Source: Adineta ricciae (Eukaryota > Rotifera > Eurotatoria > Adinetida > Adinetidae). Taken from it: DNA of 64,000 nucleotides. The DNA lies in the NCBI GenBank assembly GCA_905250025.1, contig CAJNOJ010000252.1:62001-126000 (forward strand), in the 5' to 3' direction. Positions within the stretch are counted from its first letter, which is position 1. Every line of letters starts with the position of its first letter. Shown in pieces: positions 1 through 64,000 of this stretch. The notes beneath the pieces are model-generated. The model was not told the origin of the DNA and ran no database searches. It worked only from the letters and a program-made list of their open reading frames with translations. Position numbers and translations under genes: made by a program.

Positions 1-225
1 AATTAATTCATAAGTTAGTATAAACTAACTTTAGTTTCCGGTCATAATAACTAATAAAGCAATAAAACTCGAACAGATTTCCCTAAGCTCAAGATGGTCG
101 TCTAACGATATCCTCAAATGTGTGTTAAAAGTAGTATCCATGAACATAATTAGCGGACTAGCAATAGAATTCGAGGAGTAAAGTATACGTTGCTATGCGA
201 AGGTGTTTAGGAAAAGTGAAAACCC

Positions 226-549
226 TCTTATCTCATTTCTCTCTCTCAAAGGTTTGACAACTCATCTTATATTTTTCTCACTGACAAAATCTTTTCATAG
301 ATCGAACTATCGCATTAGCCAGTTCTTCGTGTGTCTCCCAGAGCAATAATGTGGAATTTNTAAAGAACAACTTGATGTTGGATTGGATGCAGAATGAGAT
401 GCTGTCGACAGTGTAAATTCCACATTATTGCTCTGGGAGACACACGAAGAACTGGCTAATGCGATAGTTCGATCTATGAAAGGTTTTTGTCAGTGAGAAA
501 AATATAAGATGAGTTGTCAAACCTTTGAGAGAGAGAAATGAGATGATAA
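226..549. repeat. ~130-bp inverted repeat around an N
   Basis: The left arm (about 226-359) and right arm (about 415-549) are near-identical in opposite orientation. They are separated by about 55 bases that include the N at 360. The arms differ by a few small changes, for example one extra three-base stretch near 543. This is either a real hairpin or a misjoin in which one sequence was placed twice in opposite orientations; the N at the inner edge of the left arm favours a join. No coding potential is visible in the arms. Confidence 0.8.
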
Positions 550-1944
550 GAAAAAGGAATGCGACAGACGCCATGAATGAGATTATGAAGCAGACCAAGA
601 ATAAAAGTTTATTGACAGAAATCGACGATTTTTTTATGAATGTGAAGAGAATAGAGTTGTTTTTCTTTTGAATGGCTTTTTATTCTAGAAGAAAAACAAA
701 TCATCTGTGGAAGTGCGTTGTTTACTGTGCTGTTGCCATTTACCAATCTTAGTCAAAATCACACCATTTTAGACAAAGTCATGAATATGAGAACCAATAT
801 TTTTCACAAAAGAAAAGACATTAAAATTCTTCTATAATAGTTTATTTTATCGTGACATATTCCTCAGATCATTATACAGTCCAATTTATGATATGAAAAA
901 TAGTTTTTCATCTATAGTAAATTCTCCTTTTTTCAATTTCAACACCTGTGCAACTAGCTGCACTGAATTAAAGTCTGCCGATCGAAAGTCTACGAGTCTC
1001 GAAAACGGAATGATGTTGATCCATTGTTCTTGTGTGTGGACTGATCTCCTGATAAGATAACATGGACAAGTATGATGCTCTTATACCCTGATTTCCTCTG
1101 ATCATCGTCCATTTGCAACTCATGTTCGATATGCCGCACGAGTGTTTAGAAAGATTCGATCAGATGATTGATGAATTTTGTAGAGAGTGAGGGCGATAGA
1201 TTTGGTTATAAACATGATTGGAGCAATGAGACGCATTTGAATCCCGGCAAAGATGATATTTAACACAATGATAGCGAGATAGTCTCCGAATATGATATAA
1301 TCATAAGGTGCACGCAATGCAAAAATGCAGTGAAATTTATTTTTGTTTTTTCTTGCACATGGCTCGATAGAGCGTGAGCTCCTGATCACGATGAGCTACT
1401 TTTTATTCTATTTTGAAGCTGTTTTATAGTCAAAAATCGCAAAATCACTCAGAAACCTGAGTTTTCTCGAAAACCAGGTTTTTGAGGGTAACATGCAAAA
1501 ATCACGATGTTCCTCTTCTTGAAACTTTTTGAAAATTTTTTTCTAGATTCAGCATCAAAAACTGATCCTAGAAAACGTCTGAAATTGGTATTAACCCAAA
1601 ACTTTTTATAATAGTGGTATTTCTCATAGCTTCCACTACAGTACTAATAGGTGGATCTTGTAAACCTATCTAGTTTTTGCAGAGAGGTGGAGGGGGGCCA
1701 ATTTTTTCAAAATTGTAATCCTCATACCATCCTCCAAAAGACTACGCATCGGTTTTGATTTGATCTTTTTTGTTTGTGGAGAAAAGCTCACTTTAACTGG
1801 TGGTATAGGAAATCGGTTTTCTAAAGTTTGCTCGTTGTATCTTAGACATTATGTGAGAAGATTTTAAACATAAATTTAGATGTTTTAAAAATTTTATTTC
1901 AAGTATTAATAGAAACACATAGAGTACAAATAGAAAAAAAACTG
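550..1944. other. No recognised gene
   Basis: AT-rich sequence with no convincing gene. A minus-strand reading frame of 89 codons at 1120-1389 has a hydrophobic stretch, but I recognise no family and see no splice or start context, so it is not called. Nothing is seen in 1-225 either. Confidence 0.5.
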
Positions 1945-3173
1945 TTAGTCATCGTTTATAATATCGTTTGATATTCGTCGATGTGATTGAACAGATGCAC
2001 TACACAATTGACTAAAGAATAGTTTAAACACCTCACCATATGTTTGTCCTTGAGAATGTGCTTCAACTGCATGCCAACAGCGACGAAATAGTTTTAGTGC
2101 AATACTCCTTTCGACAAAATATGCACGAGATTCAGATATTAATTTTATCATTTTTTCGAAGGCTTGGTCGGTACGTGAACGAACAAATGCTTTCTGACTA
2201 TACCAAAAGCCTTCAATTGCATTGAGTTCACAATGATATTTTGGACAAAATATAACATTAACTTTATATTTGAGTGCAAATGTTTCGAGTTTTGTGGCCT
2301 AGATAAAGAGAAGTAAAAGAATATAGTGCGTGATGTGTTTTTAATGAAATAGAGCTGCTTTACTTACGTTCTGAAATGCTGGATGCCCTGGCAATAGCTC
2401 TCGAATTTCTTCTAATTTAATTTTAGGTGGTAATTGTATACCTAAATCTTTGCATATTTCAACTAAACCCTTTGATTTACCTTTGTTTGCTCCATCCTTG
2501 AAATAACAATCAATAATGTGTGGATTACCATCTTCATCAAGATACTCGATACAGTCAACAGTACAATGACCTCCCACCGATTTTCTAAAGTCTTGCAATG
2601 AATAAGCCTTGGCCGTATGAGTTCTTGCATTATCCACAATAATATCAATTTGATGCTTTTTATAATGCTGTTTGAATTCAAGCATTTGAAACAATCTTTC
2701 AAATTGATTCAAGATTGTTTCGTTGTTGAAATATGCATCCGATCCAATGTTGATACTCGCGGTTGCAGTTCGTTCAACATAATCTACATCACCACTTCGG
2801 AAGGTTGATTCATCATCAAAATTGAAGAATAAAAGTAGAAAACAAGCTATTACAAATTTACCTACATATTATTATCCTTTGACGACTTTTAACTGGAAGA
2901 CTCCATGCAGGTGCTTCGCCATCAGTAATGGTACGATAAAAATCCTTGTGTTCCAAAAAATAATTTATAAAATCATTACGATGTTTTACAACATCGTCCT
3001 TTTCATGTCCCTCAAAGTACGGGCGTTGTGCATTTGCTTCGAACTTCGCTCCCCATCTACGAAAATCTAATTGGCAACTTCTTTCGGATCTTATACAACC
3101 ACCATTAACTTGTTCGTCAATACCATTTAATTTACAATATTTTTCGTTAATAAATCGGACCAGATCCATCGGT
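1945..3173 (-). pseudogene. DDE transposase, split by inserted MITE
   Basis: Minus-strand transposase remnant. Reading 5' to 3': a segment at about 3173-2860 with a conserved-looking PYFEGHEKDDVVKHR motif; a segment at about 2840-2368 with a DDESTFRSG motif (candidate first Asp) and IIVDNARTHT (second Asp); then, after a clean intron at 2367-2299 (69 nt), an exon at 2298-1945 with CELNAIEGFWYSQK (the Glu), ending in a stop. The Asp-Glu gap is long, about 116 residues. These motifs fit a DDE transposase family that I recall from fungi and rotifers but cannot name. The junction near 2850 has no good splice pair and looks like a lesion. The N-terminal codons lie at about 4117-4050, on the far side of the inserted MITE. 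Likely dead. Confidence 0.75.
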
Positions 3174-3616
3174 TTAACCCTTAAAAGCCGAAACGTCCCT
3201 TCCAAGGGACATTGCATTAATGGCTATGGAACGAAGGAATTAAGTCGTATCCACAAGAGCTACTATTTTGTCGAATGAGAACAGTCAGAGTGATAGTATC
3301 ATAAGAAAAAAATCGTGTAAAAATAGTGGTCAGACACCAAAGTGTCGCTTTTAGAGTGTGTGACTTTTCAACCATAATTGGTTACTTGGATGCTNTTAAC
3401 CCTTAAAAGCCGAAACGTCCCTTCCAAGGGACATTGCATTAATGGCTATGGAACGAAGGAATTAAGTCGTATCCACAAGAGCTACTATTTTGTCGAATGA
3501 GAACAGTCAGAGTGATAGTATCATAAGAAAAAAATCGTGTAAAAATAGTGGTCAGACACCAAAGTGTCGCTTTTAGAGTGTGTGACTTTTCAACCATAAT
3601 TGGTTACTTGGATGCT
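3174..3616. repeat. Exact 221-bp direct repeat around an N
   Basis: 3174-3394 and 3396-3616 appear identical by eye and are separated only by the N at 3395. A second pair of exactly the same length lies at 4928-5370. Identical repeat length at two unrelated loci, each with a single N, points to unmerged contig overlaps rather than biology. Confidence 0.85.
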
Positions 3617-4049
3617 TCTGTCTGATGATATATGCAACGTGGATTTCGAGTGATATCATTAGAAATAATTCTAAACTATAATATAAAACAACTTTGTGCG
3701 TTTTAAACTCTTCTACTAAGATGTTTTGAAGGTATAAAAAAGTGCCATTTTATGGGAACTTTTGGGCATAATCCTCAGGGTTTTTCGCAAATTCTCGCTC
3801 TATAGATAGTTAGAGATATCTTAAAATTTCATCAGCGTGAACTTACAGTGATTCTGAACCATATAACAGGATCGCCCAAACAAAAATTTATAACGATCAT
3901 ACTTCACCCAGGTCATCTGGGTGGAAAATTTTTTAGTCCCACCCAGCAGTTCCAGCCACGGTTTGTGCATATTGGGGATCTAAACTCTCTATTTATGTGA
4001 TTAATTCTTTCTCCATTTCACAAAACCCTCTTCGGCTTTTAAGGGTTAA
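3174..4049. mobile_element. TTAA-flanked MITE (piggyBac-like)
   Basis: The element is bounded by TTAA at 3174-3177 and TTAA at 4046-4049, with perfect 15-bp terminal inverted repeats starting CCCTTAAAAGCCGAA (3178-3192 and 4031-4045). A TTAA target duplication with CCC-starting ends is the hallmark of piggyBac-type elements. No transposase is encoded, so it is non-autonomous. Its apparent length is inflated by a 222-base artefactual repeat around the N at 3395; the true element is about 646 bp. It interrupts the DDE transposase frame: with one TTAA retained, the frames on both sides are in phase. Confidence 0.8.
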
Positions 4050-4117
4050 ATTCACCTGATTTTGTGAACATTGTTCTGCAACAAATGCTTTGCCAACTAC
4101 CTCGATTTCTGGATATA

Positions 4118-4321
4118 CAGTGGTGGCAAAAAGTTTCGTGACACTTGTAAATCACCTCCTAAAATTGTATATTCAATTGAATTGGAACTCTATTCATATA
4201 TCTAGTATAATCACTAATAGACCTTTCATAATTTATTCAGAAATCAAGAACAGATCATTTCATCATTAAAAACAAATCGATAGAAAATACCTTCAACGGC
4301 AAAAAGTTCCGTGACACTATC
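4118..4321 (+). repeat. Left IR/DR arm of Tc1 element
   Basis: Left terminal inverted repeat. The outer direct repeat is at about 4126-4147 and the inner one at about 4297-4318. They match each other except for a T/C difference in the middle. The inner copy is the expected second transposase-binding site. Confidence 0.85.
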
Positions 4322-4435
4322 ATTATTTAATCAAACTGAAGTGCGACATCTACCAATCGATAGAAAAAGACTATGCACCAATAAAAAAAAGACTGCGCCA
4401 ATAATTAATTGGGAATTTTTCTTTGACAAAATAAT

Positions 4436-5681
4436 ATGACAGAGAAACATATCCGTCAATATCAACGGGCTCAATGCATTGCATTGAGAAGAGCTGGTAT
4501 GTCATGTCGTGCTATTGCTGAAGATGTTGGTGTTTCGCGGGCTTCAGTACAACGTTCTTTGGAACGATATGATGAAACAGGCGGTTTTCAAGATCGTTCT
4601 CGGTCCGGCAGACCGAAAAAATTCAATGATCGTAATATTCGTATGCTAAAACATTTGGTTCAAGATGATGCTAATCGAAGTTCATCAAGGAAATAATGCT
4701 TAAATTGAACGAATCGTTAGGAAAACCAATCTGCAGAAGAACGGTTATAAATTATTTACAAAAATTCGGATATGAATATAAAGTTAAAATTGAAAAACCG
4801 TATCTCAGTAAACAACATCGAAATGGTCGATTACAATGGTGTTTAGAACATTCGAATTGGACTGTTGATGATTGGAAGAAGGTTTTATTCAGTGACGAGT
4901 CGACTTTTTACGTTGTTAAACGTAAAAGTGAAACAAAAATATGGCGTACAAAAGATGAAAAATGGCGAGAAGGTTGTATGGCTGTTGCTGCGACTGGTGG
5001 TGGAGGTCGTGCTGGGTTTTGGGGTGTTATCACATGGAAAGGAGCGGGCTGTTTCAGGATTTATACTGAAAATACGAATAGTGAAGTCTATTGCAACATC
5101 TTAGACAATTATTTAGTTCCAACTGTCCAAATGTACGGTTTCGAAAATNGTGAAACAAAAATATGGCGTACAAAAGATGAAAAATGGCGAGAAGGTTGTA
5201 TGGCTGTTGCTGCGACTGGTGGTGGAGGTCGTGCTGGGTTTTGGGGTGTTATCACATGGAAAGGAGCGGGCTGTTTCAGGATTTATACTGAAAATACGAA
5301 TAGTGAAGTCTATTGCAACATCTTAGACAATTATTTAGTTCCAACTGTCCAAATGTACGGTTTCGAAAATGATTTTTTGCTTCAACATGATAATGGGGTT
5401 ATCACACTTCCAATAAAACTCAAGAAAAGTTACAAGAATTAAATGTTAAAGTACTCCAATGGCCAGCGAAATCGCCGGATCTCAACCCCGTGGAACAATT
5501 GTAGTCGATTATCCATAATAAATTGAAATCGAGACGAATGTCTTCGATTAAAGAATTAATCGATGGTCTTTCTGCCGAATGGTTGGATATAACACCAGAG
5601 TTGTGTGAAAAAATTGTATTTTCAATGCCACAACGGATACGGAATTGTATTAAAGCACGTGGCAAATGCATAGATTATTGA
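4436..5681 (+). pseudogene. Tc1-like transposase, frameshifted (DD34E type)
   Basis: Decayed transposase inside the Tc1 element. The N-terminal part (4436-4690) has a helix-turn-helix region (AGMSCRAIAEDVGVSRASVQR) and a GRP-rich linker ending SRSGRPKK. The frame shifts near 4690 into the catalytic region, where the first Asp lies in FSDESTFYV (about 4890) and the second in LLQHDN (about 5390). A second frameshift near 5400 leads to SPDLNPVEQL, which holds the catalytic Glu, followed at once by a TAG where Trp is usual. The last in-phase codons end at 5681. Residues 4928-5370 contain a 221-bp repeat around an N, probably artefactual. With two frameshifts and a nonsense codon it cannot encode an active enzyme. 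Confidence 0.9.
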
Positions 5682-5728
5682 ATTATATGACTTCGAAGAT
5701 CATTTTGTTTTGTTTTTATACATGAATA

Positions 5729-5932
5729 GTTTTTGTCACGGAACTTTTTGCCGCTGAAGGTATTTTCTATCGATTTGTTTTTAATGATGAAATGATCTGT
5801 TCTTGGTTTCTGAATAAATTATGAAAGGTCTACTAGTAATTATACTAGATATATGAATAGAGTTCCAATTCAATTGAATATACAATTTTAGGAGGTGATT
5901 TACAAGTGTCACGAAACTTTTCCCCACCACTG
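5729..5932 (-). repeat. Right IR/DR arm of Tc1 element
   Basis: Reverse complement of the left arm with scattered substitutions. The inner direct repeat is at about 5731-5752 and the outer one at about 5905-5926. The outermost bases read CCACCACTG before the flanking TA. The outer direct repeat here carries CCCC where the left arm has TGCC in complement, a small divergence at the binding core. Confidence 0.85.
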
Positions 5933-5934
5933 TA

Positions 5935-6417
5935 CTAGTTCATGTAAAAAGTTTCGAAAAAGAAATATTCGGCCATAGCAAAGTTTCAATATTATAATAG
6001 GTTAAAATTCGTACCATTCTTCACTTTTGAGACTCGTACTGTTTGCATGATTGACTTTCACGCAAAAATATACAGTCACAAAAATAAAAAACGGACTTCT
6101 AGTTATTTCGACATTGCTTTACACGATGGTAATGTTAGTTTCACTTAATGACGTTGGTCTAATTCGCCCACTGAAGTACGCAGTTACGTGGACAGACCGA
6201 TTATTAATTTTCTCTTCCTTTCGACACCATTTCTGCACAATACGTATTTGACCGCAGGCAAAAGCATCAATCAATTTCAGTAGCCTACATTAATATGACA
6301 AATAGTTTTGCAGCTATCTACGCATTTATTTAAAGGTAGATCTACACTGATAAATATTGATTCATCGCTTATTTTCCAAGCGAAATAGTTGTGCATAAAG
6401 AAAAAGGAAGTAATTAC
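5935..6417. other. Intergenic, nothing recognised
   Basis: AT-rich spacer between the Tc1 element and the next gene. A 66-codon frame at 6051-6251 shows no recognisable motif. The last ~100 bases probably hold the promoter and 5' leader of the gene starting at 6418. Confidence 0.5.
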
Positions 6418-6980
6418 ATGGAAAATACCAGTGTGATCAGTGGGAAGGTATGATGTATATAAACATGAACAAAATTTTTTTTCAGACCAATACAAGCCCC
6501 TTCATGGACGCAACCAGTCGACTATACAGACTTGACTACAACAAACATTTCTGGAAAAAATTTCGTTACACAATATCAAGTAATAATGATGTTGCTCTAC
6601 CTATGTACCATGCTCGTAGAACTGGCTTTTATCGGTATCGGCGATTTGAAGATGCTAGAAATAACATCTTCTTTAAGATTGACAGGAGAGCAATTCGATT
6701 AACAGAGGATAATCGTATACTTGCCGCTTTGACTACAGACGGAACGATGATAAACACATATATCGGCGATTTTACTCTCAGCGACTTGAATATACGTCGA
6801 CATTCGTACACACTACTGGGAAATAATGGCGATGCTCTTTTGCGTGTTCGACGTAAATGGAATATTCAACATGACAGGCACATCATTGAAATGAATGTGA
6901 CCGTGAACGAGTACGAGCCATTTCTATTTGCCCTAACGATTTTTATTGATTCGATTCTTCGCTCGATTGCTGGTCGCTGA
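6418..6980 (+). CDS. LURP-one/scramblase-like small protein
   Basis: Two-exon gene: 6418-6447 and 6486-6980, with a 38-nt intron (GTATGA...TTTTTTTTCAG) at 6448-6485. The ATG at 6418 gives a first exon of exactly ten codons in phase with the second, for a product of 174 residues. The protein has alternating beta-strand-like segments (KKFRYTISSNNDVALPMYH, ILAALTTDGTMINTYIGDF, YTLLGNNGDALLRVRRKW). It ends in a hydrophobic helix, FLFALTIFIDSILRSI, that resembles the C-terminal helix of the tubby/LURP-one/scramblase fold. No signal peptide. Fold assignment is inference from pattern; the exon model is well supported. Its role is unknown; family members bind membranes or lipids. Confidence 0.6.
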
Positions 6981-7424
6981 AACTATCGAAGCTAGAACTG
7001 AAGATGTCCATATGATCCTGTCACTCAGTGAAGGTCTTATTTCATCAACCAAAAACAATATTAACCTATTGCTAATCATGAAGGATACTGTAGAACACCT
7101 GTTACAGATGTCATTGTTATATTTTATTTTATTTCTTTTTTCGAAAATAAAAATTAAAAAGATCGAACACTCAATATGAAATTAATTAATCTGCTATTTT
7201 CCACTTTTGCTTTTCGGCAGTCGATCTTTAACACATTCACGACGATTGATTTTTTTCTGAAAAATCCTTCGAAATATCTATTCCTGCTAATAGTTAACTT
7301 CTATCAGATGTACTTATTGACCCTTTTATTATCTTTTACTGTTTATCCATTATTCTCTTCTTTGTATCATTACGTAATAAGTCGTTTTTTTGCACGAACT
7401 CAAAAAAAAAGAGGGATTTTTACC
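6981..7424. other. Intergenic, no recognised gene
   Basis: Downstream of the LURP-like gene. Frames at 6946-7179 and 7176-7550 are hydrophobic and AT-driven, with no domain, splice or start context, and are not called as genes. The palindrome-rich array begins at the end of this stretch. Confidence 0.45.
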
Positions 7425-9056
7425 GAACCTAAAAGGTTTCCTATACTTCGACTGAACGATTTTAAGTTCAGAAAAACGAAAAATGTTCCGTGCTTGAACT
7501 ACCGAACTATTTTAAGTTCCGTAGCGTCGAGAAGGCTCGGCAATTGGTAGCAAAAACCATCCGCAGGCTTTTAATGCGGTATGCGAAACCATTCGTAGTT
7601 CTGTAACACGTCTACAGAACCATCAGCGGTTTAGGAGTGTGATGAGACGTTTCGTCAATTTTCTACGAAACTATTCCTAGTTTCGCAGGCATGTTGATGG
7701 ATCAGACGATTTCACGCCGACGCATCGATGGTTCGTCAGTTTTCAAAAAGTTTAGAACATTTTAAACTCAACTAGACTTGGTTTTGTGTGCAATGGTCGA
7801 AACCAATAACGAGTTCGTAAATTCTTAAAAGCTCAGTATATTCAGTACTGATCGGCTCTGAGTTTTGCATAGCATGTACGAATCTTTATAGATTTCGAAA
7901 ATTAATCAGAAGTTCTGCATGTCTCGTACTCAACCAATGGCATATCATTTATGTTTCAGAAGGTTCAGTATAGTACATGCGAAACTTTTCATCATCCAAT
8001 TGTGTCTTTGAAGACTCGATTTCGTGTACAAAGAACTATTCATAGCTTCGTATAAGTTCATAAAGCTAACCCACGACTTATACTGAACGATCAGGACCTC
8101 AGTAAGAAAAAGGAAGGTTTCGCACGCATAATACCGAACGTTTTTGCCTTAGTCAAGTTGGTATTGGTTTTGTGCGTTTTATACGAAACGAACCAAAATA
8201 CTGCCAGCTTCGAAATGGTTCCGTACCTTTAGCATAAAACTATCTAGAATTCAGCAGCTCGTATAAAGGTTTCGTTTTCATTACACAGAACAGTACATAG
8301 TTTCATGTACTACAAAGACGTTGTGCATAACTTCTGCAAGACCATCATTAATGTCGTACTTTGGCTTAGGGTTGTCCGGATTTCTAGCAAAATCGCCCAA
8401 GGTTTTCGTGAGCTCACTCATGATTTGTTAATAGCTTTGCAAAACTATCAATAGCTTCGTACAGTAATCGCAAGTTCGGTACGATATATTCAAAATTATC
8501 AAGGAACTCGTAGAACGAGTAACTGTTCGACAGAATTCATGCCAAACTATTGCTGGATTTGTATATTAGTCAGAGGTTTGACAAATATACACTAAACTAT
8601 GACGAGTTCTGTATGCCTCTGATTAGTTAAGTATAACCTCTGGGAAATCATTATCTACTCCGTCGAAGGGTGAGGGTGTGGGGGTGTATATGTATAAGTG
8701 AAACTAAATCTATTTCTATTCCTATCTACTCATTTGTTATAAGTGTGACATAGGTATCTATTTATATTCGAATTGATACTAGCCTGTCGGAGGTCGACTT
8801 ATAATATAAGTCGAATTAGGCATCTCATGCTCTCTAAAAAAAAAACCGGGCGATACTGAACCATAAAAGGTTTTAGCTAGCGTCTAAAACCTTTTATGGT
8901 TCTAGATTTGGGTACCATCTTCAGAACTTTTTGGGTTCTAGCAAAGAAATCTGAAACCTTTTCTAGTTCGGCACATTTGGCTAAAACCATTTTAGGTTCT
9001 AGATTTTTTTGCTAAAACCAAAAAAGGTTCAGTATGACCCGATTTTTTTTTACAGA
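7425..9056. repeat. Array of degenerate GAAC-N8-GTTC palindromes
   Basis: Many 16-18-base imperfect inverted repeats of the form GAAC-N8-GTTC or GAAAC-N8-GTTTC recur here. Clear ones are at 7425-7440, 7454-7469, 7504-7519, 7585-7601, 7617-7632, about 7665-7682, about 8030-8046 and six more in 8855-9030. The start (a run of A followed by a GAACC hairpin, about 7399-7440) resembles the terminal repeat at 8832 and 9056, so the whole 1.6 kb may be one old foldback element. No coding potential. Confidence 0.55.
8832..9056. mobile_element. MITE/foldback element, ~225 bp
   Basis: Terminal inverted repeats of about 31 bases: 8832-8862 (CTCT, an A-run, CCGGGCGATACTGAACC) and 9026-9056 in reverse complement (CTCTG, T-rich in this strand, with CGGGTCATACTGAACC). 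The interior consists of tandem quasi-palindromes of the GAACC...GGTTC type. No target duplication is obvious and there is no coding capacity. Confidence 0.65.
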
Positions 9057-9070
9057 GTGGGGAAAACCCT

Positions 9071-12000
9071 ATATATAAGTAAACAAATGTACTTTCTATA
9101 TGAATTTCTTATGACTTTATAATCGATGAGTAGGAAGAATTTCAAATTGAAATACAAGTGAAAAATCCCATGACGAAAGAAAATTTCCAAGCATTTCTCT
9201 CACCGTTCAATAACGTATGAACGGCGCATTAATTTATGTATGGGAAAAACACAGTAAAATTGGAAAAAAACAAGGGAGAAAACCCATTTTAGCGCATTTA
9301 AAATGCCACGGAATGGATGCGAATGCATCAAAACATCGAGAAGTGAGTATAAACAAATTATTACCAAGAGTGAACAATAGAAATTAACTCTTGACATTTA
9401 ATAACAATATTTTTTTGGAATAGTTCCTACTAAATTACATTTTATTTTTACTTTTTTTAAAACTTCAGATTACAATATGTTTGAAGATACTGATGATAAC
9501 GATAGTTCAAAACAATCGATTCAAGCATTCTACTCGCATCTGGATTCAACCACCTGTGAACAGATTGTGGGAAAACTTCGAGCAAAAAATTTTACTATTT
9601 CGACACATGAACTCCATAAAGAGAACGAAGATCGAGAAATAATTTTTGACAACATATATGAAAATTCGCGCAAGGTATCCGTTGTTCTCGTCTTTCTTTC
9701 TACAAGCTTTTCGCAATCAAAATCTTCTAATACAATATTTTACTTATCGTCCTCGAGCGGAATACCGTTACTTTCTTTGATTATCGAAAAAGATTTTGAA
9801 CCCGTAGAAGAACTTGGTGTACTAGTTGCAAGGTACGGATACGTGCGATGGTCTGATGATCCGGAAGTCGCTTCTTCTATTGACGATGTTGAGAAACAAA
9901 TTCGTGAATTGATTCCACCACATATTCCAACAAAGTCAGATTGTGATGTTCTGGCAACGCTCGATTCCATTCTTGATATCCTCAACGAAGAAGATAATTC
10001 AAAAGTAGATATTGATGAAATCTGTCAGTCGCTTTGTGTAACTCTTAAGTCAACGAAAGAGAATATTGAAGATCCAAAACAATTATTGCCTATTGCTGTC
10101 GAAGTGTTTCTTCGATACAACCTGATTATCGGTAAAAATGATGATCATTTTATCAAGCTTAGCAAAGATATAGGCTCAGAAATAGATTCCTTTCTCCAGA
10201 AGTCTTTACTTGATGCCGAAAAACATGATCCATTTGGTGAGGATCACAAACGAGCTCAAATGACATTTTCACGAGTGTTTAATTCGTTAGCGACGTTTCC
10301 AACAACGATTTACTTTCTGGATAAAGGCTTTATGTTGAAAAATAGCAACCATGCACGCATTCTTTTTTGGGCTGCACGAATTCTCTTAATCGCCTCTTGT
10401 AGACGACTGTTCAATACTGAACAAGATGCCGTTAAATTTCCTCAACAGCAGATCGTTCTTCAGATGTGGTTGAAATATGTCGATGAGAATACACAAAGTT
10501 TTAACTATACTAATCTTATACCTATGCTATTGGCAATTTTTCAGAACTTATCGGCTAATGTTGGTCTGGTGCCGCTCTTTGTAGATGCATGCTTTCCATC
10601 GACAGTTGTGAGTTGGTTATCATCGATAACTTGGATGTTAAATGATAAACTGCAACTTATTCCGTTGACTATCATTTATAATTTTGCTCGACATAAAAGC
10701 GGAGTTGATGCTCTAAACCAGTTGGGAACTATCGAAATACTGCAGATACGTCAACCCTTTTTCAAGAGTAACACAGCTCGTCCAGATGCCAATACCTTAT
10801 ATCATATTACTCTAGCTTTGCTCTATAAGCCAGAAAACATTAATCATGAATCAGTGGAAATTGAAGCAATCCTTAAAGAGCTTCTGTCAAAAACATTATT
10901 CACTTTTCAAGATCCAAAGCTAACGTACGGTATACTTCCTTTGAGAGAATTTTTTCTAGCATTCAATATATTATTTATTAATGAAGAACTCATTACAAAG
11001 ACTTTAGAACAAACAGTCGACGGTAAATCTATTGATGCGAATTTTTTTATGGATATGTTCACAAATACTCTCAAAGAAGATATTCTCGCCCAAACACTTT
11101 TATTAAATATTATGTATCGGATTACATCAACAAAGAGCTTCAGGCATCAAGTCAAGGAAAATCATGTATTCGTGAATACTCTCAAAAAGTTGAAGAGTAA
11201 AAGTATGAAAAACATTTACTTACCGAGATACACAGTAGATTTATTAACTGCTGTAAATGGCATTTTGCGAAATCTTAATATGAAAGAACAAAGTTCAACA
11301 GACAAGTCGGTAAAGATGAAAGTATTTTCTAACCAATCAAATTCTATTAAAAAGAAAGTAATGATCAGCTATAGTCACCAAAACAAAGGATTTTGCAAGG
11401 CTTTGTCGAGCAAATTAGAAGAGGATTCACAGCTGAGCATTTGGGCAGATTGGAAAAGATCGGGTCACAATTATGCATGGAAGGATATTGGCACAAATAT
11501 GGACAAAGCCGACGTGATCATTTGCATCGTAACACAGGACTATGTAGGCAGTCAGAACTGTATGTGCGAGTTTCGATATGCGATTGAAGATTTAGATATG
11601 AAAAGTAAGAATGGATTGATCCCGATTCTAATCGGTAGAGATTATAAACTGCCAGGTCACGTGGCTATTCCAATGAAAGGACCTGATTATATTCGATTCA
11701 ATGCTTACAAAGGTTTTGATATGGAAGTAGCTCCATCTACTCAAGATGAGTCCTTTACGAGCAAGTGTCAAGCAGTCCGTGATAGAATTTTATATGGTAG
11801 TAATGAACAAGACATAGAAAAAGACAAGACAGTAGTTTCCAAGACTGATGACAATAAAACAAATACCATCGAACCAAAGATTGTCACTGCGCCAACAAAA
11901 CCAGTTCATGAATGGACAGAACAAGACATTGCTCAGTGGCTTGCAAGTATTCCAGTGCCGCACGAACTTACTGCATTGTGTAAATTTCAATCTGTCGAAG

Positions 12001-12251
12001 AACTTCTGGATTATGCACACGATTTCAAAGTCAATGAAACTATTATTTATGTTGCTCTCAAAGATGAATTTAAAGATAAATATGGATCCACTTTACAAAG
12101 AAAGCACTATTTATCTCTGAAAAATGCATTTGAACAGTTATTGGTCGATAACCAATCTAAAGATGAACTTAACGTCCAAAAATCTTCTCAAACACAAACT
12201 AATACAATAACATCACGTTCTTGTATGCTAATGTAGTGCTTGACGACGAAT
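9071..12251 (+). repeat. Tandem segmental duplication, unit 1 (TIR gene)
   Basis: About 3.2 kb including the promoter region (TATATATAAG near 9071), a 5' leader with a probable intron (GTGAGT at 9343 to CTTCAG at 9468, 126 nt) and the whole TIR gene. It matches about 15634-18857 in direct orientation, and the two coding regions have exactly the same length. The units are separated by about 3.4 kb holding a hAT remnant and a repeat block. Confidence 0.9.
9477..12236 (+). CDS. TIR-SAM protein with N-terminal degenerate TIR and CaaX end
   Basis: Single 919-codon exon. In order: residues 12-135 look like a degenerate TIR fold (AFYSHLDSTTCEQI, strand VSVVLVFLSTSFS) without the catalytic Glu motif; residues about 150-600 are helical and armadillo-like; residues about 624-770 form a clear TIR domain (VMISYSHQNKGFCKALS, ADVIICIVTQDYV, CMCEFRYAIE) whose Glu698 sits where NADase TIRs carry the catalytic Glu; residues about 809-885 form a SAM-like domain (WTEQDIAQWLASI); the last four residues, CMLM, fit a prenylation (CaaX) box. 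TIR plus SAM recalls SARM1, an NAD-cleaving axon-death and immunity protein, but here the order is TIR-helical-TIR-SAM, not ARM-SAM-TIR. The ATG at 9477 follows a CTTCAG acceptor at 9468; an ATG at 9313 would be out of frame. NADase activity and membrane anchoring are inference. Confidence 0.88.
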   Translation: MFEDTDDNDSSKQSIQAFYSHLDSTTCEQIVGKLRAKNFTISTHELHKENEDREIIFDNIYENSRKVSVVLVFLSTSFSQSKSSNTIFYLSSSSGIPLLSLIIEKDFEPVEELGVLVARYGYVRWSDDPEVASSIDDVEKQIRELIPPHIPTKSDCDVLATLDSILDILNEEDNSKVDIDEICQSLCVTLKSTKENIEDPKQLLPIAVEVFLRYNLIIGKNDDHFIKLSKDIGSEIDSFLQKSLLDAEKHDPFGEDHKRAQMTFSRVFNSLATFPTTIYFLDKGFMLKNSNHARILFWAARILLIASCRRLFNTEQDAVKFPQQQIVLQMWLKYVDENTQSFNYTNLIPMLLAIFQNLSANVGLVPLFVDACFPSTVVSWLSSITWMLNDKLQLIPLTIIYNFARHKSGVDALNQLGTIEILQIRQPFFKSNTARPDANTLYHITLALLYKPENINHESVEIEAILKELLSKTLFTFQDPKLTYGILPLREFFLAFNILFINEELITKTLEQTVDGKSIDANFFMDMFTNTLKEDILAQTLLLNIMYRITSTKSFRHQVKENHVFVNTLKKLKSKSMKNIYLPRYTVDLLTAVNGILRNLNMKEQSSTDKSVKMKVFSNQSNSIKKKVMISYSHQNKGFCKALSSKLEEDSQLSIWADWKRSGHNYAWKDIGTNMDKADVIICIVTQDYVGSQNCMCEFRYAIEDLDMKSKNGLIPILIGRDYKLPGHVAIPMKGPDYIRFNAYKGFDMEVAPSTQDESFTSKCQAVRDRILYGSNEQDIEKDKTVVSKTDDNKTNTIEPKIVTAPTKPVHEWTEQDIAQWLASIPVPHELTALCKFQSVEELLDYAHDFKVNETIIYVALKDEFKDKYGSTLQRKHYLSLKNAFEQLLVDNQSKDELNVQKSSQTQTNTITSRSCMLM

Positions 12252-13248
12252 GTGACGCATACATAATCGAAGAAAAAACTTTAAAAAACACTCTTTCATG
12301 AATACTCACTTATGTAATCGCACAAAAAGACTCATTTATAAAGACATTTTTGACATATTATTACATGCACCTTATTATATTCCAATTATTCGACGAATGC
12401 AGTTGGATTTTACAGAAACCTGTAATTTTTATGAAGGATATTTCGCAGCGTTGCGCTGTGACATAAAATATATCCTAAATCTGCATTCCCTATCATTCCT
12501 TTCTAGGGTGAGGATGGGTGTGGGTGAGGGTGTGATGGAAACTTGTTTTTATATGGGAATAATATTATTGATATGCTATATTATTAAATCATAAATAAGC
12601 TTGAGTTGACTTCGATTTACTTCACAGAAGAGATAATATGAAGAGACAGCACATCTTTCTTGTTTAGTTAAATCGATGTAGTTGTTTTGAACTCGGTACC
12701 AAATCAACTTATGATTTAGAATAAGTAAAAAGTTGAGTGTTAAGATTATGAGTAGGAGAAATTGAGTTAAAAACTATACTGTATATAAATTGTATTTGTA
12801 TCGCAAAATAGTCATTTACACGTTTCTCATATTGATTGAGAAAAAATGTGAAAATAAGAGACATCACGGGATAACGACAAAAGGACCCTCGAAATGAGGA
12901 GCGGCCTGTTTTTAATTCTTATGTTTTTGCGAATATATAGTTCAGAGCTAAAACAGTCAAAATAGTGTAATGTAATGCCACTTTCAATTTTTTAAGAGAG
13001 TTTGTCCATGTCTATTCTCCTAATTAACATGTGATTCTACCAAGAAGGAGGAAAACTTTCTCGATATTTATAACAAATTCAACAAAAATATTTATTTGAA
13101 TTCCTACTTAGCTATATCCATACGCTCAGAGATATCGACATTTACGTTCATCTTGTTACTTTAACCTAAAGAATGGATTTTCATTTATCATGACACCAAT
13201 TTTTGTTTTTTTGCATTAAGTTTTGCTTTGTCTTATTTACCCTTAAAA
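12252..13248. other. Intergenic with G-rich tract
   Basis: No gene recognised. The frame at 12298-12594 shows no family. 12506-12534 is a degenerate G/T-rich tract (GGGTGAGG, GGGTGTGGGTGAGGG) resembling the tract at 8668-8687. The 3' end (TTACCCTTAAAATAG at about 13234-13248) is a plausible splice acceptor for the following exon-like stretch. Confidence 0.5.
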
Positions 13249-13830
13249 TAGGATTTGATTCATCTACTCTACCTTGTCTTTCCGAATCGTCTTCATCTAA
13301 TAGTAATTGTGCAGTAGCCAACTCGAAAGTTCACGATGGTGGTATTCTGAATATTCAAGATAATATTTGGTATTTTTACATCGTCAAACAGGCTTCGTAG
13401 TGTACGTATTAAACACTAAATACACCCGCGAACATAAGAATTACCGAACTGTTGATGATATCGTGAAAAGACTTGTTACCGCCTACCAGACGACCGCTAG
13501 ATCTACTCTTCTTCAGATACAGAGCGAAATTGATGAAAGCGAGCCATTATTTGAAAAATTCTTGGAAGGGTTCGCTAGCCCAACACTATCATTTATTACT
13601 TCAATATTAACGACTGTTGTATTAGTTATTTTAAGGAAGTATCGTAGAAATAATAATCAGGATGTTCAAGAATCGCTTACCGTTCTTCGCCAGTTGGCGA
13701 CGTTTGTACTTGACCAAAGATTTTGGGCGAAACCATGCAGACTAAAAGAACACAAATCATAACACTACAACAAAACTACCTTGCCCAAGCATCCGCAGGT
13801 AATCCACAATAATGGTTCACGCTCGGTTAA
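13249..13830 (+). pseudogene. Unknown membrane-protein-like reading frames
   Basis: After an acceptor ending at about 13248, one frame runs to 13400 (Ser/Asn-rich, ending IWYFYIVKQAS). A second overlapping frame continues from about 13380 (FVVYVLNTKYTREHKNYRTV...) with a hydrophobic segment FITSILTTVVLVIL followed by basic residues. A third continues after 13735 (TMQTKRTQIITLQQNYLAQA) until a stop. The phase changes at about 13385 and 13735 suggest frameshifts in a decayed gene, because no splice signals fit. I do not recognise the family. It lies between the TIR copies, just upstream of a hAT remnant. Confidence 0.4.
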
Positions 13831-13855
13831 TGCTGGTCAATTATTAACACATGTG

Positions 13856-14400
13856 AAAAAATCAATATTTATTATAACTTCGTTTATTCTTCATCAATTA
13901 TTTGGAATTATCAAGATCCTTAGCAATCAATTGAAAAGTAAGGTTTTAGTTTTATTATAATCTACAAGAAATGTATCTTTTTCTTAAGGTTCTACTTTAG
14001 ATTATGTGCGTGGCGAATATTTAATAAAATCTATCATTCAACAAATCAAAGATCTTCGTACTGAACAATCATTTCAACAAGTTTATGATAAAGCAAAAGA
14101 CTTTTGTAACAAAAACGAAATTGAATTCGTTCATCAATATCGATCACATCGAACAACAAAAGTTCCAGCGAGATTTGAAGAATTTATTATAGATTCAACT
14201 GTTTGTCAAGGTGAAGTTTTATCAACACCAACAGATTTTATGAAATGCATTTTTTTCCTTTGATCATTTGTATGCTAGTCGAACTGAATGATAGATTTTC
14301 ATCAAAAACTTTATCAATGTTAAAAAGCATATTCACGGTTTATCCAGAAAGTGAAAACTTTTTAGATATTAATTATATAGATGAGTTTCGTGCTCATACT
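13856..14400 (+). pseudogene. hAT (ZMYM1-like) transposase fragment
   Basis: The reading frame at about 13856-13938 (IITSFILHQLFGIIKILSNQLK) joins by a GT-AG intron (GTAAGG to TTAAG, about 13939-13989) to STLDYVRGEYLIKSIIQQIK. It runs to about 14245, shifts frame at a T-run near 14247-14253, and continues as CMLVELNDRFSSKTLSMLKSI and VYPESENFLDI to about 14400. The ELNDRFSS-KTL segment is typical of zinc-finger-MYM-type-1/hAT-derived transposases. The N-terminal zinc finger and the C-terminal dimerisation region are missing, and the sequence ends abruptly against a different repeat block. A dead fragment. Confidence 0.7.
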
Positions 14401-14890
14401 GGTGCAGATTCGCCCAGGTCGATCATTCTGGCGACTGGATCCGTTGAAATCTGAGTCGGATCCGGCGGCAAGGAAATGGTCGGAAAANCGGAGAGAGGCC
14501 GACAAGCGACTAGACGTTATAGTTTCAGAAGATTTCAGGAAGCGAAATTGGTCTAGGTAAAACATTCTGAGAAATTATCAAATGATCAGATCGTTCAACT
14601 GAAATAACTTTTTTCTCTCTTTGGACTAATAGTAGCGCTCTAATACTATCCTTTCAGTAGAGAGTTTAGCGGCTACTAGGCCGCGTTACTTGTTTTCTAT
14701 CTGTATATCGTTTAGAAGCTCAGTTAAGTGGACAAAAAGTAGGTTTAGATAGCTTACTCGACATGCTCTATCATCTGGGCGAAGAAAAAAAATGAATTTT
14801 TTCATAGCAATCTGGTTTTGCAAAATCCGGGTCTCCGGAGGCCTATAGGCAAAGGCCCTGGTGATATTTGGAATCAGCATATTGACTTAC
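14400..14890. repeat. Compositionally distinct block, likely dispersed repeat
   Basis: This stretch is visibly richer in G and C than its surroundings (for example GGATCCGGCGGCAAGG near 14460, and CGGCTACTAGGCCGCG near 14670). It starts abruptly inside the hAT remnant and holds the N at 14488. Both strands contain stop-rich frames. I cannot name it; an LTR, an untranslated part of a retroelement or a structured RNA-derived repeat are possible. Confidence 0.45.
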
Positions 14891-15633
14891 CCTTGGCCCA
14901 GTATGTTTAATTAAAAAATCGATTAACCAATTGGAAAAGTTCCCTCGTCAGAGAAATCGCTCAACACATTTTCGACTCAATTACAACAACAAACAAATAC
15001 AACCAATCATCGAAATCATTCTCAATGTCAATCGCTAACAAGACAAGCTGAAAGATACGACCAATAAGCAGACCAAACCATCTAAACCATATGTACGGTC
15101 AATACTAAGGCAAATAAAAATAATATAGAACAATAGCGGCATCATTAAGACATTCTCGGTTGCTCCGAAATTTAGAAAGTTTACGATTGATTTTGGAGGA
15201 TCTTTTTGATCTTTTCAAATTAATCTTGAATTTTACTAGATATCGTCATGCAGATCTTCTTCTACCGCCTGATGATTCATCATTTAATTATGATGAAAAT
15301 TGATTTGTGGTAGTTAATTGTTAAAACTCACCCTCAAGAATTTGATCACTAGAAATTGTTTTTTATGAATAGATGCTATTTGATAAGTCTCTGACAAAGA
15401 CGAAACTAGTCATGGCAGCTTGCACTTACACTCACCCTCAAGATAGTTGATGGAAGATACAACTATGAGATAGAGTCAAATTCGACGCATATTGGCAAAT
15501 GAACCTACATAAATCTTCAAGATAAAAATTTATTTCTTCTGAATAGTAAATAGTTTCTGTTTAAGCAGCATTTTAAATCGTTTCTACGTGTTACATCAAT
15601 CGCTCATATTCAACAAATAAACTTTTTTCTTTG
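14891..15633. other. Intergenic, nothing recognised
   Basis: AT-rich spacer before the second TIR unit. It contains two CACCCTCA octamers (15329-15336 and 15433-15440) and no convincing frame. Confidence 0.5.
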
Positions 15634-18600
15634 TATATATAAGTAAACAAATGTACTTTCTTAATAAAACAATGCCATAGAGACATAAGTGGGCAATCAA
15701 TACATGAATTGCTTATGACTTTATGATCGATAAGTAGGAAGAATTTTAAATTGAAATACAAGTGAAAAATCCCATGACAAAAGAAAATTTCCAAGCATTT
15801 CTCTCGCCGTTCAATAACATATGAACGGTGCAACACTTTATGTATGGGAAAAACACAGTAAAATTGGAAAAAAAACAAGGGAGAAAACCCATTTTAGCGC
15901 ATTTAAAATGCTGCGGAATGAACGGGAATGCATCAAAACATCGAGAAGTGAGTATAAACAAATTATTACCAAGAGAGAAGAATAGAAATTAACTCTTGAC
16001 ATTTAATAACAATATTTTTTTGAAATAGTTCCTACTAAATTACATTTTATTTTTACTTTTTTTAAAACTTCAGATTACAATATGTTTGAAGATACTGATG
16101 ATAACGATAGTTCAAAACAATCGATTCAAGCATTCTACTCGCATCTGGATTCAACCACCTGTGAACGGATTGTGGAAGAACTTCGAGCAAAAAATTTTAC
16201 TATTTCGACACATGAACTCCATAAAGAGAACGAAGTTCGAGAAACAATTTTTGAAATCATATTTAAAAATTTGCGCGATACATCCGTTGTTCTCGTCTTT
16301 CTTTCCACAAACTTTTCCCTATTAGAATCTTCTAATCTAATATTCTACTTATCGTCCTCGGACGGAACACCGTTACTTTCTTTGATTATTGAAAAAGATT
16401 TTGAACCCGTGGACGAACTTGGTGTACTAGTTGCAAGGTACGCATACGTGCGATGGTCTGGTGATCTGGAAGTCGCTTCTTTTATTGACGATGTTGAGAA
16501 ACAAATTCGTGAATTGATTTCACCACATATTCCAACAAAGCCAGATTGTGATGTTCTGGCAAAGCTCGATTCCATTCTTGATATCCTCGACGAAGAAGAT
16601 AATTCAAAAGTAAATATTGATGAAATCTGTCAGTCGCTTTGTGTAACTCTTAAGTCAACGAAAGAGAATATTGAAGATCCAAAACAATTATTGCCTATCG
16701 CTGTTGAAGTGTTCCTTCGATACAACCTGATTATCGGTAAAAATGATGATCCTTTTATCAAGCTTAGCGAAGATATAGACTCAGAAATAGATTCCTTTCT
16801 CCAGAAGTCTTTACTCGATGCCGAAAAACATGATCCATTTGGTGACGATCACAAACGAGCTCAAATGACATTTTCACGAGTGTTTAACTCGTTAGCAACG
16901 TTTCCAACAACAATTTACTTTCTGGATAAAGGCTTTATGTTAAAAAATAGCAAGCATGCACGCATTCTATTTTGGGCTGCAAAAATTCTCTTAATCGCTT
17001 CTACTAGACGACTGTTCAATACTGAACAAGATGCCGTTAAATTTCCTCAACAGCAGATTGTTCTTCAGATGTGGTTGAAATATGTCGATGAGAATACACA
17101 GAGTTTTTACTATACTAATCTTATACCTATGCTATTAACAATTTTTCAGAACTTATCGGCTAACGTTGGTCTGGTGCCGCCCTTTGTAGATGCATGCTTT
17201 CCACCGACAGTTGTGAGTTGGTTATCGTCGATAAACTGGATGTTGAATAATGAATTGCAACTCTTTCCGTTGTCTATCATTTATAATTTAGCTCGACATA
17301 ATAGGGGAGTTAATGCTCTAAACCAGTTGGGAGCTATATAAGTACTGCAAAGACAACAACGCTTTTTTGCAAAGAACAAAAATCGTGCAGATGCTGACAC
17401 CTTATATTATAATACTCTAGCTTTGCTCTATAAGCCAGAAAACGTTCATGATGAAGCAGTGGAAATTGAACCAATCCTTAAGCAGCTTCTTTCGAAAACA
17501 CTCTCCGCTTTTCGAGATCCAAAGTTAACTTACGGTACACTTCATCTGAGAGAATTTTTTCTAGCATTCAATATATTATTTATTAATGAAGAACTCATTA
17601 CAAAGACTTTAAAACAAACAGTCGATGGTAAATCGATTGATGCGAATTTCTTTATGGATATGTTCACAAGTACTCTCAAAGAAGATATTCTCGCCCAAAC
17701 ACTTTTATTAAATATTATGTATCGAATTACATCAACAAAGAGCTTCAAGCACCAAATCAAGGAAAATCATGTATCCATGAATACTCTCAAAAAGTTGAAG
17801 AGTAAAAGTATGAAAAACATTTACTTACCGAGATACACAGTAGATTTATTGACTGCTGTAAATGGCATTTTGCGAAATCTTAATATGAAAGAACAAAGTT
17901 CAACAAACAAGCCGGAAAAGAAGGAAGCATTTTCTAATCAGTCGAATTTGATTAAAAAGAAAGTAATGATCAGCTATAGTCACCAAAATAGCGGATTTTG
18001 CAAGACTTTATCGAGCAAATTAGAAGAAGATTCACAGCTGAGTATTTGGACAGATTCGAAAAGATCAGGTCACAACTACGTATGGAAGGATATTGCCACA
18101 GCTATGGATAATGCTGACGTAATCATTTGCATCGTAACACAGGACTATGTAGGCAGTGAGAGTTGTATGGGTGAATTTCGATATGCGATTGAAGATTTAG
18201 ATATGAAAAGTAAGAATGGATTGATCCCGATTCTAATCGGTAGAAATTATAAACTGCCAGGTCACGTGGCTATTCCAATGAAAGGACCTGATTATATTCG
18301 ATTCAATGCTTACAAAGGTTTTGATATGGAAGTAGCTCCATCTACTCAAGATGACTCCTTTACGAGCAAGTGTCAATCAGTCCGTGATTGAATTTTATAT
18401 GGTAGTATTGAACAAGACATAGAAAAAGCCAACACAGTAGTTTCCAAGACTGATGACAAGAAAACAAATACCATCGAATCAAAGATTGTCACTGCGCCAA
18501 CAAAACCAGTTCATGAATGGACAGAACAAGACATTGCTCAGTGGCTTGCAAGTATTCCAGTGCCGCACGAACTCACTGCATTGTATAAATTTCAATCTGT

Positions 18601-18857
18601 CGAAGAACTTCTGGATTATGCACACGATTTCAAAGTCAATGAAACCATTATTTATGTTGATCTCAAAGATGAACTTAAAAATAAATATGGATTTACTTTA
18701 CAAAAGAAGCACTATTTATCTCTGAAAAATGCATTTGAACAGTTATTAATCGATAATCAATCTAAAAATGAACTTAACGTCCAAAAACCTTCTCAAACAC
18801 AAACTAATACAATAACATCACGTTCTTGTATACTAATGTAGTGCTTGACGATGAATG
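15634..18857 (+). repeat. Tandem segmental duplication, unit 2 (TIR gene)
   Basis: Direct copy of about 9071-12251. The upstream part contains about 50 extra bases near 15660-15712 not seen in unit 1. Homology ends at about 18857, a few bases before the N at 18870. Confidence 0.9.
16082..18841 (+). pseudogene. TIR-SAM gene copy 2, two nonsense codons
   Basis: Same length as copy 1 (920 codons including the stop) with no net indel and high similarity throughout. Two codons are stops: TAA at 17339-17341 (codon 420; GAA in copy 1) and TGA at 18389-18391 (codon 770; AGA in copy 1). Between and after the stops the frame is open, the TIR Glu motif is kept (CMGEFRYAIE), and the SAM region and CaaX end (CILM) are conserved. 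Translation from the first ATG would give only the degenerate TIR plus part of the helical region. A young pseudogene is the simplest reading; a truncated product or base-calling errors are alternatives. Confidence 0.85.
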
Positions 18858-18870
18858 CACTCTAAAAAAN

Positions 18871-19980
18871 TTTCATTCTATTAATAAAAGGATTTACTAA
18901 CTAGTTTGTATATGCATCATCTTTTACCTACGTCAAATATTCAGTAGCAATTCAGTACAAATAGAATATTCCGAAAAAACTTCGGAGTTGGGAGGCGATC
19001 ATATAAAATGCCAGGGTCTGAGCCTCCTCAAATAAAAATCTCTGGTGCCGCCTCTACGCGATGGATAGGTATAGTCACAAAAGTCTTAGTTGAGCGTCTA
19101 CTTTAGTTTTCCATTAGAAACCCAAACTTTATACCGAGGTCATTCATTTCAGCAGATGAATTCGGCCAATTGAAGCAAAGTGCAGGTGGTCTCCTTTCAA
19201 CAACTATCGGTCCACGACATCCTTTATTTGAGTATCTGATTGAACCATCTTTGTTACGAACCGATGCAGCGCCGTTTGCTGACATCAGTAGCCATAGTAG
19301 CATGGAAAGTGAAAACGAAATCCTGCTTTCAATTGGCACTGTTGCGGAAATTATATCTGTACCGCCTGCAACTGATGACAGAAATTTCCGTCATATACGT
19401 TTACGTCTATGTTATTTTGATAACTTTCCATTCGGACAATTTCAAAGCCTATTCACCCAAAGTATGAAAACGAGAAATAGACCTGAAGCAGATTATACCA
19501 TTTGAGTAATCTACTTTTTATCATGGGAGAGTTCACCAAAATGCAACAGCTATTGAAACTTTTTCCAGTGACGAATGATGATGCTGATCTTCAAGCTTTG
19601 CGATCACTATTAATGTCTTTTAGACGATTCAGTCAACACGTCCTGGAATCTGATGATATGGGTCCTGCTGTATCGTCTAAAATGAAAAGTGTCATAGATG
19701 CTTTGGAAACGCTTGTCAATAACAACCAAGTCTCGTCAGTTCAACGAGCATTATTTAATGTGATGTATAAGTTTGTGACGAATATCAAATCTCTTTGGGA
19801 AGAAGGGAACACCGAAAATTACAGCGTGTCGATACGAGATAATCCAAACGAGATGATGGGTCAAATGAAATTTCTAAATAATATGTTATTATCATTCGTA
19901 CCCTCTCACCCACACCTTCAAGATTGGCCATTGACGATTACCTGTTATCAAGATATCATATCTTTAAAATATCTACCACC
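18871..19980 (+). pseudogene. ADP-ribosyltransferase/TPR gene fragment
   Basis: A frame covering 19170-19505 contains ISSHSSMESENEILLSIG, which resembles the C-terminal half of an arginine-specific mono-ADP-ribosyltransferase (Ser motif and ExE motif). This is followed, after a phase change near 19500, by LLFIMGEFTKMQQLLKLFP, a TPR-like start as in bdelloid ART-TPR proteins. The frame from about 19502 continues to 19980 (LWEEGNTENYSVSIRDNP...). The first half of the catalytic domain is absent. Both ends are single Ns (18870 and 19981), so its neighbours here may be assembly joins. A second copy lies at 40182-41170. Confidence 0.6.
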
Positions 19981-19981
19981 N

Positions 19982-20398
19982 GAAATCTCGTACTGTACGT
20001 TTCGGACAAGTGTATACCCGTCAATGCCATCTGGTCCACGGGTTCATTCAGCAATGGTCCCCATCGTTTTCAAATACAGACTAATGGTAACCTAGTGGCC
20101 TACAACGGTAAAAACCAAGCTATGTGGAATTCAAACTCATCTCGACAGGTAAAAATAAGTAAAAGTTTTTTGTCTACCATCCTGATGTTTCCTTCTTTCA
20201 TTAAGAATGTTGAACGTGGCCATTTAGTAATGCAGAATGACGGCAACCTAGTTCTCCATGATAATAATCATCGAGCCGTTTGGGCTTCGAATACTTGTTG
20301 TTTCATTGCTCCCCGCGCATAAGTCTTCATTTATTATCATCTACCATGAAATAAATCGGTTAGGGATGCGAATACTGTCGTTTTAAGGAGTATATGTT
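19982..20398 (+). pseudogene. B-lectin gene 3' fragment
   Basis: Nearly identical to the 3' part of the metalloprotease-lectin gene (57800-58220). It has the lectin exon from LVLYVSD onward, a GTAAAA intron at about 20150-20205, and the last exon ending SNTCCFIAPRA with a stop at 20322. The metalloprotease part and the start of the lectin domain are missing because the block begins at the N at 19981. It may be a real fragment or a misplaced contig end of a second gene copy. Confidence 0.7.
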
Positions 20399-20730
20399 AG
20401 AATGGTGATAGATATGTGCACAAAACCAAAATCATGCATCTCGATGGTGCTCTTGTTATATATTGCTTCAAGCAATCTTTGTGAAAACAGTTTCTATGTG
20501 TTGACAAAAGCAGCAAAAAGGCTACTTACTTTGTGAGGAATAAAAAATATGGAAAGAGAGTGACAGAACGCACAAAAGTGTGTCATCATTCAATAGAAGT
20601 TTCTTTTCTGATTCCACACTGGGTGAAAGCAGCCGATATAATAGGGTTTTTTCCCACTGTGAATGCCAGCTGTTTGTATATATAATTGCTAAAACATTAG
20701 AGACTAGCTTTCATCGAGCACATTTTGCTT
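20399..20730. other. Upstream region of alpha-kinase gene
   Basis: No gene seen. A frame at 20580-20786 overlaps the next gene in another phase and shows no motif. The next gene's promoter and leader presumably lie here. Confidence 0.45.
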
Positions 20731-22797
20731 ATGAATCAATCAAGTTTAATTTCATCATCAACGATAGAATCAACCAATTCCAGTAGTGGAACGTTGAAGG
20801 ATACAGTTGATTCGATTCGTCTTAAAAAGAATGCATCGCGCAATTCCTTAGCAAGTATTGACTGGAATGTCGAAACATCAGATTCTGCTATTGATTTCGA
20901 TATCGAAAGCCTTGACAAACAATTTCAACAACTATCGTTGGACTTTAAACACAGCATGCAAGACCTACGCAATGATCCACATAATGAAACGATACGCAAG
21001 AAAGTTAAAGCAACTATGGAAGATCTATCGCGTATTAAAACATGGTCGTCTTTACTAAAGACAGAGGAGGGATTTGCTATTGTTAAAGAAGCGATGTTAC
21101 AACGGCGTAGAAACGAAGTTAATCAACGGAAATATGAAATTGATGAAGTTCTTAAGTTAACCAAAGCTCAATCGACTGTTGATGTTTGTTTCCTAATGGA
21201 TTGTACCGGTAGCATGGGATGCTATATTGATGCAACCAAAACACAAATTGGTCAACTTACCGATACAATCAGTAAATTATATGATACAACACCTCGTCTG
21301 GCCTTTATTGGATATCGTGATATCGATGAAAGCATTGAACAACTCGATTTTACTGATGATGTCGATGCGTTTAAAATGTTTTTGAATCAAGTAAAAGCAA
21401 CAGGTGGTCATGATACGTGTGAAGACGTGTTTAGTAAGAATACACATTTTCTGTCAATATTTTTCATGTCATTGTGAATTCTATCTTATTTAGGCGGATT
21501 AGAAATCATTCCAACACTTACATGGTCCAATTCCAATCGTCTATTGATTCATATATGCGATGCCCCTTGTCATGGACGTGATTATTATAAATCACAAGAT
21601 TCAATAAGTGATACATATCCCAAGGGTGATCCGAAGAATCGAGAACTTTCAAAACTGTTATTGGACATTAAACGGTTAAAAGTTACATATTGTACTATTC
21701 AACTAAATGATTTCACCAAGCAAATGTTCGATGAATTTAGTTTCATATATGGAACAATATCCGAAATTCATGTGGAAAATCCAGCAGCTATGATAAAACG
21801 AGTTTGTCAAGAGACAAGTGACATCATCATGAGTTCTATCAAGTCAACGATGTCGTCTTTCCGTTCGGCAAATAAGCAGACAAAGCCTTACACACTCTTG
21901 GGTAAAGAGCCGGACTGGAGTACGGTAGACATATTTGAAGTACACACCATCGAAGTCATTCCACCATTGAAAATGGAGGACCTATTTCGTTCTTTGTTTA
22001 TTGGAAGAGGTAGCGGTAAGATAAAAATTGCACCTCATCCTTTCGCACAAGGCTCACTGCGTTTTGCGTTTTATGGTCAACTTGCAAGCGATGGGTATGA
22101 GATGATGGACGTTGTTTTTAAAGAATTTAGTAGTTCTTCATCATATGATAATCAACTAGAAGTTTATCAAGAGCATCTCGAGATACAAGCGATTGCAAAG
22201 TTTTTAGCTGAACAATTCAATGATGAATTAAAACGTATCATTAAAAAACCAATCACAGTTGTTTACGCTGATGCTGACCTTGTTCAAGTGAAAAGTGATG
22301 AATCGAAAGTTTATCAAGTAGAAGCGCGTATGCATCAGGATTGGCATAAATGGAATAATAACAGTGGTGGAGTCTCCGTTACAGAATATTCAACAGTTTT
22401 ACAAGCATTTTCACATTGGACTCATCATATTACAGCAGCTCGTCTAATGGTCGTAGATCTACAAGGTGTGAAAGTTGACAATGCTTACTTACTAACTGAT
22501 CCAGCTATTCACTGTGATGATTTATTACGATTTAAACACACACGTACAAATTTTGGAGTCAAAGGCATGCGTGAATTTTTCCGTACGCATATATGCAGTG
22601 AAGTATGTTCGTTGCTTCAACTGCCGTTGCACGAAACGGAGCTATCTTCGTCTTTAAACAATAGTAACAATGGATTGGAAAGTTTTATAGTGTTAAATTC
22701 TATTGATGAATTAGACGAAAAGACTGCTATTGTTGAAACCTATCCTGCGACTACCAAAGACTACTTTGTAACAAAGACATTTGAATACGTAGAATGA
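20731..22797 (+). CDS. vWA domain alpha-kinase (VwkA-like)
   Basis: Two exons, 20731-21433 and 21494-22797, with a 60-nt intron (GTAAGA...TTATTTAG). The model closes at 668 residues. Residues about 150-330 form a von Willebrand A-like domain with a MIDAS-type motif, D157-C-T-G-S161, and the typical ICDAPCHG segment just after the splice. Residues about 415-620 form an atypical alpha-kinase (MHCK/EF2K type), with VVFKEF (candidate ATP Lys), LMVVDLQGVK, LTDPAIH and TNFGVKGMREFFRTHICSEVC. The architecture matches Dictyostelium VwkA. It is predicted to be a cytosolic Ser/Thr kinase acting on coiled or helical substrates. The start is the first ATG in frame. There is no sign of decay. Confidence 0.92.
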
Positions 22798-23059
22798 GAA
22801 TCATTTATAGAAAAGACACATCATACGATCGGATATTTATTCAATTGTTGTAAATAAACGAGAAAGGAATTTGATGGCAGACATTTGAATGATTTCAAAT
22901 ACAAATTGAGAAGAGAACAACAAAGTACTATGATTGAAAGTGTGGAATGTGCACAGTTCAGGATGACTAACTAATACAGAAATTCTTGTTTAAAAATATA
23001 ACTAATGCAATATTTATTTAAGATTCGTCCATTACCAGATTGGCTCTTCGATTAGCTCG
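22798..23059. other. Convergent intergenic spacer
   Basis: Short spacer between the convergent alpha-kinase gene and a minus-strand remnant. It contains TAAATAAA-like polyadenylation signals near 22850 and nothing else. Confidence 0.4.
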
Positions 23060-23760
23060 ATACACTTTTTTTACAATAATAATAGCAATTATTCGACAAA
23101 TAATCTCACCAAACTGCCATACCAACCGATCAATTTTGTTACTCCTTCGATAACATTAGCCTCATCAATGTAGGAATAGATACACAACGATGGTGAACAT
23201 CCATCAAAATAATTTCGATAATCTATATCATATTTCACTTCTTCTGTCATCAGTTCATTGACAAGTGATTCAATTGTTTGATTTATTGTGAAGCGACTTC
23301 GGCTCAAGAATGACATTTTTATTGACTTAAATGCGTTTGTTGAATCAGTACATTGTTGATTGTAGAAACATTGTAATGTTGTGTGAAATATTGATTCAAG
23401 TGAATAACAACCACAACTATTGTAACTCAATGGAGACATATGTATAATCGTGTCGTTGGTTGAAAGCACACGACGAAACGCCCAATTGGTTAAGTACATA
23501 GTCATCAACATATTCTTAGTAATCACTTCTTGAACTAATGAGATGCTGTTGTTGAAACTTATTAACAATCATTTGTATTTGATTGTGCAAGAAATGTGAT
23601 GATAGAAGTTTGCTATTAATGAAATCCGTTGATTCTAATTGAAAAACGGACTCGGCTACTGTCTCATTCGACAAAGCACAAAATGATGACAGTAAATTGA
23701 ACTGTCCATGGGCTGAATGGTAATAACCATGTGGTGAATGTTGTCTACCATTATCCCTTT
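23060..23760 (-). pseudogene. Bdelloid membrane-protein family, decayed copy A
   Basis: The minus-strand frame from about 23740 (GQFNLLSSFCALSNETVAESVFQLEST) shifts near 23575 to a frame running 23568-23089. This contains SCGCYSLESIFHTTLQCFYNQQCTD and INQTIESLVNELMTEE, then NYFDGCSPSLCIYSY. A further frameshift near 23100 moves into a hydrophobic C-terminal helix (IICRIIAIIIVKKVYR). The cysteine pattern and order equal those of the remnant at 24096-25110, and I recall similar large secreted/membrane proteins from bdelloid proteomes, function unknown. Multiple frameshifts make this a pseudogene. Confidence 0.6.
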
Positions 23761-24095
23761 TGTCATACAGATATGCAATTCATTGTTGACTGATGAAAAC
23801 GATAGGTTAAGTTGAGAAATGTTTTATACTTGATTGGTGACTTTGAACAAAAACACTCTAATGTTGTTATTGAGTTGTTTGTATGAATTCTCGTACGTTT
23901 CTAAAGAAGGTTGACTATGTGAAACAGTGACAAGGCGAGGAGTAAAGGCTGAGAACAATGTAAAATAAAGTGAGACTTGAAATGACTAAAATAATATGTA
24001 GTCGACGAATAACATCGTTTGCAGTTGGAAAAATAAATATTGATTTGATTAAATTGAATGAAATGAGTTGAAGCAAACTATTCGCAAGAATCTTA

Positions 24096-25110
24096 TCAAG
24101 ACACTTCAGAGTAATTTTGAAGTAGAAGTTTCAATGCAAGTGAGAGACCGCTAGAAAGACTCAAAATAATTGTAAGATTGTTAAAGAGAAGATTTCGACC
24201 ATCATATTGATACGTGCATGATAATGGAGAGTATTTGTTGTAATAAGAAGAGAAGGACATAGTTGACAACCATTGATCGACCATTAATCGACTGATATCG
24301 GAATTGAGAGCAGAAAAATTGACAGGCACTGGAGATTTCATGTGCACATTAAGTGTCAACATACATGAGATATTGTAGAAGCACTTCAATGTCGATATGA
24401 ACAATGATCGAGTTGGATAACAACCATAGAAAATATTTGCAACTGGATATGGATCATATGCGCATACCTCGTAATGAAGGGTTCGATAAAGCGCAACAGA
24501 AGAATAACATAATGACGATAACATACAATTACAACCTTTGTGTAATTCTGAATTGATGTACACTTCGGAAGACTGATCCACTGAAAAAAAACACTCGTAT
24601 GTACACTGCTAATCAATCGATGAATTGATTTGGATGTAAAATACTTATTGAGAAATGACACGTGAACTGACGAATTCTGTTCTGAGAAAAATCTCCAATG
24701 CATCGATAACTGCCCGTTCAGTTAGTTCACAAAACAGTGATAACAATTGGAAATAGCTCACGGCTATCTTTCGATAATCATAATGAATAATATTTCCACC
24801 GTTGAGATTTTCTCTGAGATAATGTTTCCATCTATCAGAAATCAAATCGCTTTGACATAACTGATGATATCGTGGCTGAATCTTTGTGAAAGTTGAATAA
24901 GGTGTTAATATTGAGCCGCATGGAGATGAGAGTAATCGATATATTTGATAAAGTTCAATAAATTAAGATTCCGTTGGATGTAGAATAGTTGTTGATTGAG
25001 TAAATACTTGTAAAAATACATAAACAGTGAAAATGATTATTGAACCGAGAATAAAACACAAATACAGCCGCGTTGTATAACGCTGAAACCGTATTTATCG
25101 ATACGTGTCA
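24096..25110 (-). pseudogene. Bdelloid membrane-protein family, decayed copy B
   Basis: The N-terminal part, about 25110-24640, reads through a transmembrane helix (LYLCFILGSIIIFTVYVFL) into an extracellular region (SSPCGSILTPYSTFTKIQPRYHQLCQSD), but with in-frame stops near 25085 and 24965. The C-terminal part, 24581-24096, follows a T-run acceptor (CAG at about 24582). It has CNCMLSSLCYSSVALY, FYGCYPTRSLFISTLKCFYN and YSPLSCTYQY, then a terminal hydrophobic segment. It belongs to the same family as copy A. Function unknown; the stops show it is not functional as read. Confidence 0.6.
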
Positions 25111-25766
25111 AAAGATTTTTTAAAGATGTTCAGTTCCATAATTTTCACTTGAATAGTTCTTTTGAATTGATGAAAACGATGTTTGACTAAATATTTTCGG
25201 AGAAAAAACATCGTATTTTTTCAATAGTACTTTGAGTTTGTTGTACTTACAAGTACTTCTTTGTTCTGATGTTCGATTCTGTTTTTGCATGATAAATAGC
25301 GAAAACTATATAATCAGTTTCTATACTCGATTACATATGTTACATTAAAATTATACTCTCTCAGCCAATTCTATTACTACATCTCTAATAGAAGATTTGT
25401 TTTATATTACAAAACATTCATTCTCTTGGTTTTCGAAAACGTCTCACTCTTACCCTCACTAAACTTGACTGGTTGATCAACGAGAGTGTTCTTTAGACTA
25501 GTACTTTTGCCTTCGTAATATTTGTCAAGGAAAGAGATCTGGTTGTCTGCACCATGAGAAAAAGTGATATTAACCTAACTTTCACCCGAAAATAATCGAA
25601 TGAGATCCCTTCATAGACGGACAATATTAGAAAGTTTTGATAAGGTATTCGTCATTTTGTCAACAACTTTTCAAAATTTATCTTTAACTAAAGAATCTTC
25701 GTCACATGAGTGGCAGGGTTTGTTGGAAATTCTCTTCTCTTTTTAGAATAAAATCCATTTTGAGGC
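25111..25766. other. Intergenic/promoter region before caspase-NHL gene
   Basis: No gene seen. A pyrimidine-rich acceptor (TTCTCTTCTCTTTTTAG, ending about 25746) lies about 20 bases before the ATG at 25767. It could be a 5'-leader intron or a spliced-leader acceptor, because bdelloids trans-splice. Confidence 0.45.
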
Positions 25767-27990
25767 ATGGCGTATGCACGACATCGAAGTAGTTCTCGTC
25801 GTAAATTGGCTTTGGTCATTGGAAATGGTGATTATGTGATGGGAAGGCCTTTGTTTAATACGAGAAATGATGCAAAGCAAATGGCAAATGTTCTAATAGA
25901 TCTCGGCTTTCTCATCTATGAGAATGAACCAAAACTCGATTTAACTTACGAGCAATTTTCAATAACAATAGCGAATTTTCTCTGTTCAGTTAAGCGGAAT
26001 GATTTGGTCTTATTTTATTTTGCTGGACATGGCATTCAGTGTGAGGTAAATAAATGTAAGAGCAATTTCTCTATCTATTGTTTTTTGCTGCAGGATCATA
26101 ATTATTTGATTCCAATTGATAACTTCAAAGAAGAAAATCACGATTTAATCGAATTGAGTGGAACAGATTTGAAAAGACGCGCAATTAATGCACAACGCTT
26201 CCTTAACGATCTCGATGACCGTGATCCGTTTACAGTTTTATTTTTCTTAGATTGTTGTCGAACATATCATTTAAGACAGGAAGAATCAGAAAGAAATTCA
26301 TCCCGAAATGCGTTCTCGACTCAAATTCATGGTCTAAAACCAATGTCTGTCAAAGCTGGATCATTAATTGCATTTGCTTGTGCACCGGGAACAACTGCGG
26401 ATGATGGAAATCAAAGAGAAAAGAATGGATTATTTACAAAACATCTTTTAAAACATCTTCCAACATCAAATGAAAGTATTTTTGGAGTACTGACAAATGT
26501 CTCGAAAGGAGTTGTTGAAGAATCAAATAAACAACAAATTCCACATCTCACTGTTGCAATGACAGAAAATATTTTCTTATTCGATCAGCGTCAAGGTAAA
26601 CATCATTTGGTTCGAAGAACACAGCAATCTGCATAAAGGGACGTACATTAGAGGAGTAGAACTCAACAGGCGGAATCAGTTGGATTGAAATTTCTTCAAT
26701 TGTAACTGATTCTACTAGCTGTATCACTGAGAAATCTCTATTCTGAGAGGATTTTTTTTCAAATTTCAATGAAAACTTTCTTCTTTTCGTTTTTAGGAAA
26801 TCTTTCAACATCAATAAATCATTTGTCAATATCAGTGGAAAAGAAATCTTCTTTAAACAACAAGACTTCGACAACATCTCGTGAGTTGATCTTATTCTAG
26901 AATTGAAATTCATTTGTTCCGGTCAAGGAATAGATCTTAACATATTGATCAAAAGACGATCGAATATGAGATCACCAAATCTGAGATTTGACTTTGGAGA
27001 ATTTTTTGTTGGCAATAGAACTAAGAAAACTTTCAACTTTTGTTTTAACTTTCAAATGATCTTTTACTTTTTTTCTCTTTTGTAGAAATCAAATGTAACC
27101 AATGGAGACGACAAGGAATCACTATCGCTGGAGGAAATGGTTCCGGAGACTGGTTAAATCAACTATCAATTCCTTTTGGAATTTTTTTCAACAAATATTC
27201 ACAAATTTTTGTTGCGGATCGGGGGAATCATCGAATTATGAAATGGGAACTAAATCATAATCAAGGAAAAGTTGTCGCTGGCGAAAACGGAAAAGGGAGA
27301 TGGATTAATCAATTGAATTATCCGACGGATATGATTGTTGACGAAGAGTATAACTCACTTATCATTTCTGATCATAGAAATAGAAGAGTGATACGATGGT
27401 GGAATGAAGATCAGCAAGAGATTCTTATTGACAATATTTCATGTTCTCGGATAGTGATGGACAAATTCGGATTTCTTTACGTTTCTGATGATGAGAAACA
27501 TGAAGTGAGAAGGTGGGAAATAAAAGCTAAAAGAAGAGAAGGAAAACTAGTTGCTGGTGGAAATGGACAAGGATATCGGCTTAATCAGCTCAATAATCCT
27601 AACTATGTCTTCGTTGATGATGAACAGTCTGTTTATGTTTCAGATTGTGGAAATGATCGTGTGATGAAATGGAGAAAAGATGCTGCGCAAGGAACTGTCG
27701 TTGCTGGTGGAAATGGTTGCGGAAGGAAGTTGAATCAACTGAATGGGTCTCAAGGGATCATAGTTGGTGAATTTGGGCAAGTTTTTGTTGCAGATAGTAA
27801 TAATCATCGAGTCACGTGTTGGAGTGAAGGAGCTGAAGAAGGGGAAATCATCATTGGTGGAAATGGGCGAGGAGACGAACCCAATCAATTGTGGAGTCCC
27901 AATGGTTTATCACTTGATAGTGAAGGCAACCTTTATGTTGTTGATAGTGGAAATCATCGAGTGCAGAGATTTGATGCAATTTGTGAATAA
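25767..27990 (+). CDS. Caspase-like peptidase fused to NHL propeller
   Basis: Proposed exons 25767-26045, 26094-26595, 26797-26880 and 27086-27990; the model closes at 589 residues. Intron 1 (48 nt, in phase, no stop) could be read through. Introns 2 (201 nt) and 3 (205 nt) have GTAAAC...TTTTTAG and GTGAGT...TTTGTAG ends. Residues 10-270 form a caspase-like p20 fold (LALVIGNGDYVMGRPLFNTRNDA). The catalytic His88 is in YFAGHGIQ and the Cys in FLDCCRTY (C148 by analogy with metacaspase and paracaspase DxC). A Ser/Thr-rich linker (about 277-305) leads to six NHL repeats (AGGNG-G--NQL, VFVADSNNHRV). If introns 2 and 3 are ignored, the caspase ends with a stop at 26636 and the NHL part is a separate gene. 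The fusion is preferred because every junction is in phase. Confidence 0.75.
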
Positions 27991-28917
27991 AAAAAGTTTA
28001 TAAAACAGGTCTAGACCAGTTGCTCGCAGAGCAAACTATTAGCATCATTATGAAGGAAATAATGAAATCAAGATTAGTTAAGTAAATCAAGACGATTTTA
28101 ACCGATTTCTTAGGAAAACTTTTTAACTAAATTTTAATACTGGTTATGCGTAGCGTGGGTAGAAGACGAAGCTGATATGGTCCCACTAAACCTGCGATAC
28201 CAGTGACTCTAATAATAATGAGCTCACTGAAGCTATACTGATCGACTGAATTATACTCAGTTCACAGGCATATGTATATTGGTCATAGCCCCTATTTTAG
28301 CGTGCTCAGTCGCGTATCGAACTGTAGAAGAACATGTCTATCAACGGATCACTCACACTTTACAGTCGTACTCGAGTAGTGCAACTTTCAAATCATTATG
28401 GTCGAAATATGAAACTTTTAAAAATTCTTTTTTCACTGAATCTAGTCGAAATCTTCCTGATTTACTTAACTAATCTTGATTCCAATTATTTCCTTCATAA
28501 TTTTGCTAATACTTTACTCTACGCGTAAATGTCCATACGAGCAACTGTCCGTTTCCCAAAACCGCGCTTCTAATAAATTATAGTTTTATATTTAATTACG
28601 AAAATATCTATAGATTCATTGTAAAACATCGAGAAATTGCTATGAATTTCGATTAAGGACTAAACTAACAACGATAACTCTGTTGAACTAGATACGAAAT
28701 TCATTAAGCAAGAAAAACATTTTACGGCAAATAAATTCGAAAAAGCAAAAATATCAAGCGAAGCATCAAGATTTTCTCTAAACTGTCTGTTGATTTCGAA
28801 ATAAAATTGAAATTGAATTTGACTGCCAATGTTTAGAACAGAAAGTTTGGAAATGATCTTTTTACGTTCAAAACACTTTTTAAAACTAGCTTCTCATTGG
28901 CAGCAGTTTTTACCGAG
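27991..28917. other. Intergenic, nothing recognised
   Basis: About 0.9 kb of AT-rich sequence. Overlapping frames at 28279-28528 show no family and no splice context. Confidence 0.5.
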
Positions 28918-28984
28918 AAAACATTGTGTACCCTATTGATGCACCTCATTCTATACCTGAACAGAACTAACTTTAAAGAGTATC

Positions 28985-30545
28985 GAATAGGAAACAATCT
29001 AAAATTACAATCGTGCGTAATGTATTAACACCCCGCATCGTCACCCTCAACGGCAGTTGATAAGTCGTAGCAAAGATTCAATAGATTTTTTGAATTGTTT
29101 TCTATAGAATTGTGATGGGACAACATACACGATAAATATCGTTACCGATGGGATAAATGAAATGAAATAGCCTGTCACCTATAAACTCGAATTATGAGAT
29201 GTTTTCACACATTCGGACATGAATGAAATAATCAAGCGAGGTATGGACAAAATAACCAGAGTTATTGAACTAATGATAAGATGTTTATGTTCTTCGAGTT
29301 GTTGCCATAAATGCCGTTGATATGTTAATTGTCTTTGAGATGTTGCTCATTGACGAGCATTACGAAAGATAATAAATACAGCAGAGAACAGGTTCGCACA
29401 GAATGGACCAAGAAAATGAAAGAGCGAAATAAATACATTATATCTGTGAAGTGCAGGAGGATAATGAAGTATACACCATACGCGTTTGTTCATGTTTATC
29501 ATCGTATAATATGCGATACAATGGTTCGTGAATCATAGATATCGTAATAATCAATGGCAAAAAGATTATCAGGATTCGTGCAGTACGTTTGCTCGATTGC
29601 TTTTTGAAATAAACGCCTTTATATACAGTAACCCATCTTTCAAGCGCTACACAGGCATTAAACCAATTATCCGTATATAAGAACACTTTCAAAATGAATT
29701 CCAATAATCGACAACCGCCATGAAGAACAGATCGACTAACTGTTGGATTTATTTGAGTTAGAATAAGAAACCAGAACTTGGCTGTAAACATGGCTATTGT
29801 CAGAAGAGATGTAATAGATAATGCCAGGAGATACATTCCACATCCAGCTTCTCTTGATTCACGAACACGGAATGTCAAAATACTATTCACCACACCGGTA
29901 ACAAACATGATTAATGTAAATGCTGAACACCATTTGATTACATTAGTTTGACCGTTCATCGTTGCATTTGTAAAATATCATCACGTGTCAGTCCAATACC
30001 TTTTGCATAAAACTGACAACGATCACCAAAGAAACAATCCGTACAATTGCAAAACGTTGCCAATGGACACATCGAACCATCACTTAAACATTGTGCTCCA
30101 TTCAAACAATACGTCGTATGTTGACACACTGAAAGAATGTGCTGAAATTTGAAACAATTAGCATGTCGCTCAAGAGTGCATAGACACATGTACGAATCAT
30201 CAACGAAACACATTAAATGAAGATGAACTTGACATCGTTGAATTGGAGGTAAATGCCTCAATCGAGGATTCAGAACTTCGTTCACTTGTGCACATCGTTG
30301 AGCACGACCAATTGAACTACTAGTAGAAACATTAACAGCATGGGACGTATGAAGAGAAGCAAAGTAATAATTATCATCAATTCTCACGAAAACCGATTGA
30401 AAAGTATTTGGAGTATATATATGGTTGCAGTATGTTGAAATATCTTAAGCTTTTGTGAGATCATATAGAGTTTGGTTTGATCAAAACTGTTTGGAGAATG
30501 TAAAGCTTGAATACAACTTTCCTCATTCTCAGTCTCACCCTAACT
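28985..30545 (-). pseudogene. EGF-like 7TM receptor, decayed copy 1
   Basis: Minus-strand remnant of the bdelloid EGF-7TM receptor family. 30545-29960 encodes an extracellular region rich in Cys (CQVHLHLMCFVDDSYMCLC, CLNGAQCLSDGSMCPLATFC, CFFGDRCQF, which is EGF-like). About 29959-29320 encodes transmembrane helices 1-5 (FTLIMFVTGVVNSIL, GCGMYLLALSITSLL, NACVALERWVTVYKG), and about 29320-28990 helices 6-7 (HKHLIISSITLVILSIPRLI). Lesions: a deletion and stop near 29955 between the EGF part and TM1, a one-base insertion near 29490, and a TAG near 29192 where copy 2 reads Tyr. Ligand unknown. Copy 2 has other lesions. Confidence 0.85.
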
Positions 30546-31150
30546 CGAAAAAAATATGCAAGTAACATAATGAACACTTTATTTTACTAAGGGTGAAGTA
30601 TAATATCAACATAAAACTTATCACAAATATACTTTTATTCAATTTAGATTTCTCACATCTCCGGTGGAAGAACAAGAAAAGTTTATTTGTCTCAGAAATA
30701 ATAACCCAGATGGTATTCTTCGGTAAAACTGACGTTTAAACGATAAAATCTTATCGTGAGAGTGAGTGCGTGAATGAATATTCGTATTTATACGAATCAC
30801 ATCTATGTACCCTTATAGATATGTATTGAGAATTCAGAGAAGAAAAGTAAAGAATCTTCTCATTTTAACATATGCACAGCAAAACTGATTTTGAAATCAT
30901 TATACAATGGAACTTAGCTTTGATTCTTCGCATTTTTTATGATCGTGATATTTGTTTGAATTTTACGCCTAATTCATTGATCAATACTTATTTGAGGAGT
31001 AAAAAGTAGCAGCATAGAGATTCTTTCACATTCTCCGTATGAATCATTGTAATTGTGTAAGAACGACAGCAAATTATGCATTTTCTTCTATTTGCTCTAT
31101 ATAAAAGATGTTATTGCACAAGTGTAAGTCAGTCATATTGTGCGAAGAAT
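30546..31150. other. Divergent intergenic region
   Basis: Between the minus-strand receptor remnant and the plus-strand DUF4291 gene. It contains a 189-base segment (30760-30948) absent from copy 2 and flanked by ATCGTGA repeats. No gene seen, although frames upstream of 31151 could add a short N-terminal extension to the next gene. Confidence 0.5.
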
Positions 31151-31922
31151 ATGGATTGGCTGGCTCATTACGAGGCAAATACAGAATTATATGTCGATGC
31201 ACAGCGTCGATGGCCAAGTCGACGAAGTCGACCGGGCGGAAAATGGATCTTAGCATCTTTTGATGACGAATCAGTTATAGTTTACCAAGCTTATAATGAT
31301 GATATTGCAAAATATGCATGTGAAAATGGTCGCTTCGCTGGATGCCTAACTTATAACGAAAAACGAATGACTTGTGAGATTGAAGTACCTTTTTACTATG
31401 ATTTCAATGATGTCAAGATCTGTTTTAGGGATTAAAACAAGTTTTCTATGGATGATGTATCGATCAAATTGGGCATCACGTCCAAATCAACAACATATTT
31501 TAGCTATTTGGCTGCGTCGTTCAGCATTTGATAGTTATCTTGCTCGATCTAATAATTCAGATACTGATGAGTTACCTTCGGATTCAGCTGTACGTCTAAA
31601 AGGCCGGGTTCGTTTACAATGGGATCCTGATCATGATCCACAAGGTGAACCAACCATTGGTCGTCGAGCAATTCAATTAGGTTTAAGACAAGTGGAGAGC
31701 TTTCTCGATGGTCGTGATATTATTCGTATTGTTGATATTAGTTCATTCGTTCGAAATCAATATACGAACGCTGTTTTACCAAAACGACGCCGCGGTCATG
31801 ATCAGATTGATCAACTTCGTATTCCTGTTGTCAATATCTATGAACCTGAAGACGAACGAATTCGGCGACATATTCAATTAGATTTGGTGGAAATGACAAA
31901 CAACGTTAACATTTTTGAATAA
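31151..31922 (+). CDS. DUF4291 protein, copy 1
   Basis: Two exons, 31151-31373 and 31429-31922, with a 55-nt intron (GTGAGA...TTTTAG); the model closes at 238 residues. The splice restores the RMTWIKTSFLWMMYRSNWASRP motif, the signature of DUF4291. Before it come VIVYQAYNDDIAKYA and GRFAGC; after it, HILAIWLRRSAFDSYL. The family is widespread in bacteria and fungi and its biochemical role is not established, so none is assigned. The chosen start (MDWLAHYEAN) is the ATG conserved in both copies; upstream in-frame codons differ between copies. Intact, unlike the neighbouring receptor pseudogene. Confidence 0.9.
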
Positions 31923-33572
31923 AAATATGACGTGATACTTGACTTCGTTTATCAGTAGATTTATACATTTGATAAACAATTCCAGAATATCAATTGCCTT
32001 GATTCGAAGACGATAGTTCTTGTGACGCTCACAGCTACACTCCTGTTCCAAAGAATCGAAATACCATGTATCAGAATTCGTACCATGAGTACAAACGTGT
32101 TTTAATATCAACTAGTTCTATTTTAAACTGAACTGGATTCATATAAAGTGTTGATAGTAGTCTATAAAAGTTCATTATTGGTTGTGATATAATCATTTTT
32201 CTACGCTTTACATTTTGATTGTTCATCACTTATTTAGTTGTGTTAACAAACGGACTATGCTACAAGAAATCAAATGTGAGAACTTTTAGAATGGCCATAA
32301 AGAGTGCTGTGCGAATAATTTCCTTTGATACTAATGAGAGATTTGTTTCACTTGTGAATCCTAGAGAAATGACAAGTTGGCAAGGCTTCACGAAGATAAG
32401 GTATCCCTCACATTGTTTTTGAATTATTATCAAATAGTATGACGGATTAAATCTAAAACATGTTCAAGTACGTGTGTTTTGAAATGGCAAAAGATGCTTT
32501 CCTCCAAATTACTTCGTGTAACACTGATCAATCTGTGAATTTTCAGTTTTGTTCTCGCCAACCGATATTTGCCAGATACAGATGTCGTGCATCATCAATA
32601 TAACCGGCTATTTAATCATTCTATCAGTTTTTTTATCCAATATAGGATTGATTACTTTCTTTACCGGCATACGAACATATATAAGTATTGACTCATTTCC
32701 TACGATGTGTGTCAACGCAATCGGACAAAAAAGCATGACTTTTCTATTCACTCTTCATTTGTATTTTCGATCGAATCTCAGTAAGATATGACGTTAACAG
32801 CTGGTAAAGCATACTGCGTTATATGTGACAAAGAATTCTAAAAACAGCACAAGAAGCCAGACGTATGTTGTTTAAACATTCTACCCAATATATTATCGAA
32901 CTTATAGAAACCGAACTGGTCAAGTTAATAGCACAACATACATGTAAAAGTCGAAGAGATTAGTCGAGTATTAAAATTTCAATTCGAGTTCTAAATTTTT
33001 AAACTGTTAACTAATTGGCTATCAAATATTGACTAACAAAATGTTATTTATTAACCAATTGATTATTCAGTATGAAGGGTGAGCAAAGTCACCCTCAACC
33101 TCTAGATGATACATAATAATCAACTAGTTAATAATTCATAATCACGCAGCTATTAAATGATTAAGTAGTACTTAATAATTAATTATCGATTACCTTGTAG
33201 TCAGTTGGATGATAGTTAATAATCAATGAGTTACGAGGTTAAAAGTTGAAAACTCCGAAGATGTTTAATACTCGAATCGAGTTAATGATTTGTACACTAC
33301 TCATACCATTATTGTAATAGAGCAAATCGAAACGCTTTTATACAGTTTTTCTTTATGAATGAATGTTCGTTAAGAATAGAAAACGAAACGATCCTCTTGC
33401 ATAATTTTATCGAAAAACAGCACATATGAATTACTACTAGAATAATCGATGAATCAGTGTGCTTATCAAAATAATAGAAAAAGAATTACAATCACGTTGA
33501 GTCATATACAAGTATTTGTAGAGATGGTCAATGCCGTGTTGAAAGGCTTTTGGAAGGTAATTGTATTAGATT
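31923..33572. other. Duplicated noncoding DNA
   Basis: About 1.6 kb with no convincing gene, conserved in copy 2 (61407-62984). Short frames such as 32549-32791 are frameshifted between the copies and so are probably not coding. 33100-33240 is a very AT-rich tract with recurring TTAATAAT and AATAATCAA words in both orientations. A CACCCTCA octamer lies at 33090-33097. Confidence 0.5.
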
Positions 33573-34217
33573 TTACCGAGAAACCGGCGTATTCACTGCT
33601 GCCATTATGTTCCGATTGTACTGGGGCTGATCGTCTCGATACAAAGCAGCGGTCTCTGACATACAAAAGAACGATAGATAAAGAGATGAAAACATAATCA
33701 AACTAACCAGTATCAATCGAAGAGTCAGTGTCAGGCTCGTCCATAAGTTTAACTACTGCTTCCACAACCTTAACTAATGACAGGTATTCAGATTCTGTTT
33801 CTGGATTTAGTAGTTCGATACATATTCTACCTGAAAAAGGAGCAAAAAATATAACAATACATTTAAATCTTTTACGATACCATTCTTTTCAATATTCGGA
33901 TGGCGAAGTTGAATTCCCATGTATACTGCAGGTGGCAAAAAAGGGTATGCTTTCGCCAGTCGTATTTGTATCGGAAGTTTTTTTCCATTGAAAGGCTCGC
34001 TAGATGGATATATCCAACCATATATAACAACGAAAGCAGCTGGGTCACTGGATGCGTTATTGTTCTCACGTTCGTCCGTTGGAATGTTGTCACGTGCATC
34101 TTCTAAAGAACAACTTTGATGTTCATATACTCTCCTGGACGTTTCATCAGATAACCCAGACCAATTTTTGAGTTCTTTGTAATCTTTGTAGATTTGATCA
34201 AAAACACAATCTGCCAT
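33573..34217 (-). CDS. Ubiquitin-conjugating E2-like protein, copy 1
   Basis: Three minus-strand exons: 34217-33881, 33830-33708 and 33655-33573, with introns of 50 nt (33831-33880) and 52 nt (33656-33707). The model closes at 180 residues. The UBC-like core is visible: YGWIYPSSEPFNGKKLPIQI, AKAYPFLPPAVYM, RHPNI, then across the first splice NGRICIELL with candidate catalytic Cys116, and a C-terminal helix like that of E2s (ETAALYRDDQPQYNRN). About 50 N-terminal residues before the core are poorly conserved with E2s. It is predicted to act in ubiquitin or ubiquitin-like conjugation. The ATG at 34217 lies 30 bases after a TTTTCAG acceptor, close behind the upstream gene. Intact in both copies. 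Confidence 0.82.
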
Positions 34218-34311
34218 TGACACGCAAAACTAAACGTGGTCAAATATCTGAAAACAAATAATCAAAGACAAACATATTCGAAATTATTGATATAGGTAAG
34301 AATAAATCAGT
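34218..34311 (-). promoter_or_regulatory. Acceptor site between two close minus-strand genes
   Basis: Only 94 bases separate the stop of the upstream gene (34312) from the E2-like ATG (34217). They contain TTTGTTTTCAG with AG at 34249-34248, followed by ATATTTGACC. The same site exists in copy 2 (CAG at 63663-63661). Bdelloid mRNAs are trans-spliced, so this may be a spliced-leader acceptor within a two-gene transcript. Confidence 0.5.
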
Positions 34312-35016
34312 TTAAGAGTTTTGAACTGGAAGTCCTCGAGCACGTATAGCGTTTTCTGCTTGTGCAATCAATCCATGTTCGCCTTCGAGCTGTTTGAGAT
34401 ACGTGAGAAAAGCAGTTGGATGAAGGCGTGTTGCTGTTCCTGGTAAATTCCAATCCGTTTCCCCGCGTTTATTTGCTGCTGTTTCCAGCTTATGAGCCTG
34501 TTGGAAATATTTTAACGCAGAAATCGAATCATTGAGTTGTAAATACGATTTCCCTTGTTCAATGTGCCATTTAGAAATGTCATGTGTGAGTCGAATTAAC
34601 AGACTGGTATGAAAATCAAACATCTTGATCATTTGTACATACATCATCGCCCAATCTGCGTGCAATGCAAAGTCATGTGTATAAATGTAAATGTCATGCA
34701 CAGTAAGATGTTTTTGAGCAATAATTGGTACGAGAGCACGACCGATTGTACCTGAGCAAATAATAAAGACTTTGTCATTGATATGCTCGTTAATTTTCTT
34801 TGTAGCATCGTCAATCGTTCGAACAAACACAAGTGGAACATTGTTTGAATGGAACTCTCTCATCTCTTCGTTCAAAATAGACACGTCCATAGCGTCTGGG
34901 TCTTGCTTGGGTGTACCAGTAGTTATTTCATTGAATTCATCTTTCATTGATTGATAACTACCGTCAGTTTCGAAACTGACATCACACCAAATAATCACCG
35001 GTGAAGGAACACTCAT
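34312..35016 (-). CDS. Unknown protein, N-terminal domain of bdelloid ART/TPR type
   Basis: Single exon, 234 residues, intact. The N-terminal part (VIIWCDVSFETD, PLVFVRTIDDATKKINEH, DKVFIICSGTIGRALVPIIA, IYIYTHDF, WAMMY) has the alternating strand/helix pattern of a Rossmann- or receiver-like domain. I recall this from the N-terminus of bdelloid ADP-ribosyltransferase/TPR proteins. Here no transferase follows. The C-terminal part has a TPR-like helix pair (WHIEQGKSYLQLNDSISALKYFQQAHKLE). No catalytic motif is visible and the function is unknown. It lies 94 bases upstream of the E2-like gene on the same strand, and the pair is kept together in both copies. Confidence 0.75.
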   Translation of the reverse strand: MSVPSPVIIWCDVSFETDGSYQSMKDEFNEITTGTPKQDPDAMDVSILNEEMREFHSNNVPLVFVRTIDDATKKINEHINDKVFIICSGTIGRALVPIIAQKHLTVHDIYIYTHDFALHADWAMMYVQMIKMFDFHTSLLIRLTHDISKWHIEQGKSYLQLNDSISALKYFQQAHKLETAANKRGETDWNLPGTATRLHPTAFLTYLKQLEGEHGLIAQAENAIRARGLPVQNS

Positions 35017-36719
35017 TGTAAAAAATAAATAACTGGTTGTCGTCTGTTGTGATGATAACTTATATATTTATACAAAAAGACGGTCGTCGTTGCTGGAAAA
35101 AAACATGCGAACACAGAACGCAAGTAAAAGGACAGGAAAAAACCAAAAATATTCAACTGGCACTTCGCTCCATCCAATCTGCATTGTATTCATGTTCGAA
35201 AGCCGAAAATGATCCGTACGTGACTCCTGAAAAAAGTTAATTTCTACTCAACATGTCGGAAGGTTACTGACGGCTATGGGATTATTCACATATACCTGCA
35301 CTATACATAGCATGTTCTTTCGTTTTGTCTCTTCAAGCAATACGATTACATTTCGTGTCGCAACATAATTCTTGATATTTTCCAACATACACTCTGGACT
35401 TATTCATACGACGATATTAGTAATCACTTTCCATGCCTGTCTTTTCACACCAACATGTCTCAAATTAACAATTCGGTACATATTTGACTTGCATCAAGGT
35501 GAAATCCAACCGAGTCACTGTTCTTCTTTTACGAACGATATACGATATAATTCAGATGTTGATTCAGGTATTCACTATTGACGTCACTAAACAAATGAAA
35601 ACTGATGACGAGCAAGTTATAACGAATCTTTGTTTTCTAGCATTTTAATGTCCCACAGACGAATGCTAAACCACTAACTATTCCCGAGCTTTTTCCTACA
35701 GTAATTCAATAATAACAGAGAAGAATTTGGTATGAGATCATGATTCATGACAGTTAATATTATTTATTCAATTTTGAAAAACTACACAGAGGGCCTGTAG
35801 GAGGATGAAAGATAAGTACATCCGACTGTGAACTATTTTTAGTTTAAAGTCAGAAAATACACATATAGAAGAACGAAAAGATTTATTAGCGTGTTTTGAG
35901 CTTTATTACTCGTAATCTCTTATGAAAAAAAAAGAATCATTAATATACATATTTTCAAGACGAGTTGTTTATATCAGCAACAAAAAATTGAATAGCTATC
36001 TGATTGCACATACATGGTTTGTATTCTGCTGTACCTACACCATTCGAATACTACGAACTGACACGCAAATAAAAAAGACTTCGTTACTATTCATAGAAAC
36101 TCTCAACTAATTCCTGTGGTTATTATATAACCTAGTAGATTTTTCCCGATTTCATTGCATGTCAATTGTGCAAATTTAACCAAACTATGTGCCATAATGA
36201 GAGTGTTGCCATCTCAGACCGTTTACCGCTCGTAGACGTCAGTACAGACAGTAAAGTCAACTTTATTATTTGCTCGACTTTTACATTGAATACTTATCTC
36301 ACATATTCGATCAGTTCGGTACTCCAGGTCCGTCGAACTTTTATCAGTTTTTCTTTTACGATCTTCGAAGTACGAAAATCATTTCAGACATTCAACGCTG
36401 TCGAAATCTCGCACCATATTGTAAAAAAATATTTCTTTCACAATCATTCGAACAAGTCGTCAAGTTCTCCGAATAGACAGTACGAAGCACAGTTTGTTCG
36501 AGAAAGTCAACTACTAGTTATTTAGCTTCGTCTTTCAGCATTCAATAGGTGTTTCATGCGATGATACGAACACTTCTATAGCAGTTCAATTCACCGTATG
36601 TGTGACGATTTATGAAACAGCGCGAAATTATGTAGAACAGCAGATGGATTCGTAGATTCATCCGGGATGCTGTAGTCACTATTCGATAAACTTTGAGAAA
36701 TTAGCAATACTGAAGAAGG
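35017..36719. other. Intergenic, nothing recognised
   Basis: About 1.7 kb, AT-rich. Several short frames (35037-35240, 35372-35581, 35922-36110, 36166-36525) show no family, no splice context and no consistent codon pattern. No repeat structure was noticed. Confidence 0.5.
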
Positions 36720-37270
36720 TAGAATTGAGTTCCTAGAAACTGTTCTCTGTGGCATACAAGTCAAACTGGAAGAAAATGAAGGTAGTGGAGCAGAAGGTCG
36801 ATCAGACGCAACAATTTATTTTCTTGATGATAAAAACAATAGAAGGGTTGCTGTTTGTAAGACATTTTCCACAGGTGAAGACTCTATTCGAGAGCTTTCT
36901 TCTTTATCTCGACTTCGTACGTCCAACTCCATTGGATGTAGCCAAAATTACGATTCAGTCAAGTTACACCGTTGTTTTAATCGCAGAAGTAGGTTTGCTT
37001 AAAATAACTGCGCAATCGGATGAATTAATACAGTTTAAGAACTTATTTTATCAAGAAATGCAGAGCTGTATGTGCTTTTGAAGAGCAGCTTTTCCAAAGC
37101 ATTACACCACATATTTTTGTCATCATTATTAATTTTTTGCGACATAAATTCATTGATCATGCACCATACAAAGAATTCGTTGAAATCAAGCAAACAGTTG
37201 CTGACGGGATCATAGGATAGAATAAAGTGTTTCATGCGTACTTTCTGTCGATTTAATTCTACATAATTCG
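36720..37270 (+). pseudogene. Coding-like remnant, unidentified
   Basis: One frame at about 36726-36965 reads FLETVLCGIQVKLEENEGSG and YFLDDKNNRRVAVCKTFSTG. From about 36940 another frame continues (AKITIQSSYTVVL, then TAQSDELIQFKNLFYQEMQ), and codons after 37080 in a third frame read on (HKFIDHAPYKEFVEIKQTVA). The residue mix looks protein-like, recalling the glycine-loop and Lys region of a phosphotransferase, but the phase changes lack splice signals. Not assigned; possibly a decayed kinase-like gene. Confidence 0.3.
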
Positions 37271-37439
37271 GAAGTGTGCTCATTTTTATTTTCTAAATTA
37301 TATGTGAGATAAAGACTGAAACGACAATTGAATGGTTCGTCATCAGACCATAAACATGAGGTTAATTGAGAACAACGTAAGGGAGGATGAAAGAGTCAAG
37401 CTTCATTGTTATCGAATGAGATAAGTAGATTTGCGAAGT

Positions 37440-38390
37440 CTAATACGGTACAATGGTACTGTGTCCAATCCGTACGCGATCGAAATACTTCCATATCCAC
37501 TTCCTAAATTCTGGCAACAGACTCACACACGCCCACGGTACGAGAAGACAAGCCAAGTAGATCAACTCCATCACATAGTTCAGTTGAATATCCACAAACA
37601 AACTTGTAGAAGTTGCTTGCTGAAGTAGTCCAACAACAATACTCGGAGACCATGCGATTACAAACAGACTTGAGATGTTGAACAACTGAATGGTCATGTA
37701 TCTTTGCTTTCGCCAAGAGACAACTTGATTTCGACGACGTTTTCCAACAACAACTCTCACGATAAGTGTAACATTGGCAATGATAATGAATACAATCGGT
37801 ACAATATTATTCATCACCCAATCAAATAGACCAAGTATTTTGTTGTCATAATAACAGTTCATATAACCGCAAACAGTCGATGTATAGTCCCATTGACTGT
37901 GACAGGGGTACAGAATGATAGCATAGAGGTAGAATGCAGCCGGATATGCTATACTAAACACCAGAGGAACATAGAAGAAGAGAAAGGATTTGAGAGATGT
38001 TCGAAATAGGTTTGGATGAAAGATAAATGCATGTCTTTGGATAGAAATACTAGCCATGAGATATTCGCCTATTACAGCTAGCGAATATTCACCGAATGTC
38101 CACAGTGTACAGTAAATAGATGTTGATGGAGAAACATATCCACGACGGTAAAAGTCAATAGGCATCGACATTGTGGTTAACAGTCTGATGAAATTTGCAA
38201 GAAGTAAAATTAGAGTAGATTGATTTTGAAGTTTCTCTAATGTAGTACGACGTATAATAAAGAATATGAAGATAACTACAGTGATTAGAATAGCTGGTAT
38301 TTGCAGGAAAATCAGAATAATGAATTTAGCCCGGAACAGACTAAATTTTCGCTCTTCACTTGTTGATGACGACGTGTCACTTTCATTCAT
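37440..38390 (-). CDS. Rhodopsin-type 7TM receptor
   Basis: Single-exon minus-strand gene of 316 residues from the ATG at 38390. Seven hydrophobic helices are visible: FIILIFLQIPAILITVVIFIF, LILLLANFIRLLTTM, SLAVIGEYLMASISIQRH (the DRY position replaced by SIQRH), the FYVPLVFSIAYPAAF region, IVPIVFIIIANVTLIV, LFNISSLFVIAWSPSIVV and YLACLLVPWACVSLL. It belongs to the expanded bdelloid GPCR families; the ligand is unknown. A TATA-like TTATATAC lies at about 38470-38477. The frame is open up to 38456, but the first ATG is at 38390, so that start is used. Confidence 0.85.
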   Translation of the reverse strand: MNESDTSSSTSEERKFSLFRAKFIILIFLQIPAILITVVIFIFFIIRRTTLEKLQNQSTLILLLANFIRLLTTMSMPIDFYRRGYVSPSTSIYCTLWTFGEYSLAVIGEYLMASISIQRHAFIFHPNLFRTSLKSFLFFYVPLVFSIAYPAAFYLYAIILYPCHSQWDYTSTVCGYMNCYYDNKILGLFDWVMNNIVPIVFIIIANVTLIVRVVVGKRRRNQVVSWRKQRYMTIQLFNISSLFVIAWSPSIVVGLLQQATSTSLFVDIQLNYVMELIYLACLLVPWACVSLLPEFRKWIWKYFDRVRIGHSTIVPY

Positions 38391-38986
38391 TGCAAACAAC
38401 AATATTATGTTATATTCAATTTCAAAATAAAAAAGAAATGAGTACTCACGTTTCAAGCCATCGCAGGGTATATAATTAGTTATTCTAGCAGTCTAAGCGG
38501 ATTAGAGACCACATCTCTCACTACCTATCCCCATGAGAAAAACTATATTCTCTCCTGCTTCATCTTTTTTATATACGCATATAGGGTACAGATTAGGCTG
38601 CTATTTTGTAACCATTATTTGTCAGAAACAGATGTATTGGCAAAATTTAATGCGCATTATGCTTCTTTCGACTATAATCGCAAACATCACTTTTCAAGTA
38701 ATTTGTCAAAGTAAATGTTCGAAAACGAGATAAGTACAGCATGGTACGTAAATAAATAGCACGAAAAAATGAATTGCATTACAGAGATTACAAAAAAAAT
38801 CTTAATTGGATCCACAAAGACATTATGACAATGATTGAGTATATAAATAGATTTATTTTTATAAACGCTCTAGATAGATATGTAAAAATGAGTAGAAAAT
38901 GTCAAACATCATAAGAGACAATATCTTGATTATTGAATTAATCGCGACTACATATGAAAACGAACGAAATGAGTATTAACAATACA
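38391..38986. other. Intergenic, nothing recognised
   Basis: Receptor promoter side plus the 3' flank of the carboxypeptidase. The frame at 38533-38733 has no recognisable motif. Confidence 0.45.
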
Positions 38987-40180
38987 TCACGTTGAAGGGT
39001 CACCGTCAAAAGTAACAGAATCATCATCGAGACTTCTAAAACGTTGATATACCACTGATTGTTCTTTTGAGCGGAATAAACTCAGACGCTGGCATAATAA
39101 AATTATCTCATGCGCTCGGAGTTTGCAAAGAAAAAACCAAGTAAATCCAATTGAAATGAAAGCAATAACAACCGTCATAGTTAAAACTAATGCCATATTC
39201 TTGAAAGAGTCATACTTTTTCTGCTTAGTCTTTGAATAATCGTCATCTAATGTTCCATTATTGAGATAAGTTGAATTTAGTTGTATAAATTGATATAACA
39301 TAGCTTGCGATCGTCGTGCTTGATTCGAGGGAACCATATGACCAGCATTATAAAACAGAATATATGTTAAATTCCGTGCGTATCGAATTCGACCTGCTAA
39401 TTCATTTTCGACCATCCATGGGTTGCTGGGAGCAATTAAGCCGCTTCCTAAATCAAAGCCAATTCTCTCATTCCATTGCATTCTATTCAGCATATTTTCT
39501 GTTCCAAAATAATTACAAATGAAATCGTATTCACTGGCATAAATCAGAATCGGAATTTGTCGAAGTAGATCAGGTAAGATTTCAATCGATGGTCTCGAAT
39601 TAACCGCTTGAAATGCGAAATAAACTGGATCGGTCACGTCTTTCCAATAATGTATCTTCTTATTCACATGTAAAGAAGACATGACGTCCATTCGACTTAA
39701 ATAAGCAGAAACATATTCGATTTCTGATGGTCCTTTCATTCCACATTCAGGTTTCGATGCATTCTGTCGTATATGATAAACATTAATACATGAACTATAT
39801 TCGTTCGTTACACCATTGTTCATTATCTGATCGAGAATAGAGTTACATTCATTCGTAAAAACATGCACACCATTCGCTACTGCTTGTTCGCATTTTTTGA
39901 CTATCTGAGTAACATTTGTGTAAAGCGCTGAATCGTTCTTTAGTAGATTATTGGCAATGGCATATGGAAGATATGAATCATAAAGTGAAACAGGATCAAT
40001 CCATCCACTTCCGATTATGAGACCACGTAGTTTCAACACCGATCGTTTTTCGAGAATAGCTTTGGCAATATATGGAATATATTGACCTGCAAACGATTCA
40101 CCAGCTAAGTAGATATCATCTTCAAGTAGTTTCGGAAAAACTTCGATATATCGGTCGAGAAAACCGACAAAATGTTCTGC
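38987..40180 (-). CDS. Serine carboxypeptidase (S10, KEX1-like), 5' truncated
   Basis: Minus-strand frame that enters at the N at 40181 and runs 397 codons to a stop at 38987. All three triad elements are present: Ser in LAGESFAGQYIP, Asp in YASEYDFICNYFG and His in NAGHMVPSNQ. After the catalytic domain a single transmembrane helix (MALVLTMTVVIAFISIGFTWFFL) and a short cytoplasmic tail follow. This is the layout of KEX1-type membrane carboxypeptidases that trim C-terminal basic residues in the secretory pathway. The N-terminus (signal peptide and about the first 100 residues) is missing because the sequence is joined by one N to an unrelated fragment. That is an assembly break, not necessarily a broken gene. 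Confidence 0.93.
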   Translation of the reverse strand, partial: AEHFVGFLDRYIEVFPKLLEDDIYLAGESFAGQYIPYIAKAILEKRSVLKLRGLIIGSGWIDPVSLYDSYLPYAIANNLLKNDSALYTNVTQIVKKCEQAVANGVHVFTNECNSILDQIMNNGVTNEYSSCINVYHIRQNASKPECGMKGPSEIEYVSAYLSRMDVMSSLHVNKKIHYWKDVTDPVYFAFQAVNSRPSIEILPDLLRQIPILIYASEYDFICNYFGTENMLNRMQWNERIGFDLGSGLIAPSNPWMVENELAGRIRYARNLTYILFYNAGHMVPSNQARRSQAMLYQFIQLNSTYLNNGTLDDDYSKTKQKKYDSFKNMALVLTMTVVIAFISIGFTWFFLCKLRAHEIILLCQRLSLFRSKEQSVVYQRFRSLDDDSVTFDGDPST

Positions 40181-40181
40181 N

Positions 40182-41170
40182 TTTCATTCTATTAATAAAA
40201 GGATTTACTAACTAGTTTGTATATGCATCATCTTTTACCTACGTCAAATATTCAGTAGCAATTCAGTACAAATAGAATATTCCGAAAAAACTTCGGAGTT
40301 GGAAGGCGATCATATAGAATGCCAGGGTCTGAGTCTCCTCAGATAAAAATCTCTGGCGCCGCCTCTACGCGATGTATAGGTATAGTCACAAAAGTCTTAG
40401 TTAAGCTTCTACTTTAGTTTTCCATTACAAACCCAAACTTCATACCGAGGTCATTCATTTCACCAGATGAATTCGGCCAATTGAAGCAAAGCGCAGGTGG
40501 TCTCCTTTCAACAACTATCGGTTCACGACATCCTTTATTCGAGTATCTGATTGAACTATCTTTGTTACGAACCGACGCAGCGTCGTTTGCTGACATCAGT
40601 AGCCATAGTAGCATGGAAAGCGAAAACGAAATCCTGCTTTCAATTGGCACTATTGTGGAAATTATATCTGTATCGCCTAAAATGAAAAGTATCGTGGATG
40701 TTTTGGAAACTCTTGTCAATAACGACCAAGTCTCGCCAAGTCAACGAGCATTATTTAATATGACATATAAATTTGTGACGAATATCAAATCTCTTTGGGA
40801 AGAAGGGAACACCGAAAATTACAGCGTGTCGATACGAGATAATCCAAACGAGATGATGGGTCAAATGAAATTTCTAAATAATATGTTATTATCATTCGTA
40901 CCCTCTCACCCACACCTTCAAGATTGGCCATTGACGATTACCTGTTATCAAGATATCATATCTTTAAAATATCTACCACCGAATTCTCTAGAATTGTTAC
41001 AAGCTTATATGAGCATTGGCTTGACATTTAACCGTTTGAATGATATCTTTCAAGCCATAATCTCAACTTCCAACATGTCCTTGATTTACTTCAACAATAG
41101 CATCGTTCAGAGAATTCATTGCCAGCCAATCTTCATACGAGACTTGTTGAGCTATCAAAAGATTAAATGA
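40182..41170 (+). pseudogene. ADP-ribosyltransferase/TPR fragment, deleted copy
   Basis: Matches 18871-19980 from its first base after the N. An open frame at 40481-41170 reads through the ExE-like region (SMESENEILLSIG). Because a segment is missing here (311 nt between CTGTA repeats at 19357 and 19668 in the other copy), it jumps directly to KMKSIVDVLETLVNN. It continues beyond the point where the other copy ends (PPNSLELLQAYMSIGLTFNRLND, TPR-like). The deletion removes the linker and first TPR-like helix, and the N-terminal half of the transferase is absent. Probably non-functional. Confidence 0.6.
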
Positions 41171-41526
41171 CAAACCATCTGTTTGAGTGTTAATAACTAA
41201 AAGTGGTGCTTTATCTTCGTATAGTACACTTCTGAATAACTTAGGATAAATTCTGATGAGACTTTTCCTGTCTGTCTGTTCGATAGCAGTCGCATGATTC
41301 AGAATATCAGGTTTGATTTTTAATCTGTTAACAATAAAAAATTGAAAAGATAAGAACCGACCTATATTGTCAGTCTTTATTTTATAAAATAGGTCTTTCT
41401 ATATTACGAACGCATTTATTCGTTATCTCCAAGCATCATCATTCTTACGACATGACAAAGGAATATTCGAGTATAAAAATATAGTTTATCTATGTGAAAT
41501 ATAGCCAAAATAAAACCAAAACCAAT
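41171..41526. other. Promoter region of cathepsin-like gene
   Basis: A TATA-like TATAAAAA at 41472-41479 lies about 50 bases before the ATG at 41527. No other feature seen. Confidence 0.5.
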
Positions 41527-42749
41527 ATGAAGAACATACTTTTTCTATTCATCATTTTCATTGTTTTGTGTCTCACATTTTCTTCCACCCTTTCAACCTC
41601 AACGTTAGACCAGTCGTGGAAATTATTCAAAAATCGACACAATAGGCAATACAATTCACTCGATGAAGAACAACGTCGGTAAGAATATAAGACGTGCCAA
41701 TGTATTCCACCATCTACCTTCTCTCTCTCTTCAGACGAAATATCTGGGAAGAAAACGTTCAAATGATCCAAAAACACAACTTAGAAGCTGATCTAGGTGT
41801 TCACACATTCACGATGAAAGTCAATCAATTTGCTGATCTAGTTCGTCTTTGGCATTTTTCTTCTCCGATATGTGATTAATTTCATTCTAGACACATGAAG
41901 AGTTTATCAAGCAAATGACAGGATTGCGAATCAATTCGGAAACGAAACCAAGTCAAAAAGTTCACATTTCATCAAATAGAAAACTCCCAACAACTGTTGG
42001 TAAGAGAATGAGCGTCTTGATTTCGAAACAACTCTTCTATATTATGGTGAATAGATTGGCGTAAAAACGGATATGTGACACCTGTCAAAGATCAAAAACA
42101 ATGTGGATCATGTTGGGCATTTTCAACTACCGGTACTCTCGAAGGTCAAGTAGCTAAGAAGACTCAAAAACTCATTGCATTGTCTGAACAGCAACTTGTC
42201 GATTGTACAACAGATTACGGAAATATGGGTTGCAATGGCGGTTTGATGGATAATTCATATAAATACTTGTTAGATCATCATGGTATTGAGTCAAATGCAA
42301 GTTATCCATATACAGGCGTATTTGGAGAATGTCGATACAATCCTAAAGATGTTGTAGCTAATGTGACTGTAAGTTATATTTTCCATGAATTCTAATGAAC
42401 AATCGCTCTACTTCTGTTGCAGAGTTACGTTGATATCAAGGCTGGATCAGAAGCTGATCTTGAAGATGCTCTTGCTACCGTTGGGCCAATAGCAGTTGCA
42501 ATGGATGCAAGTCATTCGTCATTTCAGTTTTATACATCAGGTGTTTATTCTGATCCAGAATGTTCGCCAACACTCATAGATTTTTCACTTTTGGCTGTTG
42601 GTTATGGAGTGACATCCGACAATCACGAATATTATATTTTGAAAAACCAATGGACTACGGAATGGGGTATGGAAGGTTATGTTTTAATGGCGCGAAACAA
42701 AAACAACCAATGTGGCATAGCATCGTTGGCTAGTTATGCATTGATTTAA
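41527..42749 (+). CDS. Cathepsin L-like protein, catalytic His replaced
   Basis: Five exons: 41527-41678, 41735-41840, 41891-41999, 42055-42368 and 42423-42749, with introns of 56, 50, 55 and 54 nt; the model closes at 335 residues. A signal peptide ([15 protein letters not shown]) is followed by an I29 inhibitor prodomain with ERFNIN-like spacing ([31 protein letters not shown]) and a papain-family domain. Cys142 in QCGSCWAFS and Asn302 in LKNQW are present. The usual catalytic His (family: LDHAVLAVGYG) is Phe281 in [12 protein letters not shown], and the NSWG motif is NQWT. It therefore looks like a secreted pseudo-peptidase. No stops or frameshifts, so it is probably expressed. Confidence 0.92.
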
Positions 42750-43109
42750 GAAGAATTTTTCTTTTTATCTGTTGAAAATAATATTAAAAAAAAGAAATGT
42801 AGCTTAAAGTGTTGTGACCGTGAATTGCTTTCAGAGCGTAGATGATTATATTCTGTTTGCTTGATTGTGCATAGAAACAACATATTACTGCGAGAAAAAC
42901 ATACTTTTGAAGCACAAAAAAGTCATCTTTCTGTTTGTTGTAAAAGTATTTGAAGAGAAAAAGTTCCAACTTGCTGTTTTCAATAATTGCGTTAGAAATT
43001 TGCATGAATTATACCTACATGAAATGCTATAAAAATACGTCGGAAAAAACCAATTGACCATTGATGTATATAATCAGCTCTTTTTCTGTGAGTGTCAACA
43101 AATCCAAAC
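42750..43109. other. Intergenic, promoter of next gene
   Basis: The minus-strand frame at 42784-43005 shows no family. A TATA-like TATATAATC near 43065 precedes the ATG at 43110. Confidence 0.45.
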
Positions 43110-44139
43110 ATGTTTATCCTCATTTTCGCATTGTACAGTTTGTCGTTTACTCATGTCATCGGAAGCAGTCATAATTGTACAGGTACAAGCACTCTGATTA
43201 CCTTTGACGACTTACCAACGATAACTGTCTCGACCTTGATATCGAATGGCTATTTTGGATTGAGTTGGTCGAACGCATATTACGATGCTGCTTCCAGAAA
43301 TGTACCAGGAAGCGGATATTATACGGCACTCTCAAGTGGTTCATATATAACCCTCAATGGTTTTGGAAATCCTATGGCTATTGCATCGACAACACCCAAC
43401 ACTTTTAATATTAGTTCATTTATAGCAGCTGCTGCATGGAACGATAATTTGAATTTGGCAATAAGCGGAAAACGAAATGGAACAACGGTTTATCAACAAA
43501 CTGTCACTTTACAAGTAACGAACTCGACATGGGTGTCTCTGAATTGGACTTATATCGACACAGTTACGTTTACAACATCAGGAGGAACCGTGAACTCTTT
43601 GTTCGCAGGCACTTACAGTGGATCGCAGTTTGCAATGGATGACTTATGTGTAGATATGTATGTAGCAATTCAATCTTTCTAGTCGCTAAACTCATTCCCT
43701 GATCACATCACAGCTATAACATTAAGTCACCAATAATTTTTGCTTTCGGTTTTTTTAGAAATTCATTTTACACGAGTACAACATCGGTGTATGGAACTTC
43801 CACAACACGCTCTGGATCCGGAGGCGGTGGCAATGGCGACGGAGATGGGGGAGATGGTGGTGGTAAGAATCGATATGATTTATACAAATTTCAATTAAGT
43901 AGCTTGCGAAACGAATTTTAACTTTAGACGGCCTCGATCTCGAGCTTGAACTTGAGCTTGGTAAGAAACCCAAAGCGACCATCACCATAGGGGGTCTGCC
44001 TGTTGCAGTATTCGCAGGAACAATGGCTGCAGTCGTTGTTGCACTTATCATCTTTGCATTTCTTCTCTGGTGTTTCATCAGTTCAAAATGTTGCACGCAA
44101 AAGCCGCATTGTCGCGGATGTGGAGGAGGCGGGTGTTAA
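43110..44139 (+). CDS. Type I membrane protein, beta-sandwich ectodomain
   Basis: Three exons, 43110-43657, 43759-43862 and 43928-44139, with introns of 101 and 65 nt; the model closes at 287 residues. Residues 1-20 are a signal peptide (FILIFALYSLSFTHV). Residues about 25-180 form a beta-rich domain with FDDLPTITV, NGYFGLSWSNAYYD, SLNWTYIDTVTF and FAMDDLCVD, resembling secreted jelly-roll modules seen in fungi and bacteria. A Gly/Asp linker and an acidic repeat (LDLELELG) lead to one transmembrane helix (VAVFAGTMAAVVVALIIFAF) and a short Cys-rich tail (SSKCCTQ, HCRGCGGGGC). Without the splices the ectodomain alone would end at 43682. Function unknown; possibly a cell-surface lectin or adhesion protein. 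Confidence 0.8.
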
Positions 44140-44290
44140 AGTAGTGAATACCAAGCCACCTTGTTGACGAACTCTGTTTTTTGTCTATTTCAAATTTATT
44201 ATTTTGCAAGAAATCCTGGCACTGATGATCGTGAATAATTTTAAGAAAATAATTCAATAAAAATTTGTTCTTTCTTTTTCTAACATAAAA
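44140..44290. terminator. Convergent 3' ends
   Basis: Short convergent spacer with an AATAAA-like signal (TCAATAAAAATTTG near 44255) for the plus-strand gene. Confidence 0.4.
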
Positions 44291-44935
44291 TCAGGAAAGT
44301 TTACGAATAAATGAAAGATATGAGAGAAAATCTGTTCCCAATGGAGAATCCGGTGTTGCTTCATAAATTGTATCTTCGATCGATTCAATTTTCCAGCCAT
44401 TCTCGGGCGAGAACAAGTCTTCTAAATCAGCCTTCTTAATTCGACGTGGTCGAGTTTCTCTCGTTTCCTTTTCACAGCAACAGATTTGAATGTAGAGTCC
44501 ATTTGGTTTTATTAGTTTTTTCAAATTCTTTATATACGTCAGACGGTCTTCATTGTTAAAAGCATGAAATATAGCTGCATCAAGTATAAGATCATATCCA
44601 TTTGGTTTCAAGTTCGTTTTTGAAACATCTTCGAGCATATTGACAACTTCAAATTGAATCTTCACCTGATTCTCTTCCGCCTTCTGACGAGCAACTTCAA
44701 TTGCTTTTTCCACCATATCAATCGCTGTTATATGAACATCATTGGTATGTTGGGCGATATAAATTGCGTTGTCAGCAATTCCACAGCCAATATCCAGTAA
44801 TTCACCATGAAAAACATTTCGTTGGACAAGATCAAGAACGACTTTTTGCGGTCGCTTTATTTCCCATATGGCAGTACCAGTTCCCGACATACGGAAAAAA
44901 ACTTCTTGAGGTGGTGCCTCATCATTATTTGTCAT
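44291..44935 (-). CDS. SAM-dependent methyltransferase (class I)
   Basis: Single exon, 214 residues from the ATG at 44935. Motif I is LLDIGCGIADNAIYIA. The acidic residue after strand 2 is in ITAIDMVEKAIEVA, motif II is in YDLILDAAIFHAF, and post-motif LKKLIKPNGLYIQICC follows. This is a class I Rossmann methyltransferase close in pattern to thiopurine/UbiE-type small-molecule methyltransferases. The substrate is not predictable. The frame stays open upstream to 45091, but the MTNNDEAPP start fits the family's usual length. No signal peptide. Confidence 0.88.
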   Translation of the reverse strand: MTNNDEAPPQEVFFRMSGTGTAIWEIKRPQKVVLDLVQRNVFHGELLDIGCGIADNAIYIAQHTNDVHITAIDMVEKAIEVARQKAEENQVKIQFEVVNMLEDVSKTNLKPNGYDLILDAAIFHAFNNEDRLTYIKNLKKLIKPNGLYIQICCCEKETRETRPRRIKKADLEDLFSPENGWKIESIEDTIYEATPDSPLGTDFLSYLSFIRKLS

Positions 44936-45304
44936 TTCGAATAGTATTTTAGAACGAAACACAAGCAGAAAGAATTTACTTATACACTTCACAAACATAG
45001 AAGGTAAACTGCTGACACATCTGAACGAAAAACATTCGTATACATAGATGGCGTAAGATTCTATTAGGGATTCGTCGAAGTTTTTCCTCAATAATTTCTT
45101 TCGAAAATAACTTGAGCGACTGATAGAAAATTCCTTATAATTAAAAGATTTTCATTTTTTATTGTATGAGAAAAGGACAACAATGGAGATCCATCTTCGG
45201 AAACTTACATTTCCTAGGTAAATTATTACAATGTAACAGAAGCAATTATCCAAAGACCACTGTTAATATTTATATCATATATTCTCTTTCGAACTGACAA
45301 GTTC
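44936..45304. other. Intergenic
   Basis: Spacer between two minus-strand genes. No feature recognised beyond the open upstream frame of the methyltransferase. Confidence 0.4.
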
Positions 45305-46082
45305 TTATATGCTCAATGGTTGACCGCATCGTGAACAGAATTTTGCTATTTGATTCTGTCGTGGTGCTCCACATTGTGAGCAAAACTGTGCAGTAGAAGG
45401 AAATACCTGATTTCTCTGTGCAAAAGTTGGCGCTGGCTGAAGTGACATTTGATTTGAAGGTTGTGCAGTTTCTGAAGGACCAGTAGCTCCAATCATAATC
45501 ACTAACTAAACAGTAACACCAACAAATTCTATAAATAGATTCGAGAACGAAGGCATCGCGCTCACTGTATGAATTCGTCTACTCGATCGTTTGCCTTTAT
45601 AGCCTGCCACTACCACTGTTGTTGTGTCTAGTCGCCATGCACACGGTACTGGCAATCGGTTACAATATTTTTCCGATTCTTTTGCAACTGCTTTTCGCAT
45701 TCGACTAGTTTGTATTGCTTGCATGACGCACACTCCACCGATTATAGCAACCAAGCCAAAACCTAATATTCCTCCACCGATAGCAAGAAATAATACAGAT
45801 AGATTTGCAGCCGAGTCACTCGACATTGTAGCACCGACAATCAGTAATGCACCTCCGCCTAACACACATAGGAATGGCAATAACACACAGATGATCAGCA
45901 AAGGGATCGAGATGACCGATTTATTAACATTATCAAGTGATTCTTGAAATTCATCTGGATTGATGATTCCATTGAGTTGATTTGGATAAGATGTGTCAAA
46001 TCTTGTATCGCAGCATCCATCTAGGATCGTAAAATCAAATTAGAAACCAAAGTCAAGCGTAACTGAACATACTTGATACCAT
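45305..46082 (-). CDS. Two-TM membrane protein with C-terminal zinc ribbon
   Basis: Minus-strand exons 46082-46073 (only ten bases: ATG plus two codons and one base), 46020-45566 and 45505-45305, with introns of 52 and 60 nt; the model closes at 221 residues. Two adjacent hydrophobic helices (ICVLLPFLCVLGGGALLIV and LAIGGGILGFGLVAIIGGV) are followed by a basic stretch, a Gln/Pro-rich linker and a zinc ribbon with CSQC...CSRC. An in-frame TAG at 45506-45508 looks like a nonsense codon but is the last part of the second intron (GTGAGC...CTGTTTAG). Membrane location and zinc binding are inference; function unknown. Confidence 0.78.
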
Positions 46083-47639
46083 GGAAATATAAATCGAACG
46101 TGAGTTTCTAGCGTTGCCAATCATCTTTGCGACAGAGAATATAAGTTTTTACTTTTTGCCTGTTTGCCTTATATATCCAACAAAAAAAATGTACTCTCAG
46201 TTTCATTCTATCAAACTCACGTCATCACAACAACGAAGACAAACAGAACGAGAAGAAACACTGACGTCCGCTTATGAGAAAACGATGGCGTTTATATGAA
46301 TTCTACCGCTGCATAACATACCTCAATCTATCGCAGATTGTCAAACCTTCACATGACTTGTGCGAAGAGATTTTCTTTTATATATATCAATCGATAGAGG
46401 CCTCAAAAGCTAGTTATATTCATATTCATTCTGTTTAGTTTTTACTCCCGTTTGTTCTCTTGACATAAACTCAGAGAAAAACACCGTCTGACGTAATGTC
46501 GATTGTTTATATTGTTCTATAAGTAGGTTTTTTTGAACGGAGAAAAACTTTATTCTTTGATAAACAAAAAAAATTTTTACTTGACTATTTTTTCAAAAAC
46601 TCGCCATGTTATTTTGTATGTTCATTCGAATGTAAGAGTTAATTATTTGATCACTTTATTCCCAAATTAATGCCTTGTTTAATAACCCAAGATACGCGTT
46701 TGAGAAATTCTTTACAATTCTTCGACCGGGGTAGATGTACGTCAGTTACTAAATGGGTAATCGAGGGATTAGTTTGCAAACGAGAGACGGAATAAAAATG
46801 AATATGAGATAGAAACTGTAGAATGTAATTGGATTGTCTTCATTATTTTTTCCAATATGAAATTGTTGCGTACATATTATTCGGCTAGACATATAAAGTA
46901 ATCCACTGGAGATCATCGATATTATTAACAGTGTTCCAATAATGAATTTAGTTAGAGTCATGTCTTTAATCGAAGCAGACCGCTGACAAAGCAACAAATT
47001 ATTTATATATGTGCGCATAGAAGATAAAACGACCCGTTCTCGAGTCAAGAACACCGTTCGACGAGTATGCTGATAACAATCGAAACTTCAGTCCATACGC
47101 AAAAGAAGCTTGATTCGTTTTAGCATATCTAACCTTGTATTAGTCAGTCTGGACGATTATAATTCGAACTTTGGAGAAATATTCATTTGTACAACTATAT
47201 TTCACAGGCAGCTGTCGGAGCTTTTATTGTTGTTAAGCAAGTAAAACTAAAATGTTTTCATATGTTATCTTTTCTATCGACACAACGACACGTAACAATG
47301 ATTGACTACTCTTAAAAGTACATATCTTCAAAACAGTAAATGACACGCAATGTATTCCATCTCACGCGCGCTCATTACAATTTCAAGACACAGATAGATA
47401 GATTCTCAATGTTTCATATCAGCAACACCAACACTTTCATCGTACACCGGTTTTTCTCATTTGCCACACTAGAATTATTAATATCGAGCAAATCTGCTTC
47501 ATGACGTCAAGTAATCTAAATTTCAGCATAGGGTTCACACCACTGTCGTCACTATGTAGATCCAGCGGTTCCTTTCTTCGGTGCACGTTCGTTAAAGTGT
47601 CTGTCTGTCAGATGTCGACGTGATACTTCACTCTTCGAT
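46083..47639. other. Intergenic with one hydrophobic frame
   Basis: About 1.5 kb. The minus-strand frame at 46749-47054 contains a hydrophobic helix (TKFIIGTLLIISMISSGLLYM) and could be a receptor fragment, but nothing confirms it. No other feature seen. Confidence 0.45.
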
Positions 47640-48250
47640 CATCAGATTATTCAGCATGCTGTGATGTTGAATCAAGATAGAATTGCAATCCATTGTTCGC
47701 TGAAAATAATTTCATTTATACTCGTATTGAGATGTATTTCGTAGTTATTTAATGGACCGGAGAGTATGGCATTACACTGAGTTGTGCTACGAATCAGAGT
47801 GAGAGACAAAAGAAAACTGTTGATGGTTGATGACTGAAACTGATCAATCAGTGCTCAAAAGAGACCTTCAGATGTAATTGATGTAGTGACACACTGATAA
47901 GAATAGAACTGTTGTAAACCGCCAGTGATTGTTGCATCTGCGGCCTTACATAAGGTCTGTAAAACCTGTAACGATAAAGCTATACTATATACTTGACGAA
48001 CAGTGTACTGGATGTCGATGAACTTCACATAGCGGATTGATATCTGAACGCATGAACATGTGAGAACTTGTGCATATTGGGCAAGTGTTGGCGTTTGGAT
48101 AGTGCACGTTTTTGTGATGTGCATGAGACGAAGGATTGTAACTTTGATTATTGAATCTGGATAAATGACCAACGAAAGATACAACAATAAGTTGTGAAGA
48201 ACGTCTTTGTATGTAACATGAAAAGAAGGTTTTTTGACAAACTTTACAAC
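47640..48250 (-). pseudogene. Bdelloid membrane-protein family, fragment C
   Basis: The minus-strand frame includes TKTCTIQTPTLAQYAQVLTC and SCVQISIRYVKFIDIQYTVR, then LQVLQTLCKAADATITGGLQ, a TGA at about 47855, and continuation ALIDQFQSSTINSFLLSLTL and STTQCNAILSGP. The order and motifs equal the N-terminal extracellular region of the remnants at 23060-25110. The transmembrane start and the cysteine-rich C-terminal half are missing. A broken fragment. Confidence 0.55.
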
Positions 48251-48494
48251 TTAAATGCCTATTCGACAGAACTCTGCAGCAGTATCCACCTCCAATTCTA
48301 AAAGAGAAGACGATATGAGGATGAATACGCTATACCAGTAGGTGTCAATCTTTATATGCAGTCCGCCAGGGATTTCTGATGTCGAAAGAAAGATTATTAA
48401 ACTGCCATTGTCTTATTTTTATTTATTGAAAACAATCGATTGAATATGACGCCTATGCAAATGTTTCTTTTGTGGATAGAGATCCTCTTGAAAC
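48251..48494. other. Intergenic
   Basis: No feature recognised. Confidence 0.4.
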
Positions 48495-49631
48495 TTAACA
48501 TTGAATATTCGGTTGGATACGCCTAGCTCGACCAGTGTTCGATTCCGTAATGAACATCAGATAATTGCTCATAATTTTAATATCGAAAATAGCTGAACTA
48601 GGTATTGTCCAACTCGCCAGTTTAGTTCCATTCTGATGGTAAATTAAAATTGTATCTGTTTCGAATGTAAACCAAAATCGATTGCATTCGTCAATTGTCA
48701 GACGTGCACTATTACCAAACACAGCGGACATTTTCAAAACAAATGTTTCATCCCATTCTTTGTGCGAACCATTCCTTCGAAATAAGTGAAGTGAATTGTT
48801 CGTGTTGGATGTGACATAAAAAACCGAATCATTCACTCGCCATATCCCATGTGGACATTTGAAGGCGGCGTTTTTTGAAAAAGAAATATTGTAAGAGATT
48901 GGAGAAATACTTGTCCGATTCAAAAATACAACTTTGTTACTTTCACAAGCTGTTACAACCATTGTTTCACCATCGTTTAAAAATATCATTCCACGAATGC
49001 CAGATACACCTGTGGAAATATTTGATAGTATTGATAATGTTTGACTATCAATGGCCATGATTATTCCAGCGATATTTGCAGTATAATAAACATTGTTGAA
49101 TAACACCACAGTCGTCTGTACTGGATTCAAGAATGATCTGTATGTAATTCGGGTTAGATTTTTTGAATTAAAACGTATGAAATAGTTCGTCGATTCTTCG
49201 ACTGTAACTAAATAACTGTTATTATCAATAATAGCATCACGAGGATTTGATACATTCGCTAATACAGCTTGGGATGCATTGAGTTTACTCAACAAAGAAT
49301 AAATGTCAGGCATACAACATTGAGAAGCATTAGGAAATCTTTGTTGGGGAAAATAAAGACGCGCATTTTGCACATATTCAATCCGGTAAGTTGATGGAAA
49401 AGTGTAAAATAATTGACAAGCATTACTGGGAAAGCAATTTAATGCTGGATAAGATAATGATGAAATGCACAGACATTGTGCACAAGTCATATTTGAGAGA
49501 AAAGTGCTGTTCGAAGAATAAGTTGGGCTTAGAATGACATTGTCGATATGAGGGAGTTCCATTGGTATCGTGAGATCGATTATAAGAAAGAAAGTAATGA
49601 GTAAAATAAATGTTTTAGAGAGCATTTTCAT
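48495..49631 (-). CDS. Secreted cysteine-rich protein with propeller-like domain
   Basis: Single minus-strand exon, 378 residues from the ATG at 49631. An ATG at 49652 lies only about 20 bases after a TATATAAA box (49671-49678) and is probably upstream of the transcript start. A signal peptide (FILLITFFLIIDLTI) is followed by a Cys-rich module (TCAQCLCISSLSYPALNCFP, CQLFYTFP, SQCCMPDI). The rest repeats a pattern of short strands (YYTANIAGIIMAIDSQ, RGMIFLNDGETMVVTA, GIWRVNDSVFYVTSNTN) typical of an NHL/SMP-30-like beta-propeller. It has many N-glycosylation sites (NxS/T). I recall the combination as a bdelloid-expanded secreted family. Function unknown. Confidence 0.78.
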   Translation of the reverse strand: MKMLSKTFILLITFFLIIDLTIPMELPHIDNVILSPTYSSNSTFLSNMTCAQCLCISSLSYPALNCFPSNACQLFYTFPSTYRIEYVQNARLYFPQQRFPNASQCCMPDIYSLLSKLNASQAVLANVSNPRDAIIDNNSYLVTVEESTNYFIRFNSKNLTRITYRSFLNPVQTTVVLFNNVYYTANIAGIIMAIDSQTLSILSNISTGVSGIRGMIFLNDGETMVVTACESNKVVFLNRTSISPISYNISFSKNAAFKCPHGIWRVNDSVFYVTSNTNNSLHLFRRNGSHKEWDETFVLKMSAVFGNSARLTIDECNRFWFTFETDTILIYHQNGTKLASWTIPSSAIFDIKIMSNYLMFITESNTGRARRIQPNIQC

Positions 49632-49831
49632 AATTTTATTGGTATGAAACATTGCAGACTGCGCAATAGTTTTATATATACAAGAATATCAAAACTTGCC
49701 GTGAGTGTCATTTTGTTTGCTGTTTAAAAAAGAGAGGAAATGAGATTTCTCGATTATTTCAACAAGTCATGACAAATCACTCTTATACAGTCTGAAAGGT
49801 TGAAGTAAAATTATTTATCGGCCAATATCAT

Positions 49832-50681
49832 TCAGACAAGATTCCAGCTCACTCCAACGTTCGATAAATTTCCAGATGAAGTGATATGATCAAGATAAAT
49901 CCAAAAACTGACATTATAATAATCGTAAAAAGTAGAAGTATATAATGATTGGGAGATCCAAGTTATATTAGTTCTACAAGCGTCATAATAAGATCTATTG
50001 GAGGAATGGTATTGAGTGCTACTTAATCCAGATTGATCGTAACAGGAACTGGGATGTCCTGTTGACCATCTGTAAAGTGGTGGTGAACCTTCAAAATTTC
50101 CATTAGTTATGAGTTCTGTTGATGTTGAAGTTCGTAGAGATACATCATCCAAATACCAGATATAGTTCATGTCTGTTAGAAGTCTAATTGTGAGTGTTAT
50201 ATTGTACAGAGAGAACCTGTGATAATATGATGTACAGAATGTCCAAATATTTGCATAGAACCGAGCACTGGAACAAGAACTTTCTAGAGGACTTTGTGTC
50301 GTTATCGCTGAAGTATAATGAAAGTATTTTTTGAAAGTTTCTATGTGTTATAGAGTTAGGCTTACCAGTCTGTGTTGTAACTTGTTTGAATGGAAATTGT
50401 TGGAAGGAGAAAGTTGTATTAATCGCGTCCTTTAATCCAATATCATTTGAAGAATAATTCGAAATTAATTGACATGTTTTGTTCATAATCATACAATTCC
50501 ATCCGGCAGCTGATAACATCAAAGCAGTGCACGTGCATTCGTTGCATGTCAAGATCGGATAGATTTTAGTGAAATTCCATGCGTGAAATGTTGCATTAGC
50601 AATAGAGCCAATCCGGATGGCATGAAGTGTTTTACTTGTAATGAATAATACGAATAAAGATCGGTGATTGAGAGATTTCAT
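49832..50681 (-). CDS. Secreted cysteine-rich protein, bdelloid family
   Basis: Minus-strand exons 50681-50366 and 50283-49832 with an 82-nt intron (GTAAGC...CCTCTAG); the model closes at 255 residues. The N-terminal module is Cys-rich (ILTCNECTCTALML, GWNCMIMNKTCQLIS), similar in spacing to that of the neighbouring gene at 48495. The C-terminal half (WYLDDVSLRTSTST, NGNFEGSPPLYRWS, RSYYDACRTNITWISQSLY, YYNVSFWIYLDHI) is a carbohydrate-binding-like beta-sandwich of the kind that binds glycans. The frame extends upstream to 50774, so a longer signal-bearing N-terminus is possible. Reading through the intron would end at 50184. Function unknown. Confidence 0.7.
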
Positions 50682-51063
50682 TGTCAAGCAACAAGGCTGT
50701 ATTGACAATATGAGTGAAAAAGTAGAAGAAAAATAGACCAATGTAAACATGAAAGAAAATAAATTGAATCTCAAAGAAGTAGAATAATTACCATTTCACT
50801 ATTAACATTTCCTTTGATAAGACGAAGTAAATAAATTTATAAAAGTTTTACTAAACAACACATAAATACACTCTTTAGATGTCTTGTAATTCAATACACA
50901 TAGGACAATCATGTTCTCAATAGAAGATATTGAACATTTCTTTGATCTTTAGTTAACTTTTATATGCTCGAATATGTTAATTCTTTTTCCTAAAATGTCG
51001 TTAACTTTTGAGCAATTCAAGCAAGAAGAAAACGCCAGGAAAGCTTGTATTTTACTTAATAAT
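50682..51063. other. Intergenic
   Basis: Spacer with the possible longer N-terminus of the preceding gene and its promoter. Nothing else recognised. Confidence 0.4.
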
Positions 51064-52036
51064 TTAAAATGCGACAATTGGGAGTGGATCGATTTGATTG
51101 GCTCGTTGCCAAAACAATAACTTTGCTTTCATTGTGCGACGAAAACGATTTGATGAAATGAAGAATATGTAGAAACTTCCCTAGAAAACAAATATCGATT
51201 AAATACACATCATTTGCTTAATAAATGAAAGAACATACACAATAATAAAAATAGCACAATATACTAACAAAAGATAACACAAAATTTTCATTTCTTAATT
51301 GATATGCATCCTTTTTCATTGATGATGTTATTAATATATAACTTGTAGTAATGCCGTATGGGGTTATAGTAATAAAAACGAGTAAAACTTGATATAAAGT
51401 CATTTTAACTAATTGCCGATCAACAGAGGCTCTGATAAAGTGAATATTTCGATAAGTTAAATATCCGCATATAATCATAATTATTGTTGGACCAATACTA
51501 GTTAAACTAAGAGAATAGACAGTAATATATACAGAGTATACTGTATTTGTAACTACACATGTATTGGAATTTGAAGAAATCGCGAAAAATACAAGACGAG
51601 GTATGCCATGAAGACAGCAAATAATAATCAAAATGAAAACGATTCGGTGAGTCCATTTAATATTACTTAAACGACGTAGAGAAGCTTTTCGTGATGTAAC
51701 GAGAAACTGATCGATTGAAGTTAAACATGCACATGTAAATGAAAAAAGACCAAACACAGCAATGAAATATTGTCGTGCTCGGCACCAATGCACTGACGTT
51801 TGAGTCAAATCAAAATTAAAACCAATACTTACCACACGAGATATAAGATTAATACCAATGAATAGAATATTGTCGACTGAATTAGCAAGAAAATAAAACG
51901 CACACGGAGTTCGACGGTATGCTGAAGTACTTGAAAATATCAAAATATTTAAACCATTGCCGATTACACCGATGATTAACAGAAATATTCCAAGATAAAT
52001 TGTCAGTTGTTGATTAATATACGATAAGGACATCAT
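51064..52036 (-). CDS. Rhodopsin-type 7TM receptor
   Basis: Minus-strand exons 52036-51239 and 51180-51064 with a 58-nt intron (GTATGT...TTTCTAG); the model closes at 304 residues. Helices: TIYLGIFLLIIGVIGNGLNI (TM1 with the conserved GN), TPCAFYFLANSVDNILFI, FGLFSFTCACLTSIDQFLV (a DRY-like position replaced by DQF), VFILIIICCLHGIPRLVFF, ITVYSLSLTSIGPTIIMII, VLLVFITITPYGITTSYIL and SFVSILCYFYYC. The splice restores the usual family ending, GSFYIFFISSNRFRRTM. Without it the protein would stop inside TM7. A bdelloid-expanded GPCR family; ligand unknown. Confidence 0.88.
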
Positions 52037-53694
52037 ATTTGGATGAAGTGATGAATATTCTTCTAAAGAAATAGACTTTTATTCATCCGGAAATCGCCAT
52101 TTAAAATTCAATTATTATTTAAGAGATAAAAGACTTACTTGTCACAAACGCATGGATAGATTTTTATCAAAGAGATAAAAAGAAACGTTCGGATTTAGCA
52201 TGCAAATGCAAAGTAACCATAGCGTTTCTAATTCGATATATTTATGGGGAAAAAACGCGCTACAATTGATTTGTCAAACGAAATCTGTATCAGAATCACT
52301 TTTAGTCATTGGAAAAAAAAGTATCACGCTTGTTAATGTCTCATATCATCAAGCAAGATGCTTTTATTATTCTAAAGAGCATTTCCATCACTTGCGAAAA
52401 AGTCAGGGATATTGCTTTGTATTGATCGATTCAAATTTTTCGAGCTGTAATCATTTATAGTCACTGTAAATTTTCAAGGTCGTAATTATTGATTTCGGTT
52501 CCAGTTATTCTTAAAATCTATGAAAAGTAAATAGTTGCTCTTTTTTTCTCTATAGAGAAATAAAACGACAATATAAATCCTTTTCCATTATTCTGATGTA
52601 AGATTTGCGGTGAACCACGTATATAATATAGGCGAAGCAACAGTTCTATCAGTGACTGATCCTGTTTTGATATAATGGATGGAAGAAGTTCGAGTAAATT
52701 TCGTGTAGCAATTGTTTTCAAGTCTAGTCAAGCAGATGCAACTGACACGGTAGGTTAATTTGTGCAAGAGAAAATAATTTAATTCAGCACTTAATAGATA
52801 TAAATTTCGCACGCTAGCAGTAGATTTAGGAGTCGATTGTCGATTGGAACAAGAGTTACATGATGTTATAAACGTCGTCATCACATCATAAGATATCTAC
52901 GAGTATTTATTTCTCATTTTCTGTAGCGGGCATTGGTACGGAAGTTTCTATCGCTTTTCCTATATCTGATGACCGAAGTGTCGTACCAAATCATGTGTTT
53001 CATTTCCATAGTTCTGGAAAACATCATTTTTCAAAAATAGAATTATTCCTGTTAGCCTGCTGTATATTATATGATGATTAGAACCAGCTTTTTACAGAAA
53101 ATATAATTCGGACAAATTTCGTGGGAATCCTCTTTTACCTGTTTGCACTACAAACGACTCTAACATCCTATTTTGTAGGATTTCTTTTTATTGCGAAGCA
53201 TTACACAGACAAAAGGAGTTCGGTACACTTTGCCAAAAAATTTCAAAACATAAGTTTCCTTTTATAACCAAATTCTGGGAGTACCCGGTGCAACAGCGAC
53301 TTTTGACCCGATTCTGACGTCGAATGTTATTGCCGTATCGTCAAACATAGCAAAGTTGAACGACATTCGCGATGATACAAAAACAATTATTGAAAATTTA
53401 AAGTTACTTTTTTCTCAGAATCCTCACGATGAAATCGTTTATTGCAATACTAATTCAAACGAAATATCATGATTTCTTGAGTGTACGAATTTGCAAAAAT
53501 AAACTGTGCCATCTCACCTTAAAATTGTACTCCGCACATGTTAAACTTATTAGCTACGGATCTGGTTATAAACTGCAAATAACACTCATTTTGTGGAGCA
53601 AAGTGAAAAAATTTTATTTTTGAGAACTAATCACGACTTCTTACAAGACACAAGGATGTGGGTCGTATAGTACCTTCACTCTTCTCTTTAACAT
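52037..53694. other. Intergenic, nothing recognised
   Basis: About 1.6 kb. Frames at 52200-52460 (plus) and 52518-52884 (minus) are not assignable; the latter has a few Cys and may be a further remnant of the secreted/membrane family, but too little is left. No repeat noticed. Confidence 0.45.
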
Positions 53695-55146
53695 TCATAT
53701 TTTCCATGCTTTGATCGTTCCATCATAAGATGCACTTAACAATTTCCCATCGTTGGTTAGCTCTAAAGCTTGTACGAAATTGTCATGCTGAAATTCTTGA
53801 ACGCAAATTCCACTTTGAATATTCCAAATTTTCACTTTGTTGTCTTCTCCTCCACTTGCGAGAAGCGTTTCGTTCACTTTCAAAATTGTTCGCACGATTC
53901 CATTATGTCCGTCAAGTTTTCTTGTTCGTATCTCATTGAAATCGCTTGATAATTCCCGAAGCATAATTTCACCTTGAAAATTGCCACTTACAAGTGTATT
54001 TGTCACTTGATCGTACATCAAACAAATTACCGAACAGTGATCGTAGAATGTTCTTATACATTTGTCATTTTTATAATCCCAGATCTTAATTGTTTGATCT
54101 TCGGAACACGAAGCAAGACAATCATCGTGAAGTTTGACAACTTGCCAAACCCAATTCGTATGCTCAATTAATTCGTGTTGGATTTGCCCGTTCAGATTAA
54201 CTATTTTAATCGAATTATCAGCTGCACTGGACGCAAAGAAATCTTTTGTAACTTTACAGATCGATAAGACAGTTGCTGAATGAACACTAAATGAATTTAT
54301 CAATTCAAACATCTGATTGTCATTTCGTTTCCAAATCTTCATTTGTTTATCTCTTGAACCTGATATAAAAGTTCTTTCATTCATTTTCTCCATACATAAT
54401 ATCGAATTCTGATGCCCTCTTAGCGTTTGACGACTATCTCCATTCATATTCCAAACATGAATTGTTTTATCTCGACCAGCACTTAACAAAGTATCATTAT
54501 CAAACACCAATATTTTCCAAATATAACCCAAATGTCCACTGAATGGCTCTTTCGAGCTTTCCTCCAATTCTTTTGTATATAAAATATCACTTCGCAAGAC
54601 AAATTTCTCTCCATTCGTAACTTCTTCTCCTTCATGCCATAAATTATGATCAAATATCATCACATCACCTTGTTGAGGAACATAACTTGCCCATATTTCA
54701 GTTGAATCCTTTGTTTTATAGAACAATGTCCGACCGCCTTCGAATTCCTCGGCATTGTTCAGATAAATCATAAACGTTAGTTTTGATTGTTTCGTCGTTG
54801 AAACATAATGAATTCCATCCAGATGTCGATGAAAGTATTGATTTGCATTGTATTTACAGAATCTGAGACGAGTATTTAATTCCGCTAAAGTCCAGTTTTC
54901 GATGTGATCGGGTAGATGAGATTTGATTTTGTCAAACAAATATGCAGATAAATGTGAATCATCGATGACTAATCGATCGTTGTTGCGATAATATGTTGGA
55001 TAGTTGGATATCGCTTTTTGGAAAGAAGCTTTTCTTTCAGCATTCAATAAATTGTCGCATTCTTCTTTTGTGAATAATGAACATACCAAAAAGCAGATTA
55101 AATCTGTATCTGGTAGTAGATTTCGAATTGTAATATTCGAAGACAT
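53695..55146 (-). CDS. 2OG-Fe(II) oxygenase fused to WD40 propeller
   Basis: Single minus-strand exon, 483 residues from the ATG at 55146. Residues 1-193 form a prolyl-4-hydroxylase-like 2-oxoglutarate/Fe(II) oxygenase. The iron ligands H108-x-D110 are in FHRHLDG, the distal H171 is in NLWHEGEE, and R185 (2OG binding) is in KFVLRSD. Residues about 203-483 hold seven WD40 repeats (GHLGYIWKILVFDNDTLLSA, GRDKTIHVWN, GSRDKQMKIWK, SEDQTIKIWD, GGEDNKVKIWN, SYDGTIKAWKI). It is predicted to hydroxylate a protein held by the propeller; the target is unknown. The absence of introns in a long gene, in a region of intron-bearing genes, would fit horizontal origin but does not prove it. Confidence 0.92.
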   Translation of the reverse strand: MSSNITIRNLLPDTDLICFLVCSLFTKEECDNLLNAERKASFQKAISNYPTYYRNNDRLVIDDSHLSAYLFDKIKSHLPDHIENWTLAELNTRLRFCKYNANQYFHRHLDGIHYVSTTKQSKLTFMIYLNNAEEFEGGRTLFYKTKDSTEIWASYVPQQGDVMIFDHNLWHEGEEVTNGEKFVLRSDILYTKELEESSKEPFSGHLGYIWKILVFDNDTLLSAGRDKTIHVWNMNGDSRQTLRGHQNSILCMEKMNERTFISGSRDKQMKIWKRNDNQMFELINSFSVHSATVLSICKVTKDFFASSAADNSIKIVNLNGQIQHELIEHTNWVWQVVKLHDDCLASCSEDQTIKIWDYKNDKCIRTFYDHCSVICLMYDQVTNTLVSGNFQGEIMLRELSSDFNEIRTRKLDGHNGIVRTILKVNETLLASGGEDNKVKIWNIQSGICVQEFQHDNFVQALELTNDGKLLSASYDGTIKAWKI

Positions 55147-56944
55147 TGCAGTCCAGTAAAACAATTTAATCTAAAATAACGACAATCGCGCATTTATTAA
55201 AATGAAATATATATCACGAATATAGTGCACAAAGTAGACTCAACCGTTTTTAATGTGATGATTGAAAAGCACTCGTATCTATACATTTTTATTTGAGTGA
55301 GAAGAAAAAAAATATTCGTATATGTACTATTACTGTTAGTAATTATAAACCACGTATACACATGAGTCAGTAGAGAGGACCGATCTAAATTTTCACCATC
55401 GTTTTGCTATTCTACGTCATTATTTACTTGACAAAAACGTTTGCCTAGTGATGAATTTAACAAGACTAGCGACCACTTTATGATTTTTCTTGTTAAAATG
55501 TATTGCTGCATGTTGTGAAATAACAACCATCGCACAACGAGAAAGAAAAAACACAGGTGCCTATATAGAAAGACGGTATTTCACTCGAATGGTTGCTTCG
55601 GATAGGGCTAGACTTCATGGGTAATTATACATCAGGATGATGTGTTCAGGTCGGATTGTATATTGTTAGTCGACACTGGATCGGTCCTAGACGATATGGG
55701 ATTTTACCGCATTAGCAAAGATTAAACGAACTCATGATCAAATTTGATGAAGATGAATAATCAAAAGTATGTCTCTAATCAAGACACATTGATAATAGGA
55801 TAAAAGTAGCTATTCTTTTCCTGAAAAGGGACACTATTTCGAACCTATATATGACTGTTCGCTGAATATGATTTACGCAATTCATACTTCAAGCCTGATT
55901 GAGTATCTGTCGACGAATGACATAACTACCATGTCATTCATTCTCAAGTTAAGAGTGGTGTGACTCAAATTCGTTTACCAACATATCTTACATTTGTTTG
56001 ACATTGGGATTTTATTCGAAGTATGGTTCAAGGAAATGGAATCAGGTCGTCTATCCAATCAAATTGATATTTTCAAACGTTGTGAAAGGAAGAATTGACT
56101 TCACTATGGACTAAACCAAGTGTATATGAAACTGAAAAGAGTTATTCTTGTGGAACTAATTCTATGTGTAGTTCACCAGTTATGATTGAAAATACAGTAA
56201 TACCTGAATTTCGAGTTAGTTGTTATATAATTTATCCTTTTTCTACAATCAACTTTCGAGTGTCTTTATCTTATTGCCTATATTGAAACCGTAGCATTGA
56301 AAATTGGACCATTTTTATTTCGACGTCTACGACATAGGATCAATCCTCTTCAATTGGCATCCCAATAAATGTATAACGACTTCAAATTGGTTTTAACACT
56401 TGATGTTGTGTTTGCGCTATACTATATAAAATAAATATTTGCCTGATAGAAATGCAATCTCGAAGATGCGATCTGAAATTGATAACCACCTATCTATATT
56501 CTCATGGGTACTTGATTATATTTCTGTGGATAGAGGAAGAGCATTGTTTCGATTAGATTCGAGATCTTTATGTTTCTGAATGTTACTTGCAATTTCACAG
56601 AATGCGAAGAAAGACAATTACATTCATTTGTGGGCGAAAGAATGTATCCAGATTAAAAATCAAGAATGGCGGATTAGAGTGAAGAAAAAATGAGTGAATA
56701 TGGTATTGATTTTTACATTTACACTGCCGTTTTGTTGGATCAACTTGCCGAGCAGGTGTAATATAATGATTGCTTTCAATGTGTGGAAGATAAGTCAAAA
56801 TCAAATGTCGTTTATCAGGCATGCGAGAAACCAGATCTGGTGTTTTTCATAGTATTAAATGCCATTGCATATAAATATCAAGTGAATACTGAATTTTCTA
56901 CTCATTTCTACCAAAAACAGATTTTGGATTCAAATATAACAAAC
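55147..56944. other. Intergenic with one family fragment
   Basis: About 1.8 kb. At about 56095-56213 (plus) a short frame reads SLWTKPSVYETEKSYSCGTN then SMCSSPVMIENTVIPEF, followed by a GT. This resembles the middle region of the membrane-protein family seen at 23-25 kb and 48 kb, so it is a further probable fragment. The rest shows nothing recognisable. Confidence 0.4.
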
Positions 56945-58139
56945 ATGCTGACAAAGCATACTAGTTCGGCCATCTTTTTCGTCTTTTTGTCATTGTTCGT
57001 ACGTTTCAGTCAGCAAAATCTCAGCAAGAAGGCATTACTAGATGGTCTCGGTGATAACCTCAATTTCTGTCAGCTTACTTCTCCACCCTACACATCTGTT
57101 CCTGGCGGTGATGCTGGACTCTGCCATTGTAGTGGTGCTGCACCTGCATCTGTCCATACTATTACTTACCATGAGATTAGTGTTCATCAACTCGTTCTAT
57201 GCATGTGTCCTAATGCAGTTATGAGTGCTCCATATATGATCGAAATGATGGGTCGCGTACCCTATGCCATTCGCCGATACAATAAAGCAATGATATCAGC
57301 CACATCACGAACCTGTGGTGGTGCTGGTTCCAGTGGCGATGTTTCTTTCTATTGTGAACCGAATATGCACGTTTCCGTGTTTATCCATGAATCCGCACAC
57401 TCCTTAGATCGTGGCACATCAGGAACATCCGAATGGCGTAATGCCGTCCGACAAGACTCGTGTGTACCTGATCCGTATGCGAACTCGAACTTTGCTGATA
57501 ATTTTGCCCAGGTCGTTGTTCTCTGGACCCATTTGGTTGCAGAAAGATTGCACCCAACTCTAGGAGGAAGTCAATTCAGTTGTATGAAAAATCAAATACA
57601 GCAGATAAGCAAAGCATTGCCAGCATACCGCATTCAAGGTGTGTCTGGAGACTCTCTCTTGACATTACGCATAATCAAAGAATTTAATTTTCTCTTCTTC
57701 AGCTCCACGAAGTAGTCTGCCAGCTGGCCAACAGCTGCAACAATGGGAAGCTTTAACGTCTTCAAATGGTGCCTACCGTCTAGTCATGCAAGATGATGGA
57801 AATCTCGTACTGTATGTTTCAGACAAGTGTATACCCGCCAATGCCATCTGGTACACGGGTTCATTCAGCAATGGTCCCCATCGTTTTCAAATACAGACTA
57901 ATGGTAACCTAGTGGCCTACAATGGTAAAAACCAAGCTATATGGAATTCAAACTCACCTCGACAGGTAAAAATAAGTAAAAGTTTTTTGTCTACCATCCT
58001 GATGTTTCCTTCTTTCATTAAGAATGTTGAACGTGGCCATTTAGTAATGCAAAATGACGGCAACTTAGTTCTCCATGACAATAATCATCGAGCCGTTTGG
58101 GCTTCGAATACTTGCTGTTTCATTGCTCCCCGCGCATAA
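56945..58139 (+). CDS. Secreted HExxH metalloprotease-like protein with B-lectin domain
   Basis: Three exons, 56945-57638, 57703-57965 and 58023-58139, with introns of 64 and 57 nt; the model closes at 357 residues. A signal peptide (AIFFVFLSLFVRFSQQ) is followed by a Cys-containing domain with H148-E-S-A-H152 (SVFIHESAHSLDRG), the zinc-peptidase HExxH motif, and a possible third-ligand region downstream (NSNFADNFAQ). From about residue 245, bulb-type mannose-binding lectin repeats follow: MQDDGNLVLY (perfect QxDxNxVxY), IQTNGNLVAY and MQNDGNLVLH (each with one changed site). A secreted protease targeted to mannose-rich surfaces is inference. A 3' fragment of a near-identical gene lies at 19982-20322. 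Confidence 0.88.
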
Positions 58140-58709
58140 GTCTTCATTTTATTAGCATCAACCATGAAATAAATCGGTTGGGGATGCGAATACTGTCGTT
58201 TTAAGGAGTAATTAGTCTTTATGGATCTAGTCGAGGAGATGAGTATACTGAATCATACGAAGGTTTTATTTTCAGTTACACAAAAGGAAGAGCTGACGTT
58301 TTACTTGATCAACTTTTAGCTTGTTTGGATTAATCAAAATATTTAAAGTTTACGATTTAGATTGTGATATTGCTTCTCATTATATACAAAAATAAGCTCT
58401 TTTTTGTGTGACGTAAACACGTATGCAACCGAGAAAAATCATAAAGAAGTGATTTTTTTCCATAGTAAAGCAAAGATTTGCGTTTAATTGAAAGTGTTCG
58501 ACACAGGCCTGCCATAAATACCCCATTTGGTCTATTTTCCTTTGTATAAGATTGAAAGTCATATTTTCTTCGAAATCTACAAATTTATTGGTTTTGTCGA
58601 CATCTTCACTTATGTGAAGACATGAAGAGCCAATTACATTGACCTATTTAACGTCAACATACGATATCGTTATTCACAGCAATTAAGTTTCTTTTCCTTG
58701 ATTATCTGC
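58140..58709. other. Intergenic, nothing recognised
   Basis: 3' flank of the metalloprotease-lectin gene; the first ~80 bases match 20323-20398. No other gene seen before the duplicated block starts. Confidence 0.5.
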
Positions 58710-58779
58710 CAAAATTGTGCACCTTATCGGTGCACCTCATTCTATACCTGAGCAGATACCAGTCCTGAATAGAACTAAC

Positions 58780-60210
58780 TTTAAAGAGTATCGAATAGGA
58801 AACAATCTAAAATTACAATCGTGCGTAATGTATTTACACCTCGCATCGTCACCCTCAGCGGCAGTTGATAAGTCGTAGCAAAGATTCTATAGAATTGTGA
58901 TGGGACAACATACACGATAAATATTGTTACCGATGGGATAAATGAAACGAAATAGCCTGTCACGTATAAACTTGAATTATGAGATGTTTTCACACATTCG
59001 GACATGAATGAAATAATCAAGCGAGGTATGGACAAAATAACCAGAGTTATTGAACTAATGATAAGATGTTTATGTTCTTCGAGTTGTTGCTCGTTGACGA
59101 GCACTACGAAAGATAATAAATACAGCAGGGAACAGGTTCGCACAGAATGGACCAAGAAAATGAAAGAGCGAAATAAATACATTATATCTGTGAAATGCAG
59201 GAGGATAATGAGGCATACACCATACGCGTTGTTCATGTTTATCGTCGTATAATACGCGATACAACGGTTCGTGAATCATAGATATCGTAATAATTAATGG
59301 CAAAAAGATTATCAGGATTCGTGCAGTACGTTTGCTTCTTGAAATAAACGCCTTTATACACAATAACCAATCTTTCAAGCGCTACACAAGCATTAAACCA
59401 ATTATCCGTATATAAGAACACTTTCAAAATGAATTCCAATAATCGACTAATTGTTGGATTCACTTGAGTTAAAATAAGAAACCAGAACTTGGCTGTAAAC
59501 ATGGCTATTGTCAGAAGAGATGTAATATATGATGCCAGGAGATACATTCCACATCCAACTTCTCTTGATTCACGAACACGGAATGTCAAAATACACAAAA
59601 TACTTGTTGCATTTGGCCGTATATCATAACGTAAAATATCATCAAGTGTCAGTTCAATACCATTTGCATAAAACTGGCAACGATCACCAAAGAAACAATC
59701 CGTACAATTGCAAAACGTTGCCAATGGACACATCGAACCATCACTTAAACATTGTGCTCCATTCAAACAATACGTCGTATGTTGACACACTGGGAGAACG
59801 TGCTGAAATTTGAAACAATTAGCATGTGTCGTTCAAGAGTGCATAGACACATGTACGAATCATCAACGAAACACGTTAAATGAAGATGAACTTGACATAT
59901 ACGATGATAATATTTGACTCGCTGAATTGGAGGTAAATGCCTCAATCGAGAATTCAGAAATTCGTTCACTTGGGAGCACGAACAATTGAACTACTAATAG
60001 AAACATTAATAGCATGGGACGTATTAAGAGAAGGAAAGTAATAATTATCATCAATTCTCACGAAAACCAATTGAAAAGTATTGTGAGTATATATGGTTAC
60101 AGTATGTTGAAATATCTTAAGCTTTTGTGAGATCATATAGAGTTTGGTTTGATCAAAACTGTTTGGAGAATGTAAAGCTTGAATACAACTTTCCTCATCC
60201 TCAGTCACAC
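58780..60210 (-). pseudogene. EGF-like 7TM receptor, decayed copy 2
   Basis: Homologue of 28985-30545. The EGF-like part (about 59970-59640) is followed by RYDIRPNA, which copy 1 lacks, but the region containing most of TM1 (about 80 bases in copy 1) is missing. Further lesions are an eight-base deletion near 59335, a 41-base deletion near 59085 (flanked by TGTTGC in copy 1), and a small deletion near 59975. Helices 6-7 are readable to the end (HKHLIISSITLVILSIPRLI, GYFVSFIPSVTIFIVYVV), without the TAG of copy 1. Neither copy can encode a full receptor. Confidence 0.85.
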
Positions 60211-60633
60211 CCTACCTCGAAAAACATATGCAAGTAACATAATGAACACTTTATTTTACTAATGCAAAGTATAATATCTACATGAAACCTATCACAAATA
60301 TACTTTTATTCACTTTAAATTTATCACGTCTCCGGTGGAAGAACAAGAAAAGTTCATTTGTCTCAGAAATAATAATCCAGATGGTATTCTTCGGTAAAAC
60401 TGACGCTCAAACGATAAAATCTTATCGTGATATTTGTTTGAATTTTACGTCTCATTCATTGATCAATACTTAATTGAGAAGTAAAAAGTAGCAGCATGGA
60501 GATTCTTTCACATTCTCCGTATGAATCATTGTAATTGCGTAAGAACGACAGCAAATTATGCATTTTCTTCTATTTGCTCTATATAAAAGATGTTATTGCA
60601 CAAAGTGTAAGTCAATCGTATTGTGCGAAGAAT

Positions 60634-61406
60634 ATGGATTGGCTGGCTCATTACGAGGCCAATACAGAATTATATGTCGATGCACAGCGTCGATGGCCAA
60701 GTCGACGAAGTCGACCGGGCGGAAAATGGATCTTAGCATCTTTTGATGATGAATCAGTTATAGTTTACCAAGCTTATAATGATGATATTGCAAAATATGC
60801 ATGTGAAAATGGTCGCTTCGCTGGATGCCTAACTTATAACGAAAAACGGATGACTTGTGAGATTGAAGTACTTTTTTTGCTATGATTTCAATGATGTCAA
60901 GATTTGTTTTAGGGATTAAAACGAGTTTTCTATGGATGATGTATCGATCAAATTGGGCATCACGTCCAAATCAACAACATATTTTAGCTATTTGGCTGCG
61001 TCGTTCAGCATTTGATAGTTATCTTGCTCGATCTAATAATTCAGATACTGATGAGTTACCTTCGGATTCAGCTGTACGTCTAAAAGGCCGGGTTCGTTTA
61101 CAATGGGATCCTGATCATGATCCACAAGGTGAACCAACCATTGGTCGTCGAGCAATTCAATTAGGTTTAAGACAAGTGGAGAGCTTTCTCGATGGTCGTG
61201 ATATTGTTCGTATTGTTGATATTAGTTCATTCGTTCGAAATCAATATACGAACGCTGTTTTACCAAAACGACGCCGCGGTCATGATCATATTGATCAACT
61301 TCGTATTCCTGTTGTCAATATTTATGAACCTGAAGACGAACGAATTCGGCGACATATTCAATTAGATTCGATTGAAATGACAAACAACGATAATATTTTT
61401 GAATAA
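60634..61406 (+). CDS. DUF4291 protein, copy 2
   Basis: Exons 60634-60856 and 60913-61406 with a 56-nt intron (GTGAGA...TTTTAG); the model closes at 238 residues, the same length as copy 1. It differs from copy 1 by only a few residues, for example HDHID for HDQID, RDIVRI for RDIIRI, and near the C-terminus LDSIEMTNNDN for LDLVEMTNNVN. The intron sequence also differs by a few bases, including a one-base length change, as expected for neutral sites. Intact, with the RMTWIKTSFLWMMYRSNW motif restored by splicing. Role unknown. Confidence 0.9.
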
Positions 61407-62984
61407 AAATATGACGTGATACTTCACTTCGTTTATCAGTAGATTTATACATTTGATAAACGATCCCAGAATATCAATTGCCTTGATTCGAAGATGATAG
61501 TTCTTGTGACGCTTACAGCTACATTCCTGTTCCAAAGAATCGAAATACCATATATGAGAATTCGTACCATGAGTATAAATGTGTTTTAATATCAACTAGT
61601 TCGATTTTAAACTGAACTGAATTCAGATAAAGTGTTGATAGTATAGCCTGTAAAAAGTTCATTGCTGGCTGTGATATGATCATTGTTCTACACTTTCTAT
61701 TTTGAAGCTGCATCACCTATTTTATTGTGCCAACAAACAGTACGCTACAAAAAAATCAAATTTAAGAACTTTTAGAATGGTCGTAAAAAGAGTGCTGTGC
61801 GAATAATCTCGTTTGATACTAATGAGAGAGTGGTTTCACTTGTGAATCCTAGAGAAATGACAAGTTAGCAAGGCTGCAGGAAGATAAGGTATCCCTCACA
61901 TTGTTTTTGAATTATTATCGAATAGTATGACGGATTAAATCTAAAACATGTTCAAGTACGTGTGTTTTGAAATGGCAAAAGATGCTTTCCTCCAAATTAC
62001 TTCGTGTAACACTGATCAATCTGTGAATTTTCAGTTTTGTTCTCGCCAACCGATATTTGCCAGATACAGATGTCGTGCATCATCAATATAACCGGCTATT
62101 TAGTCATTCTATCAGTTTTTTATCCAATATAGGATTGATTATTTTCTTTACCGGCATACGAACACATATAAGTATTGACTCATTTCGTACGATGTGCGTC
62201 AACACAATCGGACGAAAAAGTATGACTTTTCTATTCACTTTTCATTTGTATTTCCTATCAAATCTCAGTAGGATATGACGTTAACAGCTGGTAAAGCATA
62301 CTGCGTTATATGTGACAAAGAATTCTAAAAACAGCACAAGAAGCCAGACATATGTTGTTTAAAAATTCTACCCGATATATTGTCGAACTTATAGAAACCG
62401 AACTGGTCAAGTTAACAGTACAACATACATGTAAAAGTCGAAGAGAGTAGTCGAGTATTAAAATTTCAATTCGAGTTTTAAATTGTTATCTAATTGGCTA
62501 TCAAATATTGACTAACAAAATGCTATTTATTAGCCAATTGATTATTCAGTATGAACCGTGAGCAAAGTCACCCTCAACCTCTAGATAATACATAATAATC
62601 AACTAGTTAATAATTCATAATCACGCAGTTATTAAATGATTAAGTAGTACTTAATAATTAGTTATCGATTACCTCGTAGTCAGTTGGATGATAGTTAATA
62701 ATCAATTAATTGCGAGGTTAAAAGTTGAAAACTCCGAAGATGTTTAATACTCGAATCGAGTTAATGATTTGTACACTACTCATACCATTATTGTAATAGA
62801 GCAAAACGAAACGATCCTCTTGCATAATTTTATCGAAAAACAGCACATATGAATTACTAGTACAATAATCGATGAATCAGTGTGTTTACGAAGGTAATAG
62901 AAAAACAATTACAATCCCGTTGAGTCAGATACAGATATTTGAAGAGATGGTCAGTGCTGTGTTGGAAGGTAACTGTATTTGATT
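61407..62984. other. Duplicated noncoding DNA
   Basis: Copy of 31923-33572 with scattered differences. It lacks about 56 bases present at about 33335-33390 (CGAAACG repeats). It contains CACCCTCA at 62569-62576 and the same AT-rich TTAATAAT tract (about 62590-62710). No gene recognised. Confidence 0.5.
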
Positions 62985-63631
62985 CTACCGAGAAACCTGC
63001 GTATTCACTGCTGTCGTTATGTTCCGATTGTAGTTGAGCCGATCTTTTTGACACAAAACAGCGGTCTCTGACATACCAAAGAACGGTAGGTGAATAGAGA
63101 TGAAAATATAATAAAACTAACCAGTATCAACTGAAGAGTCAGTGTTAGGCTCGTCCATAAGTTTAACAGCTGCTTCTACAACCTTAACTAATGACAGTTT
63201 TTCGGATTCTGTTTCTGGATTTAACAGATCGATACACATTCTACCTGGAAAAAGGAGCAAAAGATATAACAATAGACTTAAATATTTTCGATACCATTTT
63301 CTTCAATATTCGGATGGCGAAGTTGAATTCCCATGTATACTGTAGGTGGCAAAAAAGGGTATGCTTTCGCCAGTCGTATTTGTATCGGAAGCTTTTTTCC
63401 ATTGAAAGGCTCACTAGATGGATATATCCAACCATATATAACAACGAAAGCAGCTGGGTCACTGGATGCGTTATTGTTCTCACGTTCGTCCGTTGGAATG
63501 TTGTCACCTGCATCTTCTAAAGAACTACTTTGATGTTCGTATACTCTCCTGGACGTTTTATCAGATAACCCAGACCAATCTTTGAGTTCTTTGTAATCTT
63601 TGCGGATTTGATCAGAAACAGAGTCTGCCAT
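62985..63631 (-). CDS. Ubiquitin-conjugating E2-like protein, copy 2
   Basis: Exons 63631-63295, 63244-63122 and 63067-62985, with introns of 50 and 54 nt. Exon lengths are identical to copy 1 (337, 123, 83), so 180 residues. The candidate catalytic Cys is kept (NGRMCIDLL), as are the HPNI and YPFLPP motifs. The last exon is more divergent (ETAVLCQKDRLNYNRN). An acceptor (CAG at 63663-63661) precedes the ATG as in copy 1. Intact and presumably functional. Confidence 0.82.
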
Positions 63632-63721
63632 TGAACACAAAACTAAACGTAGTCAAATATCTGAAAAAAACTCCAAGACAAGCATATTCGAAATTATTGA
63701 TATAGGTAAGAATAAATCAGT

Positions 63722-64000
63722 TTAAGAATTTTGAACTGGGAGTCCTCCAGCACGTATAGCGTTTTCTGCTTGTGCAATCAATCCATGTTCGCCTTCGAGG
63801 TGTTTGAGACGCGTGAGAAAAGCAGTTGGACGAAGGCGTGTTGTTGTTCCTGGTAAATTCCATTCCGTTTCTCCGCGTCTATTTGCTTCTATTTCCAGCT
63901 TATGAGCCTGTTGGAAATATTTTAACGCAGAAATCGGATCATCGAGTTGTGAATACAATTTCCCTTGTTCAATGTACCATTTAGAAATGTCACGTGTGAG
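63722..64000 (-). CDS. Unknown protein (ART/TPR N-domain type), copy 2, partial
   Basis: C-terminal 92 codons of the homologue of 34312-35016; the rest lies beyond the window. The frame is open to the window edge (DISKWYIEQGKLYSQLDDPIS...) and ends with the same residues (GLPVQNS). Residue changes relative to copy 1 are scattered, with no lesion visible in this part. Confidence 0.75.
   Translation of the reverse strand, partial: LTRDISKWYIEQGKLYSQLDDPISALKYFQQAHKLEIEANRRGETEWNLPGTTTRLRPTAFLTRLKHLEGEHGLIAQAENAIRAGGLPVQNS

Follow-up and report, generated by a model that had tools for sequence, protein, structure and literature searches.

On the plus strand of the 64-kb window of Adineta ricciae DNA analyzed here (source assembly of 130.46 Mb in 1033 contigs), positions 25767 to 27990 hold a four-exon gene. 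Its exons of 279, 502, 84, and 905 nt add up to 1770 nt and an open frame of 589 amino acids, and its introns of 48, 201, and 205 nt (phases 0, 1, and 1) all run from GT to AG. Exon 1 (26045 is its last position) encodes the N terminus and the first part of a caspase (p20) domain, including D35 and, at 26028 to 26030, the GHG motif's H88, and ends in phase 0 at a place that is identical in five paralogs. Intron 1 (26046 to 26093) would keep the frame in phase without a stop if it were retained; the deposited models P0001, P0002, P0003, P0006, P0023, and P0138 all splice out an intron here, and P0032, whose exons differ, is not among these models. The remainder of the caspase domain lies in exon 2 (26094 to 26595), including D146 (26250 to 26252) and C148 (26256 to 26258), and intron 2 (26596 to 26796) holds a stop at 26634 to 26636 that ends the frame if the intron is not spliced. 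The 84-nt exon 3 (26797 to 26880), possibly a cassette exon, encodes a Ser/Thr/Lys-rich linker and is followed by intron 3 (26881 to 27085) and a single terminal exon (27086 to 27990) that comprises a six-bladed NHL propeller and the stop codon. The earlier note had proposed this model, and its exon sizes, GT-AG introns, and open frame were all borne out. The deposited A. ricciae protein P0001 (561 amino acids) equals exons 1, 2, and 4 letter for letter; on this exact match, the introns, and the animal-like neighboring frames we rejected bacterial contamination. A search of Rfam gave no match within positions 22000 to 32000. Directly downstream of the gene, two inverted repeats (28017 to 28139 and 28408 to 28531, 83% and 70% complementary) resemble a miniature transposon.

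Several other features were noticed in the window. A single open frame on the minus strand (53698 to 55170) joins a 2OG-Fe(II) oxygenase (E 1e-13) to a WD40 propeller and is a second enzyme-propeller fusion. On the plus strand lie a 943-amino-acid frame with a TIR domain (9405 to 12233), a diverged neighboring copy of it (16010 to 18391) that is interrupted near 17341, and two adjacent frames (20701 to 22794) with a VWA domain followed by an alpha-kinase. Two near-alike blocks about 29 kb apart (29438 to 31922 and 58781 to 61406) each carry, on the minus strand, GPCR-like frames that contain EGF-like cysteines and, on the plus strand, a near-identical frame.

The gene could be read in two other ways. 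Because retention of introns 1 and 2 would leave the caspase frame open as far as 26636, the locus might hold two neighboring genes, a caspase ending at that stop and a separate propeller gene. Against this stand deposited models that splice through from C14 to NHL (P0002, P0003, P0006, P0023, and P0032), the repetition of the C14-NHL order at 11 of 40 loci of the same genome, and the fact that, from 26596 onward, the propeller has its first in-frame ATG at 27238, inside blade 1 and past the ring-closing strand. On these gene models, the synteny, and the missing start codon, we rejected the two-gene reading, which we consider very improbable. A second alternative holds that the 561-amino-acid form is the correct mature product and that exon 3 is not used. 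P0001 is shorter by 28 amino acids, the length of exon 3, and deposited A. ricciae paralogues P0002, P0003, and P0006 likewise lack a linker of the exon 3 type. Nevertheless, exon 3 is bounded by GT-AG splice sites, and its peptide aligns over 28 residues without a gap to the A. vaga P0007 linker, with a score of 47 that 0 of 2000 shuffles reached; against four other linkers it was unremarkable (117, 477, 992, and 1974 of 2000 shuffles scored as high). The match to P0007 supports the linker exon proposed earlier and favors the four-exon model, with exon 3 perhaps alternative, and this likeness in sequence suggests that the deposited gene model omits a linker exon. We therefore regard disuse of exon 3 as unlikely, at about one chance in four. 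Since the frame is kept with or without exon 3, both forms may be made.

The 40 loci comprise 20 chosen from C14 matches, several of them for an adjoining NHL match, and 20 chosen from NHL matches. C14 followed by NHL on one strand was found at 11 of the 40, among them L031, in which the propeller frame is broken. All 11 belong to the C14-derived set, the rest of which consists of two partial or broken cases (L040 and L041), five loci without NHL, and two with only distant or decayed NHL pieces. The chance expectation for C14 and NHL within 1 kb is about 0.03, a rough figure that uses estimates of about 124 NHL and about 60 C14 loci. Among database matches (the best 120 of 3264, of 2993, and of 536), both domains occur in 51 of the best 120. 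The named fusions among the matches listed come from A. ricciae, A. steineri, A. vaga, and Rotaria species, so the fusion goes back at least to the split of Adineta and Rotaria, unless it arose twice. The caspase-NHL fusion claimed from this locus was thereby confirmed, as Pfam places C14 and NHL in one open frame and their order recurs at other loci, and the proposed check for bdelloid proteins with both domains came out positive.

The head matches Peptidase_C14 (PF00656) over residues 12 to 251 (E 1.3e-36; 126.9 bits against a cut-off of 21.4), covering positions 1 to 230 of the 233 in the profile. The His/Cys dyad is present as H88 (GHG) and C148 (DCC), intact and at the residues numbered previously. 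Among solved caspase folds, MALT1 ranks first for the head. In a weak alignment D35 and D197 fall opposite MALT1 acids, D146 is placed by motif only, and all three residues are conserved across the C14-NHL fusions; the corresponding MALT1 residues we take to be the acidic residues of the S1 pocket. C148 is missing in 10 of the 46 fusions that cover the site, so not all fusions are able to cleave. With Pfam matches up to E 0.01 considered, the 589-amino-acid protein showed only C14 and propeller families and no death, Ig, NACHT, or NB-ARC domain; RING and B-box gave no match either, and C14 stands in their place. The head is like MALT1 and other paracaspases in its caspase fold, its dyad, and, tentatively, acidic residues at the MALT1 S1 positions, but a propeller comes after the protease. 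In the available text of PMC5978004, a type 1 paracaspase carries a death domain and Ig domains next to its protease; the rotifer protein falls outside that class, since Pfam finds neither.

The C-terminal part matches NHL in Pfam (E 1.7e-22) and, more weakly, SGL. An AlphaFold2 model of the deposited 561-amino-acid form (mean pLDDT 90.6, pTM 0.68) predicts a propeller of six blades, as read from DSSP, of which the last would be closed by the N-terminal strand 272 to 276. The model agrees with the six NHL repeats counted from the DNA alone, though only two NHL stretches are significant individually. The nearest solved folds include the NHL domains of Thin, TRIM71, and TRIM2 and the designed Pizza proteins. 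TRIM-NHL proteins such as these three share with the rotifer protein a C-terminal six-bladed NHL propeller, and bdelloid relatives have a B-box-like zinc finger (weak in Pfam) and predicted helices of low confidence before the propeller; the gene at 25767 to 27990 differs by its protease and by the absence of RING and B-box. Five probably bacterial proteins with apparent signal peptides (P0026, P0049, P0059, P0062, and P0072) carry a similar GGNGxG...NQL NHL blade, and from this resemblance the propeller may have been acquired from bacteria. A bacterial donor of the ready-made fusion was not found: the DNA fetched for 80 of at least 471 confirmed bacterial C14 relatives contained no NHL open reading frame.

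The propeller is also joined to other heads. Among the best 120 matches, 47 have C14, 4 have C14 with LRR, 1 has C14 with an ADP-ribosyltransferase (ART), 33 have a B-box-like finger, 5 have ART, 3 have a death-effector domain (DED), and 27 have no assigned head; some of these 27, judged by their letters, appear to have a membrane helix and Thr-rich stalk or an EB-like cysteine module, or look like secreted bacterial proteins. In ten proteins scanned with Pfam, ART, LRR, and C14 exceeded the cut-offs and DED stayed below (E 5.8e-5 and 3.2e-4). Upstream of the 20 NHL-derived loci we found a B-box-like match at 14 (with an NHL fragment between it and the propeller at L125), ART at 1, DED at 1, and none at 4. 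The B-box identity of this commonest other head is weak: of 21 members, 9 match an ANCHR-like B-box (best E 0.022) and 3 match zf-B_box (best E 0.17). A phase-1 intron leads into the propeller in each of the 13 deposited proteins with exactly mapped exons, a set that spans C14, ART, B-box-like, EB-like, and truncated forms; in P0023 the propeller is spread over three exons. This common junction offers a ready means of head exchange. A quick protein tree of 111 of the 120 propellers (those covering fewer than 220 profile positions were dropped) requires 15 changes for C14, and its starred branches force at least 4. A DNA tree of 29 distinct propeller exons (31 full-length, from 41 loci), built with the 27 variable codons described below excluded, does not reject a single C14 clade (p-AU 0.339), so repeated shuffling is unproven for the C14 head. 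By path length in the DNA tree, B-box-like genes are nearest to the propeller of our gene, with no starred branch joining them. Distance matrices for C14 and for NHL correlate across the 34 fusions in which both domains are sufficiently covered (Mantel r 0.676, reached by 0 of 2000 permutations), and the nearest neighbor agrees for both domains in only 10.

The propeller family has one variable face. We assigned codons to strands and loops by DSSP of the AlphaFold2 model and calculated dN/dS for 79 pairs with dS below 0.25 among 15 propeller exons of the same genome without an upstream C14 match. Strands gave a ratio of 0.26 to 0.74; for the two loops of the bottom it was 0.35 and 0.65, and for the two of the top 0.79 and 1.11. 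At 27 top-face motif sites (D[xx]N of each blade and QL[xx]P[x]), chosen from the consensus of the C14 proteins, it reached 1.60 (site bootstrap 1.04 to 2.61) versus 0.54 elsewhere, and in seven disjoint pairs 1.84 (1.14 to 3.14) versus 0.55 (one-sided binomial p 0.011). As the sites were picked in C14 proteins, this test in non-C14 genes is not circular; the variability of the C14 proteins themselves, in which 12 disjoint pairs differ at 188 of 322 of the 27-site positions (58%) versus 534 of 3276 elsewhere (16%) at the protein level, is partly so. For pair selection, C14 proteins more than 97% alike were dropped (42 of 48 kept), as were B-box-like ones (32 of 33 kept). When sites were not selected, 22 of the 30 most variable codons fell in the top loops, which make up 95 of the 295 positions (Fisher 1.3e-6; none of 294 circular shifts gave as many).

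We propose, at a probability of about 0.5, that this one gene encodes a receptor-protease in which sensing of a variable ligand, most likely nonself or pathogen derived, triggers cleavage, and that it belongs to a modular recognition repertoire. The sequence holds the parts for this: a paracaspase-like C14 domain with its dyad, a short linker, and a six-bladed NHL propeller behind a phase-1 intron. The top face, formed by the BC and DA loops, would bind a ligand, protein or otherwise, that varies from one paralog to another; this contact would concentrate or dimerize the protease heads, gathering or freeing them, and the activated heads would cleave a substrate after Arg or Lys. The gathering of heads is inferred by analogy with MALT1 and TRIM proteins. 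Entry in phase 1 could let the propeller join various heads and so make the repertoire modular. The variable top face lends the sensor-effector idea of the earlier note indirect support, but the DNA signal comes solely from relatives without a C14 head.

Two other explanations of these data accept the fusion as real. The propeller could be a fixed adaptor for substrate or localization, as in TRIM-NHL proteins, on a housekeeping protease that senses no variable ligand. Three close C14-headed pairs in the genome fit this, since they are under purifying selection and the 27 sites are no exception (0.21, interval 0 to 1.11), and so does the cross-species pair P0032 (A. ricciae) and P0036 (A. steineri), which is unchanged at 25 of the 27 top-face sites but differs at 60 of the 274 others (107 propellers kept in this comparison, with those under 270 profile positions dropped). 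The small number of C14 genes that respond to a pathogen in the available text of PMC11258130 points the same way. However, receptors fit conserved orthologues and divergent paralogues equally well, and the conservation in P0032 and P0036 is what an orthologue that keeps its ligand would show. The large estimated copy number, the strong top-face divergence of the other C14 pairs, and the different heads of the propeller family also weigh against a fixed adaptor. We think it unlikely and rank immune-type recognition before it without claiming proof.

The variability could alternatively reflect relaxed constraint and gene conversion among paralogues rather than selection for recognition. At BC-loop codons pS is raised too (0.300; it is 0.125 outside the 27 sites). 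This is a hint of gene conversion or misalignment and holds the ratio for whole BC loops below 1 in the 79 non-C14 pairs; moreover, the lower bootstrap bounds are barely above 1, and the p value in the seven disjoint pairs is 0.011. Relaxation by itself, on the other hand, would bring the ratio to 1 and not to 1.6 to 1.8, and the variable codons are interspersed among conserved ones and lie mostly on one face. We hold this explanation to be improbable, at one chance in five, and return to the receptor-protease as the preferred reading.

A functional parallel is found in fungi. In the available text of PMC4986451, positively selected positions of the NWD/HET genes of Podospora map to the propeller surface, and their N-terminal domains differ. 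The rotifer gene shares with these NOD-like receptors a variable propeller face and differing heads; they have NACHT or NB-ARC and WD40, whereas the rotifer protein matches none of these domains. By this analogy it would work like a fungal NWD receptor but, with no NACHT match, would not be one. More broadly, and only as a tentative possibility that is less probable than not, bdelloids may have built a large innate recognition repertoire from a single-exon NHL propeller with a top face that diversifies under positive selection and is coupled by phase-1 splicing to interchangeable effector heads (paracaspase-like protease, ADP-ribosyltransferase, death-effector domain, B-box-like finger, and membrane stalk). 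Such a repertoire would be an animal counterpart of the fungal receptors without the NOD switch, and the gene at 25767 to 27990 would be one of its protease members.

It has long been asked how bdelloids, ancient and asexual, keep up with parasites. If the proposal is true, propellers that vary on one face and take exchangeable heads offer a concrete, testable answer, and a protease fused directly to its sensor would be an unusually short signaling route for an animal. Bacterial metacaspases with WD40 repeats, including metacaspase-NACHT-WD40, are described in the available text of PMC3501461 and provide the precedent, mentioned in the earlier note, for a caspase-like protease joined to a beta-propeller; they carry WD40 where the rotifer gene carries NHL, and the main text of that paper makes no mention of NHL. 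For bdelloids, Nowell et al. (2024; PMC11258130, available text) report an expansion of C14, the domain family of our gene's head, to 101 proteins in A. vaga and 69 in A. ricciae, and the words NHL and propeller are absent from their main text. Their RNA-seq after exposure to a fungal pathogen found 18 C14 genes down and 4 up in A. vaga and 8 down and 2 up in A. ricciae. These responders are C14 genes whose NHL status is not stated, and the published expression in the text available lends the immune reading no support so far. An expansion of NHL genes in A. vaga, with defense suggested among other roles, appears in the available text of PMC3846280, and NHL has no match in the main text of PMC10531068. 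We found no description of the C14-NHL architecture in the open-access literature among the matches listed. The view that an animal caspase-NHL protein is undescribed therefore stands for print and fails for databases, where such proteins are deposited under automatic names from several bdelloids. The immune reading aside, the caspase-NHL architecture is widespread.

Some individual matches show further variation. The C14-NHL fusions P0091 and P0119 are uninterrupted frames of 532 and 550 amino acids on short contigs and could be transcripts. In P0019 (A. steineri), an ADP-ribosyltransferase lies between two C14 stretches, which is either a further combination or a merged gene model. P0031 (A. 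vaga) has an apparent membrane helix and a Thr-rich stalk ahead of C14 and NHL and is possibly membrane anchored.
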